A stretch of 64,000 bases of DNA from Utricularia gibba (lineage: Eukaryota; Streptophyta; Magnoliopsida; Lamiales; Lentibulariaceae), in NCBI GenBank assembly GCA_002189035.1, contig NEEC01000011.1, forward strand, positions 248,001 to 312,000. The letters run 5' to 3'. Of the stretch, positions 1 through 64,000 are shown piece after piece; the first letter of the stretch is position 1, and each line of letters begins with the position of its first letter. A program made the translations under genes and the position numbers. The notes below the pieces were generated by a model. That model ran no database searches and had not been told where the DNA came from. It saw only the letters and a program-made list of their open reading frames with translations.

Positions 1-620
1 AATATGACTCATAATCGTCTCCATATATTGTAAAATCATTCATACAAATTTCAATAAATTCCTCACCAAAGTTGGAGAAGATACTTGTCATACACCTCTG
101 CAAGGTAGCAGGGGCATTGCACAATGCAAAGGACATCTTTCTATAGGCATAGGTCCCAAATGGACAAATGAAAGTGGTCTTGTTTTGGTTTGTACCTAAA
201 ATTGCAACTTTGTTATATCCAGAATAACCACCTAAAAAGCAATAAAAAGATTTTTTTTGCTAATTTTTTCGAGCATTTTATTAATGAAAAGTAAAGGGTA
301 ATAGTGATTTTTAGTCAGTTAATTTAACTTCCTATAGTCTATGCACATGCGTCACTCATTTTAGATTCTTTGTGGCACCATCTCTCCCTTCTCATTCTCC
401 ATCATTGTCATACTAGTGAGGGAGTGGATAATACGTGCATCATGAAGTTTGATAATTTTCTGTTTTACCACTTCCATCATGTTTGGCACATTTATGGTTG
501 GCAAACAGGTTTGGCTTCATCTTTTAAAAGAATTATGTGCATGCATATAGAAGAAGAGATTCCTTCAATATCTGCAGGGGTCCAGCCAATCGTCTTCTTG
601 TTTCTGATCAGCACCTCGAG
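1..620 (-). pseudogene. gypsy reverse transcriptase fragment
   Basis: The minus strand encodes the fingers and palm of a gypsy reverse transcriptase. The visible blocks are EVVKQKIIKLHDARIIH, then a short YRKLN block followed by a stop, then the palm with CPFGTYAYRKMSFALCNAP and an FxDD-type box near 32–43. In that box the expected first Asp is Asn (MNDF; the codon is at 38–40), so one metal-binding Asp is lost. The segment between the first two blocks is shorter than in intact elements, and there are frame changes around 250–330. The fragment is truncated by the window edge. Confidence 0.85.
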
Positions 621-1124
621 TAGCTGCATTCTTGGTCTAAGCTAAGATTATTAGAGATGATAACAAGATTTTTCATTTTTTCATCCAAGAATGAGTACTT
701 CAAGTGCATTGGCAATGGCTTCAACTCTAATGTTCTCTCTTTCAGGGTCTTAATTTGCATAGAATTCACTTCATCTGACCTTGTTTCAGCTTCCGCTCTT
801 CTTCTCCTTCTCATGAATAGTCTTTCCAAATATCTCATCAGCTTTCATATGTTCTTCCTCTAACAAGTTGGGACATTTGTCAACAATGTGCCTCATTCAA
901 TGACAATTCCCGCAAGACATATTCTTAGCTTGGAATAAAAAAAATTCCTTCATCATCTCAGATATAGCTATCACATTTCTCATCAACTTACTTTCTGATG
1001 CCTTTGGCTTCTCATAAACTCTTCTATTTGAAACATGTTTCAGCGAAAAATGATTCCTTATGCTCTTCTTCTCCTTCTCATGAATAGTCTTTCCAAAATG
1101 TTCTTCAACCAATTTATCCATCAT
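608..1124 (-). pseudogene. gypsy gag/pro region, rearranged
   Basis: The minus-strand reading contains the pre-RT segment (LELKPLPMHLKYSFL at about 680–740) and, further upstream, a copy of the gag block that ends in a CysxxCys motif (MSCGNCH, near 900). That gag block also occurs in its expected place near 2180, so this one is a duplicate set inside the protease region. A short piece (about 27 bp, near 800–828) recurs near 1069–1098. The protease active site is not readable in one frame. Confidence 0.6.
824..1039. repeat. direct repeat, copy 1 (gag block)
   Basis: About 215 bp here are nearly identical to 2105–2319, in the same orientation. Both encode, on the minus strand, the HVSNRRVYEKPK and MMKE...LFQAKNMS gag segment. 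The two differ by scattered substitutions and one or two indels. The duplication is internal to the gypsy element. Confidence 0.85.
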
Positions 1125-2104
1125 ATCTAGAGGCTTGTAGAGGTCCTAAATTGAGAGTCTCATACAAAGAAAATGATATCACATTTATGGAGGCTCTCAG
1201 GTCACCCATTGCTCTCCTAATATTCAAGTTGCCAATTTTTCAAGGAATAAAAAAAGTTCTAAGGTCCTTGCTTTTTTTTGGTAGCTTCCAAGTGAGAAGA
1301 GCTGAGAAACTTTCACTCAGCTTCACTTTGCCTTTTTCGTTAGTATGCGCTTAGACATACACATTTGTTTCAAGTATTTCACACTTTTGGGTACCAAGTC
1401 AATATATTCCAGAAATGTCAAATTAATTGAATATTACCTAAAGCTCTCAATATTTTTTCCTTCTCATTTTGTTCCTTTCTTGCCTTTAGCCTTCTTGGTA
1501 ATGGTGGAGAGGTTACTTTCACAATGAGAGGCTTTGTAGCAACCTCCACCTCATGTTCTTCAATAACTCCTTTCACTATAGCTACATACTCATCTCCTGC
1601 CTCTGAATTACTCAGGTTGGACTGATTTTCTTCAACACTTTTCTTTTCTGTTTCTTAATGTCATTACACTAATATTTTGCTCTCCCCCAGAGTTAGGATT
1701 CTATTTGACTTGCAATAGTAGGGTTCATTTTTGCTATAGTTCCCCAATCTCTACTGCCAATTGAGTGACTTGAATTTCCAATTTCTTGATAGCTTGTTGG
1801 TTCTCAGCTTCATTTTTAATAGATTGGGTCATGAAAGTCGTCAAGATCTCCTCTAAAGAATTTCCAGAATTATCCTAGTTTGAAAGCTGAAATTACTGTT
1901 GCACCTACTAGTTTGGCTTTTGAAATAGTGGAGTCTTATATGAATGCTATTGTTGCTCTTGAAAATTCTACTAGAACCCTTGCTCCAAAAGATGAATTTT
2001 CGCCCTTGTGGGAGTGGTCATTGTTGCTCTACCGAAAATTGGGATGATCCCTCCACCATGGATTGTAGGTGCTTGAGTAGGGATTATATTTTTTCCTTTG
2101 TGGC
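1125..2104 (-). other. decayed internal region of the gypsy element
   Basis: Between the two gag-block copies no frame stays open for a recognisable domain. The minus strand has short protease-region-like stretches, such as the antisense of 1190–1290. This is probably degraded gag–protease sequence. Confidence 0.4.
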
Positions 2105-2319
2105 TCCAAATATCTCATCGCTTTCATATGTTCTTCCTCTAACAAGTTGGGACATTTATCAACAATGTGTCTCATTCAATGGCAATTCCCACGAGACATA
2201 TTCTTAGCTTGGAATAAAAATAATTCCTTCATCATCTCAGATATAGCTGGCACATTTCTCATCAGCTTACTTTCTGATGACTTTGGCTTCTCATAAACTC
2301 TTCTGTTTGAAACGTGTTT
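2105..2319. repeat. direct repeat, copy 2 (gag block)
   Basis: Partner of 824–1039. This copy is in the expected gag context, directly downstream on the minus strand of the SCPHHGF/FYDGL segment. Its CysxxCys box is mutated to MSRGNCH, whereas copy 1 keeps MSCGNCH. Confidence 0.85.
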
Positions 2320-2568
2320 TCTAATAATATGCCTGGAGTGTTCAGTCAGCTCCTCATGCAATGCAAGAACTTCCATGGGAGTTTTTTTTCTTAAAAATCC
2401 ATCTGCAATAAAATTAACCATAGCTTTATCTGTGCATAGCAGCCCATCATAAAAATTCTTCACCAAGGTGTTGGTCTGAAAACCATGGTGTGGGCAGGAT
2501 CCAAGCAAGTGATTAAATCACTCTCAATATTCATGTAGAGATTCTCCACTTGATTGCTCGATGTCACT
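2176..2568 (-). pseudogene. gypsy gag fragment
   Basis: On the minus strand the reading ESLHEY, stop, E, stop, FNHLLGSCPHHGF is followed by FYDGLL, a hydrophobic stretch and TPMEVLALHEELTEHSR. This is the central part of a plant gypsy gag (capsid region). The two stops are TGA where family members carry Trp and Arg, as expected from C-to-T decay. The N-terminal gag is missing: homology starts only a few codons after the LTR remnant ends, so a deletion joined LTR to mid-gag. Confidence 0.8.
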
Positions 2569-2569
2569 A

Positions 2570-2714
2570 ATCTACGATTTAGTCCCAATTATGACTTAAA
2601 GATATAAACACTTTTGCAAATTACTAAACGTAGAAATACATGATAAAATCCAAGTTTTGTTGCATAATACTAATCATTTTCCTATTTTGAGGCACTCAAA
2701 ACTATGTGTTATCA
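2570..2714 (-). repeat. truncated LTR end (family A)
   Basis: The last 145 bp before 2714 match the ends of the solo LTRs at 18057–19216 and 58391–59489: an ATTTAGTCC box, a TTTTGT(A/T)GCA box and the terminal GTGTTATCA. In element orientation this is the 5' tip of the 5' LTR. About 1 kb of the LTR is missing. Confidence 0.75.
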
Positions 2715-3255
2715 ATTAGATTTTCGTGAAATAAGATAATCACGGAGATTTGTGAGATATATTATCAAATATCTATATAAGATAACATGGAAGATTCGTT
2801 TTTCTAGAATTTATCTGGTGACCGGTGATTCTCTCTACTAGCATTTGAAATAGTTGACTATCATTTGCTAGCCTTAAGGTTAACAATGGAGTACTTTACA
2901 TGTGGATACTATAGAATCCATTTACTATTGGCGGTTGTTGAACCATACAGTCCATTAACAGGTACTTTGAGTATTGCTTTATTTTATGTGTACTGTATTC
3001 CAAGACCTGCAATTTGGGCTTTTTAAAAATTTTAAAATTCCATTGTTTTTATGACATGCGATGTCTAAGAGAAACCTAAGAAGGGATTGTCATATTTAAA
3101 TAATGAATGGGTAGTGACCTTGTACTTGAGTCATTGGTAATTGGCAATAGCCGAAACACATGCATGATTTGGTTTTAAGTGCAATCGATAATAATTCTCT
3201 TGTGTCCTCAATCATGTAAAAGGGAATAACATGAAATTATTCTTGTGGCTCCTTA
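2715..3255. other. intergenic, nothing recognised
   Basis: AT-rich sequence without a supportable ORF, RNA gene or repeat. Confidence 0.5.
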
Positions 3256-3258
3256 TAA

Positions 3259-3516
3259 GAGCATCTTTATTAATCTCCGGAAATGTTGATGTGACATTTC
3301 CAGAAATTGAGTCATTAAGTTTCCATTTTTAAGTTTCCTTTACATTTGTATCAATTTCTGAAAATCAAAATATTAAAATAAATAGTACAAATTATATTTT
3401 AAACTGTTTTCGGAAAGAAACCAAGTTTCCTCATTTCCATTTCCGTAAGAAATGAGAAACAAATGTACTCATTTCCAAAAACATTTCTCTATTTCTGGGA
3501 ATAGTTAAAGATGCTC
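3259..3516. mobile_element. Tourist-like MITE (PIF/Harbinger class)
   Basis: This is a 258-bp AT-rich element with terminal inverted repeats. It begins GAGCATCTTTATTAA and ends with the inverse, TTAAAGATGCTC. It is flanked on both sides by TAA (3256–3258 and 3517–3519), the 3-bp target duplication typical of PIF/Harbinger elements. It has no coding capacity. GAGCATCT-type termini are common in plant MITEs. Its termini differ from the PIF/Harbinger elements at 40933 and 52797, so those are not its obvious source. Confidence 0.85.
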
Positions 3517-3519
3517 TAA

Positions 3520-4470
3520 GAGAGTGTAAGGGAATGTATCTCATTCCTTATTATTATAATAGATTATTTGAAAGAAATTAGTAAAAGTCGAGATAATGTG
3601 AGACAATGAAGAAAATAAGTTGTTTTTTCAAAAACTGTTTTTCCTTAATTAAGGTTCATTGCTTAAGTGTTACTTTTTATTTTAATATGTAGATTTGACA
3701 TAAAATCAGCATATTTTAAACTCCAATCCCACCAAATACAAAATGAATTTCGGTTGGTGCAGTGACCTATGGTGTGGCTATGGAGCCCAAATAGAATGGT
3801 CATGAGTAAGATTCACTCACCTCCAACCAATGGTGCACACTGCAACCGTGTGAAGAACTTAAAGCAAATCAAGCCTGAAATTGGTACCAATTCGTAATGA
3901 TATCATTTAACTTATTTTGCTGAAAAATCAATATAAACCACCCTCAAATAGATGTGAAGATTTTGGTTCCACAACAATTGTACAACATCACCGCATATGA
4001 ATACATTTTATTATTAAAAAAAATACTTATTGTAGGGATAATATCAAAAACGTGGATGCACACCCTCACTTTAAATTTACTGGTATATATGAATTTACGT
4101 TTAGCTTAATTTAATGGATGGGTAAAAATAAAGTCAAATAAAAATTGCACATTAAATATGAATAAATTATCAAATCCAACTTTAAAACACCCCATCTAAA
4201 CCTACATACCAAAGGACTTTAAATAGTAGGTCTAATTATATCGGCGTCGGCCCTCTCTCTCTCTAGAATAGTAGGTCTTATTTGAAAAAATAGGCCTGGC
4301 CATTGAAAGCTTGTTTACATGGGCCGTTGTGAAGCCCATTATGGGGCCCAATTCGGACTTCGGACCTGATGTGGACAACAAGCTGGGTTTAAGTATAAAT
4401 GATGTCCATTGTTGGTCCACAAGAACCGAACCGAACCGAACCGGATGCGCCCGCCCGCTTCCCTGATATC
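3520..4470. other. upstream intergenic of the 4619 gene
   Basis: AT-rich to about 4230, then the base composition rises toward the gene. It contains a short CT run near 4250 and a tandem CCGAA-type run at about 4425–4443. No gene was recognised. Confidence 0.5.
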
Positions 4471-4477
4471 TATCCGG

Positions 4478-4487
4478 TTTATAAAAC
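4478..4487 (+). promoter_or_regulatory. candidate TATA box
   Basis: The sequence TTTATAAAAC lies about 130 bp before the chosen start codon at 4619, a plausible core promoter distance for a plant gene with a short leader. There is no direct evidence of a transcription start. Confidence 0.4.
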
Positions 4488-4618
4488 GAGGTGAGGTGCT
4501 GGGGGAGGAGGAAAAGGGCTATTTGTGGCTATCTGCACCTGCTCTCCTGATATTTTTCCTCATCTTCATCCCTAACCTGTGCTACCTTTCCTGTTTCGCT
4601 TCATCTTCGAGTCAAAGA

Positions 4619-7600
4619 ATGGCCGACTCCGAGAAACGGCAACCTACGGATGACGGTCACGGCGATGATCTGGATCATCCGGATCAGATTTCCAATGGCC
4701 AGGATCCCTCTAACGCTTTATCCAGAGTCGCTGAGACCTCTACGACACCTGATCAATCTGTCACGCGGAGGTTGAGGGACATATTTACAGGCGATGGCGA
4801 TGTTGACCTATTGATGCAGAACAGCGACAGAGAGGATGGTTTCCTTCAATGGCTCCGGGCTCTTGATATGCAGGTGATGGGGGCTTGCCGTGCGGATGAG
4901 AGATTGAAGCCTTTGCTGAAATTCAATGTCTCCGCTGCCTTGGAGGATGATGGCCTTCTCACTCATCTGAGTCAGGTTTGATTGATGGGGGTTTTCATTG
5001 TATGTCGTTTTTTTTTAATCTTTATGATAAGAGTTTTTCTGATTGTCATATTCGCTACGGTAGGTCAACCACCATATGGCTTCTGAACACCTTGTCCTCC
5101 AATTATGATGCACTGATTAAATGTGAATTGACCGTTATTTTGTGGTTCCTTGCAGATTTACTAGTCTAATCTACCATATTTTCATTGCAGCACTTTGAAC
5201 CACCTGAAGTTTGTATGCTTGCAAGGTGCTTGTGCATACCACTTGTCTCTGTTCGAGTTGGGAAGATTAGTCAGCGAGGAACAGTCTTATCTCCTACAGC
5301 TTCAAGGTATTAGGAAACACAAGTTTTTCTAGTATTCAATCAATTGCTAGTAGGGGGCCATTGCTTTACCCAGTCTGTCTTGGTTGCGGCTATATATAGT
5401 GTGAGGCATTCAAACAATGTTTACTTCTGGTTTGGCAATTGATCTCGAAACTATTATGAGGAGCATCTCTTTTGTGAATTTTCCTTCACGGGGCTTGACC
5501 TTCAGCTTTCTTCACTTGAAAAGCACTTTATTTATTTTGTTGGCATTTTTGTGATTTTACTAACAATAGCCCTTCTATGAGGTTGTCATCAGAGATATGC
5601 GATGGGGAGGTTGATTAATATCTTATCTTGTATAATTGAATATGTAGTGTGTTAAAAACTATGTTGTTATTTAAGATTTTTGCAGTTGTATATTAGGTAT
5701 TAGGAAGTATGGGACTTATTATATGTATGGTTACCAAGATTTCAGCTAGGGATGTTAATTTCACATCCCTGAAATTTAGCAAGCTAGTTGAATCAAACAA
5801 TATATACTATTATTGCTTGTCTATGAGATTTATAACAGACATTATATTGATTATGTTCGTGGTCATGCTTATTCATACATTTCCAACTTGTAAAAATTTA
5901 TATCTAGTAGCATTCACTGATATGCGATATTTGGCTAACTGGATATCTTATTTTTTAGGAATTCTTCGTGTTTGCTAACTGCTTGGCTGGTGTACGTTGT
6001 TATGCTATCACATCTGACCCCTGGTCATCATTAGGGTTCATATTTTGAGTGTCCTTGTGTGTGAATTGCAGACATCTGTTAATCAAATCTTGAGCGGCAC
6101 TGCATGCTGGATTCTGTCTTAGAATCGTTCGTCTTGATATGACTGTTCCTATCTAGGTGGGTGCTTGTGACATGTACAGACACCTGTGAAGGTTTGTGTG
6201 ATGTAGATATTTGTAATACGGGTACAGTGTGATGGATCTTAGTAGAAATTCCAGCAAACGGTGATGCTCTATTTATGAATCCTATTTATCCCATGCGTTG
6301 CTTCCTATGTCATCCTTTTATTCAATTCACTGTGCATTATGTCATAGTCTCGAATCTTTTCTTCCTGTTCTATGAGCCTGGTTTTCTCATCTTTGGGGAT
6401 TTTTTTAGGTGATTTTGTGTGAAGTCACACTCACTTGTAGTCAATATAAGTTCATCCTATTTTAAAGGTAGCTTCATGATTCGCTACCCATCCACTGTAT
6501 CCGAAGCCATCCTTTTTATCATCATTCACGATTCCAATCTTCTGTTTGGTTGGGTGCTAATTATTTCTGTTATGTTTGCTTCTGTAGCGCTAACCTTAGA
6601 GACATGTTTTCTTACCATCGTTATATTTGCTTCTTCATTTTTACCTTGTTTTTCATCATTACTTGCAGTTTATTTTCTACGCTAATGCTTTGGGACATAA
6701 TGGCATATTGAGTACTCCCGTATGATTAGGATTTAGATTCCAATAACTTAATTTTGCTGTAGTTTTTTAAAATAGTTTTTAGTATGAACTTGTTGATCTT
6801 CTCAATGGTGAACCTGTCAGATAACAGTAGTTGCTGTCACTCTTAGCCTACTTCATATATTATATATTATTCTTTCCTTTCAGTTCTTTAGGAGAAATAT
6901 GAAACGAAATACAAAGTAAAATTTTCGTGTGAAAATTGTCAAACCATTGGCATCGCCTATTTGGTTCAGCGGTTGAATCTGGAGAAAATTTTTAAAATTG
7001 TATTATGGGGTATTTTGAGACTTCTAGGGCAGCAGTGCAGTGGATTGTTGACAGTTCTTTTTATCTGTGTTGAAGATTGGGGATACGACTAATTAACAAA
7101 TTTCATTGTGTGTACCTTCGTCTTGCAGGGGTAATCTGTGTCTCACACTGTTGCCTAATTCGGTCATGCGCATATCTTTTAATGGAGATGATGGCTCGGT
7201 TGAAAAAATATCATCAAACTCCATGTCTGAGTGCAGTGACATTGAAATCAAGGAGATATCTGCTGACTCATCTGGAAGGTCTTTCTTTATTAGAACCCCA
7301 GAATCCACTTTCTACTATTGGTGCTCTGAAAAATCTAAGTTGTTGGGGGATGAGTTGCTCAGAAAGGTATTTTCGTAAACCCTATCTTTTCTTCGGCTAT
7401 TTAGTTGAAATAAATAACTGGATTTGCTTTCTCTTTTTGTTGAAATAAATAACTTGTTCGGCTACTGAGTTGACCTTCGTTTTTTCTTTTTTGTCTGGGC
7501 TAGATGAAGGATTTGCTTATTCAAAAACCATCTCTGGCTGAATTAACTGGAATCAATGAGTCACGTATCAACTGTTTTGGAACTCAAATTCGTGCCTACC

Positions 7601-8784
7601 TTGCTGGATTGGTTACAATCAGTACTGATGCTGTTACTGTGAATTCAACAACCCCTCTCAATGATTCTTCATCCAGTTTATTTGATCGTCAAATGTCTCA
7701 GTCTTCATTCCAGTGTCAAAAGAGTTTACGTTTGAGACAGAGTGGCAGTCAAGGGTGTAAGGCAAACCTGAGTAGCAGTTTGAGTCCTAGGCCAAGTTCC
7801 TTCAAGGATAATGCGCAGAAAAGTTTGTCTACAGGGAGAAGTCTTGGCAGAGAGAAATCAAGGCAACGCTGCGTTTCATTGGCAGGCTTCTCTGATCTTG
7901 CCACTTCTTACTCTACCGATTCAACATGCTTACAGAAGGACAAGCTTCCTGAGACGAGTGGGCCAAACGCATGTTCAGCAGCTTTCATTGGTTTTGACAT
8001 ATTAAGCCAAGGCACCGAGTTCCCTTTTTCGAGCCCTGAGAGCAGAGCTCCATTATTTGGGTCGTTGCCTGTCTCCCCTCACTACTGCTGGTGCCCTCCT
8101 GTTGCATCTGCTTTGCAGCAATTCACGGTGGGTCATCCACTGTCGTCGTCTGAACCATTAACCATCCCGCCCCTGTGCTCGCTTCCATCCACCCTTTTTG
8201 CATCAAAACCTCTCCTAAGCTTTGCAGAGGTTCAACCCTTGGATTTCCCAAGCATAATGCCTGAACCCCCTCTGCTCAAGTTACCAGGTTCCCAGCAGGT
8301 CCCGACATTCACCCCTCTGATGTCGGACCCAATCGTCCACATTCCTATGATCGATTTCTGTTCATCAGGTCAGGGTTACCTGGTAAGTGCTGGCCCCGGC
8401 CCCGCTCTATCCTCGTCTCTTCCACCATTGAGTGCCAGTCTTGTGGACCCCCTTCCCAAGGCTGAATCGGTCATCGAGAAAGGCGCCAGGGAGACACTGA
8501 GCATGCTTCTGAGCAGCAGCAGCAGCTCAAGCCTACCCAAACCGCAGCTTTTTGAGATACTGCCCTGCGTCCTCACCAGCGGCGGTTGTGACATGCCAAG
8601 TGTGTTTGCTGCAGGAAGCAGCAGCAGCAGGGGCCTGTTCTGTGGAACAAGAGACGTGGATGCTATCACCAGCAGCGTGGGGCTGGTGTTGCTGTCCAAG
8701 AAACCATGCGGCAGCGAGGATGATTTGGCCGAGCAACAAGCTGAAACCCCATCATCCGATCCTGATCGACAGATGGATTACTGA
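4619..8784 (+). CDS. conserved plant protein of unknown function, 4 exons, 663 aa
   Basis: Exons are 4619–4975, 5191–5306, 7129–7366 and 7504–8784. All junctions are GT–AG and the frame is continuous (phases 0, 2, 0). The N-terminal 60 residues are acidic and polar. Residues of about 70–260 form the well-structured part: a LQWLRALDMQVMGACRADE helix, a short Cys-rich stretch (CMLARCLCIPL), then beta-like segments ending FFIRTPESTFYYWCSEKSKL and a helix KDLLIQKPSLAELTGI. The C-terminal 400 residues are low complexity, rich in Ser and Pro, with a polyserine run near residue 575. I recall this arrangement from uncharacterised plant proteins, but know no function. There is no signal peptide or membrane segment. 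The first ATG of the frame lies upstream at 4409, but 4619 follows the candidate TATA box and starts MADSEK, so it was preferred. The gene looks intact. Confidence 0.85.
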
Positions 8785-9042
8785 CTGATGCATCATCTGT
8801 TGTGTAATCCTTGCCTTGTGCTTCTGCTGGGTGGAAATGTGTACAGACACAAACATGATTCATATATTTTGGGCAGTTGGGTATTATGTGATTGTTGCCA
8901 TCCAAAATCAATGCGAGTAGTAGTAGTAGTGTAGTCTTTCTGTGGATCAGATACGATTGATTCCACAAGTCGAAAAAAAGTGCAATTCCACGATAGAAAA
9001 AACGAAGAATTAATTCCATTCCATTCCATTCAGAGGGTATCA
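8785..9042. other. convergent 3' ends
   Basis: The + gene ends at 8784 and the SBPase stop codon is at 9043–9045, so the two genes converge with only 258 bp between stops. The interval contains a short TAG/AGT trinucleotide run near 8916–8930 and an ATTCC run near 9013–9030. Confidence 0.6.
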
Positions 9043-10790
9043 TCAAGCTGCGATCCCAACTGGCTCCGTGGCCTTGAGCCGGGATGAGCCGTAGAGGGTC
9101 TCCTCAAATCGAATGATCTCATTTTTGGATCCATAGGCCACTTGGGTTCTGTCATCAAGATTCTCGATCACTTTATCCAGCACCGACTGCTTCCCATCGC
9201 TGCTGTACCCACCCGCCTTCTCGATGAGGAATCCCAAGGGAGCCACTTCGAATAGCAGCCTAAGCTTCGCCTTCGCAGACGGGCTCGACACATTCGTAAA
9301 AATCCCCTTCTCCTTCACTATGATCTGCAAGCACCCCATTCATTTCCAAGGAACACACACACACTCTCTCTCTCTGGAGTTGCTGCTGCTAAAATATTAC
9401 CTGATTCACGTCAGGCACCATTCCTCCTGTGTAGCGCAGGGTGTACTTCTCACGGACGTAGTAGTCGATCAGCTGTGCCCCATCCATCACACAGTGTTTA
9501 AAAAAAAAAAAACTGAAACAATGAAAGAGAGAAAGAAAAGAAAAGCAACCTTGGCGTAGTTGGGGTTGTCCGAAGTAGCCCTGAGGTTGCCAGGTGAGAA
9601 CATCTTTCCTTCTCCAATGGATGTCGTATCCTTGACGTGTTGCCATTTTCCTGATGGATGGGGAGAATGAAGAGGATACGCAAACAACCCATCAAGCAGG
9701 ATGCGCTAAACACACACCTTCATCAAGCAGGAGGAACTCGTGTGTTCCAGGCACATCCTTGAGAGCAAGAACGTATGTGGTTCTGGGCCCGAATATCCCC
9801 ATTGCTGCCGCAGCCTGCTGAGCTCCCGTGATTCCCGTAAGTTTGTCTCCCGGCCACACCCCAAAAATTGTGCCCACTGTGAAGTTGGTGTCAACGATGC
9901 TCGAACCATCCAGTGGATCAAACGCCACACTGAACCCCCCTGCATCATTCAAACACACAATTTTTGTCAGACAATACTTGTTTATGACCTTCGGATGCAT
10001 AAATAGAGCAGACCTTCGGATGGTCCCTGCATGTCTTGAAGCTCAGGGACCTCCTCGGAGCACGCGTAATTGCAGAAATGGGAATATTGCAGCGCCTATA
10101 AACTTGATTCCGAATCAACAAACATCCATCCAGACTTGGGAGGAACACAAAAGGCGAGGTGTGTTGTTACCTCGAAAAGAAGCTTGTTTGCGAGCAAATC
10201 AACAGCGAGCTGCTCGTCTCCAAAGGTGTTCACGCAGGCGGTTCCTCCACAGGAAGCAGTTCTCACCTTGAAGGCGATGGTACGCAGTGCTTCGCCCATG
10301 CACATGAGCAGCCTGATGAGGCCCTTATCAGGAGTCGACTTTGTCAGGAACTCTTCCTGTCTCGCAAACACGACCAACACAATGATTAGCTAATGCCTCT
10401 CTGCGCTTGTGTTACCGAAAAGGAAATGGAAGGGAATTTACCAAACTATCACCAATCTCGCATCTTGTGACCGAGGAAGAAGATGAACTATTGGATTTCT
10501 TGCCCTTAACGAAGTTGAGTCTTGATTTGGGAGCAGCACGCAGGGACTCGCCAAATATGGAGCTCGGTTTCAAATCCTGAGAAGCACATCACATCACATC
10601 GGATTGCGCAATTAAGAACTCACCAAGTGGTTATTCGTTTGTATGGGGTGCCGAAGAACAAGAGAAGATAGGGAGGGACCTTAGCGGAGGTGGTGGCATA
10701 GTGAGGACGAAGATGGCGGGGAGCAGCAGCAATGGAGTGATTGTGCGCACAAGGCGGCGAGATGAAGCAGGAGATGCCGGCAGTCTCCAT
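9043..10790 (-). CDS. SBPASE: sedoheptulose-1,7-bisphosphatase, chloroplast, 8 exons, 396 aa
   Basis: It hydrolyses sedoheptulose-1,7-bisphosphate to sedoheptulose-7-phosphate in the regenerative phase of the Calvin cycle, in the chloroplast stroma. Exons on the minus strand: 10790–10680, 10576–10442, 10356–10171, 10095–10014, 9939–9718, 9650–9550, 9472–9401 and 9324–9043; all junctions are GT–AG and the frame closes. The first 70 or so residues form a Ser- and Arg-rich, acid-poor transit peptide (METAGISCF...). The mature part has [14 protein letters not shown], whose two Cys are the thioredoxin-regulated pair known for this enzyme; [14 protein letters not shown], the metal and phosphate site of the FBPase superfamily; and [15 protein letters not shown], the family signature. 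The paired CGGTAC cysteines and [18 protein letters not shown] segment mark SBPase rather than FBPase. Length matches typical plant SBPase (about 390 aa). No defects were seen. Confidence 0.97.
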
Positions 10791-10971
10791 GAGAAGAATA
10801 ACAATAAATGTGAAGCGCACGCACAAAGCTCCCCTTTTTCTCCCGAAGACGAGGTTGGGATGATGTTGTGGGATCAACAAGATGAAGAAGACGAGGGGAG
10901 GAGAGGGGCTGGCTCCTCTCGTGGCGTGCCGAGTCTAGTCTATGAAGATAATGCAGCTAACGATCTGAGGA

Positions 10972-10977
10972 CACGTG
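10972..10977. promoter_or_regulatory. G-box upstream of SBPase
   Basis: CACGTG lies 182 bp upstream of the SBPase start codon within GGACACGTGGCGCC. G-boxes are bound by bZIP and bHLH factors and are common in light-regulated photosynthesis promoters. Use here is inferred from motif and position only. Confidence 0.5.
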
Positions 10978-10999
10978 GCGCCCCACCATCATCTGGGCT

Positions 11000-11996
11000 A
11001 TTTGATAATTTCCCTTCCCTTCCCTTCATATTTTTGCATATCCAGTGTGCGGCCTTCTTATCAATGCCCGCAACTTGCGTCGTCTCTTTTCAACTGTAAT
11101 GTGTTGTATGGTTCGCGAGAGTAAGTTATTAGTGTTGTAATCTGTCGGAACCTCCGGTTCGGTTCAGGTTTGTGTGCTTCCGTATAATTTTGATTTAGAA
11201 AACCGGAATCGTATAGTTTCGGACCGGTTTGAAATTTTTGAAACTAAGAAATTGTAGTTCCAACCTGTTTGGTACCGATATAACTATTAGTTCGAAACCG
11301 ATAAACCTTCGGTTTCGACCCGCAAGCTAGAATAACAAGTCTTCAAGATAAATACAAGGTAGAAAGATATATAAAGAATATCATATTACCATGAAGTAAT
11401 TGAAACACACAACATCATCATCAGCGATTAGTTGAACCTTTTCTAGAACCTTATCATGTAGTTTGATGACTACAACAAGTACATTTTTGAACATCTTATT
11501 GGCTGATCATGTTTAGTGTTTGAGTGCATTTGATTTTCTATAGTACTTATAATTGTGTGCCAATATCATCATCTCGGGGAAGTCAAATATTTTGATGCTC
11601 ATAACCTTTAATAATCTTACAAATGGACACACAACCTTGCAAAGAGCTCTTCGCTCATTCTAAACTCATCTAAACAAGTGAAGTTATCATTTATAATGAA
11701 TTCCGATAACCTTGACAATATATAGAATTAAAATAACCAGTGAAGTTATCATATAAATCCAAAACTAAATGCACTATAATTTATAATAATTACTTTAAAC
11801 TCTATCAATCTCATCACCAAAGTAATATCTAATAAATATCTGTGAAGGATCGCTACGTTCAAATCCAAAACAAAGCTTAGTTATTACAACTTCAAAACAT
11901 GTCAAGCAGATTCACATAAAAGCGCTTACCAGGCATCCAATCAGATTTATCTGCTAGGCTAGAGGATGTAACTCCACCATTCCTGGAAGGAGGAGT
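11000..11996. other. intergenic with CCGGTTCGG-like stretch
   Basis: No gene was recognised. From about 11150 to 11330 the sequence is dense in CCGGTT, CGGTTCGGTT and AACCGA words on both strands, a pattern often seen in subterminal regions of plant hAT elements. I could not find matching inverted repeats or a target duplication, so the assignment is weak. From 11340 the sequence is plain AT-rich. Confidence 0.35.
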
Positions 11997-13293
11997 TCAG
12001 CCGTCCGGGAATTGGTCTCTTTTTGACTTCATATCCGAATTTTCATTCTCACACGACTTCTCCTCCAGTTCGCCTTCCGAGGTGCTCTCAGGGACACATT
12101 CAGCAATTTGATAGGCCCTGTCATCAACGTTAAGCTTCATCATTTGGTCCATCCCAGCCGTGGATTCTGGTCCCTGCAACTCGAACGGGGATGGCACCAA
12201 AGGATGTGTTCTCATCTGAACAGATCTTAGAAGCGCGGCTCTCCTGAGATCGGCTGAGTGGCAGATGTCACTTGGTGAAGGTGGGAACCGGCCCTCGGTG
12301 TCTGAGCTTCGTTGACGTGGTTGTGGTTGCGTTGAGGAGACTGAAGCAGAAATGTGAGAGTGTGAGAGGTTTGCTGATGAAGGCCCTGCGCCGGATACAC
12401 CTACGGGCTTTTGGCACCTGTAGGGAGAAGTCACCGGGCTGGTAGAACTCTCGGGCTGGAATGAGCAAGTGTTTCCGTAATTCTCATAGAATCTGGAGTC
12501 ATCTGAGTCTTCAGACATTGGAGAATACTGCACATTCATGTCATCCCTGAAACAACATATGGTATTAAGAGAAGAATGAGCTAAGTAAGATGTACACATC
12601 AAGAAACTAACAAAGACAACCAGATTCTGAAACAGGTTGATCATGAGCAGCAACACAAATGCACTGAGTTCAGTCGTGTATCTCTTATGTTTATCCTTCT
12701 TGACTACCATAAAGAAATCATGAAACAAGAAGCAGACAAACACAGGAAGTGCCCCTACAAGATACTTCAAACTAACCTAAGATAATGGTACATGCTTTCA
12801 GATCTCCCAGGAGATTCCGCAGGATTCTCCGGCATATGATCTCCAACTGTCAGTCCGTTTAAACTTGAAGCCATAATCTGCAAGAAAACTACTAGCCTAC
12901 TAAAAAAGAGTCCTTGAAATGCGTCAACGAAAAAGATCACCCCACGGCACCAACAAAAAACTTTCTGGAGGAAAACAGATAATGGGAAATCGATTTAACT
13001 ACAACAACAAAAAGAATGATCAACTATGTGCTTTTTTGAGCTGCAAAAGAAAAAAAAAAACTGCCGGACAAAAGGATGATCGGATCTGCAAGCGGACTGA
13101 GGGAAAACACGATACCCTGAGAATAAGAAACCGAATTACGACGGACCTCGCTGAGATAACGCTTGTGAGAGTGGAGGTTGTCGACGTAGACCTCATCCTC
13201 AGGGTCCCTACACCTTTTATTACCCGCCGCCGGAGAAGAAGAAGAAGAGGATGATGTCGCCGCCGCAGAGTTGAGCTCCGTACCAGCTCCCAT
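11997..13293 (-). CDS. conserved plant protein of unknown function, 3 exons, 265 aa
   Basis: Exons on the minus strand are 13293–13147, 12877–12777 and 12546–11997, with GT–AG junctions and a closed frame. The protein starts MGAGTELN with a polyserine run (residues 14–20), then has a compact conserved block: RDPEDEVYVDNLHSHKRYL, followed by EIMASSLNGLTVGD. Next come SPGRSESMYHYLRDDMN and YSPMSEDSDDSRFYEN. The remainder is Ser/Pro-rich and looks disordered, with an ADLRRAALLRSVQMR helix in the C-terminal half and an acidic tail. I remember the first block as conserved among flowering plants but know no function. There is no signal peptide or membrane segment. Many Ser-Pro sites suggest phosphorylation (inference). 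The in-frame TTG upstream of 13293 was rejected as a start. Confidence 0.8.
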
Positions 13294-15781
13294 CGTGGTA
13301 ACCACCAATTTAGACTTTTCCCGCTTTCGATTGGATCATCAGCCACGTTCCTTCCGCCCAACAATTATGCTACTGAGAGACGCCAACCCAGTTTTATTCT
13401 GTTTTTTAGGGCACCCCGAGCCCAGCCTCAAATTCAAGGCTAGGGTCCAATTGTTTCGTATGGCAGTAATGGCATCCGCTTCTTCAGCAATTGAATCTGC
13501 AACATCTTCGTCCTCATGGTGCAGCTTCCGGAGGGCATTTCATCTTCGAAACCGCTGGTGATGAAGGGGAATTTGTGAATCTTGACATCCTCGAACCAAG
13601 AGTCTCATCGAAGGTGCACTTTTTTGAATGTTTGGCGATGATCGGCAAGCTGGACGCCAGAGGAAACGAAAGACGAAAAGGATGATTCCCCAGGCTCTGT
13701 GAGCAACGACTTTAGGTTTAGGAGTAAAATAGACACGAATTCAAATCTAGCATGAAGTACATTGTAATTTGTAGTTCAATCCAACCACTGGGAAAGTGGA
13801 GCCACGCTGCAAGTTGCTGTTGGGATAAAAAAGGGGATGTTTCAATTGCTCAAAATATGTAGGGAGTCTTAAAATAAGAATTATGATGGTAATTCTCTAA
13901 ATGTTAAAGTAATAAATAAGGTTATTTTTATAGAAAATTAATTATTTAGGATTTTAAAACAAATAAAAATAAATAATAGATTTGGATCAAGAACCTATCA
14001 ATTCAGAAATTCTTCCATATACATTTGCATAAACCTAAAAAATTGACATGATTGCATAAATTTTGGGATACTATTATAAATTAATGTTACTTATTAATTA
14101 TTATAACACTATTTCTCATTTAGTGTAATTATAAAATTAATCACATTATTATAAATATTTTATCTTTTGTGGTAATCAATATTTTTCTATATTCGATTTT
14201 AATCCTTAAAATTCACACCTCATAAATAGGTTATCTCAAACACACTTTGACAATAGTGTCTAATTAAGCATTTCTTTTTTGATGGTTGAAGCTAATATTA
14301 GATTTTCTCACATATATACTTAGACCATGAATGGTTGATGAGTTTGGTATTTTAATGAGTAAAGATATGTATTTGGTATGTTTTTATAAATATTTATTAT
14401 ACCCATGAAAAATAAAACATGAGATTTCCTTTGTGAAAAGGAAAAAAAAATAAATCATAGGGTGGAACTGTGTAAAAATACTTCATTATAATTAAACCCA
14501 AACATAATGCTTAATAAAACTAAAACAGTTCATTACTTTACTTTCAACTAAACATGCCTTAAGTTTTAGTGTTAATTTAAGCACATTAATTCACTATGAA
14601 ACAAAATCAAACTATAAATTTAAATATCGATGAATACAATAAACATAAGTATATGGAAAAGATTTTTACATATAAAATTTCACCATATAGATCCTTAGTC
14701 ATAAAGTACTCTAACGAATATATTCAACTCTAAAACACAAGAAACACTAAAACCAAAAGGTAAATACAAATATAAAAGTGTAAGACATGATTCTAGGACT
14801 CCAAAATTCTAGATAATTATCAAACTTGGTGTTGAGGGCCTTTTATAGAGCAAAGTATTTAAATCTTTTGTTGGATTTTTATGAGATTGAATCAAATATT
14901 TTATCCAAGTCTTTTAAATTTTTATTCAAATATTTATATAGTCATCCTACAATTTTAAATCAAATCTTCATTGTCTATGCTAATTGGGCCTTTCCTTAGG
15001 CTCATATTTGTGCATTTTTCAAGCCCATCAATATTGGGTCACAATCTCTCTCAAAATTGGGCGAAAATTACCTTGAAAAATTATAAAATAAATTTTGTGT
15101 CCAAACGGATAGAATTGACACAAAATATGCAATTCAAGAAGCATAGAGAAAGCAAATAAGGAGTTGTAAAATGACCCAATTGCTTATTTACTCTTCCATA
15201 CTTAGATGTTAATTGTATTCAAATAATCATTTTAGATAGTTCTCTACCAAAGTAGTGGGTTGTTCCATCACATCCATGAGAAATTTCTCACTCATCATCA
15301 TAAGAGGATTGAGGTCACCTAACGAGATTATTCAACACCCTCAAATTATAAGAGTATGATTGGATTGATAAAATTAGATAAGGGTGACGCCTCCCAAGGA
15401 GGTTATAACCTTTCCTATAAAACTACATCTTACATAATATCAGCCCAAAGAACTTCGAATCGGTGCTGGGGTATCAAGGAACTCCCCCTATTGCTTGACG
15501 AGGTGTTCTTCCTTGCTTATCATGCAAATTGAGGCTAGAAACCATGCAAATGGAGGACTACTGCACTACTAACAAAAGATAATAGAAGCAAATTCTCACA
15601 AAAAGCAAAATTATATCTAATCACTTTACTTTGTGCAAGTATATAAACAAGATGTAAGAAATGAACAATGGCCAACCTTTTGGCAAAAGAAAACAGCTCC
15701 CAAAGAAGGCGAAACCATTCTTTCCAAGGTTGTTATAGCTTCTTGGATGAGTTTGTTATTTTCACTCACCAGTTTATAGTA
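13294..15781. other. intergenic, mostly AT-rich
   Basis: 13294–13760 has higher GC and short open frames (for example 13491–13685 on +), but none shows a recognisable domain; it is probably promoter or leader of the minus-strand gene. From 13860 to 15240 the sequence is strongly AT-rich without a supportable feature. From 15240 to 15780 it is mixed and unrecognised. Confidence 0.45.
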
Positions 15782-15888
15782 AGCTATCCTGAGGGAAACT
15801 TTGGAGGGAACCAGCTACTAGATGGTTCGATTAGTCTTTCGCCCCTATACCTAAGTCAGACGAACGATTTGCACATCAGTATCGCTGC
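15782..15888 (-). pseudogene. 25S rRNA gene fragment, antisense on +
   Basis: The minus strand reads a conserved internal piece of nuclear 25S rRNA, including GACTAATCGAACCATCTAGT and the GTAGCTGGTTCCCTCC stretch. It is about 107 bp long with a few substitutions relative to the sequence I know, so it is a dispersed fragment and not a working rDNA unit. Confidence 0.9.
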
Positions 15889-15889
15889 A

Positions 15890-16151
15890 AGAATTAGGAT
15901 TCGATTCCAGAGAGGAAGCCTGAGAAACAGCTACCACATCCAAGGAAGGTAGCAGGCGTGCAAATTACCCAATCCTGACAGGAGGAGGTAGTGACAATAA
16001 ATAACAATACTGGGCTCAACGAGTTTGGTAATTGGAATGAGTACAATCTAAGTCCCTTAACGAGGATCCATTGAAGGGCAAGTCTGGTACCAGCAGCCGT
16101 GGTAATTCCAGCTCCAATAGCATATATTTAAGTTGTTTCAGTTAAAAAGCT
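15890..16151 (+). pseudogene. 18S rRNA gene fragment
   Basis: The plus strand reads an internal part of nuclear 18S rRNA, from AGAATTAGGATTCGATTCC through CTACCACATCCAAGGAAGG and CAATACTGGGCTC to GCAGCCGTGGTAATTCCAG and GTTAAAAAGCT. The length is about 262 bp. There are several changes from the usual plant sequence, such as CAGCCGTGG for CAGCCGCGG. It is directly joined to an inverted 25S piece, an order and orientation that does not exist in rDNA. Confidence 0.92.
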
Positions 16152-18051
16152 TTCTCGTGTCGTGGGAGCAAACAGCGGCACACGTAGGCACCACCAAAAC
16201 ACCGCCCAACGTTCCAAAGCCAAGAGATCGCGGCATCCTAACGCACCCTCGCACGCGGCCACGCGAGCAGGGAGCGCTGAAATTATTTCCATGGCATGTG
16301 TTCATCCCTGATTTCCTTGTTTTCCAAATTACTATCTTTTTTTCCTTTTAACTTGTTTTTAACAAAAATTGCCTAAAACTAGGATAATCTCTAAAAACAC
16401 AAACAATTCCTAAAACCCATAACATTTAGTGCCATCTATGGAATGAGAGTTGTCCCTCACTTAGTTCTCTTAACCAATCTATAGATGTAGACTCAAGTTT
16501 CTACAAGTATTCTATTATTATTGAAATCAAGAAGCATGGACCGCTTATAATGGTTACAAATTTGTTTCTCTAATAGAGAAGCTACAGAACAATAATCATG
16601 GGTGTTATGGTCTGCGACATCCATTGCTGGAGTTTAACATAATACCTCTCTAATGATCATGGTTATGTATGAAATCAATATAGAATGGGGCCCACACCAG
16701 TATGGAGGTTGTTTTTATTAACCAATGGAGATGAAGCAAGTGCTATCTAAAGGAAAGGCCACATGGCAACCTCAAGATAGAGGGGATGCTGACTCATGAT
16801 GTCTCCTAGGTTTAGGTGAATAGAGTCACGTTGGAAAAGCTGGAGAATCATAGTTGAAGAGGAAGGAGAGTAGAGAATACAGCTAGTGAGAAGGGGAAAG
16901 TTCTTGATTCTAGTTGTAGGAAGGGTTTACTTCTATAGGGAATAAGGTAAGTAGGATGAGTGCTACTGTTTTATTTAGAAGCATGTTTTGATGCTTCTCT
17001 GGAACATATGTGGTTGATTGCATATGTGTTACTGTTCTGTTTTGGAAAGTATTCTTCCCTGTTTTCATGAACTTGCTTCTCCTACTTGTTCTTCAATGTG
17101 TGAAAAGTCCAGCAGGGCACGTCCTTCTGGTCTTGTTGCCTCAACTCTATTTAGAGTCTCTAAAATTCTTCTTTCAAAACCTAAATAGTTTTCTTCCAAG
17201 GATTAGGTGCCTTGTTGGTCGGTTTCCAAACAAGTGTTCCCTTTCGAGGTGTATAAGGTGCCCAATGTTCATTGTTTATGTGCTATGTGAATATATGTTA
17301 AGAAATGGAGAGGAGTGTGGACCCACACTCCTATCAACATGGTTTTAACCATGGGATTCATGGCTAAATATGTCAGACATGTCTGAGGCATCCCTATGGG
17401 ATAAGCTAATCAAGAAAGATCAGAGAACATGTTTTATGCATGCTATGGTCTAAGTTTAGAGGTGGTGTTCGGTTGGTGGCTCTTCTGAACACTACTAAAG
17501 GACTTAGGCAATACATGACCCATTTCCTAAGATCTGGAGGTGATGCCTAAGCTGAAAGGTCAAGGGGATTGGGCAAAGATAGACAATGGGACTCACTACT
17601 TGGATATGTGCTTGACTTTGAGTCTTTATGCTCAAACACCTTTTCTTCACTTCATTCATGTTTATCTTTTACCAAACTTCAGTAGCATGACCACTCTATG
17701 TTTTAACTTGTTCCAGGTGTAGAGGGGAATGACAGAAGGTCTGGTGATCAACCAAAGTAGGAGTTTAGCTGTAGAAGTTGTGGTAGATCAAGAATAGCTC
17801 TTGGAACCTTAGCTACATTGTGAGGAATATGCATGGTAGGCTGGGCATAGTTCCTTTTGCATGTTTGAACGGTTGTGAGTTAGTATACATGTAGCCATCT
17901 TAACGATATTTCTCCATGCTACAAAGGGGTTAGGTCGCCTTGAGTCCTAACGTTTGATGGGACTTGGCAGTCATGCCTCAGGCTCTAGGCATGGGTCCTG
18001 ACAATGGGGTTGGTCCAAAAGAGCACACCTCTATTACTCATGCTTCAATGG
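16152..18051. other. intergenic, nothing recognised
   Basis: A GC-richer patch at 16152–16290 follows the rRNA fragment, then the sequence is of mixed composition without a domain, RNA gene or clear repeat. Open frames such as 17010–17348 show no known motif. Confidence 0.45.
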
Positions 18052-18056
18052 TGGCC

Positions 18057-19216
18057 TGGTAAATAAAAAATTTATGCAAAGTCATTAATTTTCGAATTTC
18101 TTCTATCAAATAAAATTTATAAACCTAATTCACATCAAATCATACAAAAAAATATGAGCATAGTGGACTAGGGTCAAACACAAGGAGCTAGGTGGTTACT
18201 ATGTGAAAGTCAATGCAAAGAATCAGTGTTATATTGGTAGAATTGGTCTTAACTAGAACTAAGGCAGAATCACAATGTAATACAGTAAAGAAAAGTAATA
18301 AGTTTTGGAGCTCGGTTGTTTCTGGAATGAAATGAGTGATGCCTTGGGATTCCTAAGGGATGCATGCTTATCACTAAACACGCTCACACAAACCATAAAT
18401 CATAGAATTAACTCACAAGGTCTAGATCTACCCGGATTCTTGTTTTCTCTCTAATCTTTGGTCTATCTCTAATTAGGATTGTTAAGTTGGGTGTCACTAC
18501 TTCCCCCTCCTAGATCTATCTTGATTTGTTAAGGAAGTGACGTGACTTATGGTTGATTAGGTCTAAAGATTGATTAGCACATCTATCCCCCTTTCACCCC
18601 AAGGCACCCCTAAGTGCTTAGCCACTTATGCTGAAGATGAACGAAAATAGAAAAGAAAACATTAACCACATTGTACTCATTTTACAATTGACTACCAAAA
18701 AATAAACAAGTAGAGAATTTAAAAGTGTAACAGAAAGATCGAAACATCGCTAGCTATTCTTAGCTAAGAGTAATAATCCTTGGAAATAGAAAATAGTCTT
18801 TAAGCATCAACTTAGTTCCTATTCGTCTTCCTCCTTCTTTCCTCCCAGAAAACCTTCTCTAGAAAGAATGTTGTGAGTCTCCAATGAAGGAGATTTACTT
18901 TATCTCTCCCCTTTTCCTCCTTTTTGTCCCCCAAATCCCACTTTTTCTTCTCCTTGTATTTTGTGTGTACTCTTCAAACTTTTGCCTCATCCTCTACCAC
19001 TACACTGTTCATATTCGACTCCTTGGGATTCGTGTTGTCGACATGTATTGCATTGCTCGAAGGAAACTATTAGTGCAATTTAGTCCCAACTAAGACTAAA
19101 ATAACATAACTATGATACTATGCACAAAAATATAGAACTAGGCAATAAAATATGATTTTTGTAGCACAATATAAGTAATTTTCATGTACCCCATCACTCA
19201 AAAATATGTGTTATCA
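18057..19216. mobile_element. solo LTR, family A, copy 1 (1160 bp)
   Basis: It begins TGGTAAATAAAAAATT (others begin TGATAAAC) and ends GTGTTATCA. It is flanked by a perfect 5-bp direct repeat TGGCC (18052–18056 and 19217–19221), as gypsy integrase makes. Interior boxes shared with the copies at 58391 and 60916 include AAATTTATAA near the start, an AAGGCA...TAGCCACT(T/C)AT box, and ATTTAGTCC near the end. No internal retroelement domain is attached, hence a solo LTR left by LTR–LTR recombination. Confidence 0.88.
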
Positions 19217-19221
19217 TGGCC

Positions 19222-20040
19222 ACAAGCAACACTTTCCCTAAAATTGGGCCATTTAGAAAAAGAAGGTTGTGATATAAGCATTTTCGGATCTCATTTAGGA
19301 GTACTTAGAAATCAACACAACCCATTTAAGAGGAGCCTAAATATAAAGGTGTTGAAAAAAAAGTTGCAACAGACAAGTGAGGCCTAACTTTCAGGGTAGC
19401 TCATACTAATATAGTGTGAGAAGTAGTCCCACCCAACATACTACCTAGAGGATGAAGGGAGAAGCATAGAGATTCATTCTCATGAGTAGGGACCCATCCT
19501 TGTTTCTCCGCTGTTCACATGGAAAATCTACAAGCAATTGGAAGATCTTGATGCCAAGAGGTCCGTGAAACTAGTGGCTGAATTGGAAACTACAAGAAGC
19601 ATATCCAAAACACAATTGTGGATGGTGTAGAGATCCCAAGAACTACTCTTCATATGAAAACATTGTATATGGAGTTTATCCTCAAGGGATAGATCTAGTG
19701 AAGCAAGTTGTGGAGGCGTATCAAACGGATAAGAGGAAGATGAGCTGTTTGTTGAACATGTATACCTAATACCCCTTCTTCCTCCAAGTCATTAATGATA
19801 TTCTAGACCTGGTTATCAAGCGCATGAGAGGCTCCCCCAATTCAATGATGAGAGCAATTCTTGCCAACATTTGAGTATGCTCAACATCTATATAGGCACA
19901 ACATCAACAACCAATGGGATGCACTATCAATTATTCCATCAACACTAAATATGGATGTACAAGAATGGCACTAAATGATCCCTTTCAGAAACTGATGCAG
20001 AAAAAATGTACATTATGGAATCCAAAACTTGAAACTGATG
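19222..20040. other. unassigned, possibly copia internal remnant
   Basis: Open frames are short. The stretch leads into the copia integrase fragment on the same strand and may be its decayed gag–protease part, but I see no gag or protease motif. Confidence 0.3.
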
Positions 20041-20510
20041 CAGAAAAATGAAATAGTTGATGAGTTGCCAAATTTGAAGTTTGTAGAGGTGAATTGTGAA
20101 ACATGCAGCAAAGGAAAGATCACCTAAGCCCCATTTCTTCTCAGTACTAATTGAGAAATAGGTAAATTAAATTTAATTCACACTAACTTGTCGGTTTTTT
20201 CAAGGAAGTTTCATTGAGTGGATGTAGATATTTAAATGGATGACTTCACAAGATATTGTTGGATATACTTCATGAAATAAAAGAAATAGATTTATGTAGT
20301 GTTTCAAAAAATTTAAAACTATGGTTGAAAGATAGAGTGAGGGGAAATCAAAATTACAAGGACATATAATGATGAAGAGTTTATCTCCAAAAGTCTTGAA
20401 AAATTCTATGAGACAGAATGGATAATTCATTATTTCATTGTTCCTTATTCCTTAGAGCAAAATTTGATGAAGGAAAGTATTTTGATTGGAATACTAACCA
20501 AACTGTATGT
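20041..20510 (+). pseudogene. copia integrase fragment
   Basis: The plus strand reads LPNLKFVEVNCETCSKGK, which is the GAG-pre-integrase and integrase zinc-finger end, then NLIHTNLS (usually the HTDLCGP block), a MDDFTRYCWIYFMK-like core with a stop, and NDEEFISKSLEKFYE...FIVPYSLEQN. The last corresponds to the integrase block ending PYTPQQNG. Several stops and frame changes are present. Only integrase is recognisable, so the parent element is badly degraded. Confidence 0.75.
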
Positions 20511-20716
20511 GTAAGACCAGGGGACTTGTGACGGTTATGATATCCCATATTGGTTATAGAGGAGATTGGATTGTAACATTTGGTGTCAGAGCCACACCTA
20601 AGCTCATGCCAATGGTAGAATGAGGTGGCACTTAGAGAGGATGCTGAGTGTCTAAGAGGCGAAGAATGTAAGGCCAGGGACTTAGTGATGACTATAGTAT
20701 CCCACATTAGTTTCAA
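20511..20716. repeat. pair of imperfect direct repeats, about 50 bp
   Basis: GTAAGACCAGGGGACTTGTG starting at 20511 recurs as GTAAGGCCAGGGACTTAGTG starting at 20668, each followed by a TATCCCA(T/C)ATT(G)G-type block. The spacing is 157 bp. Such TCCCACATTGG blocks occur in plant LTRs, but the element was not identified. Confidence 0.6.
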
Positions 20717-20992
20717 GTAAGGGAGGGTCATGACAGTGGTTGAAATCAACCCCATGAGATATTGCATGAAACAACTCAGGTGGTTTAGAAATGGAGGAAG
20801 TGCTAGATTTAGTGATAGTGATTGAAGAAAGTAAGGATATCAACAAAGAATAAGTTGAAACCCTAGAAAATACACAAGGGTGTGAGGAATCACCAAACTC
20901 ATTAACAATAGACAACTCAAGTGGAGAAGCCAACACAGAAAATACAGAGTTCGATGCATTTGAAAGTGACAACTCACAAGATGATGGATGAC
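20717..20992 (+). other. short acidic open stretch before the hAT element
   Basis: A plus-strand reading from about 20790 is rich in Glu, Asn and Ser and ends at the hAT boundary. It could be a further piece of the copia polyprotein spacer, but no motif supports that. Confidence 0.25.
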
Positions 20993-23420
20993 TAGAGCTG
21001 GGCTTGGGTTCAGTTGGTATGGGTTGCGGGCTGGACATGTAGTTTTAGCTAAAACAAATGTTTATTACGGTTCAGAACCGTAGATCAAAGTTGAAAACCG
21101 AACCGCACATGGTTTCAATCCATTTTCCAATTATGGACTTAACCCACAGATCAAATTATAGACCCAACTCATGGATTCAATTACAAGCCTACTGTGGGTT
21201 TGGACTATTGGTTATAAATCTTTCAACACTCCAAACAAATATCTAAAATAGATATCTAAAACAAATATGGGCCAATAGAATTGTACATATTATTAATTTA
21301 AAGAGCAATACAAATGGAATAGAGAAATATAGAAAATTGGTAGCATAAAAAATGGGAACTTGAAAGAGAGAGAGTGTTTAGAATTAAATACACATATAAG
21401 TTTTATCATTTCCAAATAGAATATTACATTATCCAAATACAAACAAAATAGAGCACAAAACAAGATATCTAAAAATCTAACAACATTAAAACAAAATCTA
21501 ATGATTAGGCTTAAAAAGAAAGTAAAACATTCTATGATTCATCATCACTTTCCCCATCTTCATCTTCATGCTCATTTGAAATTATGTTTTGAACTCTCTT
21601 TGAAGCTTCAATCCAATATTTCAAGCAAATGTATGCTTTCAAAGTGTTTAGTGCTAAGCAAGATCGTTTCACCGTTAAAATTCTACCACCTGCACTAAAT
21701 GCACTTTTTGAAGCAACGGTAGATATTAGAGGTGTGAAAATATCTTTGGTAACTATAGCCAACATAGGGTAATGTGTGGAATTATTTTTCCACCATGTTA
21801 GAATATCAAAAGATCACCTTTGCAACCCTGTAAACACTCCATTGAGTTATATAACTTAATTTCATCATAAGAAGATGTTGCTCATATGAGGAACTTCAAC
21901 AAGGAGCGCACTCCAATAATCATCTTGAACCTCTTCATTTTCATGAGAATTATTAGTGACATTCATTCTATTTTCTCTAGCATAATTCTGATAATAAATC
22001 TGTAGCCCTTCCATAGCAGTATTATACATCCCAACGGCATCAACATAGATATCTTTAAAACCAAGACTATTATAATATTTAGCGAATAAATCATGTTCAC
22101 CTTTGATACAATCATCTTTCACTTTTGGTCCAAAATATTAGCAACAAGTAATAAACAAGGAATATTTCAAAATATTTCAAGAACTTCCTAACCATACACT
22201 TAATACTATATCCAAAGACATCATGATCATAGTACTTTTTAAAAATCAAACTAATATTAACTAAAGCTGGAAGTACTAGATGAGTAGTAATGTAATAAAT
22301 CTCACCAAATTCTTTGGTATAACGATAAAAAACAGTTAAAATTTCCACCAATTCAAATATTTTTTGAAACTCACCATCTTCTATTGATTGAAATGAATCC
22401 TCCAATAATGAAAATTGCACAACAACATCTTTAAAAGGTAACAAAGAACACAACATATCATAAGTAGAATTCCAAAGGGTTGGTACATCTATTTTAAAAC
22501 GTTTCCAAGCAATATTATTCAATATGCATAAATGCTTAAACTCTTTTTTCTTAGCATTAGAAGTTCTAAGAAGATAAACCAATTTCCTAAATGAAGCAAG
22601 CAAGTCATCAAGGCATTCTAAAACATCTTAAACACATAAATTCATAATATGACAAATACACTTATTATGAAAAAAAGCTCCTTCAAAAGGAGGATTCATT
22701 TTAACCTTCAAATATTTGATGGCATTGAGATTATTTGAAGCATTATCAAGTGTCAAAGTAGTAATGCATTCTAAGATGCCAAAATCAAGACAAGTATCGC
22801 AAATTATAGTAGCAATACGAGGGCCACTATGTGGAGGGCTAAATGGTTTAAAGAATAAAATTCTTTTTTCCATGACCCAATTGTTATTAATCCATGAACA
22901 AGTAACCACAATATAATCATCCTCATTGATTCCTCTCCAACCATCACAAGTTAAAGAAAACTTACATTTTAAAGAAGAAAAGAGTGAAATCAATTTCCTT
23001 TTTTGATCACTAAATTGTTCTAAAGCAATTTTGCGAGCTTTCTTTCTAAAAAAAAGAATAAAACATGGTTGTAATCGACTACAAACAAAATCATGAAAAT
23101 AAGAATTCTCAACAACAACAAAATGTTGTTCACTACAAATTAAATAAAGCACTAAATCAATTTGAGCCTTATGTAGATCAGAAGCAAAACGACCACTTAT
23201 GCTACCGTCAACTACATTTAATTGAGATTGAATAGAAGAACTTGATAGTTTATTCAAATGTTTATCTTTAACATGACGCAATAAATTACCTGTTCCATTT
23301 TCTTTTGGGTGAACGTAGAGCTTGGCACAATACTTGCATTTTGCTATCAATAACTTGATAGAAGCACTTGAGTTCTTGGGGATGGGGATTTGACAATTTG
23401 CAAGGCCCAACTTAACTTGT
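20993..23420 (-). mobile_element. decayed hAT (Ac-like) DNA transposon
   Basis: The body is a minus-strand hAT transposase pseudogene. The left flank has a TAGAGCTGGGCTTGGG terminus followed by AACCG-rich sequence (21060–21110), like hAT subterminal regions. The right terminus and the 8-bp target duplication were not found, so the outer limits, especially the right one, are approximate. It lies immediately downstream of the copia remnant. Confidence 0.75.
21535..23410 (-). pseudogene. hAT transposase pseudogene
   Basis: In order on the minus strand: a BED-type zinc finger (CKYCAKLYVHPKENGTG, then LLRHVKDKH) near 23330–23270; the RNase H-like core with LTCDGW at about 22955 and TLDNASNN at about 22745, each carrying a catalytic Asp; a large helical insertion; and, after frame breaks, WWKNNSTHYPMLA plus STVASKSAFSAGGR, the hATC dimerisation region, at about 21800–21670. 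The frame is broken at 22627, around 22112 and around 21865, and the first codons upstream of the BED finger are lost. Intact relatives have one continuous transposase of about 650–700 aa; this copy cannot make one. Confidence 0.9.
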
Positions 23421-24090
23421 TACGGTATCAATAATGCTACCTCCAATGGTTTTCCAAAGGAGTGAAGCCACTAAAATCATATTGCTTTGGATGTGATAGA
23501 GAAAAAAGATTTCACTATGAAACTATGTGAGAGTTTAGAGGAGTAAATAACGAATGAATTCATTTCATTTTAAAACCGAAACCCTGCCTACCTACCTACA
23601 CTGCTCTCTCTTCTATTACAACATTCTCTTACAATGGCCTAGCAGCATTTGGGGCAGCCCGATCCGATCCTGCTGCTATTATGTTATTATTTTGTGATGC
23701 TATGGATAATGTTCGGTTTGGGAGTATAGCTTAACCAGATATGGAAGGAATCCGGAATTGGATGGAGGATCGGAATCTTTCACTACCCCTACCCCTACCC
23801 CTACCAATATCCCTAGTAGTGTAGTTATCTTCCTTCCATTAGCAGCTTAGTTGTGAATTTGCTAATACCACTTCTCCACCACCTTGTTTACAATATAGAA
23901 CAAGAATTGGAACCACCAAAATTGACTTCACATTTAACACAACAAAATGCAGTTCAGTTCATGCATGTACACTTCTCACAGCACATCAAGGTGTAACCAA
24001 AAAAAATTTGAAAGGGTGATGATTTTACCTTAAATCAAGTATTCCAGAAAGATTCACCATCAATCTCCAGCCCGGAACCCAGGCTGAGTG
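23421..24090. other. intergenic, 3' side of the coiled-coil gene
   Basis: No gene was recognised. It holds a short CCCCTA microsatellite. The part adjacent to 24091 is probably the 3' untranslated region of the minus-strand gene. Confidence 0.45.
23783..23805. repeat. (CCCCTA)n microsatellite
   Basis: About four units of a six-base repeat. It differs from the plant telomere unit CCCTAAA. Confidence 0.85.
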
Positions 24091-26659
24091 CTATTTTTTC
24101 AAGTCATCTCTAGGCTTTTGCGAAGCTTCATTACCACCTACATCAAATGGTAACTGAGTAGCTGCTCCCAGGGGGGTATTAGGGGTTGGAGCCCAGGCAG
24201 GGAAGGATTGCATGCCTACAGCTGAAGTTACTCTCACTGGAGACACTTCGGTAACCTCCTCACTGCCTTCATCCAGGTATACCACATCCTGCATCGTCAG
24301 CTGATGATACTCAACTATCTCTCTCAAGAATCGATTTTCTCGTGCATAGACTGAGTTCTCTTGGGCAAGCCGCGCTTTCTCCGCTAAAAGAGACTCCAGT
24401 TGAAGCCTTATCTGGAATGTAAATATAATAGTTCCATCCGCAGCCTCAACTTTTCATTCATAATCTCTACGCAAAATAAAGAAAAAAACCACGAAAATAT
24501 GCTTCTAGTGACAACTCACCAGGTCATCATCTTCTGGGTTGTCTCCCTTTTCGTGACTTTCCCTAAGGATTCTGTTTTCTTCCTCTAGCTGAGCACAGCG
24601 TTCTTTTGCAAAAGCAAGATCAGCTTTAACTGTCTTCAGCTCTCTTAGAAGAAGTTTTGCTTTTGCAGCCATTGCCATTGACACCTGAGATTTGGTAATG
24701 TCACCCCCCATTATTCTTAGTGATGTATGGCAGTGTAACAAGATGTAAAGTTGCCATTGAGCATAATGTCGAAACTTGCACCACAAACATCATATTTCGA
24801 ATTATTTCAGTAGGGAATACGACAGGCTAAGGAAGAATTATCTGGAAACAATTACGCATGCCATTTATATGGATCCTGTGAAAAAGTTTAAGAAGCAACC
24901 AACACCAACTAATATACCCAACAGTGCTGTACATTAAGTCTTCAGTTTAGGCATGCCTGAGGAATGAACTATAGAAAAGACAAACTGGCGTATTCTGTAC
25001 ATGGTGTCTTCAGTTTAGGCATCTGAAAAATCAACTAGAGAAACAACAAACTGGCGTGTGCTGTAGATGGAATCTTTAGTTTAGACATGCCAGAGGAATA
25101 AACTAGATAGCAGAAAATCAGGCAATATATCATTTCCCTACAACTAATGCAATGCAGTTGCAACCTTACATCGCGAGATGCCTTCAGTTGTGTCTCCAAA
25201 TCACTATGCACCCGAGGTTGCCCCAGAGTCATTGCTTGCCTTGAGATGTGAATTTGTGAAGCTTCATTCGGTGGTGCTTTGCCACCCTTTTTCTTAATCT
25301 GAAACTTGCGAGTGTCCTGGATTATGCCTGCTGTACGGTTCTCCACTGCTGCTATCCCCTCCTGCAGCAATCACATTTTGAGGTGGCAAAAGCAGAACTA
25401 TGTACCCAAAACAGGTCCACTACATATCAATTAGCATGCTAGCAGTATAGATACACATGGGTGATAGCCTTCTCAGTTATTTCCTAAAATTAAAGCAAAT
25501 ACAAAAATATCATAACACGCATTCCAAATTTCATAACTGAAAACCTGCTCAAAAATCAAGGTACCATGCACAATTCAGGATATGGGATGTAAACCAAATG
25601 TCTGCGTTATTTTTCATCACCTTATATATACAATTAGATGAATAACCAAAACTAAGTATGACAGAAAAGGAGAAAATGTACATAGCAGCCTACCTCAAGA
25701 GCACTGCCGATGTAACTGAGGGAAGACGTAATTGCATCAAAACCCTTCCGGAAGTCCGGGCCAACAGTTTTCTTATGGATTTGAGGCATGGTATCGAAGC
25801 CTTCCGCCTGCAAACATAGCAAAGAAAAAGAACTTAAGGGATACTAACAGATGCCGATTCACCAAAATTGCAAATGCAGAGTCGTTGGCTTCTAAAACAG
25901 AAGCCTTTTGCAAGCAAAAAGCCGAATGGAAGTTTTGGAAAAATCAACTTCACAAAATAAGTGCACTAAGCTGTTCAGGAGAGGCCTATTTTGTATGATG
26001 GGAAGCCGAGAAATAAAACAAAAATCACACCTCATCCTTTTTTATCCCACCAACTCTTTGCCTTGCTGGCCAGACTAGTCTTTCATGTGATTTGTCCATA
26101 GTATTATCCTCATCAAGAATAGATTTAGCTTTACGAGCTAGAGTCCCCCAGAAACCTCGGTTAGGTGATTCACTGACATTCATACTCGGCGAATGCTCGT
26201 CCCGCACGAGTCCTACATCATAAGCTCTCCAGCTGTAATGTGAATTCCGTAAACTCCGCACAATTTCAACGGGAACCAGAACAATACCAAATTCACGCGT
26301 CAATTTTTCACAAATAAGTTGCATTGCGTATAATAAAGTAATTGAAGATAGAAATCCACGCCGCTAATAAAGCAAGGGGAAAAACACACGCAAAGAAAGT
26401 CTTGCACCTTTGAATAGGGGGACGTAGTATAACCATGTGGATAAGACATGGCCGACTGCTCGTAGAGTGATGAAAGCGATGAATCTCTGTGTGCTGATGA
26501 AGCTCGTATAGCTTTTGCGGCTAGGGAGGACGCAGAGGAAGCGGGAGAGTAGATTTCGGGGGAAGCATCAACCAGCGACCCATGCGGTGCCGGAGAATCG
26601 TGATTATATGTGAAAGGAACATCGAGCCTTCCTACTTGCTGTCTTTTTCTGTACGCCAT
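24091..26659 (-). CDS. plant coiled-coil protein of unknown function, at least 6 exons, about 414 aa
   Basis: Coding exons on the minus strand are 26659–26408, about 26232–26031, 25807–25694, 25361–25170, 24684–24520 and 24411–24091. The protein starts MAYRKRQQ with a Ser-rich N-terminus containing [20 protein letters not shown]; then comes [18 protein letters not shown], then [18 protein letters not shown]. The C-terminal third is coiled coil: [20 protein letters not shown] and QLEEENRIL, then [19 protein letters not shown]. It ends with a polar tail. It has no signal peptide or membrane span and I know no function; a structural or scaffold role would be a guess. Exons 3–6 join in phase 0. 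The exon 1–2 joint does not: exon 1 ends in phase 0 but the best exon 2 acceptor (TTACAG) needs two leading bases, so a small exon or another splice site is missing from this model. Confidence 0.8.
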
Positions 26660-27397
26660 TATTCTCCGATAGTCGAACCCAGTCTCCCTCAGCGTCAATC
26701 AAATTTGCGAAAGCAAGGCAAGAAAAAGAGCGACCGAAATCATCACCTCCCGTTCTGCTGGCAAGTCAAACCCGAACTCCCATTTTCTGGTCCGGAGGCG
26801 CGATTCATGTTTTCCTGAGAAGAACACCGCAATTGATGTGGAGGAAAGGGCGTCAGCGCCACAAGGAAGGGGGCACTTTGATCTGATCACGCTGGGCGTC
26901 GTCTGGTCTGGTCTGGTTTGCTAAAATCTGTGTCGATCGCAATTCGCACTGGTGGAATAATTCAGTTGAAAGGTGATTAGTAGGAGGATCATTCACATTC
27001 ATATGCTTGCTTTATTCAACGGGCCTTTGTAATGTAATCTACGGTCCGGCCCGGTCCGGCCCGGTCCGTTTAACTATCCCTATGGACTATTTTAATTAAT
27101 TAATACATTATTATTATACACGGCCCGGGCCACCATTTCGATGAACCCGACCGACCGAGCAAAAGATAGCATTTTCTCCTCTCCTGGCGTTCACGGGCGG
27201 GGATCATCTTCTGTTCCATCATGGGATACACTTGGAAATGTTCCCTTGCAGTGGCTCGCAACTGAAATTCCAAATGCCCCGAAAATGAACGAAGCACTTG
27301 ACTATTTAGGGATCATGAACTGCATTAGAGTTCGATGCCAGCATCCAACTTTTTGAATGCTGGGATTTTTTCGCCTGGCGGAGCGGCAGCATCGAGA
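26660..27397. promoter_or_regulatory. bidirectional promoter region
   Basis: The coiled-coil gene (start 26659, minus) and the TDBD gene (start 27398, plus) are divergent with 738 bp between start codons, so both leaders and promoters share this interval. It contains a GGCCCGGTCC repeat at 27048–27068 and a TTAATTAATTAAT run near 27092. A 71-codon ORF at 27141–27356 could act as an upstream ORF for the right-hand gene if transcription starts before it. Confidence 0.5.
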
Positions 27398-29303
27398 ATG
27401 GTAGGTGTTTTAAAATTACGCCTTTTTTCTTGCCACATCCCATGGGGGTTTCTGTCAATTCGCTCTCGCAATAGTACGCTGAGTAGTTCTTAAATTTTGT
27501 GTTGATGTTTCGTTCTCTCGAATCCACTATTTTGCGAAATCGTAAACCTTGAGTTTTTGAATTGTTACGCTGAAAGCTGTATGCTCAGATGCATTGTTTC
27601 CCAGAATGTGCAAGTATATTTTTTTGAGGGTTATCTGATGCATGTCTTCATTGAGGCTGATTGTGGCTTCATGAACTTTTATCCCATTTCATTATATTCA
27701 TGTTCGTGATATCCTAGGAGAAGGAATTTTGGATCCCAAAAGTCGGTGGCCATGTCACTGGTACAAGTTCAGTTCTTGCCAACTCCCCCAAGTTGGAACC
27801 TAAGCGTAGCCACGAGTGGTTACTAGATTCTTCTGAAACAGAGGTGTCGCCTTGCAAGAAGCAAGCTTGGGACGCATCTTCAGGATTTCCATCGGTCCCC
27901 CCTCTGGCTAATGAAATCATGGGTCGGCAATTTCAATCTGAGACTGCAGTTCCTGTTACCGTGGTAGATAGAAATATGTCCATGGCCGCAGCACATAGTG
28001 GAAGCATAGGAAATGCCACTTGTAGTGTAGCACTTCAATCTAGTTCATCTTCTAGCCCAACAATGTCATATTGCCTCGAAGACATAGAAGCAGGGCTAAG
28101 TTGTGGTAAACTCAAAAGAGTTAAGGTGAATCAGGTGAAAGATGGGAGCAATAGATTAAGTACATCTATGGAACATGGGATGGAGATTTCAGTGGAGCAG
28201 ACATTCACTAGGGTTAATGAAAGCAATTTCATATCCATGGGGCAGCCTTCCGCTAAGGAAAGTGGAAATATATTTCTGATGAACCATCACTATGATATCA
28301 GGGAAGAGAATATCAGATCAGTGACAGCCAAATATAATAAGAATCTTGGCGATAATATATTGGTGACACAGGCCTATAATAAAGGAGACAACCATGCACT
28401 GTCTTTCAGTGGATACCAAGATGATTCTGTACTTGAAGCTCTGGACAGACCGATTACTTGCTACAGTTTGCTCTTTGAGCAATCATCTTCAGCACAGACT
28501 CAAGAATCACCAATCAGAATGGAAGTGGCCGTTCCAAGTGATGGTGTTTGTGTTAATGCCTCGCTGTCGACCAAACCTAAGGATGAATATTGTGGTAAGA
28601 ATAAGTTGGATACAAAACCTCCTAGGAAGGAAGCACCCAACAGTTTCCCATCGAATGTAAGGAGCTTGATCACAACCGGAATTCTGGATGGAACACCTGT
28701 GCGATATGTATCTGTTTCCCGGGAGGTATGCTTGTAACTTTTCTCTTCCCTATGGCTGTTTCGTATTGTTCCTTTTGGGTCGTAATGGGAATGTTGTTAG
28801 GAGCTTCATGGAGTCATTAAGGGCTCTGGTTATCTCTGTGGATGCCCTGACTGTAACTACTCCAAGGTAAGCGGGTTCATGTTATGGTTGTAGGAAGACA
28901 TTGACTGGTTCTGAAACTGAACTTGTTCAAGGGACTTATAGTACACCTTGTGTTGTGAAGGCACTTAATGCATATGAGTTTGAGCTGCACGCTGGTTCAA
29001 AAACGAAGCACCCTAACAACCATATATACTTTGAGAATGGAAAGACAATCTATCAGATCGTCCAGGAGTTGAGATCCACACCCCAGAGCAGACTGTTTGA
29101 CACGATTCAGAATGTGACGGGATCTCCCATAAACCAAAAGGCATTTCGCACTTGGAAAGGTGGTGAAAATGGTTTGCTTTTAGTTTTAGGTTTCATGTGA
29201 TTCATATCCGTACATACACCTTGCTTTCGGTCCTACAGAATCATTCCAAGCCGCCACACGTGAGATTCAACGCATTTATGGCAAGGATGAGCTCAATCTA
29301 TGA
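27398..29303 (+). CDS. TDBD (Tify/Jas-type binding) domain protein, 5 exons, 446 aa
   Basis: Exons are 27398–27400, 27718–28725, 28801–28866, 28961–29159 and 29239–29303; total 1341 nt, frame closed. Exon 1 contributes only the ATG, which sits directly before a GTAGGT donor; the protein then reads MEKEFWIPK. Residues 1–310 are polar and mostly unstructured, with LEPKRSHEWLLDSSE near the start resembling the N-terminus of plant relatives. The C-terminal 130 residues are the conserved domain: VRSLITTGILDGTPVRYVS, then HGVIKGSGYLCGCPDCNYSK with a Cys cluster, then NAYEFELHAGSKTKHPNNHI and IYQIVQELRSTPQ. This matches the plant TDBD domain, also found in PHD-type chromatin proteins such as IDM1, but no PHD finger or acetyltransferase domain is present here. 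Nuclear function is inferred. The expected length for this subgroup is about 450 aa. Confidence 0.85.
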
Positions 29304-29995
29304 CGTGAGTGAGATGCTCTTTTGTCTGGCGCGAGGCACTTTGTAATTTTTAGAGGCACTGATGCATTAAAATGGTAAATTTCTATGTGATGCATCAACT
29401 ATTATTATATAGGAGCTGGTATTTATTTCATCTCCACTTTTGTAGTGTAACGTGAGTCTGTTCAAACACCAGTCTTAGCGACGAGGTTGGTAAAAGAGTG
29501 ACTGACACCGAGGCAAAATTCATGTACTTTCTCTTACAGCATTAGGCAACCAAGCAGTTTTTGTCATAATGTGGATCGTTTACACCCACAATCTCATTTT
29601 GCTATTCTTAAACTATGAGCCCAAATAGGCTCATGAGTAGGCAGACCATTTCAATTTTTTTTAAAAAAATTATTAATATGTAGTCTAAAAGTGAATTTGA
29701 TGTAGACAGCAATTATCAGATTAGTCACAATAATAGTGATCGAATAGAAAAATATTAGGGTAGGAACGCCCAAACAGCAACGCGCTTGAAAGAGGTTTTG
29801 GGCACGAGAAACCAGGCTTGTGAAGTGCTCTGAAGAATATCTATCTTGTTATAAAGAAGAGATGGGCAAAAAGTAATTGAAAAACTATCTCCATATGTGA
29901 CGTGCTTGTGGAATACCTGCTTGTGAAAAACACCAAGTGTACGGGAAGAATGACGGGCCACTAGCACGATGGAGCCAAGGTAGGAAGTGCCCCAA
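29304..29995. other. 3' flank of the TDBD gene, intergenic
   Basis: Mostly AT-rich; no feature other than the probable 3' untranslated region near 29304–29500. Confidence 0.45.
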
Positions 29996-30000
29996 CATCA

Positions 30001-30380
30001 TGTTGGAAGGTAATGATCAAATTGAAGGTATTTCGCATGCTCGTATTACCTCTGCACCTGAAAGTAAGGATTTTGTTGAAGAGAGTCTCAATGTGAAGAA
30101 GACGAACACCTATTCGTTTTAGAAGTTGGGTTTAATTGTGTTGGGTTCAAGTTAGATGAAGTGCAATCCAATGAATGGATATTTCCCAGAGCCCATCTAC
30201 TCAAGTCCATCTACCCAATGAAATCTGAAAGATAACGATAGAACAATGACTTCTCAAAGAACAATGGTTATCTTCTCTTGTATAAATAGACCATGTAACA
30301 ACTCATTTAGTGTATCCTGTTTTTCAAGTATTCTATACAATAGCACCCGAAGTTTCCTCTGTCAATATCAAATACTTGCA
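30001..30380 (+). repeat. 5' LTR of the copia element
   Basis: 380 bp, TG...CA. It contains a TATA-like TATAAATA at 30281–30288 that the 3' LTR lacks. It aligns with 34344–34690 over most of its length with many substitutions, which points to an old insertion. Confidence 0.9.
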
Positions 30381-30449
30381 TGGTGAATCCGATGTGAAAC
30401 TCAATCATACACAAAAGCCTTCTCAATTTTAGCCCTCACAACATCTATG

Positions 30450-33400
30450 AAGAATATATTTTCACAGCCTCCTCCCATCTTTGATGGCACCTCTACGAAG
30501 TACATAAATTGGTCGAAAAAAATGGTCAATTACCTTCTTGCTTGCAAGCTCTGGGACGTGTTTGACCCTACACAGCACAAGCTTTATTACAAATGAAGAA
30601 AAGTGTTGAATTACAAGCTCCGCAAAGCCCAATCTCTGTTGGATCAAGCCGTGGCAAATGATGCTTATGACTTAATCAATAGCTGCTCCATTGCCTTGGA
30701 AGTTTGGACCACTCTCGCCGAAGCCTATGGAAAAAACCAACAAGCCTTAGTTTTGGAGAAGGCAATGAAATGGCAGCTATTTGAGAATATCAAGATGCTC
30801 TCTGGTCAAAGCATAGCGGCTTTTGAGAAATTCTCGACTAAAGTGGTAAATGATCTGAAGCAGCTCAGCAAAGTCATGGATGACAATCGGATTCGCATGA
30901 AGATTATAAGCATCATCCCTCCTCAGTACGCATCTACCATAAATGCCTCCATCTTCAATGGTAGCATCCATACCATGACACCTAAACAAGTGTTAGAAGT
31001 TCTCAAGGGGGTGGAAATGCACTAGCAGAACTACGAGCAACAAAACTCTCATGAGTCTGCTTTCAAAGCATAAGTGACAACTACCTCTCATGTCATGTAG
31101 AAAACGGACTCACCATAGGCAAAGCTTACACCTATCAGCACAGAAAGATTCAATAATCAGAACCTCTATCTGTTTTGTAAACAAAGAAACCATCTACCTT
31201 CTGCATGCTGGTGGCATCTTGAAGAAGTGTGTGCTTACTGTAAGCTGTCGGGCCACATGGAGAAAGTCTGTCCCTTGAGGAAGTATCACCTCCTAGATAG
31301 GAAATCTGAAAGCATAGAAAAAATCACAGGGAAATTGCCAAATGTAACTCTTTAAGATGCCTCTAATAAAAGTGTTGTGGAACTTTACTCTGAGTGTCAA
31401 AGCACCTTGCTCACATCCTTTACTGATCTAAGAAAACAAGGAGCATGGCTGGTGGACAGTGGATGCAGCCATCATCTTACTAATGACCTCTCTTTGTTCA
31501 ACACTTTTTCATTTTTACAAAGTAAATTTGTCAAATTGATGACGGAAAGAGTATACCAGACAAGGGACATGGAGCAGTGTGTATTGAGACACCCTAGAAA
31601 CCCCTAAAACTCAATGATGTATACTATCTACCGGAGGCTTCACACAATTTATTGAGCTCTGGACAACTAGTGGAGAAACAATTAAGAGTGCACCTACAGG
31701 ACAATCAATGCATAATCAAAGACGCTAACAACAATATTGTACTCATCTCACCCATGGTAGACCGTATATTTCCTCTCCTCAGTTCAGACTTCTCCTTGCA
31801 ATCACAAGTTTGCTACATAGCCTCCAAAGAATCAGTGCTATGGCACACGAGGCTAGGCCACCATTATTACGGATCTATCACCACCCTTCAAAGCAAAGGA
31901 CTAGCCATGGGTATCCCCCATCTTACACATCAAGAGAAGACTTGCAGTGTTTGTCTTCCAAGCAAACAAATAGAAAACCTTTTCCCAAAACTGGTACGAC
32001 ACCCTCTCACAAGCTTGATATTGTGCTCTCAGATGTGTGTGGACTAATGAACATCGTCTCCAATGGAGGAAACAGATATTATGTCCTATTCTTAGAGGCA
32101 TTCACCAAATATACTTGGCTCTATCTTCTCAAGAGAAAATCAGAAGTGCTGCAACATTTCATGGTCTTTAAAGCTATGGCAGAAGCACAAAGTGGAAGGA
32201 ATACCTTAAGATCTGATAATGGGGACAAATAGGTCTAAATTGAGCTGAAAAATATTTGTGAAATCAATGGGATTGTGCATCGATTTACCACCCCTTACAC
32301 TCCACAACAGAATGGAATCTATGAGAAGAAGAATCGTACTATTATGAATATGGCTAGATGCCTTCTATATGAAAAGAAAGTATTGTTATAATTCTGGGGA
32401 TAGGTTGTAAATACAGTTGTCTACATTCTGAATCGCCTACCAACATAGAGAAAGAGAAAAAATCACCATATGAACTTTGGTTTAATAAGAGACCAGATCT
32501 AGACCACTTGCGAATTTTCGGATCAGTATGCTACATTCTTAAGCCAAAAGAACTAAGAGCTAAGCTAGACACAAGATCCGATATGGCTATATTTTTGGGT
32601 TATTCAAACAAAAGCAAGGCGTATCGGGTTCTAAACCTTACCTCTCACAAAGTTGAAATCAGTCGAGATGTTGAAGTAGATGAGTCAAAGTTCTTTGATT
32701 AGAAGAATCTACCAGCTGCTTTGGAAGCAGACACTTCTACCTCTCATGTGCTTAACCTGTTTCTTGAAAATGAAAACAGGAACAATATTATCTCTGATAT
32801 TCCGGGACACTCCAACCCTTCAAGTTTGTCTACAGCCACGAGGGTAGATATTGATGTATCCATCACTAATCTTCTCCTTGCTACTAATGACCATGCCACA
32901 CAATCCAATGCTAGTTAGGAAGACCCTAGCTATCCTCCCTATGAACGCAGCACAGATTTCAACACCTCAGAAAACATTGAAACTTTTGCTCCCTTAGAAG
33001 ACGACATAGAAATACTCAATCCTTCTGATCAATACCTCATACCTGAAATGTATGTGGCTGCTTCAGATATTCTTGGACCACATCTCTCGATAAATGAAGG
33101 GCGTGATAGAGTGTCCCCTCATTTCCAGATTGTGCCTGAAAATATTATTGAATCAGAAGAAGGCTCTGATACAAGAGGAAACAAAAAATAGTGACATGAA
33201 TTCAACACAGGGAATCATTCCTAGAAAACTAACTGAAGTGACTGATGAATATCTACAGAATACATTTCATGACTACTAATCTGATGACAACTTAATTTAT
33301 CATTTCCAGAGCTACAACCCAAATGACAACGAAGACTATCTAAGTGACTCGGATAAGCCTCTAGACAGAAAATGTAGGTTACTCAAGGATATCATTGGAT

Positions 33401-34240
33401 GTAATCATCTCATGCTTGAAGATCAAAATATTGCAGAACGTATGAGATGTCCAGAATGGAAAAAATCGATGGATGAAGAACTTAACTCAATTCAAGAACA
33501 TGGTGTGTGGGAGGTTGTAGACAAGCGTGCCGGTGCCAAAGTTCTAAGCGTGAAATAGGTGCATAAGGAAAAACTAAATGCAGATGGAACTCACAATCGC
33601 TTCAAATCACGCATAGTGGCAAAAGGTTACCTTCAACAAGCCGGTATTGTCTATTGCGAGACATTTGCTCTAGTAGCCCGTCTCGACGCTATCAAACTGA
33701 TCATCACCTTAGCGGCTTATAACAACTAGAAACTACACCACTTAGACATTATTATATATGTCTACCCACCTACAGGCTACAAAATTGAGAATGGGAAAGA
33801 CAAAGTTCTAATGCTCAAGAAAGCACTCTATGGACTAACGCAGACGCCTAAAGAATGTTACTCTACCATTGACTCTTATTTTATTGAACAAGGATATATC
33901 TGTTCACTTTGGGCTCAACAATCTTTGCATGGCATAGCAGAAAACAAAGCACCATCGCTCAATCCTCGGTAGAGGCCGAGTATATGACCGAGGTTACTGC
34001 AGCAAATCATGCTCAATGGCTGATCGAATTGTGCGAAGATCTGTGCATTCACATCAACAAGCTGGTCATTCTAAAAATCGATAACAAATCGGCTATCAAA
34101 TAGCACAAAATCCCGTGATGTTTGGATGCACCAAGCACATAAAGATTAAGTATCATATTCTGTGGGAATATGTGAAAGAAGGATCTATCAAGCTTGAGTA
34201 CTTACTCTCTGAGATGTAGTTTTCAGACATCTTAATGAAG
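30450..34240 (+). pseudogene. copia gag-pol polyprotein pseudogene
   Basis: Gag runs from about 30450 to 31290 and ends in a zinc knuckle CAYCKLSGHMEKVC (CX2CX4HX4C). The protease has VDSGCSHH near 31455. GAG-pre-integrase has WHTRLGHHYYG near 31840 and the integrase core has LSDVCG and SDNGDK (about 32020–32230), then PYTPQQNG. Reverse transcriptase begins WKKSMDEELNSIQEHGVWEV (about 33460) with the AGIVYCETFALVAR block. At about 33906 the frame jumps straight to the RNase H block (FAWHSRKQSTIAQSSVEAEY), so the YVDD catalytic box and around 200 residues are missing. Stops are frequent, for example near 32230, 32400, 33557 and 33728. Confidence 0.9.
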
Positions 34241-34343
34241 TGCCTCTTTCCCTCAAATTTCTACAAACTACAGGAACTATTAGGGTTGAGGAGGAATCCT
34301 TCAGAAACTGGCGAACACCTTCAATTGAATCATCAAGGAGGAA

Positions 34344-34690
34344 TGTTGAAAGGTATCAAATTGAAGGTACTTCGAAGGCTCCTATTACCTCTATACCTGA
34401 AAGTAAGGATTCTACCGAAGAGAGTCTCAACGGGAAGAAGATGAACACCCATTCGTTTCAAAAGTTGGGTTTAATTGTGTTGGGTTCAAGTCAGATGAAG
34501 TGCAATCCCATGAATGGATCTTTCTCGGAGCCCATCTACCCAATGAAGTCTGAAAGATAACGATAGAACAACGGCTCCTTACAATATTCTATACAATAGC
34601 CCATATAACAACTCAAGAAGTGTAACCTATTTTTGAAGTATTCTATACAATAGCTCCCGAAGTTTCCTCTCTCAATATCAAATATTGCAC
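34344..34690 (+). repeat. 3' LTR of the copia element
   Basis: 347 bp, starting TGTTGAAAGG and ending TATTGCA. It lacks about 35 bp of the 5' LTR, including the TATA-like box. Confidence 0.9.
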
Positions 34691-36390
34691 ATCGTCTCCT
34701 ACATGTCAAAACCTGACACCCCAACATAGAGATGTACATGATTTGACGAGAGGAAAGAGAACTCAATTACGTATGAAGAAGAATGATGAGCTTCCTATCT
34801 ATAGAGTGTCGGAAAGACTCTTGCTTGTCATGCATTCCATCAATAGCCGAAAAACTACTAGGGCACATTAGGTTGGCGGGTAACAACTTAATCCGAGTTT
34901 AGTTTATTTGAGTTTTTATAAATAAATTTTATGTTAACATGTACTGAGGTTGCGCATACTAAGATAAAAAGTGTGACCGTATTACATGAAGTGGCGGGAA
35001 ATCTTTGGAAAGGATCAGACTATATGAGATAATTCAATGAACTTTGTAGATACGACTAGGAAGAGAAAATTTTTCGAAGAGGTTGGAGAGCATGTAGATA
35101 CATCGAATTATTCCATCAATCTAGATATCATGGATCAGAATATGAACTTTTCAATGTTGATACACCTCATGTCCCATTTGATTGTGGTGTAGAGGGTTTT
35201 AGTGTCACCCTAGAGAGTAGGAACTTTGAATCACAAAACAACGTCGGCTCCTCAAGGTGTCCTAGGTGAAGCCAATGGGGGCTTGCGATGATTCTGTGTA
35301 GTTCTTATGCCAAATGGAGGAGCTGAATGTTCAAACATGCGAGGAGTTACGTTGTTTGTGGTCAACAATGGTGCATTAGCCTTGAGACTTGGTAGAGAAT
35401 CATCGAATGATTGGAGAGCTCATCAAAGGTATGGCGTTACAACTATCTACCATTCAAAATTTTACCATAACAGAAATAATTAGGATAGCTACTTTCTTGC
35501 CTCAAGTAATTGTGAAAGAGAACTTTTTATGTGTAACCTAGATTCATACCTTAGACCTTGAAACATTTGTGATGTAGTTTTATACTAGTGGACTTCGTGA
35601 AGAATCGTATGTCAATGATATTGTATGATGAATCACTATTCAATTTTTCACATACCTATATTAATAAACGATAATTGAATAAATAGATGAATCATTAAAA
35701 AGTAATTATGCCTGCAATTTTTTAAAATTATAAAATAATAAATTTAGATATAAAGTATTACATTATTCATATTTTTATATATTTTTTAAATTTAGTAAAT
35801 ATAATTTACTAATGAGTGATGGGTATTGTTCAAACAAATTTGAGAAAGGGATAATTCTTAAAATTTTGTGTTTATAAGATCAGGTATTATTCAAAATAAC
35901 TCAAAAAATTAATGGGGTGGGAGGTGAGGAGTTGGGTGTTAGACATGTAAATTTTTTCAAAAAAATGAATGTTCGATGCATACTAAGTACGTAATATGTG
36001 GATAGTATGTAGAATATAAATTATTAATATTTACCATTTTTTCAATATAAAAAACACTCAAATTAACCCTAATATTCTTTTACGCACACTATTACATAAT
36101 ACCTAGTATGCCATTTTTTGTATATCTTTGTATCTTATTATACGCCATTTTTCCTTTAGTATCTTTATTACCTTGTACTTAATATAATGTTATTCTTTAT
36201 TTTTAATTAAAATAATTTTAATTTTAAAGATACTTTATTCATGTTACCTTTAATTCATTTTGTACTAAATTATTTTAATTATTTATATGTTATACATGCT
36301 AAAATTATTCAACCATCAATAAAATTATTGTTATAATCATGTAAAATACAATTTTTCAATAATAGAATTTATGAAAAATTGATTATATAA

Positions 36391-36425
36391 TAATAATAAT
36401 AAATTATTATTATTATTATTATTAT
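36391..36425. repeat. AAT/ATT microsatellite
   Basis: A run of AAT units passes into ATT units within 35 bp, so it can fold into a short hairpin. Confidence 0.85.
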
Positions 36426-36563
36426 TAAAAATATAATGCGTATTCTAAAATTGGATACTTTATAATTTGATGTATTTGATGTCATGAAATATTTTTAGTA
36501 TTATTAAAAATATGATGGGTATTCTAAAATTGGATGCTTTATAATTTGATGTATTTGGTGTCA
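36424..36563. repeat. tandem duplication, 79-bp period
   Basis: A block of about 61 bp at 36424–36484 recurs at 36503–36563 with about five differences. Both copies start ATTAAAAATAT, contain ATTCTAAAATTGGAT and end GATGTATTTG(A/G)TGTCA. Confidence 0.88.
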
Positions 36564-36959
36564 CATATCTATGTACTAAGGTATCTATGTAATGTATTAC
36601 ATGTTTGGTGAGGAGTTCAGTCTATGGCCCACCCTAGTACACTATGGTGTCAAGTAGTGGAAGTTGCGAAGTGCAACCCATTACGTGGATGCAGAGACGT
36701 GGAAATTCGACGAAAAATGGGTGAAGCCTGAATTTAATGGAGGTGTTCAGATTCAAATCCCATTACTTCGCTTGTGTTCAACTCATTAGCTGAAGGCTCT
36801 CTGCACACCTCTTGATTTTGCTTAACTCTGATTTTCTTTTTCAGAGTAGGAAAAATGTGGTTTAGTTAGCTGACATTTCGTTCGGCAGTTTTAGATTTCC
36901 ATTTTATTTTTACTTTTATTTTTTGGTTGGCAAACTGGGCACAATTCTGTTTGATCGAA

Positions 36960-38849
36960 TATCAGCAAGTAGCTTATTATTAAGTGCAGGAATACCATTG
37001 ATGTGAACTACAATATCTGAGTTTTCTGCATGAACCGCAGTTGGTCAGTCGTTGCAAGAAAATTTGGAAGCCTAGTAAATTTGGAGAATGCACAAATATC
37101 ACAAGGTTGGTTATGAGTAGAACAATCAAGTAGTATGTGTTTAGCTTGACTAGAATACAAGCTATTGTGCCACATCAAATAAGAATTCTGTTTCATTAGC
37201 TTGACTAGAATACAAGGCTATAGTGTTCAAGAACACATCAGCATAATTGAACGAAAAAAACTGCTGCGGGACAGGTAACTTGTTCATCAAAGCAAGGGCA
37301 TACAACTTAAGAATTCTAGACAAAAAGGATCTTTGTTCTAGAACATAAAGACCATTGCGCAGAACTCCCACCCCCAGGACAGTCTTAGAAGCCTGGTCCT
37401 ACAAAATCGTTAGGTACCAATGAACAAGAAGAATATAATAGCATCTAATTTAGAGACTGAGGAGGTGATGTCAAAAACTAGGAGCATAAAGAACATCATG
37501 TAGTGTGATGGTTTTTGTGAGGAAAATAGAACCTACACGAGTAGCTAAGCAAGCAGAACCATCTGGTAATAAGATGTTAATAGGTTTAGGAAAGATGTCT
37601 AAGGTGGAAAACATTGTTTCATTTGCACATAAATGAGAAGTGGCTCTAGTATCTATGATCCAGTGCCTACCTAACAACAATGTTAATGCATTATTTGACT
37701 CAACAATAGTACCTGCAAAATCCTTGAAGACATGATGTGCTTGTTCATTTGCTCCAATCTTTGATTATGGTTTTACCAATTTCAGTAGTTCCTGTTGAAT
37801 AATTTTCAAGGACTGTTTGGGCTACCAGTCAGATTTGCACTTGGGAAATCAGCAAGTGTTGCTGAATTCTGTGCTTCAGTCAAATTAGCACTATGCCCTT
37901 GGTTGACTAGTTTTTTCTTCTTATTTTTATATGGATAACCATTCAGTTTGTTTCACACAAATGACCTTCTCATTTACAATAGTTGCAAAGCATACCCTTT
38001 GGATCCTTCATAGACCTAGCTATAAAAGAAGCAGGAGTTGAGGAGGAAGACTGATCAATAGCTTTTTTTCAAGACTGATAATGGGCCAAGAAGGCACTCT
38101 CATGAACTTGATTCACCATAGCCAGTTTCAATTGTCCTTTCACCGTTACGATCATAGCATAAGCCTGATCTAGGTCGACTTCTAGCTTCATAGTGATGAT
38201 CTAATTCACAGTAGCCGAAAAGGAGTTGTTAAGAGCATTTAGAAACTCCACAAGTTTCATCATCTTAGTCGGCTTGGTTTCTTTGCACATCACACAATCA
38301 TTTGAAGGCATTAAACCATCTAGATTAGTCCATAAATTCCACATCTTAAAGTAATACTCATTGACACTCATCTAGCCTTGTGAAATACGATAGAGTGCAC
38401 GCTGAACTTGAAAAATAGCAGCCAAGTTCATTTGTCCCAGCTGTTTCTCAATAGTATCCTACAATTCTTTTACAGTTCTTGTAGAATTAAATTACTTGTC
38501 AATTCTTGTGAAATAGAATTCATGAGCCAATACCTGACAATAATGTCAACTCAATTCCACATCGCTTGAGTTGAATCTGAAGCAAGTGATTGCGATAGAG
38601 TTCCATTAACAAAACCTAGTTTGTTTCTTGCCTCTAACACCATCAGCATACTCCTGTGCCAAAGATAAAAAAATTCTTGGTAGTCAAGGATGGGGTGACC
38701 AACACTAGCCTTGGGTTATCTAATCCATGAACAAACAATGGGTTTTAGGTGTCCACCCATGGGTGTTGAAGGAGATTCAACAACTTTCTGAGATCCAAAA
38801 AATCTACTCGTGATTGCAATTGCCCTAAAGTTTCTGAAGAGGATTCCAT
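36960..38849 (-). pseudogene. copia gag–protease–integrase remnant
   Basis: On the minus strand the reading starts ATG at 38849 (MESSSETLGQLQSRV...), a copia gag. Gag sequence with stops continues to about 37900. A protease follows at about 37660 with WIIDTRATSHLC, where the family has DTGATSH; Gly to Arg next to the catalytic Asp should inactivate it. A GAG-pre-integrase segment (WHNSLYSSQAKHIL, then CDICAFSKFTRLP) lies near 37160–37040 and then homology ends. A 19-bp piece, AGCTTGACTAGAATACAAG, is present twice (about 37142 and 37197) at the junction of two frames. Reverse transcriptase, RNase H and a recognisable LTR are missing. Confidence 0.85.
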
Positions 38850-39092
38850 GGTGAACGTCCATGCTCATCGCACCATGAACAAGTGGAGAGATTAGAGAGG
38901 TCAGACAACCCTACACAACAAAGATGCAAAGGAATTTCCTTTCTGTCATGAAAATCTCTCAACATCAAACACTACACATTGTTTAATTTACAAGGAACCC
39001 TAAGGGAAATTGACAAATACAATAAACAAAGGAAACTATTTCATAACAATTACAGATGTGTCCCTGATATCAACTGAAAAGAAAGAAAAAGA
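38850..39092. other. probable copia leader or LTR remnant
   Basis: Between the copia gag start and the solo LTR; no matching second LTR was found in the window. Confidence 0.35.
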
Positions 39093-39097
39093 AGACA

Positions 39098-40344
39098 TGC
39101 TGCGTGACGTTTTCTCAACAAATTTTAAATATTTATAAAACATAAAACACAAAAAGCGTAGTATGAGTATCGATTTCAGGGAGTTGTTTTTCGTGAAAAG
39201 TATTTGTAAGAAACTTTCACAAAATGTCACGGTTTTGCAAAAAGGGATTTTTAAGATGCAGAAATAAAAGTTATAACCTAAGTGATGGGCCTTGACTACG
39301 GGGCACAGTTCCTAGGAATGAGATTCCATCTCCTTCATTTGTCCATCCTTGCCTCAGTTTTCACTGATTTCTTCCGAATAGCTGGTTATAGGAGCAATGA
39401 ATAGCCTATTCTCCCTTACACTCTGATTGACAAGGAGGCACCGAAATAGCCTCATGTGATTCCCCCATAGATGATTAGGAAGACACGTGGATTGCCTTCA
39501 ATTGCCTTCAAAACTGAATTGTGCGTGTGTGCCTAGTTGTTGCCAATGGCCAGTGGCAGGTCTGAGGTCACAACCTGTCTACTGTCGCGGTACCTAGGCC
39601 ACAAACAATCCGCTACTTCCCTCGAACCGATAGGGTCGGAGTTGGTGCTCTTCACCTTGATCTTCACCAAAATCCGCAAGGAGTGGTCTGCTACTCATGG
39701 ACCTTAACTAGGAGTCGTTACAAAAAGATTGCAACAAGACACGTGGAAGTATGCAGAATCCGAATGGAATTCAGTGAAGAATCGAGTGTATTGCTCAGGA
39801 CTTGAAAGGAAATCGAAAGCTAAGTGTTCTTCCTCCTTGGAGGGGAGGAAGAACTCAAAAGTTCGAAGTACAAGAGAGAAAATGGCAAAAGTCCGAAACT
39901 AAGTGCTCCAAGTACTTTTTATATCACTCCCTACGTGCATAAACTCCTTTGGGCCCCCTTCCCATCATTCTTTCTGTCTTGCGTGCACCAGTAGCCTTCC
40001 TTTGCATGCAAGTTAGTGCCCAATCATTGTTGAAGACTCTGACATGCTGTAAGTCAAGGGCCTTACCAGTGTCAGTCTTCCACCCACAATCGTTCCAAAT
40101 CGCGTACAAGGCACGAAAAGTCAGACTATAACCACCTGCAATACTCTTGCAACACTCCACAGCAGTCTCCTGACATGTCTCGGTCAAAGTGTGCGAAAAA
40201 AGATAGAAAATATATACAAAATAGGAAAATAGGATTTTTCTAATGAAACACAATTACTTATCAATATATTTCCTAATTGCACGACTTAATACATAATTAA
40301 CACATAATAATACCTAATAAATAACTAGAAAATGACACTTAACA
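39098..40344. mobile_element. solo LTR, family B, copy 1 (1247 bp)
   Basis: It starts TGCTGCGTGACGTTTTC and ends GACACTTAACA, and is flanked by a perfect 5-bp direct repeat AGACA (39093–39097 and 40345–40349). About 640 bp of its first half are matched, in the same orientation, by the copy that begins at 63353. No internal coding domain is attached. It separates the copia remnant from the first recognisable exon of the PHD pseudogene. Confidence 0.88.
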
Positions 40345-40932
40345 AGACATGCCTTTGGAAATTCACCATGTTGATGTGTTTCAAGAGTCGGATATGGTGG
40401 AGCAAGATAGGTGGAAATTCCTTTTAGTGTTTGAAGAATGAATTCTATATTTAAAAACATCAATGTTTCATAAATTCAGTTTGGACCAGCCTTGATTAGC
40501 TTATTGACACATTCAGTTAGTTGTTTTTGTCTATTCTTTTATAAGATTCTCTTGTCCTACAGGTGAAAGTTTGTGATATTTGTGGGGATACAGAGTGTGA
40601 GGACTTCATGTCTGTAGTCAATGAAATGATGGCACTGAACACATGCATGCTTCAGATGTCTTGGAGTTTAGTGCACTTTTGTTGCTCCTTTTTCTTCTCA
40701 TAGATTGACATACTACATTCTCTATCTCAATTATTGCATGAGAGTTATGCTGGATAAAGTTCCTGAAGGTGATTGGCTTTGTGAAATCTGAAATACCAAA
40801 AACAATTGGCAAGGTGTCTTAAAATGAGAAAAATAATTCCTCTGGTCACACAAATAGTGACTGCATAAATGGTACTTATATTGAGGAACAAATGAGAAAA
40901 GACAATCAAAAAGCTCATCCTAAGATACATAA

Positions 40933-42432
40933 GCAGTGTTTTATAAAACTTTTATAGGTTACTTTTACTTTTGTAGATATACTTTTGAAAAGTAGAAGTA
41001 AACTTAATAAAAACAAAAATAGATTCTAGTGCTTTGAACAAATTTTTACTTTTGAACTAAATTTATTTTTATTTATAATATTCATTATTTTTATCTGATT
41101 ATATTCAAAAGATTGATTCATTAGATCAGAAATTTTAAAATACAAATAAAGTTGAAAACAACATAATTGTTACACTCTCACATGTCGAAATCTCCAAAGT
41201 TGATCACAAATTGCATCACGAATGGTTTCTATTGAATTTCTTTGTGCACTGCCTTCTTTTTCTTCCATTGGATCTTCATCAGTTTCAAATATGGATCATT
41301 GTATTCACTTAGATCACGCCCATCATCTTCTGCATTAACTTGTCGAAGAAAAATATGAATTGTCATAGTTGCAACAACCAAATGCACTTGATGGCATAGC
41401 TTCAAGTCACAAGGCATGTCATTCATATTGTGAAAATGCTTTTTCCACACACCAAATGATCTTTCAATGACTGAATATAGTGATGAATGTCTATGGTTGA
41501 ACAACTCTTTAGGTCGAGTATATCCATGTCTTGAGCGTTGAAATTCTATTAAGTGATAGCACGTTCTACGAAGTGGTGCCATATAATCATTTGTGTTGAA
41601 AAAACCAGAATCAACTAAGTAATATTTTCCTTTGATCACAAAGTTAGACAAGTAAGATTGTATCAAATATTATGGTATGAAATGTTTGATTCAAAATGAA
41701 GTACCTAATGGTGGATGTGGGAACTCATCTTCATCATTACGTAAACATTCTTTTATCATCCTACTATCATGTGTGATTTCTTCATATCCTACAGCAACAA
41801 AAATGAACTGTATATTGAAATCACAAACTGCCGAAATGTTTTGAGTAGAAACCCCTTTATGTCCAATGTAGCAAACTCTTTCTTCAATGAATTCAATTGA
41901 AAATTCCTCAATTACAAAATCGCCTCATCCTTTTGAATGAGATATAGAAAAAAAATCGAGACTTAAAAAACAAGATATAAAGAGAAGTATAGCATTCAAT
42001 ATTGTAATATGAAAGGCCTGCTAATAGATAGGATTACAATCAAACAACTAGTTGAGGAATTGAAAAACTCCAATTAATGACGTATATGGAATGCAGCCAC
42101 CCAAATAGAAGAAAAACATAGAAGGAAAGGCAAAGTAGAAAAATTCACAGCATACCATAAGCAACAACCTTAAGAAAAAATACTTTTGAGTTATGTGGTA
42201 CAGATGTTTGACGACGGACTTCCAAGAAGAAGTTTTCACACACCTTTAAAAAGTATACTATGTGTGACTTCCGCAAAAGTTTTTTTTTATCATATGATTT
42301 TAATATTATCTTTAATAAAAGTATTTTTGAAAATAATGATGCTTTGAAAATAAAAAAAATAACTTTTACTTCTATAGAAGTAAAATTTCTATAGAAGTAA
42401 AAGTTCACCATATAAGTTTTGCAGAGCACTGT
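40933..42432 (-). mobile_element. PIF/Harbinger-like DNA transposon inside the PHD pseudogene
   Basis: The 1.5-kb element has imperfect terminal inverted repeats: GCAGTGTTTTATAAAACTT on the left against ACAGTGCTCTGCAAAACTT read inward from the right, followed on both sides by an ACTTTTACTTCTATAGA-like block. The flanks are TAA and TAT, a weak match to the 3-bp duplication of the class. It carries a minus-strand transposase fragment. Removing it brings the PHD exon and the NDSDGE exon of the host gene together. Confidence 0.75.
41229..41930 (-). pseudogene. PIF/Harbinger transposase (DDE_4) fragment
   Basis: Minus-strand blocks in order: YIGHKGVSTQNISAVCDF (about 41870), FPHPPLG, then KYYLVDSGFFNTNDYMAPLR, ELFNHRHSSLYSVIERSFGV and a CTIH-like end (MTIHIFLRQV). 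These carry the second Asp (YLVDSG) and the Glu (VIERSFG) of the DDE triad. The N-terminal half with the first Asp and helix-turn-helix is not present, and stops separate the blocks (about 41667). The C-terminal end is acidic and Lys-rich. Confidence 0.9.
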
Positions 42433-45400
42433 TATACAAATGATTCTGATGGTGAAGTTTGTTCAAAACTCAAGAAGCCACGTATTGAGTCCATAGTTGA
42501 GTCACCTAAGACACTTAATCCGCGCATTCCAGCAGCAGCTGGCCTTACAAGGGCAAGTTCTTCAAGGGGTGCAGAGAAATCTTCTACAGAAAACATCCAG
42601 GTGAACGAAATAACACAGAATTGACAGGCTATACTTCAAAGCGCAGACAGCAAAAGGTTCAAGGTTGTGATCTCTAGCTTTTCGCCTTCATATTGTTTCA
42701 TGCTCCTTTCTAGGGTCCAGTTCACTTGCTGAATTGTTGTTATTCTATGATAACCTGAGTCATGACCAAGCCGCTCTGAATGCTTCACGTAGTTTATTAA
42801 AATCAAATTCATTTAGTTTCATGAGTTTAAAATCCAAAGTCAAGCTTCCTGATCAAGTTATGATAAAGAGGTAAAAATCAATGAAGGAACATGCGTCTGG
42901 CTACCGAAATGAGGATACATTCATATCCAATGGCAGGTCTACTTCATTTAAGTCGGCCAACTCTTTCCACAGTGAACCAAAAGTAAAGATACTATCTTCT
43001 AGACCATCTGATGTTCTGGTCATGAAATCTGCAAGAAGGAGAGCTCCTTCTGAAGGCCAGGTATTTGTTTAAGCGGAAATTTCACCTGTTACTCCAGCTT
43101 CTGCATCAAGGATTGATAAGAAAACAGCTACTGTTGGAGAATCATTGTCAAGGATTGATAAAAAATCTACAACAGGTGCAGAAATGTCATCTTTAACTGC
43201 TGTTTCTTCTAAGCAAGAAAAAAAACCCCTGCAACCTGCATTGATATCCAGATCTTCTAGCTTTCAAATTCGAAAATTCTTTAATCCTCCTGCTTCTGTA
43301 GGTAATGTTTGTTCTGATTCTCCTAGCAAGCCTGAAATAGACTTTTATGTAAACTGCATCTTATGTTACTGAAAATGTTCTTGTTGTTTATAGCTGATTT
43401 TAGGAGGCCGTCATCACATGCTAATAGTAGTGCTGGGGTCTCATCTGGGAGTGGAATAAAAAAAATTGACAAAGGGAATCAATCTTTATTGAGTGTGGAT
43501 GGAGGTCAACCTGATGGATTGTCACGGGAAAGTGATTCCAGTGAGCAAATGAAAGTATATTCTGGGAGCCACGGTGCACGGTCATCTACTAAGCCCTCAA
43601 AACATGAAACCTCCAATGTTAGAGCTGCAATCAAAGCCGCTTTTTTGAAAAAGCCCGCTGCATATCTAAGGAATAGAAACATGGGGCAGTCTGATGCCTC
43701 AACAATATCAAGCACGTTTTGTGATGCAAGTTCGCATCAGGATTGTCGGGCTGCTTCATCTGATAGAATTAAAGTGGTTTCTGATGCAGATCAGGCTGAG
43801 AAGGCTATTGCATGCCAGAAATATAATAATGATACTCTTGAACATGAAAGTGTCAATAACCTAGGGCAGGCCTCACTGATTACAATTAAGGATCAGTCTT
43901 CTGCAGGGCATCATGATGCCTGTGCTGGAAATACCTCAAGGGAGCATTTGTACAAGTTTCCAGTGGCAATTATTTCCTTTATGAAACACATAGCGATCCC
44001 TGAACATGAATGTGTTTGGCAGTATGGCCTTTAGATTATGTGGCCTCGATACATTTTCTTATAATTTGTGTTTGTTCGTGGTTGGTTATTTAGTTACAAT
44101 CTGAATTTATGCGTAGGGGAAGCTTTGAGATTTTCTGGAGTGGTAAAATTGTTAAGTTAATAGATGGGATTCAAGCACATTTATCATCTGCTGCATCACC
44201 CAAAGTTCTCGAAGCAGTGAATAAATTGCAAAGCAGAATCGTACTCAATGAAGTGCCTCGTTTGAGCTCCTGGCCAACGCAGTTTCAGACATTTGGTGTC
44301 AGAGATGATAACATTGCACTCTTCTTTTTTGCGAAGGACCTTGAAAGGTTATTTTTTAGTTTTTTCTGCGTTTAAAGGTTATATTTTTAGTTTTTGCATA
44401 TGATGTGGTGAGTACACCTTTTTTGTTTAGCTGAAGAATGAATTTTTGCTAAACTTACAGTTATAACAAGGTTTAAAAGATTACACTTGATAATATGATG
44501 CAGAAAGACCTGGCTTTCAAAGGAAATGTTGGTAGTACCGAGCTCCTAATATTTCCTTCCTACCTTCTTCCGGGTATTTCTCAGAGTAAGTTGAGTACTT
44601 CATATTTCTCATTCATTACGCCCCATCTGATCTCTTACCTAATATTTGTCACTGGTCAGCATCTTAAAAATATCTTTGTTTTTTTATTTTCATGAATATC
44701 TCTAAAGAAGTCCATGAACTCTCCCACGTTAATCATTTTCTGCAAGAGCCGCATTTCTTACATCTTTTCCTGTCTTATTCCTGCTATTATAACTGTATAT
44801 CAATTTTCCTGCTTCCGCAGGTTGGAATTTGCTGCTTTTCCTGTGGGGTGTTTTTAGAGCTAAGAAAGAATGTTATCTGCAGCAAAATCCTGAGGTATCG
44901 AACCATGTTTCCTCTGCATATCAGGTTGCCAAGAAACCTGTAGTGGCCTGTCCTGTTGATGGATGCGCAACGAGACCTTCCAGTGAAGTTTTGGTTGGGA
45001 AACAAGTCTTGGCACGAGTGCTTGGAACACTGCCAGAAGAATTTGAGTCAATGAAAGTTACCAACGCAGATAGAATTGTTGAGGTATCTGCATCTGATCT
45101 TCCTGACCGCAAAATGAATTCTATTTACGAAGTTGAAATGCATGATAGCGCATCATTGCTGTTTCCTGTAGAAAGGGACCATCATTGTTGATCAGAGTCT
45201 TCCTGGTGATTTAACTACTGAATCTGTGGCAAAAAAACCATTGAAAGACGTGTCATTTGATGCAGAGCAACTGCAGCATCTTTCCGGGGAATCAACAGAT
45301 GTTTCTTCTGCAGCAGATTCTGGTCGGGGAAATCTTCTGTCTAGTAATCATCCTTCTCAGAAACTTGCTATCGATGCTATGGAAACATCAGTTAATCAAA

Positions 45401-46031
45401 TGCCCCCAAGAAGCATGATGGATTCTCTAGAGATTTGAAGTTAGATCCTGATGCATGTCTTTGTGAGGACGATGAATCTCTCCTTCCTGGAACTTGCGAG
45501 TTGCCGCTAAGGTTTGGTTGTCCGCGAGATGGTGCATGCAATACGCCCATAAAGGGAAGTAGTATGAGTTTTGTTACTGTGCAGATACAATTGTGAAAAA
45601 TTGCAAGGCCTGTGGTGCCATGTGTCATTTTCAGTATATATACCCCATTAATAAGTTGCCATGCTTTGCAGGTTGAACCTTTTCACACTGAAAGACACTT
45701 CTTTCCGGCCAGCTCATCACGCACGAATGATGACATGAGCTTGGCTAGTGGATCATCAAACTCCCCAAAACTGCTCACTGACCATGCCCTGGATCAGCCT
45801 CCAACTCTGGAACTCGCACTAGGTACACCAAGTGTTGGCCGTTTTCATCATCCTGTAGTGAAGGAAAAGCAAGGGATGGGCGAGTGGGCCATGAAGAAGA
45901 AAGTTCCAGTCCCAGTGACGGAATATTATCGGCAGCATCCCTCCCTGTCATGCCCCTTCCCTGAGAACCAACAGAAACCCTGCACCGGCGCTATGGAGCT
46001 TCGTTTCGGAAAGGTAAGAGGCCAGTGGTGA

Positions 46032-46839
46032 CTTTGTAAAGCAAGCTTTGTTTGTCCTTGACAGTAGGATGTGTACATAATGTTGAACAAGTGTAGGGTA
46101 GTTTTTGAGCCCCATGCAGCTTTTTTATTAACTTCTGAGGCTGAAGTATTTTATTCACTTTTCTCCTCCATACGAGGCCCGAAAGAGGGGTCCAAATGAG
46201 TCTCCATTTATGTTAAAATCTAATTCAGTTTGGCCTGGCTTCGTTTTGTTAGTTAGGTTCGGGTTATCCAGAAGGATGGGTCGGGTTGAAAATAAATAAT
46301 TTTAATTTTTTTTCTCCAAAAATCTGAGAAGCATCAAAATGAATTTTTTTTTATGTAAATTCGAAAATGTAATTCAAAGGAAAGAATTAATGATATTTTA
46401 TATTAGAATAATATGAAATTAAAGAATTGATTATATTCTGTTAGAATAATGATATAATAGGAGATGCTATTAATAAAAACTATACATAATTTGTGGTTTA
46501 TCTAATATGGGTTCAGATAAACATGAATGTGTGGAGTGTATATTAAAAATAACATTTAGTACATGAATTTAATTAATTTGTGTCATATAATATTATATAT
46601 TTCATACATGTTTAATATAATTGAATTTATAATGAATTACGGTTTTACCATCATGCATTTTGAATGAACTAGGACAAATTAAGATGATGTAAGATAATTT
46701 GAAATTAGGACAAATTTAGAGTAAAAGTACAATAAATTGGGCAAACATAGATAAGAAAGCTAGGTATCAATACACACTAGTGTTAAATGATTTCATTTCA
46801 TTGCAAAATATATTTTATGACATTTAACATAATTTAGCA
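46032..46839. other. intergenic, 3' of the PHD pseudogene
   Basis: AT-rich sequence with no supported feature; the first 150 bp may be former 3' untranslated sequence. Confidence 0.45.
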
Positions 46840-46841
46840 CA

Positions 46842-46915
46842 TCAGGTGCTGATCTCCAGCGTCTTCTTCCATATTCATCAGCATATCTTATTTATTCTGC
46901 AGATTACTTCCTCTA
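46842..46915 (-). repeat. 3' LTR remnant
   Basis: About 75 bp matching the first part of the 5' LTR (51115–51041). Similarity stops abruptly after GATCAGCACCTGATG. Confidence 0.8.
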
Positions 46916-49874
46916 AGCTAGAGTATCTCTCTATCCCAAGAAGTCTACGGAATAGATTTAACCCACGTGCCTTCAAAGGTTTAGTGATGAAGACATCTGC
47001 CACTTGATCTTCAATGTTTACATAGCATAGTGAACCTTCTGCTCTTGCACACATTCACATAGAAAATGAAACCTGGTATGAATATGCTTACTCCTTTGAT
47101 GAAACGCCAGATTCTTGCCAAGTGCAATAGCAGACTTATTATCAATCCCAATCTCAATTGGATTTATAACTAGAAATTTGAGACTCTCCAACATAAACAT
47201 TAGCCAAAGTGCATGCTAGACAATAAAATTTGCTGCCACATATTCTACTTCACAGGAACTTAGTGTCACCACGCTTTGCTTCTTGGAACTCTAGACAATA
47301 GCAATTTCTCCCATTAAAAATGCAAATCCTGTAGTGCTTTTGGCATCATCCACGCAGCCAGCACAATCACTGTCACTGAAGCCTCTAAGTTCATATAATT
47401 CAAAGTGTTGATACCATAAGCCATAGTCTAGTGTCTCCTTCAAGTATCTCAGTATGCTTTTAGCAGCTTTCATATGAGTTTCCTTCAGATTTTTTATGAA
47501 TCTTCATACCAAACCAACAACAAACAATATATCTAGCCTGGTACTTGTAATGTAATATAATGAACCAATCAGGCTTTTATAGGTTGTAGGATTCACAGTA
47601 GTAAATTGATCCTCTATACTCAATCAGTCATATTGAATGCCTTGCTCATCTCCTCTTTGAAGCATTTGATTTCGTCCTCATTACCCCATGTCACTAACAA
47701 GCAATCAACATATATTAATACCACCAATAATTGAGAAATAGAAGTCCCAAAGGCATAAAGAGAGTGCTCATGAACACATTGCACAAATGCTTTTTCCTTC
47801 AAGTAGGCATTAATTGTATTATTCCAAGCTCTAGGGCTGTTCAACACATGTCACCATACAATGCCTTGTGTAATTTCAACACTTTTCCTTCATCTCCTTC
47901 TTTGATGAATCTCAAGGGCTGTTCAACATATACTTCTTCTTCCATGCACCATTTAAGAATGCGGTTTTAACATCCATTTGCCACATTCTCCACCTGAATT
48001 GAGTAGCCAATGAAACAAGAATTCTGACAGTCTCCATCCGTGTAACAGGGGCAAAAACCTGATCATAATCAACTCCTCATTGTTTATATCTTTTGACCAC
48101 CAACCAAGCTTTATACCAATCTATCTCACCATTTGCTTTGTATTTGATTTTTTAGAGCCACTTGACTCCAATCACAGCTTTGTTTGAAGGTCTGTCAACG
48201 ATGCTCCATGTTTGGTTCTTCTCAATTGATTTCATCTCCTGTTCCATTGCTTCTTGCTATACTTGTTCCTTAACAGCATAAAAAAAATCTACAGGTTACA
48301 AAGAGACAAAAACGACTAAAATTGCCAACTTCCTGGTAAAATTCGTGACTCTATCCAAACCAGTCATACAGATAAACTTCCAAGTGCCTTGGAATTCTCC
48401 TGGCTCGTGTCTCTCTTATTGGTGCTGACACCACATTTCCAGAATCAACAGGAGCTATCTCAAGGACCTGTAAATCATCATCAAGGGGAGAATCATTAAT
48501 GAAAGTGTATTTATTCTCAATAGGCTTCGAATCCCAGCTCTTGGACTTATTCAAAACCACATCTCTTCTAAGATGGATTTGTTGCTTCACTAGGTCAAAT
48601 AGCTTGTACTGCTTTGCAACCTGATCATAGCTGATAAACACAAGCTTTTGTGACCTCTCATCCAGCTTGCTTCGTAGTGAATCATCATTGTGTACATATG
48701 CAATTGATCCGAAAAATTTCATATGTGAAACAAAAGGTTTCATACCAATAAATGCCTCTTTTGGTGTCATGTTCTTCAGACTTTGGGTTGAGCTCCTGAT
48801 TAATATATAAACTGCCAAATAGTAGCTTCTCCCCAAAGCTCCTTCGGTACTTATTTTGTTTTCAGCAAGCTTCGCACCATATCCAAAATTGTCCTGTTTT
48901 TCCTTCCACAACACCACTTTGTTGTGAAGTCCTTACTGCAAAAAATTCATGATGAATGCCCAAATTTTTGCAATATTTTCGAAATTTGTTTGGAGTGACT
49001 CTCCCTCTTGATCAGCTCTCAGCCTAATTACTGAAAGGCCAGTTTGCCTCTCTACCATGGCCTGATATTCATAAAAAATCTGAAACACACCAGATTTAAA
49101 TTTCAGGATATAAATCCGTGTCTTCCTGTTGTAATCATCAATATAGAGCAAGAAATATTTATTTCCTCCTAAAGTTTCTGGTTTGATTGGTCCACAAATA
49201 TCACTATGGATCAATTCAAGTGGCTGACTTGCTTGAAATTCTTTTGTCGTTGGGATCTCTGTTCGTGGTTGCTTCCCAAAGATGCAACCTTCGAAAATTG
49301 CACCAGAATGATCAATATAGGGAAGACCTTTTACAAGGTGTTTTTGACTCATCATCTTCAATCTCTCGAAGTTGATATGTCCAAGTTTCAGATGTTATAT
49401 CCAATCTTCATAATCAAAGCATGCTTTAAGGCACATGGGTGTAACCACTTGAAGATCTAGTGGGAACATCCTGTTTACTTGCATTTTTACTGTAAAAATT
49501 GCTCTTTTATCATGATCAATCAAGGTGAGGGACTTGTTTTGTGTATAAAAGTCATATCCATTCTCCAGAAATTTTCCAAGGCTCAGAATGTTGTTTTTGA
49601 GATTGGGAACATTTAACACATTAGCAATAGAAACAAAATTCTCATTCCTCATACAAAGAGTTCCTTCACCTCCCACTACTAATTTAGAAGTATCTCCAAG
49701 TGAGATGGAGTCTAAACGATCCTTTAGCATGTTGGAGAATGATGTTTGCTGGCCACACATATGATTAGTCGCACCAGTATCTAGATACCAAGTGATTGAA
49801 CACAAGTGATCATCTTCCTTGGCCATTAATAGAATTGGTGATTCATCAGTTTGCTTAGATTCCATTTCTTGCAC
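46916..49874 (-). pseudogene. copia pol pseudogene (protease to RNase H)
   Basis: Protease: YLDTGATNHMCG at about 49790, with the catalytic Asp kept. Integrase: LELIHSDICGPIK (about 49230), YIDDYNRKTRIYILKFKS and LRADQEGE, where intact copies have a RSDxGGE block. The chromodomain-side segment KLDERSQKLVFISYD is at about 48660. Reverse transcriptase: WQMDVKTAFLN-like sequence near 47960 and then LLVVLIYVDCLLVTWGNEDE, where the invariant YVDD is YVDC (codon 47701–47703). RNase H: RYLKETLDYGLWY, FSDSDCAGCVDDAKSTTGFA, then IGIDNKSAIALGKNLAFHQR. The frame breaks several times (48918, about 48350 and between 47850 and 48000). Confidence 0.9.
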
Positions 49875-50829
49875 TCAGCAAGATTTTACTGATCCTATCT
49901 CTCTTGATAACACTCCCACGAATAATGTCCCATTCTATGACAATTGAAGCACTCAATGCTTGCCTTCTTCTTCTTATAATCATTTTCAGCAGCATTTCCT
50001 GAGTTGTTTTTGAAGGATCCTTGACCTCCACGGCCTCTCCAACTATTTCCTCTACCTCTGTTATGTGATGAAGATGAATTCTCATTTCCTTGATCATTAT
50101 TGGACAGATTAGAACATCCAGAACCCCCTTGCCACAGCCACGTCCTCTCCAATTTCCATGGGAATTGTGCTGCTTTTTCTCACCTCTTCCAACACCTGCA
50201 GCATTAAGGTGTAGCAGCTTAGTGGAAAAAGATTCATCATCATTTTTAAGTCTCTCTTCATATGCTTGTAATGATCCGGTTAACTCATCAACTGTCATTG
50301 TGGTTAAATCATTTGTTTCCTCAATGGAAACCACCACTAAGATGAAATTTTTATCTAATGAACCAAGGACTTTCTCCACAATCTGCCCTTCGGTGACCGT
50401 TTCACCGAAACCTTTCATTTGATTTGCAACACTTTGCACTCTAATGACATAGTCATTAACACTTTCACCAAGCTTTTGTTTCAAGCCTTCAAACTCAGCC
50501 CTTAGAGTTTGAAGTTTCACCCACTTCACCTTATCTGCGCCTTGGAATGCACCAGTCAGGGAGTCCCATGCATGCTTTAATGAAGTTGCCTCTGAAATAT
50601 TCTTAAAGTACTTCTCATTCAGTGCTTGATGAATAATTGACAAGTCTTTCTTGTCCCTTCTTTGAGTTGCAGCATCAGATGTGGGTGTAATGCCATTTTG
50701 CACTACTTCCCAAACTTCATAAGCACCAAATCTAGTTTGCATTCGGATTTTCCAATTGTCCAAATTCTCTTTTGACAACAATGGGATTGAGAATGACCCT
50801 AATCCTCCTAAGCCTCCATTGTTTGCCAT
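49855..50829 (-). CDS. copia gag, frameshifted near its end
   Basis: It starts ATG at 50829 (MANNGGLGGLG) and is open to 49855. The first 230 residues are a normal copia gag (UBN2-type): LSKENLDNWKIRMQTRFG, then DKKDLSIIHQALNEKYF, AWDSLTGAFQGADKVKWVKL and LGESVNDYVIRVQ. At a run of five G/C near 50125 the reading frame shifts; in the neighbouring frame the protein continues with RGRGNSWRGRGG and a zinc knuckle CFNCHRMGHYSWEC (CX2CX4HX4C). The in-frame tail is therefore spurious. It is the best preserved gene of this element. Confidence 0.88.
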   Translation of the reverse strand: MANNGGLGGLGSFSIPLLSKENLDNWKIRMQTRFGAYEVWEVVQNGITPTSDAATQRRDKKDLSIIHQALNEKYFKNISEATSLKHAWDSLTGAFQGADKVKWVKLQTLRAEFEGLKQKLGESVNDYVIRVQSVANQMKGFGETVTEGQIVEKVLGSLDKNFILVVVSIEETNDLTTMTVDELTGSLQAYEERLKNDDESFSTKLLHLNAAGVGRGEKKQHNSHGNWRGRGCGKGVLDVLICPIMIKEMRIHLHHITEVEEIVGEAVEVKDPSKTTQEMLLKMIIRRRRQALSASIVIEWDIIRGSVIKRDRISKILLSARNGI

Positions 50830-50842
50830 CTTCCTTAAAGAA

Positions 50843-50857
50843 CCTGTTCTGATACCA
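50843..50857 (-). other. primer binding site (initiator Met-tRNA type)
   Basis: On the minus strand TGGTATCAGAACAGG follows the 5' LTR after three bases. It matches the common plant copia primer site TGGTATCAGAGC with one change. Confidence 0.85.
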
Positions 50858-50860
50858 CTT

Positions 50861-51115
50861 TGTTGTAGAGGAAGAACTCAGTAATACAGAAATTGTTCTA
50901 TTTTATTCATCAAAAGAGGTTTCCATCCTTACAAAGATTACAACGTATTTATTTTAGTACTAGGAACACAGACAAAGGCAAACAGTTTCTTAACCATAGC
51001 AGTTAACTAATCCTATCCAAACACAACATCTTGGTAACCGCATCAGGTTCTGATCTCCAGCGTCTTCTTCTATATTGATCAGCATCTCCTATTTATTCTC
51101 CAGATTACTTCTTCA
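50861..51115 (-). repeat. 5' LTR of the copia element
   Basis: 255 bp on the minus strand from TGAAGAAGTAATC to CTACAACA. It contains AATAAAATAG, a possible polyadenylation signal, in its 3' part. Confidence 0.82.
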
Positions 51116-52793
51116 TCCAGCAATCTTTTCTAGATTGAATGAGTGAAATCCATAAAAAATAGACATGAGCAAAAGAGTTTAGCATTTGAACATGCTACTT
51201 GAGTATATAAAACATCTTTGCTGTCTTTAACTTCTTTTTGAACTAACATTTTCTTATTAAAATATCTAGAGCATTGCTTGAGGACAACCAACATCTAAGT
51301 TGTGTTTATGGGATTTTCGAATTTTAAATGCTTTTTAAAAAGACTTTTGTAACATTAAACCATTTGTGATTGATTTTCAAAAACAATAAGAAGGCAAGTA
51401 ATTGGTAATCTAGAAAAAGAAGGAGTGAAGAACACAAAGAGTTGGTACATACTTAATTTTTCATTGCTTATATACCTTCCATAAGGTGGGAGACAAGGTA
51501 GTGGATATTTCTGACAACATCATCTAGTAGTGACGATATATTCTTCAATTTTGAAGAAAATTCTCTTATTGTCATCAAACTATGTGACGAAATGAAAACT
51601 TGGTGCTGCCAGCTTATTGGATGCAGAGATTTAGTCAAATGCTTGCGTTAAAATTTTTTTCTCACAATGACTTCTTTTTTTTATTCATCATAATAACTAT
51701 AATTTTTTTTTCTTTTGAAAAATACTTGTTGTTTTGAATGGATTATTGTAATACCTATTATTTTATTGTATTGAAATATATGATGTTATGCATCAAAATA
51801 CATTAATTTACCTCCAAGGCTATGAATTATTGTGGTCCAAAAAATATTAAAATGAATTAATTTTATTGACAAAGAAAAAATAATGATTAAAAAAATAAAA
51901 AAAATTGTAATATGTACCATGAATTGAGATTAATACTAAAGACTCATCTGCCTAAATATGATCATATTTCTATTCACTAGATACCAATAGAATAAAGAAC
52001 CCAAATTTTTAAAAACTTTATATTTCAATATGACAAAAATTATTCGAATTTAAAAACTCTTAATAGATCAAATATAATTAAACTCAATAAACGACTAAGC
52101 TAATATGCTACAAATTTTCCAATATTACAATTTCTATAATATATATATTTTTAATTCATTTTCATTAATAAACAAACAACAAATATAAAGTATAATTACA
52201 ATATTTAGTAATTTTTATAATTTTTTATGGATTAAATATAAAAAGTAAATTGAAAATATTTAAAATTTGTTTTCAGTTAAAATAACTAGATTTTAAATAA
52301 AAATATGTGTGTTTTTATTAATAATGAATTCATGTAAAAAGAATAGTAAAAATACAAGTATTTTAAAAAGAAAATGAAAAAGTACAGGTATTTTAATAAT
52401 AATAATAAAATAACAGGTAATTTGATAAAAAAATTTATGATACACGAATTTTGATAAAAGGGCCGGATCTAATACAAGTGAATAATAAATACCCATTGTC
52501 CTGGACAAGGTGTATTTACCCTACTTGATGTTCACATGCAATTGTTGGGCAAGGTTTAGCCTATCGACTTAATAACATGGATGATGCAGGCGGAACATCA
52601 ATAGGGGATTGAGGTTATATTTCCTTCTCCATAACACTAACCTCTTAAACCCCAATCAATTACTAGTTTTGGGTGCGGGTTCAATTTCACTACAAGAATG
52701 AAATTTTTTTTTGTTGATTGAAGGAAGGCACATTCAAATGGGAGTCAATCATTTATTAAATCAATCATTTATATTAATAACAATTTAATATCC
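51116..52793. other. intergenic, very AT-rich
   Basis: No gene, RNA or identifiable repeat. Poly-A/T tracts are frequent between 51640 and 52500. Confidence 0.5.
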
Positions 52794-53118
52794 TAAGGCA
52801 GTGTTTAGTTAGAGGTATAAGAGGGGATTAATTAATAAGTATTAGATATTACTGTGTTTGGTTTGCGGGTTTATCTATCCCGGGTTTATACACGGATTTG
52901 ATAAACCCTTGTGGGTGGGTTTATATAAAGTAGCCACCGCCCTTACTTTATCTATTCCCATCATGTGATTTAAGCAAATTAACCTTTTCTTCAACCTACA
53001 TACATCTTCTTTTTTTGTCATCTATTCTTCTGCGTTTTTTTTTCTACGTATGCGATTTGGGGAAAGCCGATTCTAGGGTTTGTAAAAGGTTCCATTTGGA
53101 CCAAAGATTTCGAGTGTA

Positions 53119-54409
53119 ATGGTGAGTGACGCCCATAAGAAGATGTTAATACTTCTTGTCGCTCAAGCAATTATCCTTCAGGTAACTATTTTTCGATTCA
53201 CTTGCTATTTGCATTGGAAAAGTTCACAAGCAGTGAAGAATCGAAATTATTCGCTTTTGGGTAGACGTGTGAAACAAGTTAATTATCTCTTCAATTTGGT
53301 TAGTGATGTTAGGGGGCAGCGTGTAATTTGCATCTAAGTCAGGATGTTTTTGGTCGATTATGTGTTTTGTTGCATCATTATTCTGGGTTGAAGAAATCTA
53401 GATGGATTTCCATTGAAGAAAAGATAGCACTTTTCCTTGGTGTTTTAGCTCACCACAAAAAGATTAGAACACAAAAGTTTGATTTTTTGCGCTCTACGGC
53501 TACTTGTAGCATTTATTTTAATGAAGTATTGAGATGTGTTCTTAAGTTGCATGATCAATTGTTAATTAAACCAAACCTTAGCAATGACAACAATGGCTTT
53601 CCAAATTTCAATCATTTCGAGGTATGTGCTCTTTTTCATTACATTTGGTAATATCAGCTATGTAATACTTTCTGTTTTTTTATAATTCAGAATTGTCTTG
53701 GTGCGTTACACGACACATACATTGATTTTACAGTAAAAACAGCTGATAAACCAAGATATCGGACGTAGAAAGGATCAATTTCAACCAATGTATTGGGAGT
53801 ATGTGACTACAATATGTGCTTCATATACTTACTCGCTAGATGGGAAGGCTCGGCAGTAAATGGCCGAGTTTTACGGGATGCTATGACCCGTATGAATCCT
53901 TTTCGTGTGCCTAGAGGTTAGTTTACTAAAATCCAACATTTTAAATAAGCCTAATACCTTATTATTTTAAAATGTTGTTTGTATACTTTGAAGGCTATTA
54001 CTACTTGGCGGATAATGGATATACAAATAGTGAAGGTATTTTAACTCCTTTCAGAGGTTTAAGGTACCACTTAAAAAATTGGGGTGAAGGTAATCAAATC
54101 CCACAAGATGAGAAGGAATACTTCAACATGCGACATGCTAAAGCTCGTAATGTGGTCGAAAAGACATGAGGTATTATGAAGAAACGATGGGGTGTGCTAC
54201 GATCCCCCTCTTTTTATCCTATCAAGACACAAATAAAGATGATAAATGCTTGTGCTTTGTTTCACAATTTCATTCGCCGAGAAATGAGTGTTGATCCATA
54301 TGAAGCCGACATTCCCGATGACTATTGTAACGTTGGTTCAAATGGACAAGGTGAAGGCTTGGAATTTGTAATAAACATGAAGAACACCAGTGAATGGAGT
54401 ACATTCTGA
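53119..54409 (+). pseudogene. PIF/Harbinger DDE transposase, inactivated
   Basis: The reading starts MVSDAHKKMLI at 53119; a frame change occurs near 53325, after which LHLSQDVFGRLCVLLHH begins the helix-turn-helix region. Likely introns are at about 53621–53691 and 53919–53993. The core continues GALHDTYIDF, STNVLGVCDYNMCFIYLLA, RWEGSAVNGRVLRDAM and GYYYLADNGYTNSEG, then KARNVVEKT and ILRSPSFYPIKTQ-like GVLRSPSFYPIKTQ with FHNFIRREM. The second Asp (YLADNG) and Glu (VVEKT) are present, but the first motif, usually GALDGT, reads GALHDT, so the catalytic Asp is His. In-frame stops occur after YRT (about 53767) and after VVEKT (about 54167). Full-length relatives have about 400 aa. Confidence 0.9.
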
Positions 54410-55394
54410 GATGGTCTTGCATGTGTCATGTATCTTGAGTGGTTAGATAGGAGATAATTGTCTTATATTTTTAGGCCATTTACTATGATAGTGTATGTTT
54501 GGACATATTTGCTATAGATTGACATTGTTTTGTTAACTCAGATTTTATTCTAGTAGGTTGTTGGCTTTGTTTTCATATTGTTGGCTCTCTTTTTCATCTT
54601 GTGATGCTTTGTTGTGAACTTGGATACTGCACATGCCTTTGCTGTGAACTAAAAATAATTGGTTCCCCCCTCCTCGATTGTGCCAATTGAGGGCAATGAG
54701 TTTATCAAGGACTGTGGCAATAAACCTAGGGTATTCATCTCGCATATGTAGTTTTAAACGGCAATGAGTTTACCTGTGTTGCATGAGTAAAAGCTGCTTC
54801 TCATTAAACCTTGTCATGAGATAGTGTGATTCCATTTTTTTGTGTTTTTTTTTCTCATAAAAAACTATGGCAATCCACGTGGTTGTGCACAAAAGCATCC
54901 ATGTGCTCGTGTTGTCGACATTGAAGGGGCTTGGAGCGAGGGTGCAAGTAGTGCAATTGAATGCACATGAGATGGCATCATCAGAAAAAAAAAAAGCAAA
55001 GCATTAGTTTGTCTTCACCAATGTTTCAAACGAACGTTATGATCAAAGTGATCATAAAAAAAAAGATGCAATATTTTGGCACTCTAAACTAGGAGGAAAA
55101 TGGCAATAAAAATTGCTTAGAATGGAACCCAATATCTGTACATGTAACTGCACGTCTGGGGAGTTGTGGTGGTGGCAGGCTGGGGGGCTGAAGTCAGCAT
55201 TGCTAGACTAGCAGTCGGTGGTGCATAAACATATTGTTACAATTTTTTAATCACAATAGAGCAAAATCAATCCAAAATAACAACATAATTTTATAAAATG
55301 AATTACACCAATGTATCAGCAACTACCAAATAGCATTAACAAAACGAGGTAACAAAATGTCAACAAGGCAACATACAACAACTTCAATTCAAAA
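54410..55394. other. internal spacer of the PIF/Harbinger element
   Basis: Non-coding sequence between the convergent 3' ends of transposase and ORF1. Confidence 0.6.
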
Positions 55395-56372
55395 TCAAAG
55401 GAGGTTTGATACCCACTGAAGCCTTTCAGCAACATCCATAGCAAGGAAAGCTCGCATCTTACGTGGATTGTTGACGACCACATAAGAGACGGTCATAAAC
55501 TCAGTAGGGATCCTACTAATAGGCATTTTCCTGATCTCTGCAGCAGCCCGTTCTTGACAATCAGTATCCACTGCTATTTTGACCCCTAACTCCATCAAAC
55601 CAGCATTGGTTTCTCTTGACATCTCACGAAGCTCAGCAACGAATTCCGAATCATCATATGCCATTCTTCTGCACTTGATAGCCTTCTTAGATCACATTTC
55701 ATCACTGCATGGAGATTGATCATCAACAAATGCACTGGACTCACCTAAGGATGGAGGCACTTGTGATTGTGAGAATTCACAAGATCCTCCTTCTTCTTGG
55801 ACTGCTTGTCCACCTTCAGCACCATCACTAGGATCTTCATTAATTGGAATCGTCTCCTCTCCAGTAGATCAATCCTTTCCAAAAATCTCTAGCCATTCAT
55901 CATAAAATGGAAATTGTTTATATCTAACAGCTTTATATATTCGTGGTGATTGCTGCATAGAGTAACAAAATGTTAACTTTGGAAACACAATGAACCTCCT
56001 AGTTTTGTAAATACAATCCTCAAAATGAACCTGCTGCAATTCTGCCCAGAAATCATTAGTGCCATCAACCATCTTTGTTGTGGGATTAAAACCCGTTCCA
56101 GAACGAGATAATATTTCCACTAATCTATAATACTCTCGTTTCCAAGTTTTAAGCTTTAATTCGATATGTGGTGTAGCCTTTAGCAAACTTCCTAGTAGCC
56201 GTTCTTTGAGAAAATTCTCCAAAGCTCCATGAATCCCTGGTTTAAAGTCATTTTCGCTCCTCCATCCACTAGCCACGAGTTTTTGTAACCCAACTATCAA
56301 GCTACGTTCTTCATATGGCAGCCAATTGCGTTTTGTTTTCTTCGATCCATTTCTCCTAAAAAAAAATATCAA
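55395..56372 (-). pseudogene. Myb/SANT-like ORF1 of the PIF/Harbinger element
   Basis: In this superfamily ORF1 is a DNA-binding partner that the transposase needs for nuclear import and end recognition. On the minus strand: NWLPYEERSLIVGLQKLVAS with SGWRSENDFKPGIHG and IELKLKTWKREYYRL (the Myb/SANT-like domain), SGTGFNPTTKMVDG, a short intron at about 56030–55955, then KQFPFYDEWLEIFGKD. A TGA interrupts after FGKD (55868) where family members have Arg, and a second TGA follows about 60 codons on, before MAYDDSEFVAELREM. The C-terminal part ends VAERLQWVSNLL. Both stops are consistent with CGA-to-TGA decay. The true start is probably in an upstream exon near 56440. Confidence 0.82.
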
Positions 56373-56737
56373 CTACATAAAATCATGTTTAAATCACAAT
56401 AGCATCACTTATGTGTTCGCTCGAATAGGAATATCCTTCAAAGCAGCCATAGAGACGCCAATGGATTGAAGAAGTGGGTAATGAATTGAAGAAGCGAGTG
56501 GCCATAGGCAGTATTTTGAGGAAAAAAGAGCCCTAAATTCTTGAGGGACATTTAAGTAAATTATCCTTTTTTTTAACCTCATATGTTTTAATACTGGTAA
56601 CTGAACGCAACATACCGTAATCCCTTGCCAACTAACCAAACACACTCACAAATTATATCTCACCCCATCCTACTTTATCTAACCCTCATTAATATAAACC
56701 CACCTCACCATACTCCTACCAACTAAACGCTGCCTAA

Positions 56738-57431
56738 GGGTTTAAGTGTCATGATTTACCTATTGATCCCGTTTTGGATTTTGACATGCCGTTTTGTCTT
56801 CCATCCCTGAAAAAGAGGGAAAATTATATGGGTGTCTCCTTTTGCTCCCTTTTTTAATTCTTAGATTCTCTGCATAAACTTACATGTTTCCAACCAATGA
56901 TTTTCTCCAATTTCATCTATCAAAGCCTAAGGTACTTTTCCAATTCTTCATTTATCTCAATGCACACTAACTACAAGGAGCTCTATGACACTTTCATGAT
57001 TCTAGCTAGTGTTAGATTACGGATAGGTTGCACTAATGCTATTGTTTGGGAACATGCGATTCAAGCAATGCTCCCATTATGGACCCTCAAACATCTTTAG
57101 TGTATTGATGTGCTTAAGTTCCATGTTTGTGCAATTGGATGAAAAGATGGGCTACCTTGTGAAGAAAAAAAACAAGGAGTAGATGGCTCTAAGAAAGGTC
57201 CAAGGAGTCACTCAAGCAAAATACATTGTAGGAATAGCCCAAAAAGACAATCATTAGCATAGATTCTATTTTTCTACATCGTAGGATACATGATTCCAAT
57301 TTAGTAAACTCATGCAGAAGCAACAATTGGGAGGGGAATGATTAAAGACCTGAGGCGGCCATTAGCCACCTATAAGCTTGATAGCATATGTACGAAAAGG
57401 TCATTAGAGAGCCAACATGATTTCACCTAGG
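56738..57431. other. intergenic, nothing recognised
   Basis: No domain or repeat could be supported. Confidence 0.45.
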
Positions 57432-57849
57432 AGAACATTGAGATAAAACAAAATCCCTCATATAATGGGGAATACTCATGATGATCCAGAAAAAAATTTG
57501 ATTAAAAGCCTCTCACATTGTAGGGGATACTTTTGAAGACATATGAGAACACCGAATTATAAACCCCTTATGCAATGAGGATATCCTGAAGGACCAAGAG
57601 AACATTCAAATAAAAAAAACCTCAAACAATGAGGGATACTCTTGAAGACATAGAAGAGTATTCAACTAAAAAAAACCCTTACATAATGGGGAGGCACTCT
57701 TAAAGAACAAGGAAAATATTTGAATGAAAAACTCTTCACATAGTGAGAAAAAACAAAAACCATCACCCAATTGGGTCATGCTTGAGACATATTCGAGAGA
57801 ACAACCAATAAAAATCCCCTAATCTAAATGGAGGATATCTTCGACATCT
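57432..57849. repeat. degenerate minisatellite, about 7 units of ~55 bp
   Basis: Units begin near 57432, 57490, 57545, 57598, 57653, 57711 and 57796. Each has GAACATT(C/T)-type sequence, an A-rich run, a CCCTCA(C/T)A(T/A)AATG box and GGGGATACTCTTGAAGAC. Lengths are 53–58 bp except the sixth, about 85 bp. The units are strongly diverged, so the array is old. No protein-coding frame runs through it. Confidence 0.85.
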
Positions 57850-58385
57850 CTTATTAGTTACACCTTCATGTGGAGAACGCATATTACTTTGCCTAAGAAG
57901 AGTGCCTTTCATTCATTGTTTAGCTTGAGAGTGGTGAACCTCTTATTTTGCATGCAGAAGTGCAACCAAATGACCTAACTCGTGCAAATGTATATAGTCC
58001 AAAGGTTTAAAATAAAAGTAAATATTTGGGCCTTACCTAAGAAAAGGTATGAGGATGTTGAACAACATCCTTTGCATACAATAGAACACCAAGAAATTGA
58101 ACTTCATTTTCATTATTAGGCAAGTGTTTGCCTAATAACTCTCTAAAGATCATTTTAGGCCAAAAGAGCTTAGGTTGCAGCCATAATAAAATTGTCAACA
58201 AATAGTATTCTCGTAGAGTTGTGCCCATGATTGGGTAGAGGGCCTATAAAAGCTCTCATCATGAGATGTTGAATTTTTGGTTGGATAAGGCTTAAAAAAG
58301 TATATATACTCAAAGAAGACATGAATAGCATAGTGCTTGATAAGAATTTTTTTATGAACAAAAGACTCAGTATGTAGTGCCAAAG
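57850..58385. other. intergenic, unassigned
   Basis: The minus strand has a 60-codon stretch at 58037–58228 without a known motif. Nothing else was seen. Confidence 0.4.
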
Positions 58386-58390
58386 AAGAT

Positions 58391-59489
58391 TGATAAACGA
58401 AAATTTATGCACGTCTTTAAGAATGCAAATTTATACATTAAATAAAATTTATAATCCTAATTCACATATAATCATATGAAAAATATGAGCATAGTAGATA
58501 AGAGTCGAACACAAAAAGCTATGTACTTGTTATGTGAAGGTTGGTACATACTGTTTTTTTATCATGGTTAGAAATCAAATCTAAACTAAGAGTAAAGTAG
58601 GTTTGCGATAAAATGCAGTAAGAAATAATAGGCAGATTCAACTACTAACTAAAATAAAGTAATGCAATACCTTGAGGCTTCTAGAAGTGTCATGATCATT
58701 ACTACATTTAAACACCCAACTTGATAATAATTCATCTAACAATACAAGAATTCAAGTCTATCTAAACCTTTGACTTTCCTAACTTTTGGTTTACCTTTAG
58801 TGAGGTTTTTTATGATGAACATAACTACTTCCCCCCCCTTGAGTCTACCCTGGTTTGATAAGGAAATTGGTCTGATTATCGAGCTAATATAATCTAGCAA
58901 GCAATAATCATGTACACCCCCTTCTACCCCAAGGCATTATGTGTATTTAGTTACTCATATTGAAGGTAAATAAAACTAAAACATAAAATGTCGCAGGCTA
59001 CTCCTAGCAAAGAGTAATATTCTTGAAAAACAAAAAGAAATCTGAGACGTAAGTTTCCTTGGGTTGTCTTCTTCATTTTTCCTCTAAGTTTTTTCCCCTC
59101 CCCCCCCCCCCTCCCCCAGATCTCTTCTCTAGAATTCTATGACGTGTTGTTCTAGGTGGTAGAGATACTTTCCTCCTTATCATTCCAAAAATCCTCTTTT
59201 TTCTTCACCTTAGGATTTGATATACTTCATTTAGCTTTTGTCCCTATCTTCTACAAATTTACTGTTCTCTTTCGGCTCCTTCAAATTTGGGTTATTGACA
59301 TACGCTGCATTGCTTAGGGAACAATCAGAACTAAGTTTATGACTAAATCAATTTAGTCCTAACTAGGAATGAAAGACGCAAACGGTGGTACTAGTCACGA
59401 AAACATAGAAATATACACTAAAATCTGAGTTTTGTAGCAAAATATTAGTCATTTTCTTATCGTTAAACACTAAAAAATATGTGTTATCA
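58391..59489. mobile_element. solo LTR, family A, copy 2 (1099 bp)
   Basis: It starts TGATAAACGAAAATTTATGC and ends GTGTTATCA, flanked by a perfect 5-bp repeat AAGAT (58386–58390 and 59490–59494). It shares with copy 1 the AAATATGAGCATAGT box, the CCCCAAGGCA box and the ATTTAGTCCTAACTA box. A C-run (59100–59117) is unique to this copy. Confidence 0.92.
59100..59117. repeat. poly-C tract in the LTR
   Basis: Twelve C, one T and five C, followed by AGATC. Assembly or read errors are possible in such a run. Confidence 0.85.
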
Positions 59490-59494
59490 AAGAT

Positions 59495-60910
59495 ATTATT
59501 TAAGAGGAGAAAACTTGAATACATAGTGCCCAAGTCATTCAACACTTAGCAAAAGCATCTTGAGACCATTGTAGACCTTCAACACTTACCAAAGGTCTCT
59601 CTTCTACAACTTCATCAAATAAAACTTGCCACTTATCAATGGAAAAGTTTGTCTCTTTCCAACTCTCTTTTTATCGCTAGTGAATTCTACTCTCTAGGGT
59701 GAGCAAAAGCACCCTCAATTTTCTCACTTTCTGGGTCTTCAATATTCTATTGTACCATTCTTTCCAGAAAAACTTACCATCATCACAAAACACATCAATT
59801 TTGACATATTGTAAAAATTTTTTTTCCATCCACAAGATGCGACTTTCCCTAGACACCACCACCATCAAAGACATAAATACCTTTCTTACAAAGCCTTAAA
59901 AGTGAGGTTGTTGATTTTGTCACATCCCTTGATTGTTTCTTTTTTGTGACCTTGCGTGTACATTGTTCTTGCCCAATAGTAGGGCATTTTCCTGTCTTTG
60001 GATCATGTTCTAGATCTATATGATCTTCATATGATGCCTATTTATGGGTCTGAAGAATCAGGGTATAACACAAAAAAACACATCTTCAACGATGTTCTTG
60101 AGAATCATGAGTGCTCTTTGGCCAAACCAACCACTAATTGGTGCTCATGATGGAAATGTTGGTTCTGATATTTCCTCACTGATGCTATAGAACTCAATAT
60201 CTCAAAAGCACCAAGTTGAAATCAATGCTTTTTTTTATGGAACATCAAAACTTTCCTCTATTGATGCCCAAGAAGGCCACATCTCTAGCTTGTTGCCTTC
60301 AAAGTGACACAAGATTGCAATCTATCCTAATTTTTGGCATTGGAAATATTTATTCAAAGTTTAATTCATCTTGGTTATTGGAGAATCCAAAATCCATGGA
60401 TACATAGAAGTTCAAGAGCATTGTTCTTAATCGGGGATCTTTAGAGTCCTCAATATCTCATCGGACAAAAGTAAGGTAATCCATATCTTATTTTCAATGC
60501 CTGAGATTTAAACTATTTTGGAGTTCTCCCTAACAAATATGCTTGTTGAGAATGTATGTTAGTAGGAGAAAACAATCCTGGCAAAAGACCGATAGAGAGG
60601 AAAGCCAAGTCAATCATGGACATAGCATGTGGAGCATTTTAAGAACTTGGATTGAAAAAAAATGTAAAAAAAGAAATGAAATGGGAAGCAACTATTGAGG
60701 AAGAACAAGCATAGGAAAATATCAATTGGGATATGCCATGTGGTTTGAAAAGGAGAATATAGATGGCTCATTATTATAAATTAAAGACAAGCTTTAGTGA
60801 GGTTAGAAAGAGAATAAATGTGAAGGAAATATTGGAGATCAAGCTGGAGCATTGACACCTAGGTATGAACAGAAGAAGTCATTGCTTGCAATGGATGAAG
60901 ATCTATAACC
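59495..60910. other. unassigned region between two solo LTRs
   Basis: Short open frames on both strands (for example minus 59677–59874) have no recognisable domain. Position between two LTRs of one family raises the question of a degraded internal region, but each LTR has its own target duplication, which argues for independent insertions. Confidence 0.4.
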
Positions 60911-60915
60911 GTCAT

Positions 60916-62314
60916 TGATAAACGGTTATTTCCTAATATCGTTGCAAATAAAAATAGAAAATCCGTATCAAATAAATTTATAATCCCTAATCTATACAAA
61001 ATACAAATTTAGAAAACTTGTATAGTGGATATCGGGGTCGATCACAAAGAGATGGTGCTTGCCAAGTGTTTTAGTGAGTGCATAATTCGGGATAACAGGA
61101 AGTCTTAGTCTAAGCTTGGACTAACAGTGGTAAACGAGTTCAGTAAACAAGGTAGGTAAGCAATATCAGGTTTCTACGCTAAGGTAACAGGTACTGGTTT
61201 TGACTCAGACTAATATGAGGACGCCTTAGGGACCTACGGGTGGTGCCATACTAAGGTTCCTAACTTCATTTGCTATCTTCCTACACTCACAACTTCGAAT
61301 AACCTAGGTCTACCCAAGTCATTCATCATATTTTTGGCTTAAGCTAGTCCCCAATATCATAACCAACATTGCAATTAGGTCTACCCGCATGCAAGGTATA
61401 TAGAACTAGGTCTACTTGGTTCTACTGGTTCTACCCTGGACTAACACCGACTGCTCCCGTCTTAGTTTGTTGGTCTACCTCTAAACCAAGCTTCTAAGTT
61501 GTGAAACTACTTGTTTCCCTCCTTAGGTCTACCCATGGTTTGTTAGAAACAAGAGTTAAGGAATACACATAAATTTCATCATTAACCCTAAGCACACACC
61601 ACACCTCTTCACCTTAAGGCATTCCTAAGACTCTAGCCACTCATGCTTTGGAAATAAAATACGATTTCATTCACATAAGCTAGCCAAAATGGCAGAAACA
61701 TTGTAACAAGTCAAATTCAGAAACTTGAAATGTTCAGAAAAACGGAAAGCAAATAGATAATGTTTTTCCACCCGCTATCTACTATTCACAGCCTGGAACA
61801 GTAGCGCTGGACTGGGCTCCGGTGCTGCTCTTGATGATGGAGGCCTCCCTTCCCCCTTCTAGTTGGTGTTTTTCCCGTTATGGAAGAAGACCCCCTTTGC
61901 GTCCCCCTCGCTCTTTGCTTCTTTACGCTCTCCTTCTTTTTTCAAATTCATTTCCTTTTCTTTTGCTTCACTCCATTGTATTGTTTCTGACTGCCAGTAC
62001 TGTTCCTATTCTGAACTTGCAGACTGGGGTGGCAGCAGAACAGTGCTTTTTGTCCTTCTCCGGATTTTGCGCCCTTCTTCACTTGTTCCATACGTTTGCA
62101 TGTCTGATTTTCTGCTGATCTCCCGCTAAACTTACTAAAACATTAGTAACAAAAGTTGTGGACTAAATCAAAGGATTTAGTCCACTTTTTAGCATAATCA
62201 CACAAAATTAACATAAACACCACTAAAACATTAAAAACCATATTTATCTAACTCAAACCATAATAAAATATAGCTATTTTATGTTATAAATTTCAGGAAA
62301 AATGTGTGCTATCA
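60916..62314. mobile_element. solo LTR, family A, copy 3 (1399 bp)
   Basis: It starts TGATAAACGG and ends GTGCTATCA, flanked by a perfect 5-bp repeat GTCAT (60911–60915 and 62315–62319). It shares the AAATTTATAATCCCTAAT start block and the CCTTAAGGCATTCCTAAG and TAGCCACTCATGC boxes with the other copies. It is 240–300 bp longer because of extra GC-richer sequence around 61750–62120. Confidence 0.92.
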
Positions 62315-62319
62315 GTCAT

Positions 62320-62449
62320 CTTTAAGTGGAATAAGTTTCATGAAGAAACTATTCTATCATTTATGCTGAAATGTTATGTGGTTGAGTATAAATAGGTGAT
62401 CATCTCATTGTAAAGTTTGGAACATCATTTCCTGTAAAACAAGTTCATC
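62320..62449. other. short unassigned gap
   Basis: Between the solo LTR and the copia fragment; the reading may continue copia reverse transcriptase but is too decayed to tell. Confidence 0.3.
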
Positions 62450-63192
62450 ACAATTGACGCACTGTGTGAAGTTGGGTTAAAACTGAGTTCAAATGATCCC
62501 TCTGCAAGAGTGAATGTGACTGAATATAAGAGCTTGGTAGGTTCTTTATGCTACATTATGAGCACCAGAACTGATATCTTGTTTGTAGTGGGCTTAGTTT
62601 GCAGTTTCATGGAGCAATAGAGAGAAATCCACCTCAAAGCTGCTAAAAGAATTCTACGATATTTAAAGGGGACAGTTGATGTTGGAGTGTGGTATAAAAG
62701 GGCTGATTCATTTGATCTTATAGGCTATAGTGATAGTGATTGGGCAGGCAATATTGATGATTCAAAGATTACCATGAGATTTACATTCATGCTTGGTGAA
62801 TCTACGATTGTGTGTAGCTCTAAAAAAAACAACACATTGTGACTCCATCCTCATGTGAGGTAGAATATGTGGCTGCGAATTCTATTGTTTCTCATGCTCT
62901 TTAGTTAATCTTCATGCCGGAGACTCTCAAGTTTCACATGAAAGAGCCAATCAAAATTGGCATAGGTAGCAAGTCAGCAATTGCTCTCAGAAAGAACCCA
63001 GCATTTCATCAAAGAAGTAAACACATCAGTATAAGGTTCCACTTCATCCGAGAATGTGTGAAGGATCAACGTGTGGAGCTGTTCTTTGTCAAGACAGAAG
63101 ATAGCGTTGCTGATGTATTCACAAAACCTTTGAAAGCACAGTCTTTCATTTGGTTTCACAATGTGCTTGGAGTGAAGAAGTGTCCAGCTTAG
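62450..63192 (+). pseudogene. copia RNase H fragment (3' end of pol)
   Basis: The plus strand reads TEYKSLVGSLCYIMSTRTDI, a stop, KAAKRILRYLKGTVDVGVWY, GYSDSDWAGNIDDSK, stops, then ETLKFHMKEPIKIGIGSKSA and HQRSKHISIRFHFIREC to VADVFTKPLK and the natural end of pol. IGIGSKSA replaces the usual DNKSA box, losing an RNase H Asp. The fragment is closely similar to the RNase H of the copia element at 46840–51115, which lies in the opposite orientation. Confidence 0.9.
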
Positions 63193-63352
63193 GGGGGAGT
63201 ATTTGAGATTGTTAAGTATCATTTTCTTACTATGTTTTAGGTTATTTTTATGCCTAAATGTGATTAAAGTTGTTTAGATAGGAGTCTATAATATAAGATT
63301 TAGGTTTTTATCTAGATTAGAGTAATTATTCTAAATCTTGTATTTTAACTAA
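63191..63352 (+). repeat. polypurine tract and start of copia 3' LTR
   Basis: AGGGGGGAGT at 63191–63200 directly follows the pol stop and is a typical polypurine tract. The LTR that should follow runs about 150 bp before LTR family B interrupts it at 63353. Confidence 0.75.
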
Positions 63353-64000
63353 TGTTTTGTGACGTTTCCTAACAAATTTTAAATATGTAAAATGTAGAAC
63401 AAAAAAAAGCGTAGTACGAGTATCGAACTCAAGCAGTTGAGTTTTACGAAAAGTGTTTTGTAGAAAACTTTCACAAATTGTCACGGATTTGTAAAAGAGG
63501 GTTTTTGAAGTACAAGAAATAAAGGTACAACCTAAGTAGTGGACCTAGACTACGGGTTGTAGTTCCTGGAAAGTGGACTCCGTTTCCTCATTTTGTCTAT
63601 CCTTGCCTCAACTTTCATTGATTCCTTCTGAATAGCTAGTTATAGGAGCAAGGAATAGCCTACTCTCCCTTACACTCTAATTGACAAGGAGGCACGGGAA
63701 TAGCCTCATGTGATTCCTCCTTGGATGATTAAGTAGACAAGAGGATTGCCGTCGATTGCCTTCAAAACTGAATTGCACGCGTGTGCCCAGTTGTTGCCAA
63801 TGACCAGTGGCAAGTACGAGGTCACTAATCGTCCACTGTTGCGATACCTCAGCCACAAACAATTTGCAACTTCCCTTGAACCAGTAGGTTTGGAGTTGGT
63901 GCTCTTCACTTTGATCTTCATCAAAACTCGCGAGGAGTGGCCTGCTACTCATGGACCGTGACTAAGAGTCGTTACAAAAGGACTGCAACAAGACGCGTGG
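63353..64000. mobile_element. LTR family B, copy 2, cut by the window edge
   Basis: It starts TGTTTTGTGACGTTTCC and follows copy 1 (39098 onward) to the right edge, including the TTTCACAAATTGTCACGG, CTTGCCTCAACTTTCATTG and GACAAGGAGGCACGGGAA blocks. It is inserted into the copia 3' LTR. The preceding five bases are ACTAA; the far end is outside the window, so solo or full-length status is unknown. Confidence 0.85.

Follow-up and report, generated by a model that had tools for sequence, protein, structure and literature searches.

The paralogues AIPP2 and PAIPP2 (AT5G16680) of Arabidopsis are the PHD subunits of the BAH-PHD-CPL2 repressor complex, and both bind AIPP3 and CPL2, the latter through their C-terminal part (PMC7718874). 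The PHD finger of PAIPP2 reads unmethylated H3K4, and double mutants of the aipp2/paipp2 type are dwarfed, whereas single mutants are mild (PMC7718874).

Like Arabidopsis, where AIPP2 and PAIPP2 form a redundantly acting pair of close paralogues, the genome of Utricularia gibba contains a close pair of such genes. One member lies in the stretch of contig NEEC01000011.1 analyzed here (64,000 nucleotides, positions 248,001 to 312,000, hereafter the window) and the other on contig C328. The C328 copy resembles the Arabidopsis genes in having an N-terminal Cys-rich exon, a single PHD finger with a basic stretch after it, and a SPOC_AIPP2 domain (PF23121). Unlike in Arabidopsis, only one close copy is intact, while the window copy has no N-terminus, no PHD finger and no readable SPOC domain.

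The window gene and its sister copy

Judged on its sequence, the window locus is certainly homologous to AIPP2-like genes with a PHD finger and an AIPP2-type SPOC domain, and it is best described as a pseudogene of this AIPP2/PAIPP2-type PHD-SPOC family rather than a working gene. A DNA search of the genome for an intact paralogue, proposed as a check in an earlier sequence-only reading of the window, revealed one close relative, on C328. We modeled this sister gene by hand, guided by the alignment and the splice consensus: its 11 coding exons (L004:4686-10140) comprise 1317 codons with no internal stops, and all introns have GT-AG boundaries. In the encoded protein, the Cys-rich exon at the N-terminus contains CNVCSAPCSSC, the PHD finger matches PF00628 above the cut-off (25.0 bits), and the SPOC_AIPP2 domain is complete, matching PF23121 over its full length (1-131; E=6e-46). 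In the available assembly, which may be incomplete, C328 carries the only second copy of exons 1-2 and of the close gene type. Three further genes with a SPOC_AIPP2 domain, on C414, C3 and C460, are distant relatives; aligning at 26-30% over the SPOC part, they were rejected as outgroups because they are too distant for branch rates.

The sister frame ends at a TAG within an apparent diverged partial duplication (L004:10041-10280 in the joined L004+L005 numbering; C328:2372041-2372280), beyond which a second frame continues with a similar Ser/Leu-rich tail. The C-terminus of the sister gene may just possibly be slightly shortened; the sole repeat found by self-comparison of the gene end is 19 bp at 84%. 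Two PHD matches of identical score, at C328:2403202-2403372 (35 kb from the sister gene) and C338:30633-30803, possibly reflect a recent duplicate or a redundant contig.

The two copies share 72.7% DNA identity over 2.8 kb, and colinear matches of 68-81% identity to the C328 locus occur at window positions 36662-37020, 40341-40931, 42434-45827, 45843-45942 and 45991-46111. The ruined gene spans 36662-46111, with 3' flank homology continuing past exon 10 to 46111, and consists of the following features (window coordinates).

36662-37020, + strand: remaining 5' flank / 5'-UTR region, matching L004:3921-4347 by blastn at 80% and 69% identity (E=1e-10 and 3e-24)
37065-39049, - strand: internal fragment of Ty1/copia type, separating the 5' flank from exon 2; 84% identity over 2 kb to C3:4410168-4412159
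39050-39097, + strand: probable exon 2 remnant left of the solo LTR; weak local alignment to L004 exon 2
39098-40344, no strand assigned: solo LTR within exon 2; TG...CA ends, with AGACA at 39093-39097 and again at 40345-40349 as the 5-bp target duplication
40345-40408, + strand: 3' end of coding exon 2, donor lost in a deletion; 80.9% identity to L004:5734-5801
40563-40644, + strand: exon 3a, first half of the PHD finger; 4-bp deletion, TGC to TGA at 40622, donor GT to GC
40731-42663, + strand: exon 3b, interrupted by a transposon and covering the second half of the PHD finger plus the basic region; acceptor AG to AA, stop at 40820, deletion of 26 bp, 2-bp insertion at 42613
40933-42431, - strand: PIF/Harbinger-like DNA transposon inside exon 3b; DDE_Tnp_4, E=2.5e-6
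42789-43301, + strand: exon 4; acceptor AG to AC, stops at 42872 and 43070
43394-44021, + strand: exon 5; open, splice sites intact, every indel a multiple of 3
44117-44347, + strand: exon 6, first half of the SPOC_AIPP2 domain (PF23121 match); open, splice sites intact
44461-44585, + strand: exon 7, second half of the SPOC domain; TAC to TAA at 44474
44821-45146, + strand: exon 8; 3' end and donor deleted
45172-45554, + strand: exon 9; 1-bp deletion, donor GT to GG
45672-46031, + strand: exon 10 with the tail; uncertain alignment, several deletions

The segment L004:3921-4347 lies directly upstream of the first coding exon of the sister gene, a position that suggests UTR status for its window counterpart. 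The alignment of the probable exon 2 remnant scores 28, a value reached by none of 500 shuffles (best shuffle 26). Exon 6 matches PF23121 with E=9.3e-21, covering profile positions 3-76 only, and exon 7 matches the same domain with 8.4e-6 and a stop inside.

When the window copy is translated along the sister frame, five in-frame stops appear, each made by a substitution (40622, TGC to TGA; 40820, GAA to TAA; 42872, CAA to TAA; 43070, AAA to TAA; 44474, TAC to TAA). The frame is further broken by at least four indels, including the 4-bp and 26-bp deletions in the PHD exons, the 2-bp insertion at 42613, the loss of the exon 8 end and the 1-bp deletion in exon 9, with others in exon 10, where the alignment is uncertain. 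Six splice sites are lost or altered (donors of exons 2, 3a, 8 and 9; acceptors of exons 3b and 4), although a GT to GC donor such as that of exon 3a is sometimes still usable. Exon 1 and about 90% of the exon 2 coding sequence are absent, and the changes amount to about 15 independent disabling events. A PHD finger with intact zinc ligands is no longer encoded, owing to the frameshift, stop, 26-bp deletion and altered splice sites.

Homology, lesions, mobile-element insertions and an intact sister copy all bear out the sequence-only reading of an AIPP2-like gene decayed into a pseudogene, and the stops, frame-breaking indels and splice-site losses put its loss of function beyond reasonable doubt. 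Overall, the decay goes further than that reading describes. Its in-frame stops are real, but number five and not three against the sister frame. Its disrupted PHD finger is confirmed by the two deletions, the Cys codon turned into a stop and changes at both splice sites of the inner intron. The zinc-knuckle exon that it reported missing is likewise absent: the genome contains a single CxxC-CxxC exon of this kind, that of the sister gene. The missing 5' end holds for the coding part and not for the whole, given the surviving flank, which lies outside the interval 40351-46031 first assigned to the gene and making up its 3' two thirds. The transposon placed between exons is indeed present (DDE_Tnp_4), but inside PHD exon 3b.

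The introns of the two copies align throughout and both the 5' and 3' flanks are homologous; since introns and flanks are common to both copies, the window copy is not a retrocopy. Lesions in the coding frame are accompanied by a copy elsewhere that is open and presumably functional. With a probability of about 0.93, we read the locus as a non-processed pseudogene, one of a duplicated AIPP2/PAIPP2-type pair in which the window copy lost function and the C328 copy stayed intact. Retained introns, lesions across the exons, an intact sister and accumulated mobile elements are shared with other non-processed duplication pseudogenes of plants, with no notable difference.

Mobile elements in the gene

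The copia fragment, whose relative on C3 (L048) has frames that read by eye, with no profile match, as copia GAG-pre-integrase/integrase/RT, occupies the place expected for the first coding exon and the greater part of exon 2. In a genome search for a displaced copy of these exons, the only match was on C328; because exons 1-2 are thus single in the genome, they were deleted at the window locus, not moved. The solo LTR has more than 30 relatives in the genome at about 90% identity, several with their own 5-bp duplications when both ends are read. Together, the copia fragment and the solo LTR separate the surviving 5' flank from the rest of the gene.

The Harbinger-like element lies inside exon 3b, as its flanks are continuous coding sequence in the sister copy. 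It contains a degenerate transposase frame (41229-41669) and imperfect terminal inverted repeats (75% over 52 nt), and its relatives on C2, C244, C413 and C409 (86-89%) are truncated, leaving its boundaries approximate. It shares with PIF/Harbinger transposons a DDE_Tnp_4 transposase remnant and differs in its flanks, TAA and TTA, which are not identical where an exact 3-bp TWA target duplication is expected. The solo LTR, possibly of the Ty1/copia type, resembles such LTR elements in its TG...CA ends and 5-bp duplication. Compared with known elements of both groups, all copies at this locus are broken or solo.

Elsewhere in the window, a repeat of about 1.4 kb at 60916-62315, probably an LTR, has at least 38 relatives of 83-94% identity, mostly of the same length. 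Long open stretches at 48351-50877 (- strand) and 30597-34560 (+ strand) read as copia-type polyproteins, and two adjoining open frames at 22112-23419 (- strand) resemble a BED-finger / hAT-type transposase.

Origin of the pair and timing of the loss

The AIPP2 copies of the window and C328 differ by a Ks of 0.42 (0.35-0.48) and a Ka of 0.22 (Ka/Ks 0.52). A fructose-1,6-bisphosphatase (FBPase) gene at window 9041-10600 (- strand) has its closest relative at C328:2595773-2597446 (78%), with a Ks of 0.48 and Ka/Ks of 0.07 over the five in-frame exons, two wrong-frame pieces of the seven being left out. The two Ks values do not differ significantly (Fisher P=0.37), and the presence of both pairs on the same two contigs with similar Ks makes one larger duplication likely; we consider a large-scale duplication the probable origin of both copies. 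However, AIPP2 and FBPase are about 230 kb apart on C328 against 26 kb in the window, and AIPP2 lies on the opposite side of FBPase on C328, so the duplicated block has been rearranged, a point against a large-scale origin. A second anchor, at C328:2622487, measures only 84 bp, and there are no other neighbor gene matches between the window and the C328 locus within 35 kb. A tblastx comparison of the window with 74 kb around the sister gene, in which strong matches alone were used because joining of weak pieces inflates the E-values, gave nothing convincing except the gene itself.

Had the window copy been neutral since the duplication, 19 stops would be expected where five are seen (P=1e-4), and the stop count gives a neutral share of the time since duplication of about 0.26 (0.08-0.61). 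In exon 6, window and sister copies differ by a Ka of 0.081 and a Ks of 0.357 (Ka/Ks 0.23), and their amino-acid-changing differences total 14, compared to about 29 expected from a neutral window branch alone (P=0.002). Against PF23121, exon 6 of the dead copy scores 75.8 bits and that of the live copy 73.9 bits. The few stops, low amino-acid divergence and comparable profile scores agree on a late loss. They suggest a window copy that stayed functional through most of the interval after duplication and was lost in about its final quarter, with wide limits and on the assumption of equal rates on both branches, the estimate using two sequences and no outgroup. The fairly recent loss that the sequence-only reading offers as one alternative is upheld relative to the duplication (about the last quarter, limits about 0.08-0.6) and not in absolute terms, given some 15 disabling changes gathered since.

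In the history that we infer, including its order of events and timing, an AIPP2/PAIPP2-type gene pair would have arisen from a probable large-scale duplication, and both copies would have functioned for most of the time since. Redundancy would then have relaxed the need for two copies, and the window copy would have lost function while the C328 copy stayed intact.

The remnant and its significance

The open stretch left in the window copy consists of exons 5-6 only, and some residual transcript may exist; if parts are still transcribed, the other alternative of the sequence-only reading, this stretch would encode half a SPOC domain ahead of the exon 7 stop. It is very unlikely that the part from exon 5 onward continues to be expressed, whether as a short protein or as a new gene, with an incomplete SPOC domain. 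In favor of such expression, the frame is open across exons 5 and 6, their splice sites are intact and all their indels are multiples of 3, and exon 6 of the dead copy matches the domain profile as well as that of the intact copy, with the low Ka/Ks given above. However, a late loss would by itself leave exon 6 little diverged, the early stop in exon 7 truncates the SPOC domain near position 78 of 131, and exons 8-9 carry more frame and donor losses. Translation of the remnant would stop after the first few codons of exon 7 and yield a protein that has no PHD finger and about 78 of the 131 SPOC positions; with high confidence, we predict this product to be non-functional.

A regulatory role for the remnant is likewise very unlikely. 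Transcription from the retained 5' flank could yield a non-coding RNA, or small RNAs could be raised by the pseudogene or its mobile elements, that tune the single intact AIPP2-like gene on C328. The flank is indeed retained and similarity to the sister is strong in places (88% in exon 6), but nothing in the sequence points that way, and at about 72% overall, the identity is low for targeting by small RNAs except over short stretches. Finally, it is barely conceivable that the gene is intact in the plant and its lesions stem from errors of assembly or sequencing: one- and two-base indels are present and are typical long-read errors, but sequencing noise does not produce large deletions, five stop substitutions or three mobile-element insertions, one of them flanked by an exact target duplication, and this reading is thus refuted for the large lesions.

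Loss of a duplicate is an ordinary fate of duplicated plant genes, and the non-processed pseudogene described here does not change the general picture. It offers a well-resolved case of one of two redundant chromatin-reader genes dying. As far as the assembly shows, U. gibba depends on a single AIPP2-type gene, compared with the two partly redundant ones of Arabidopsis.
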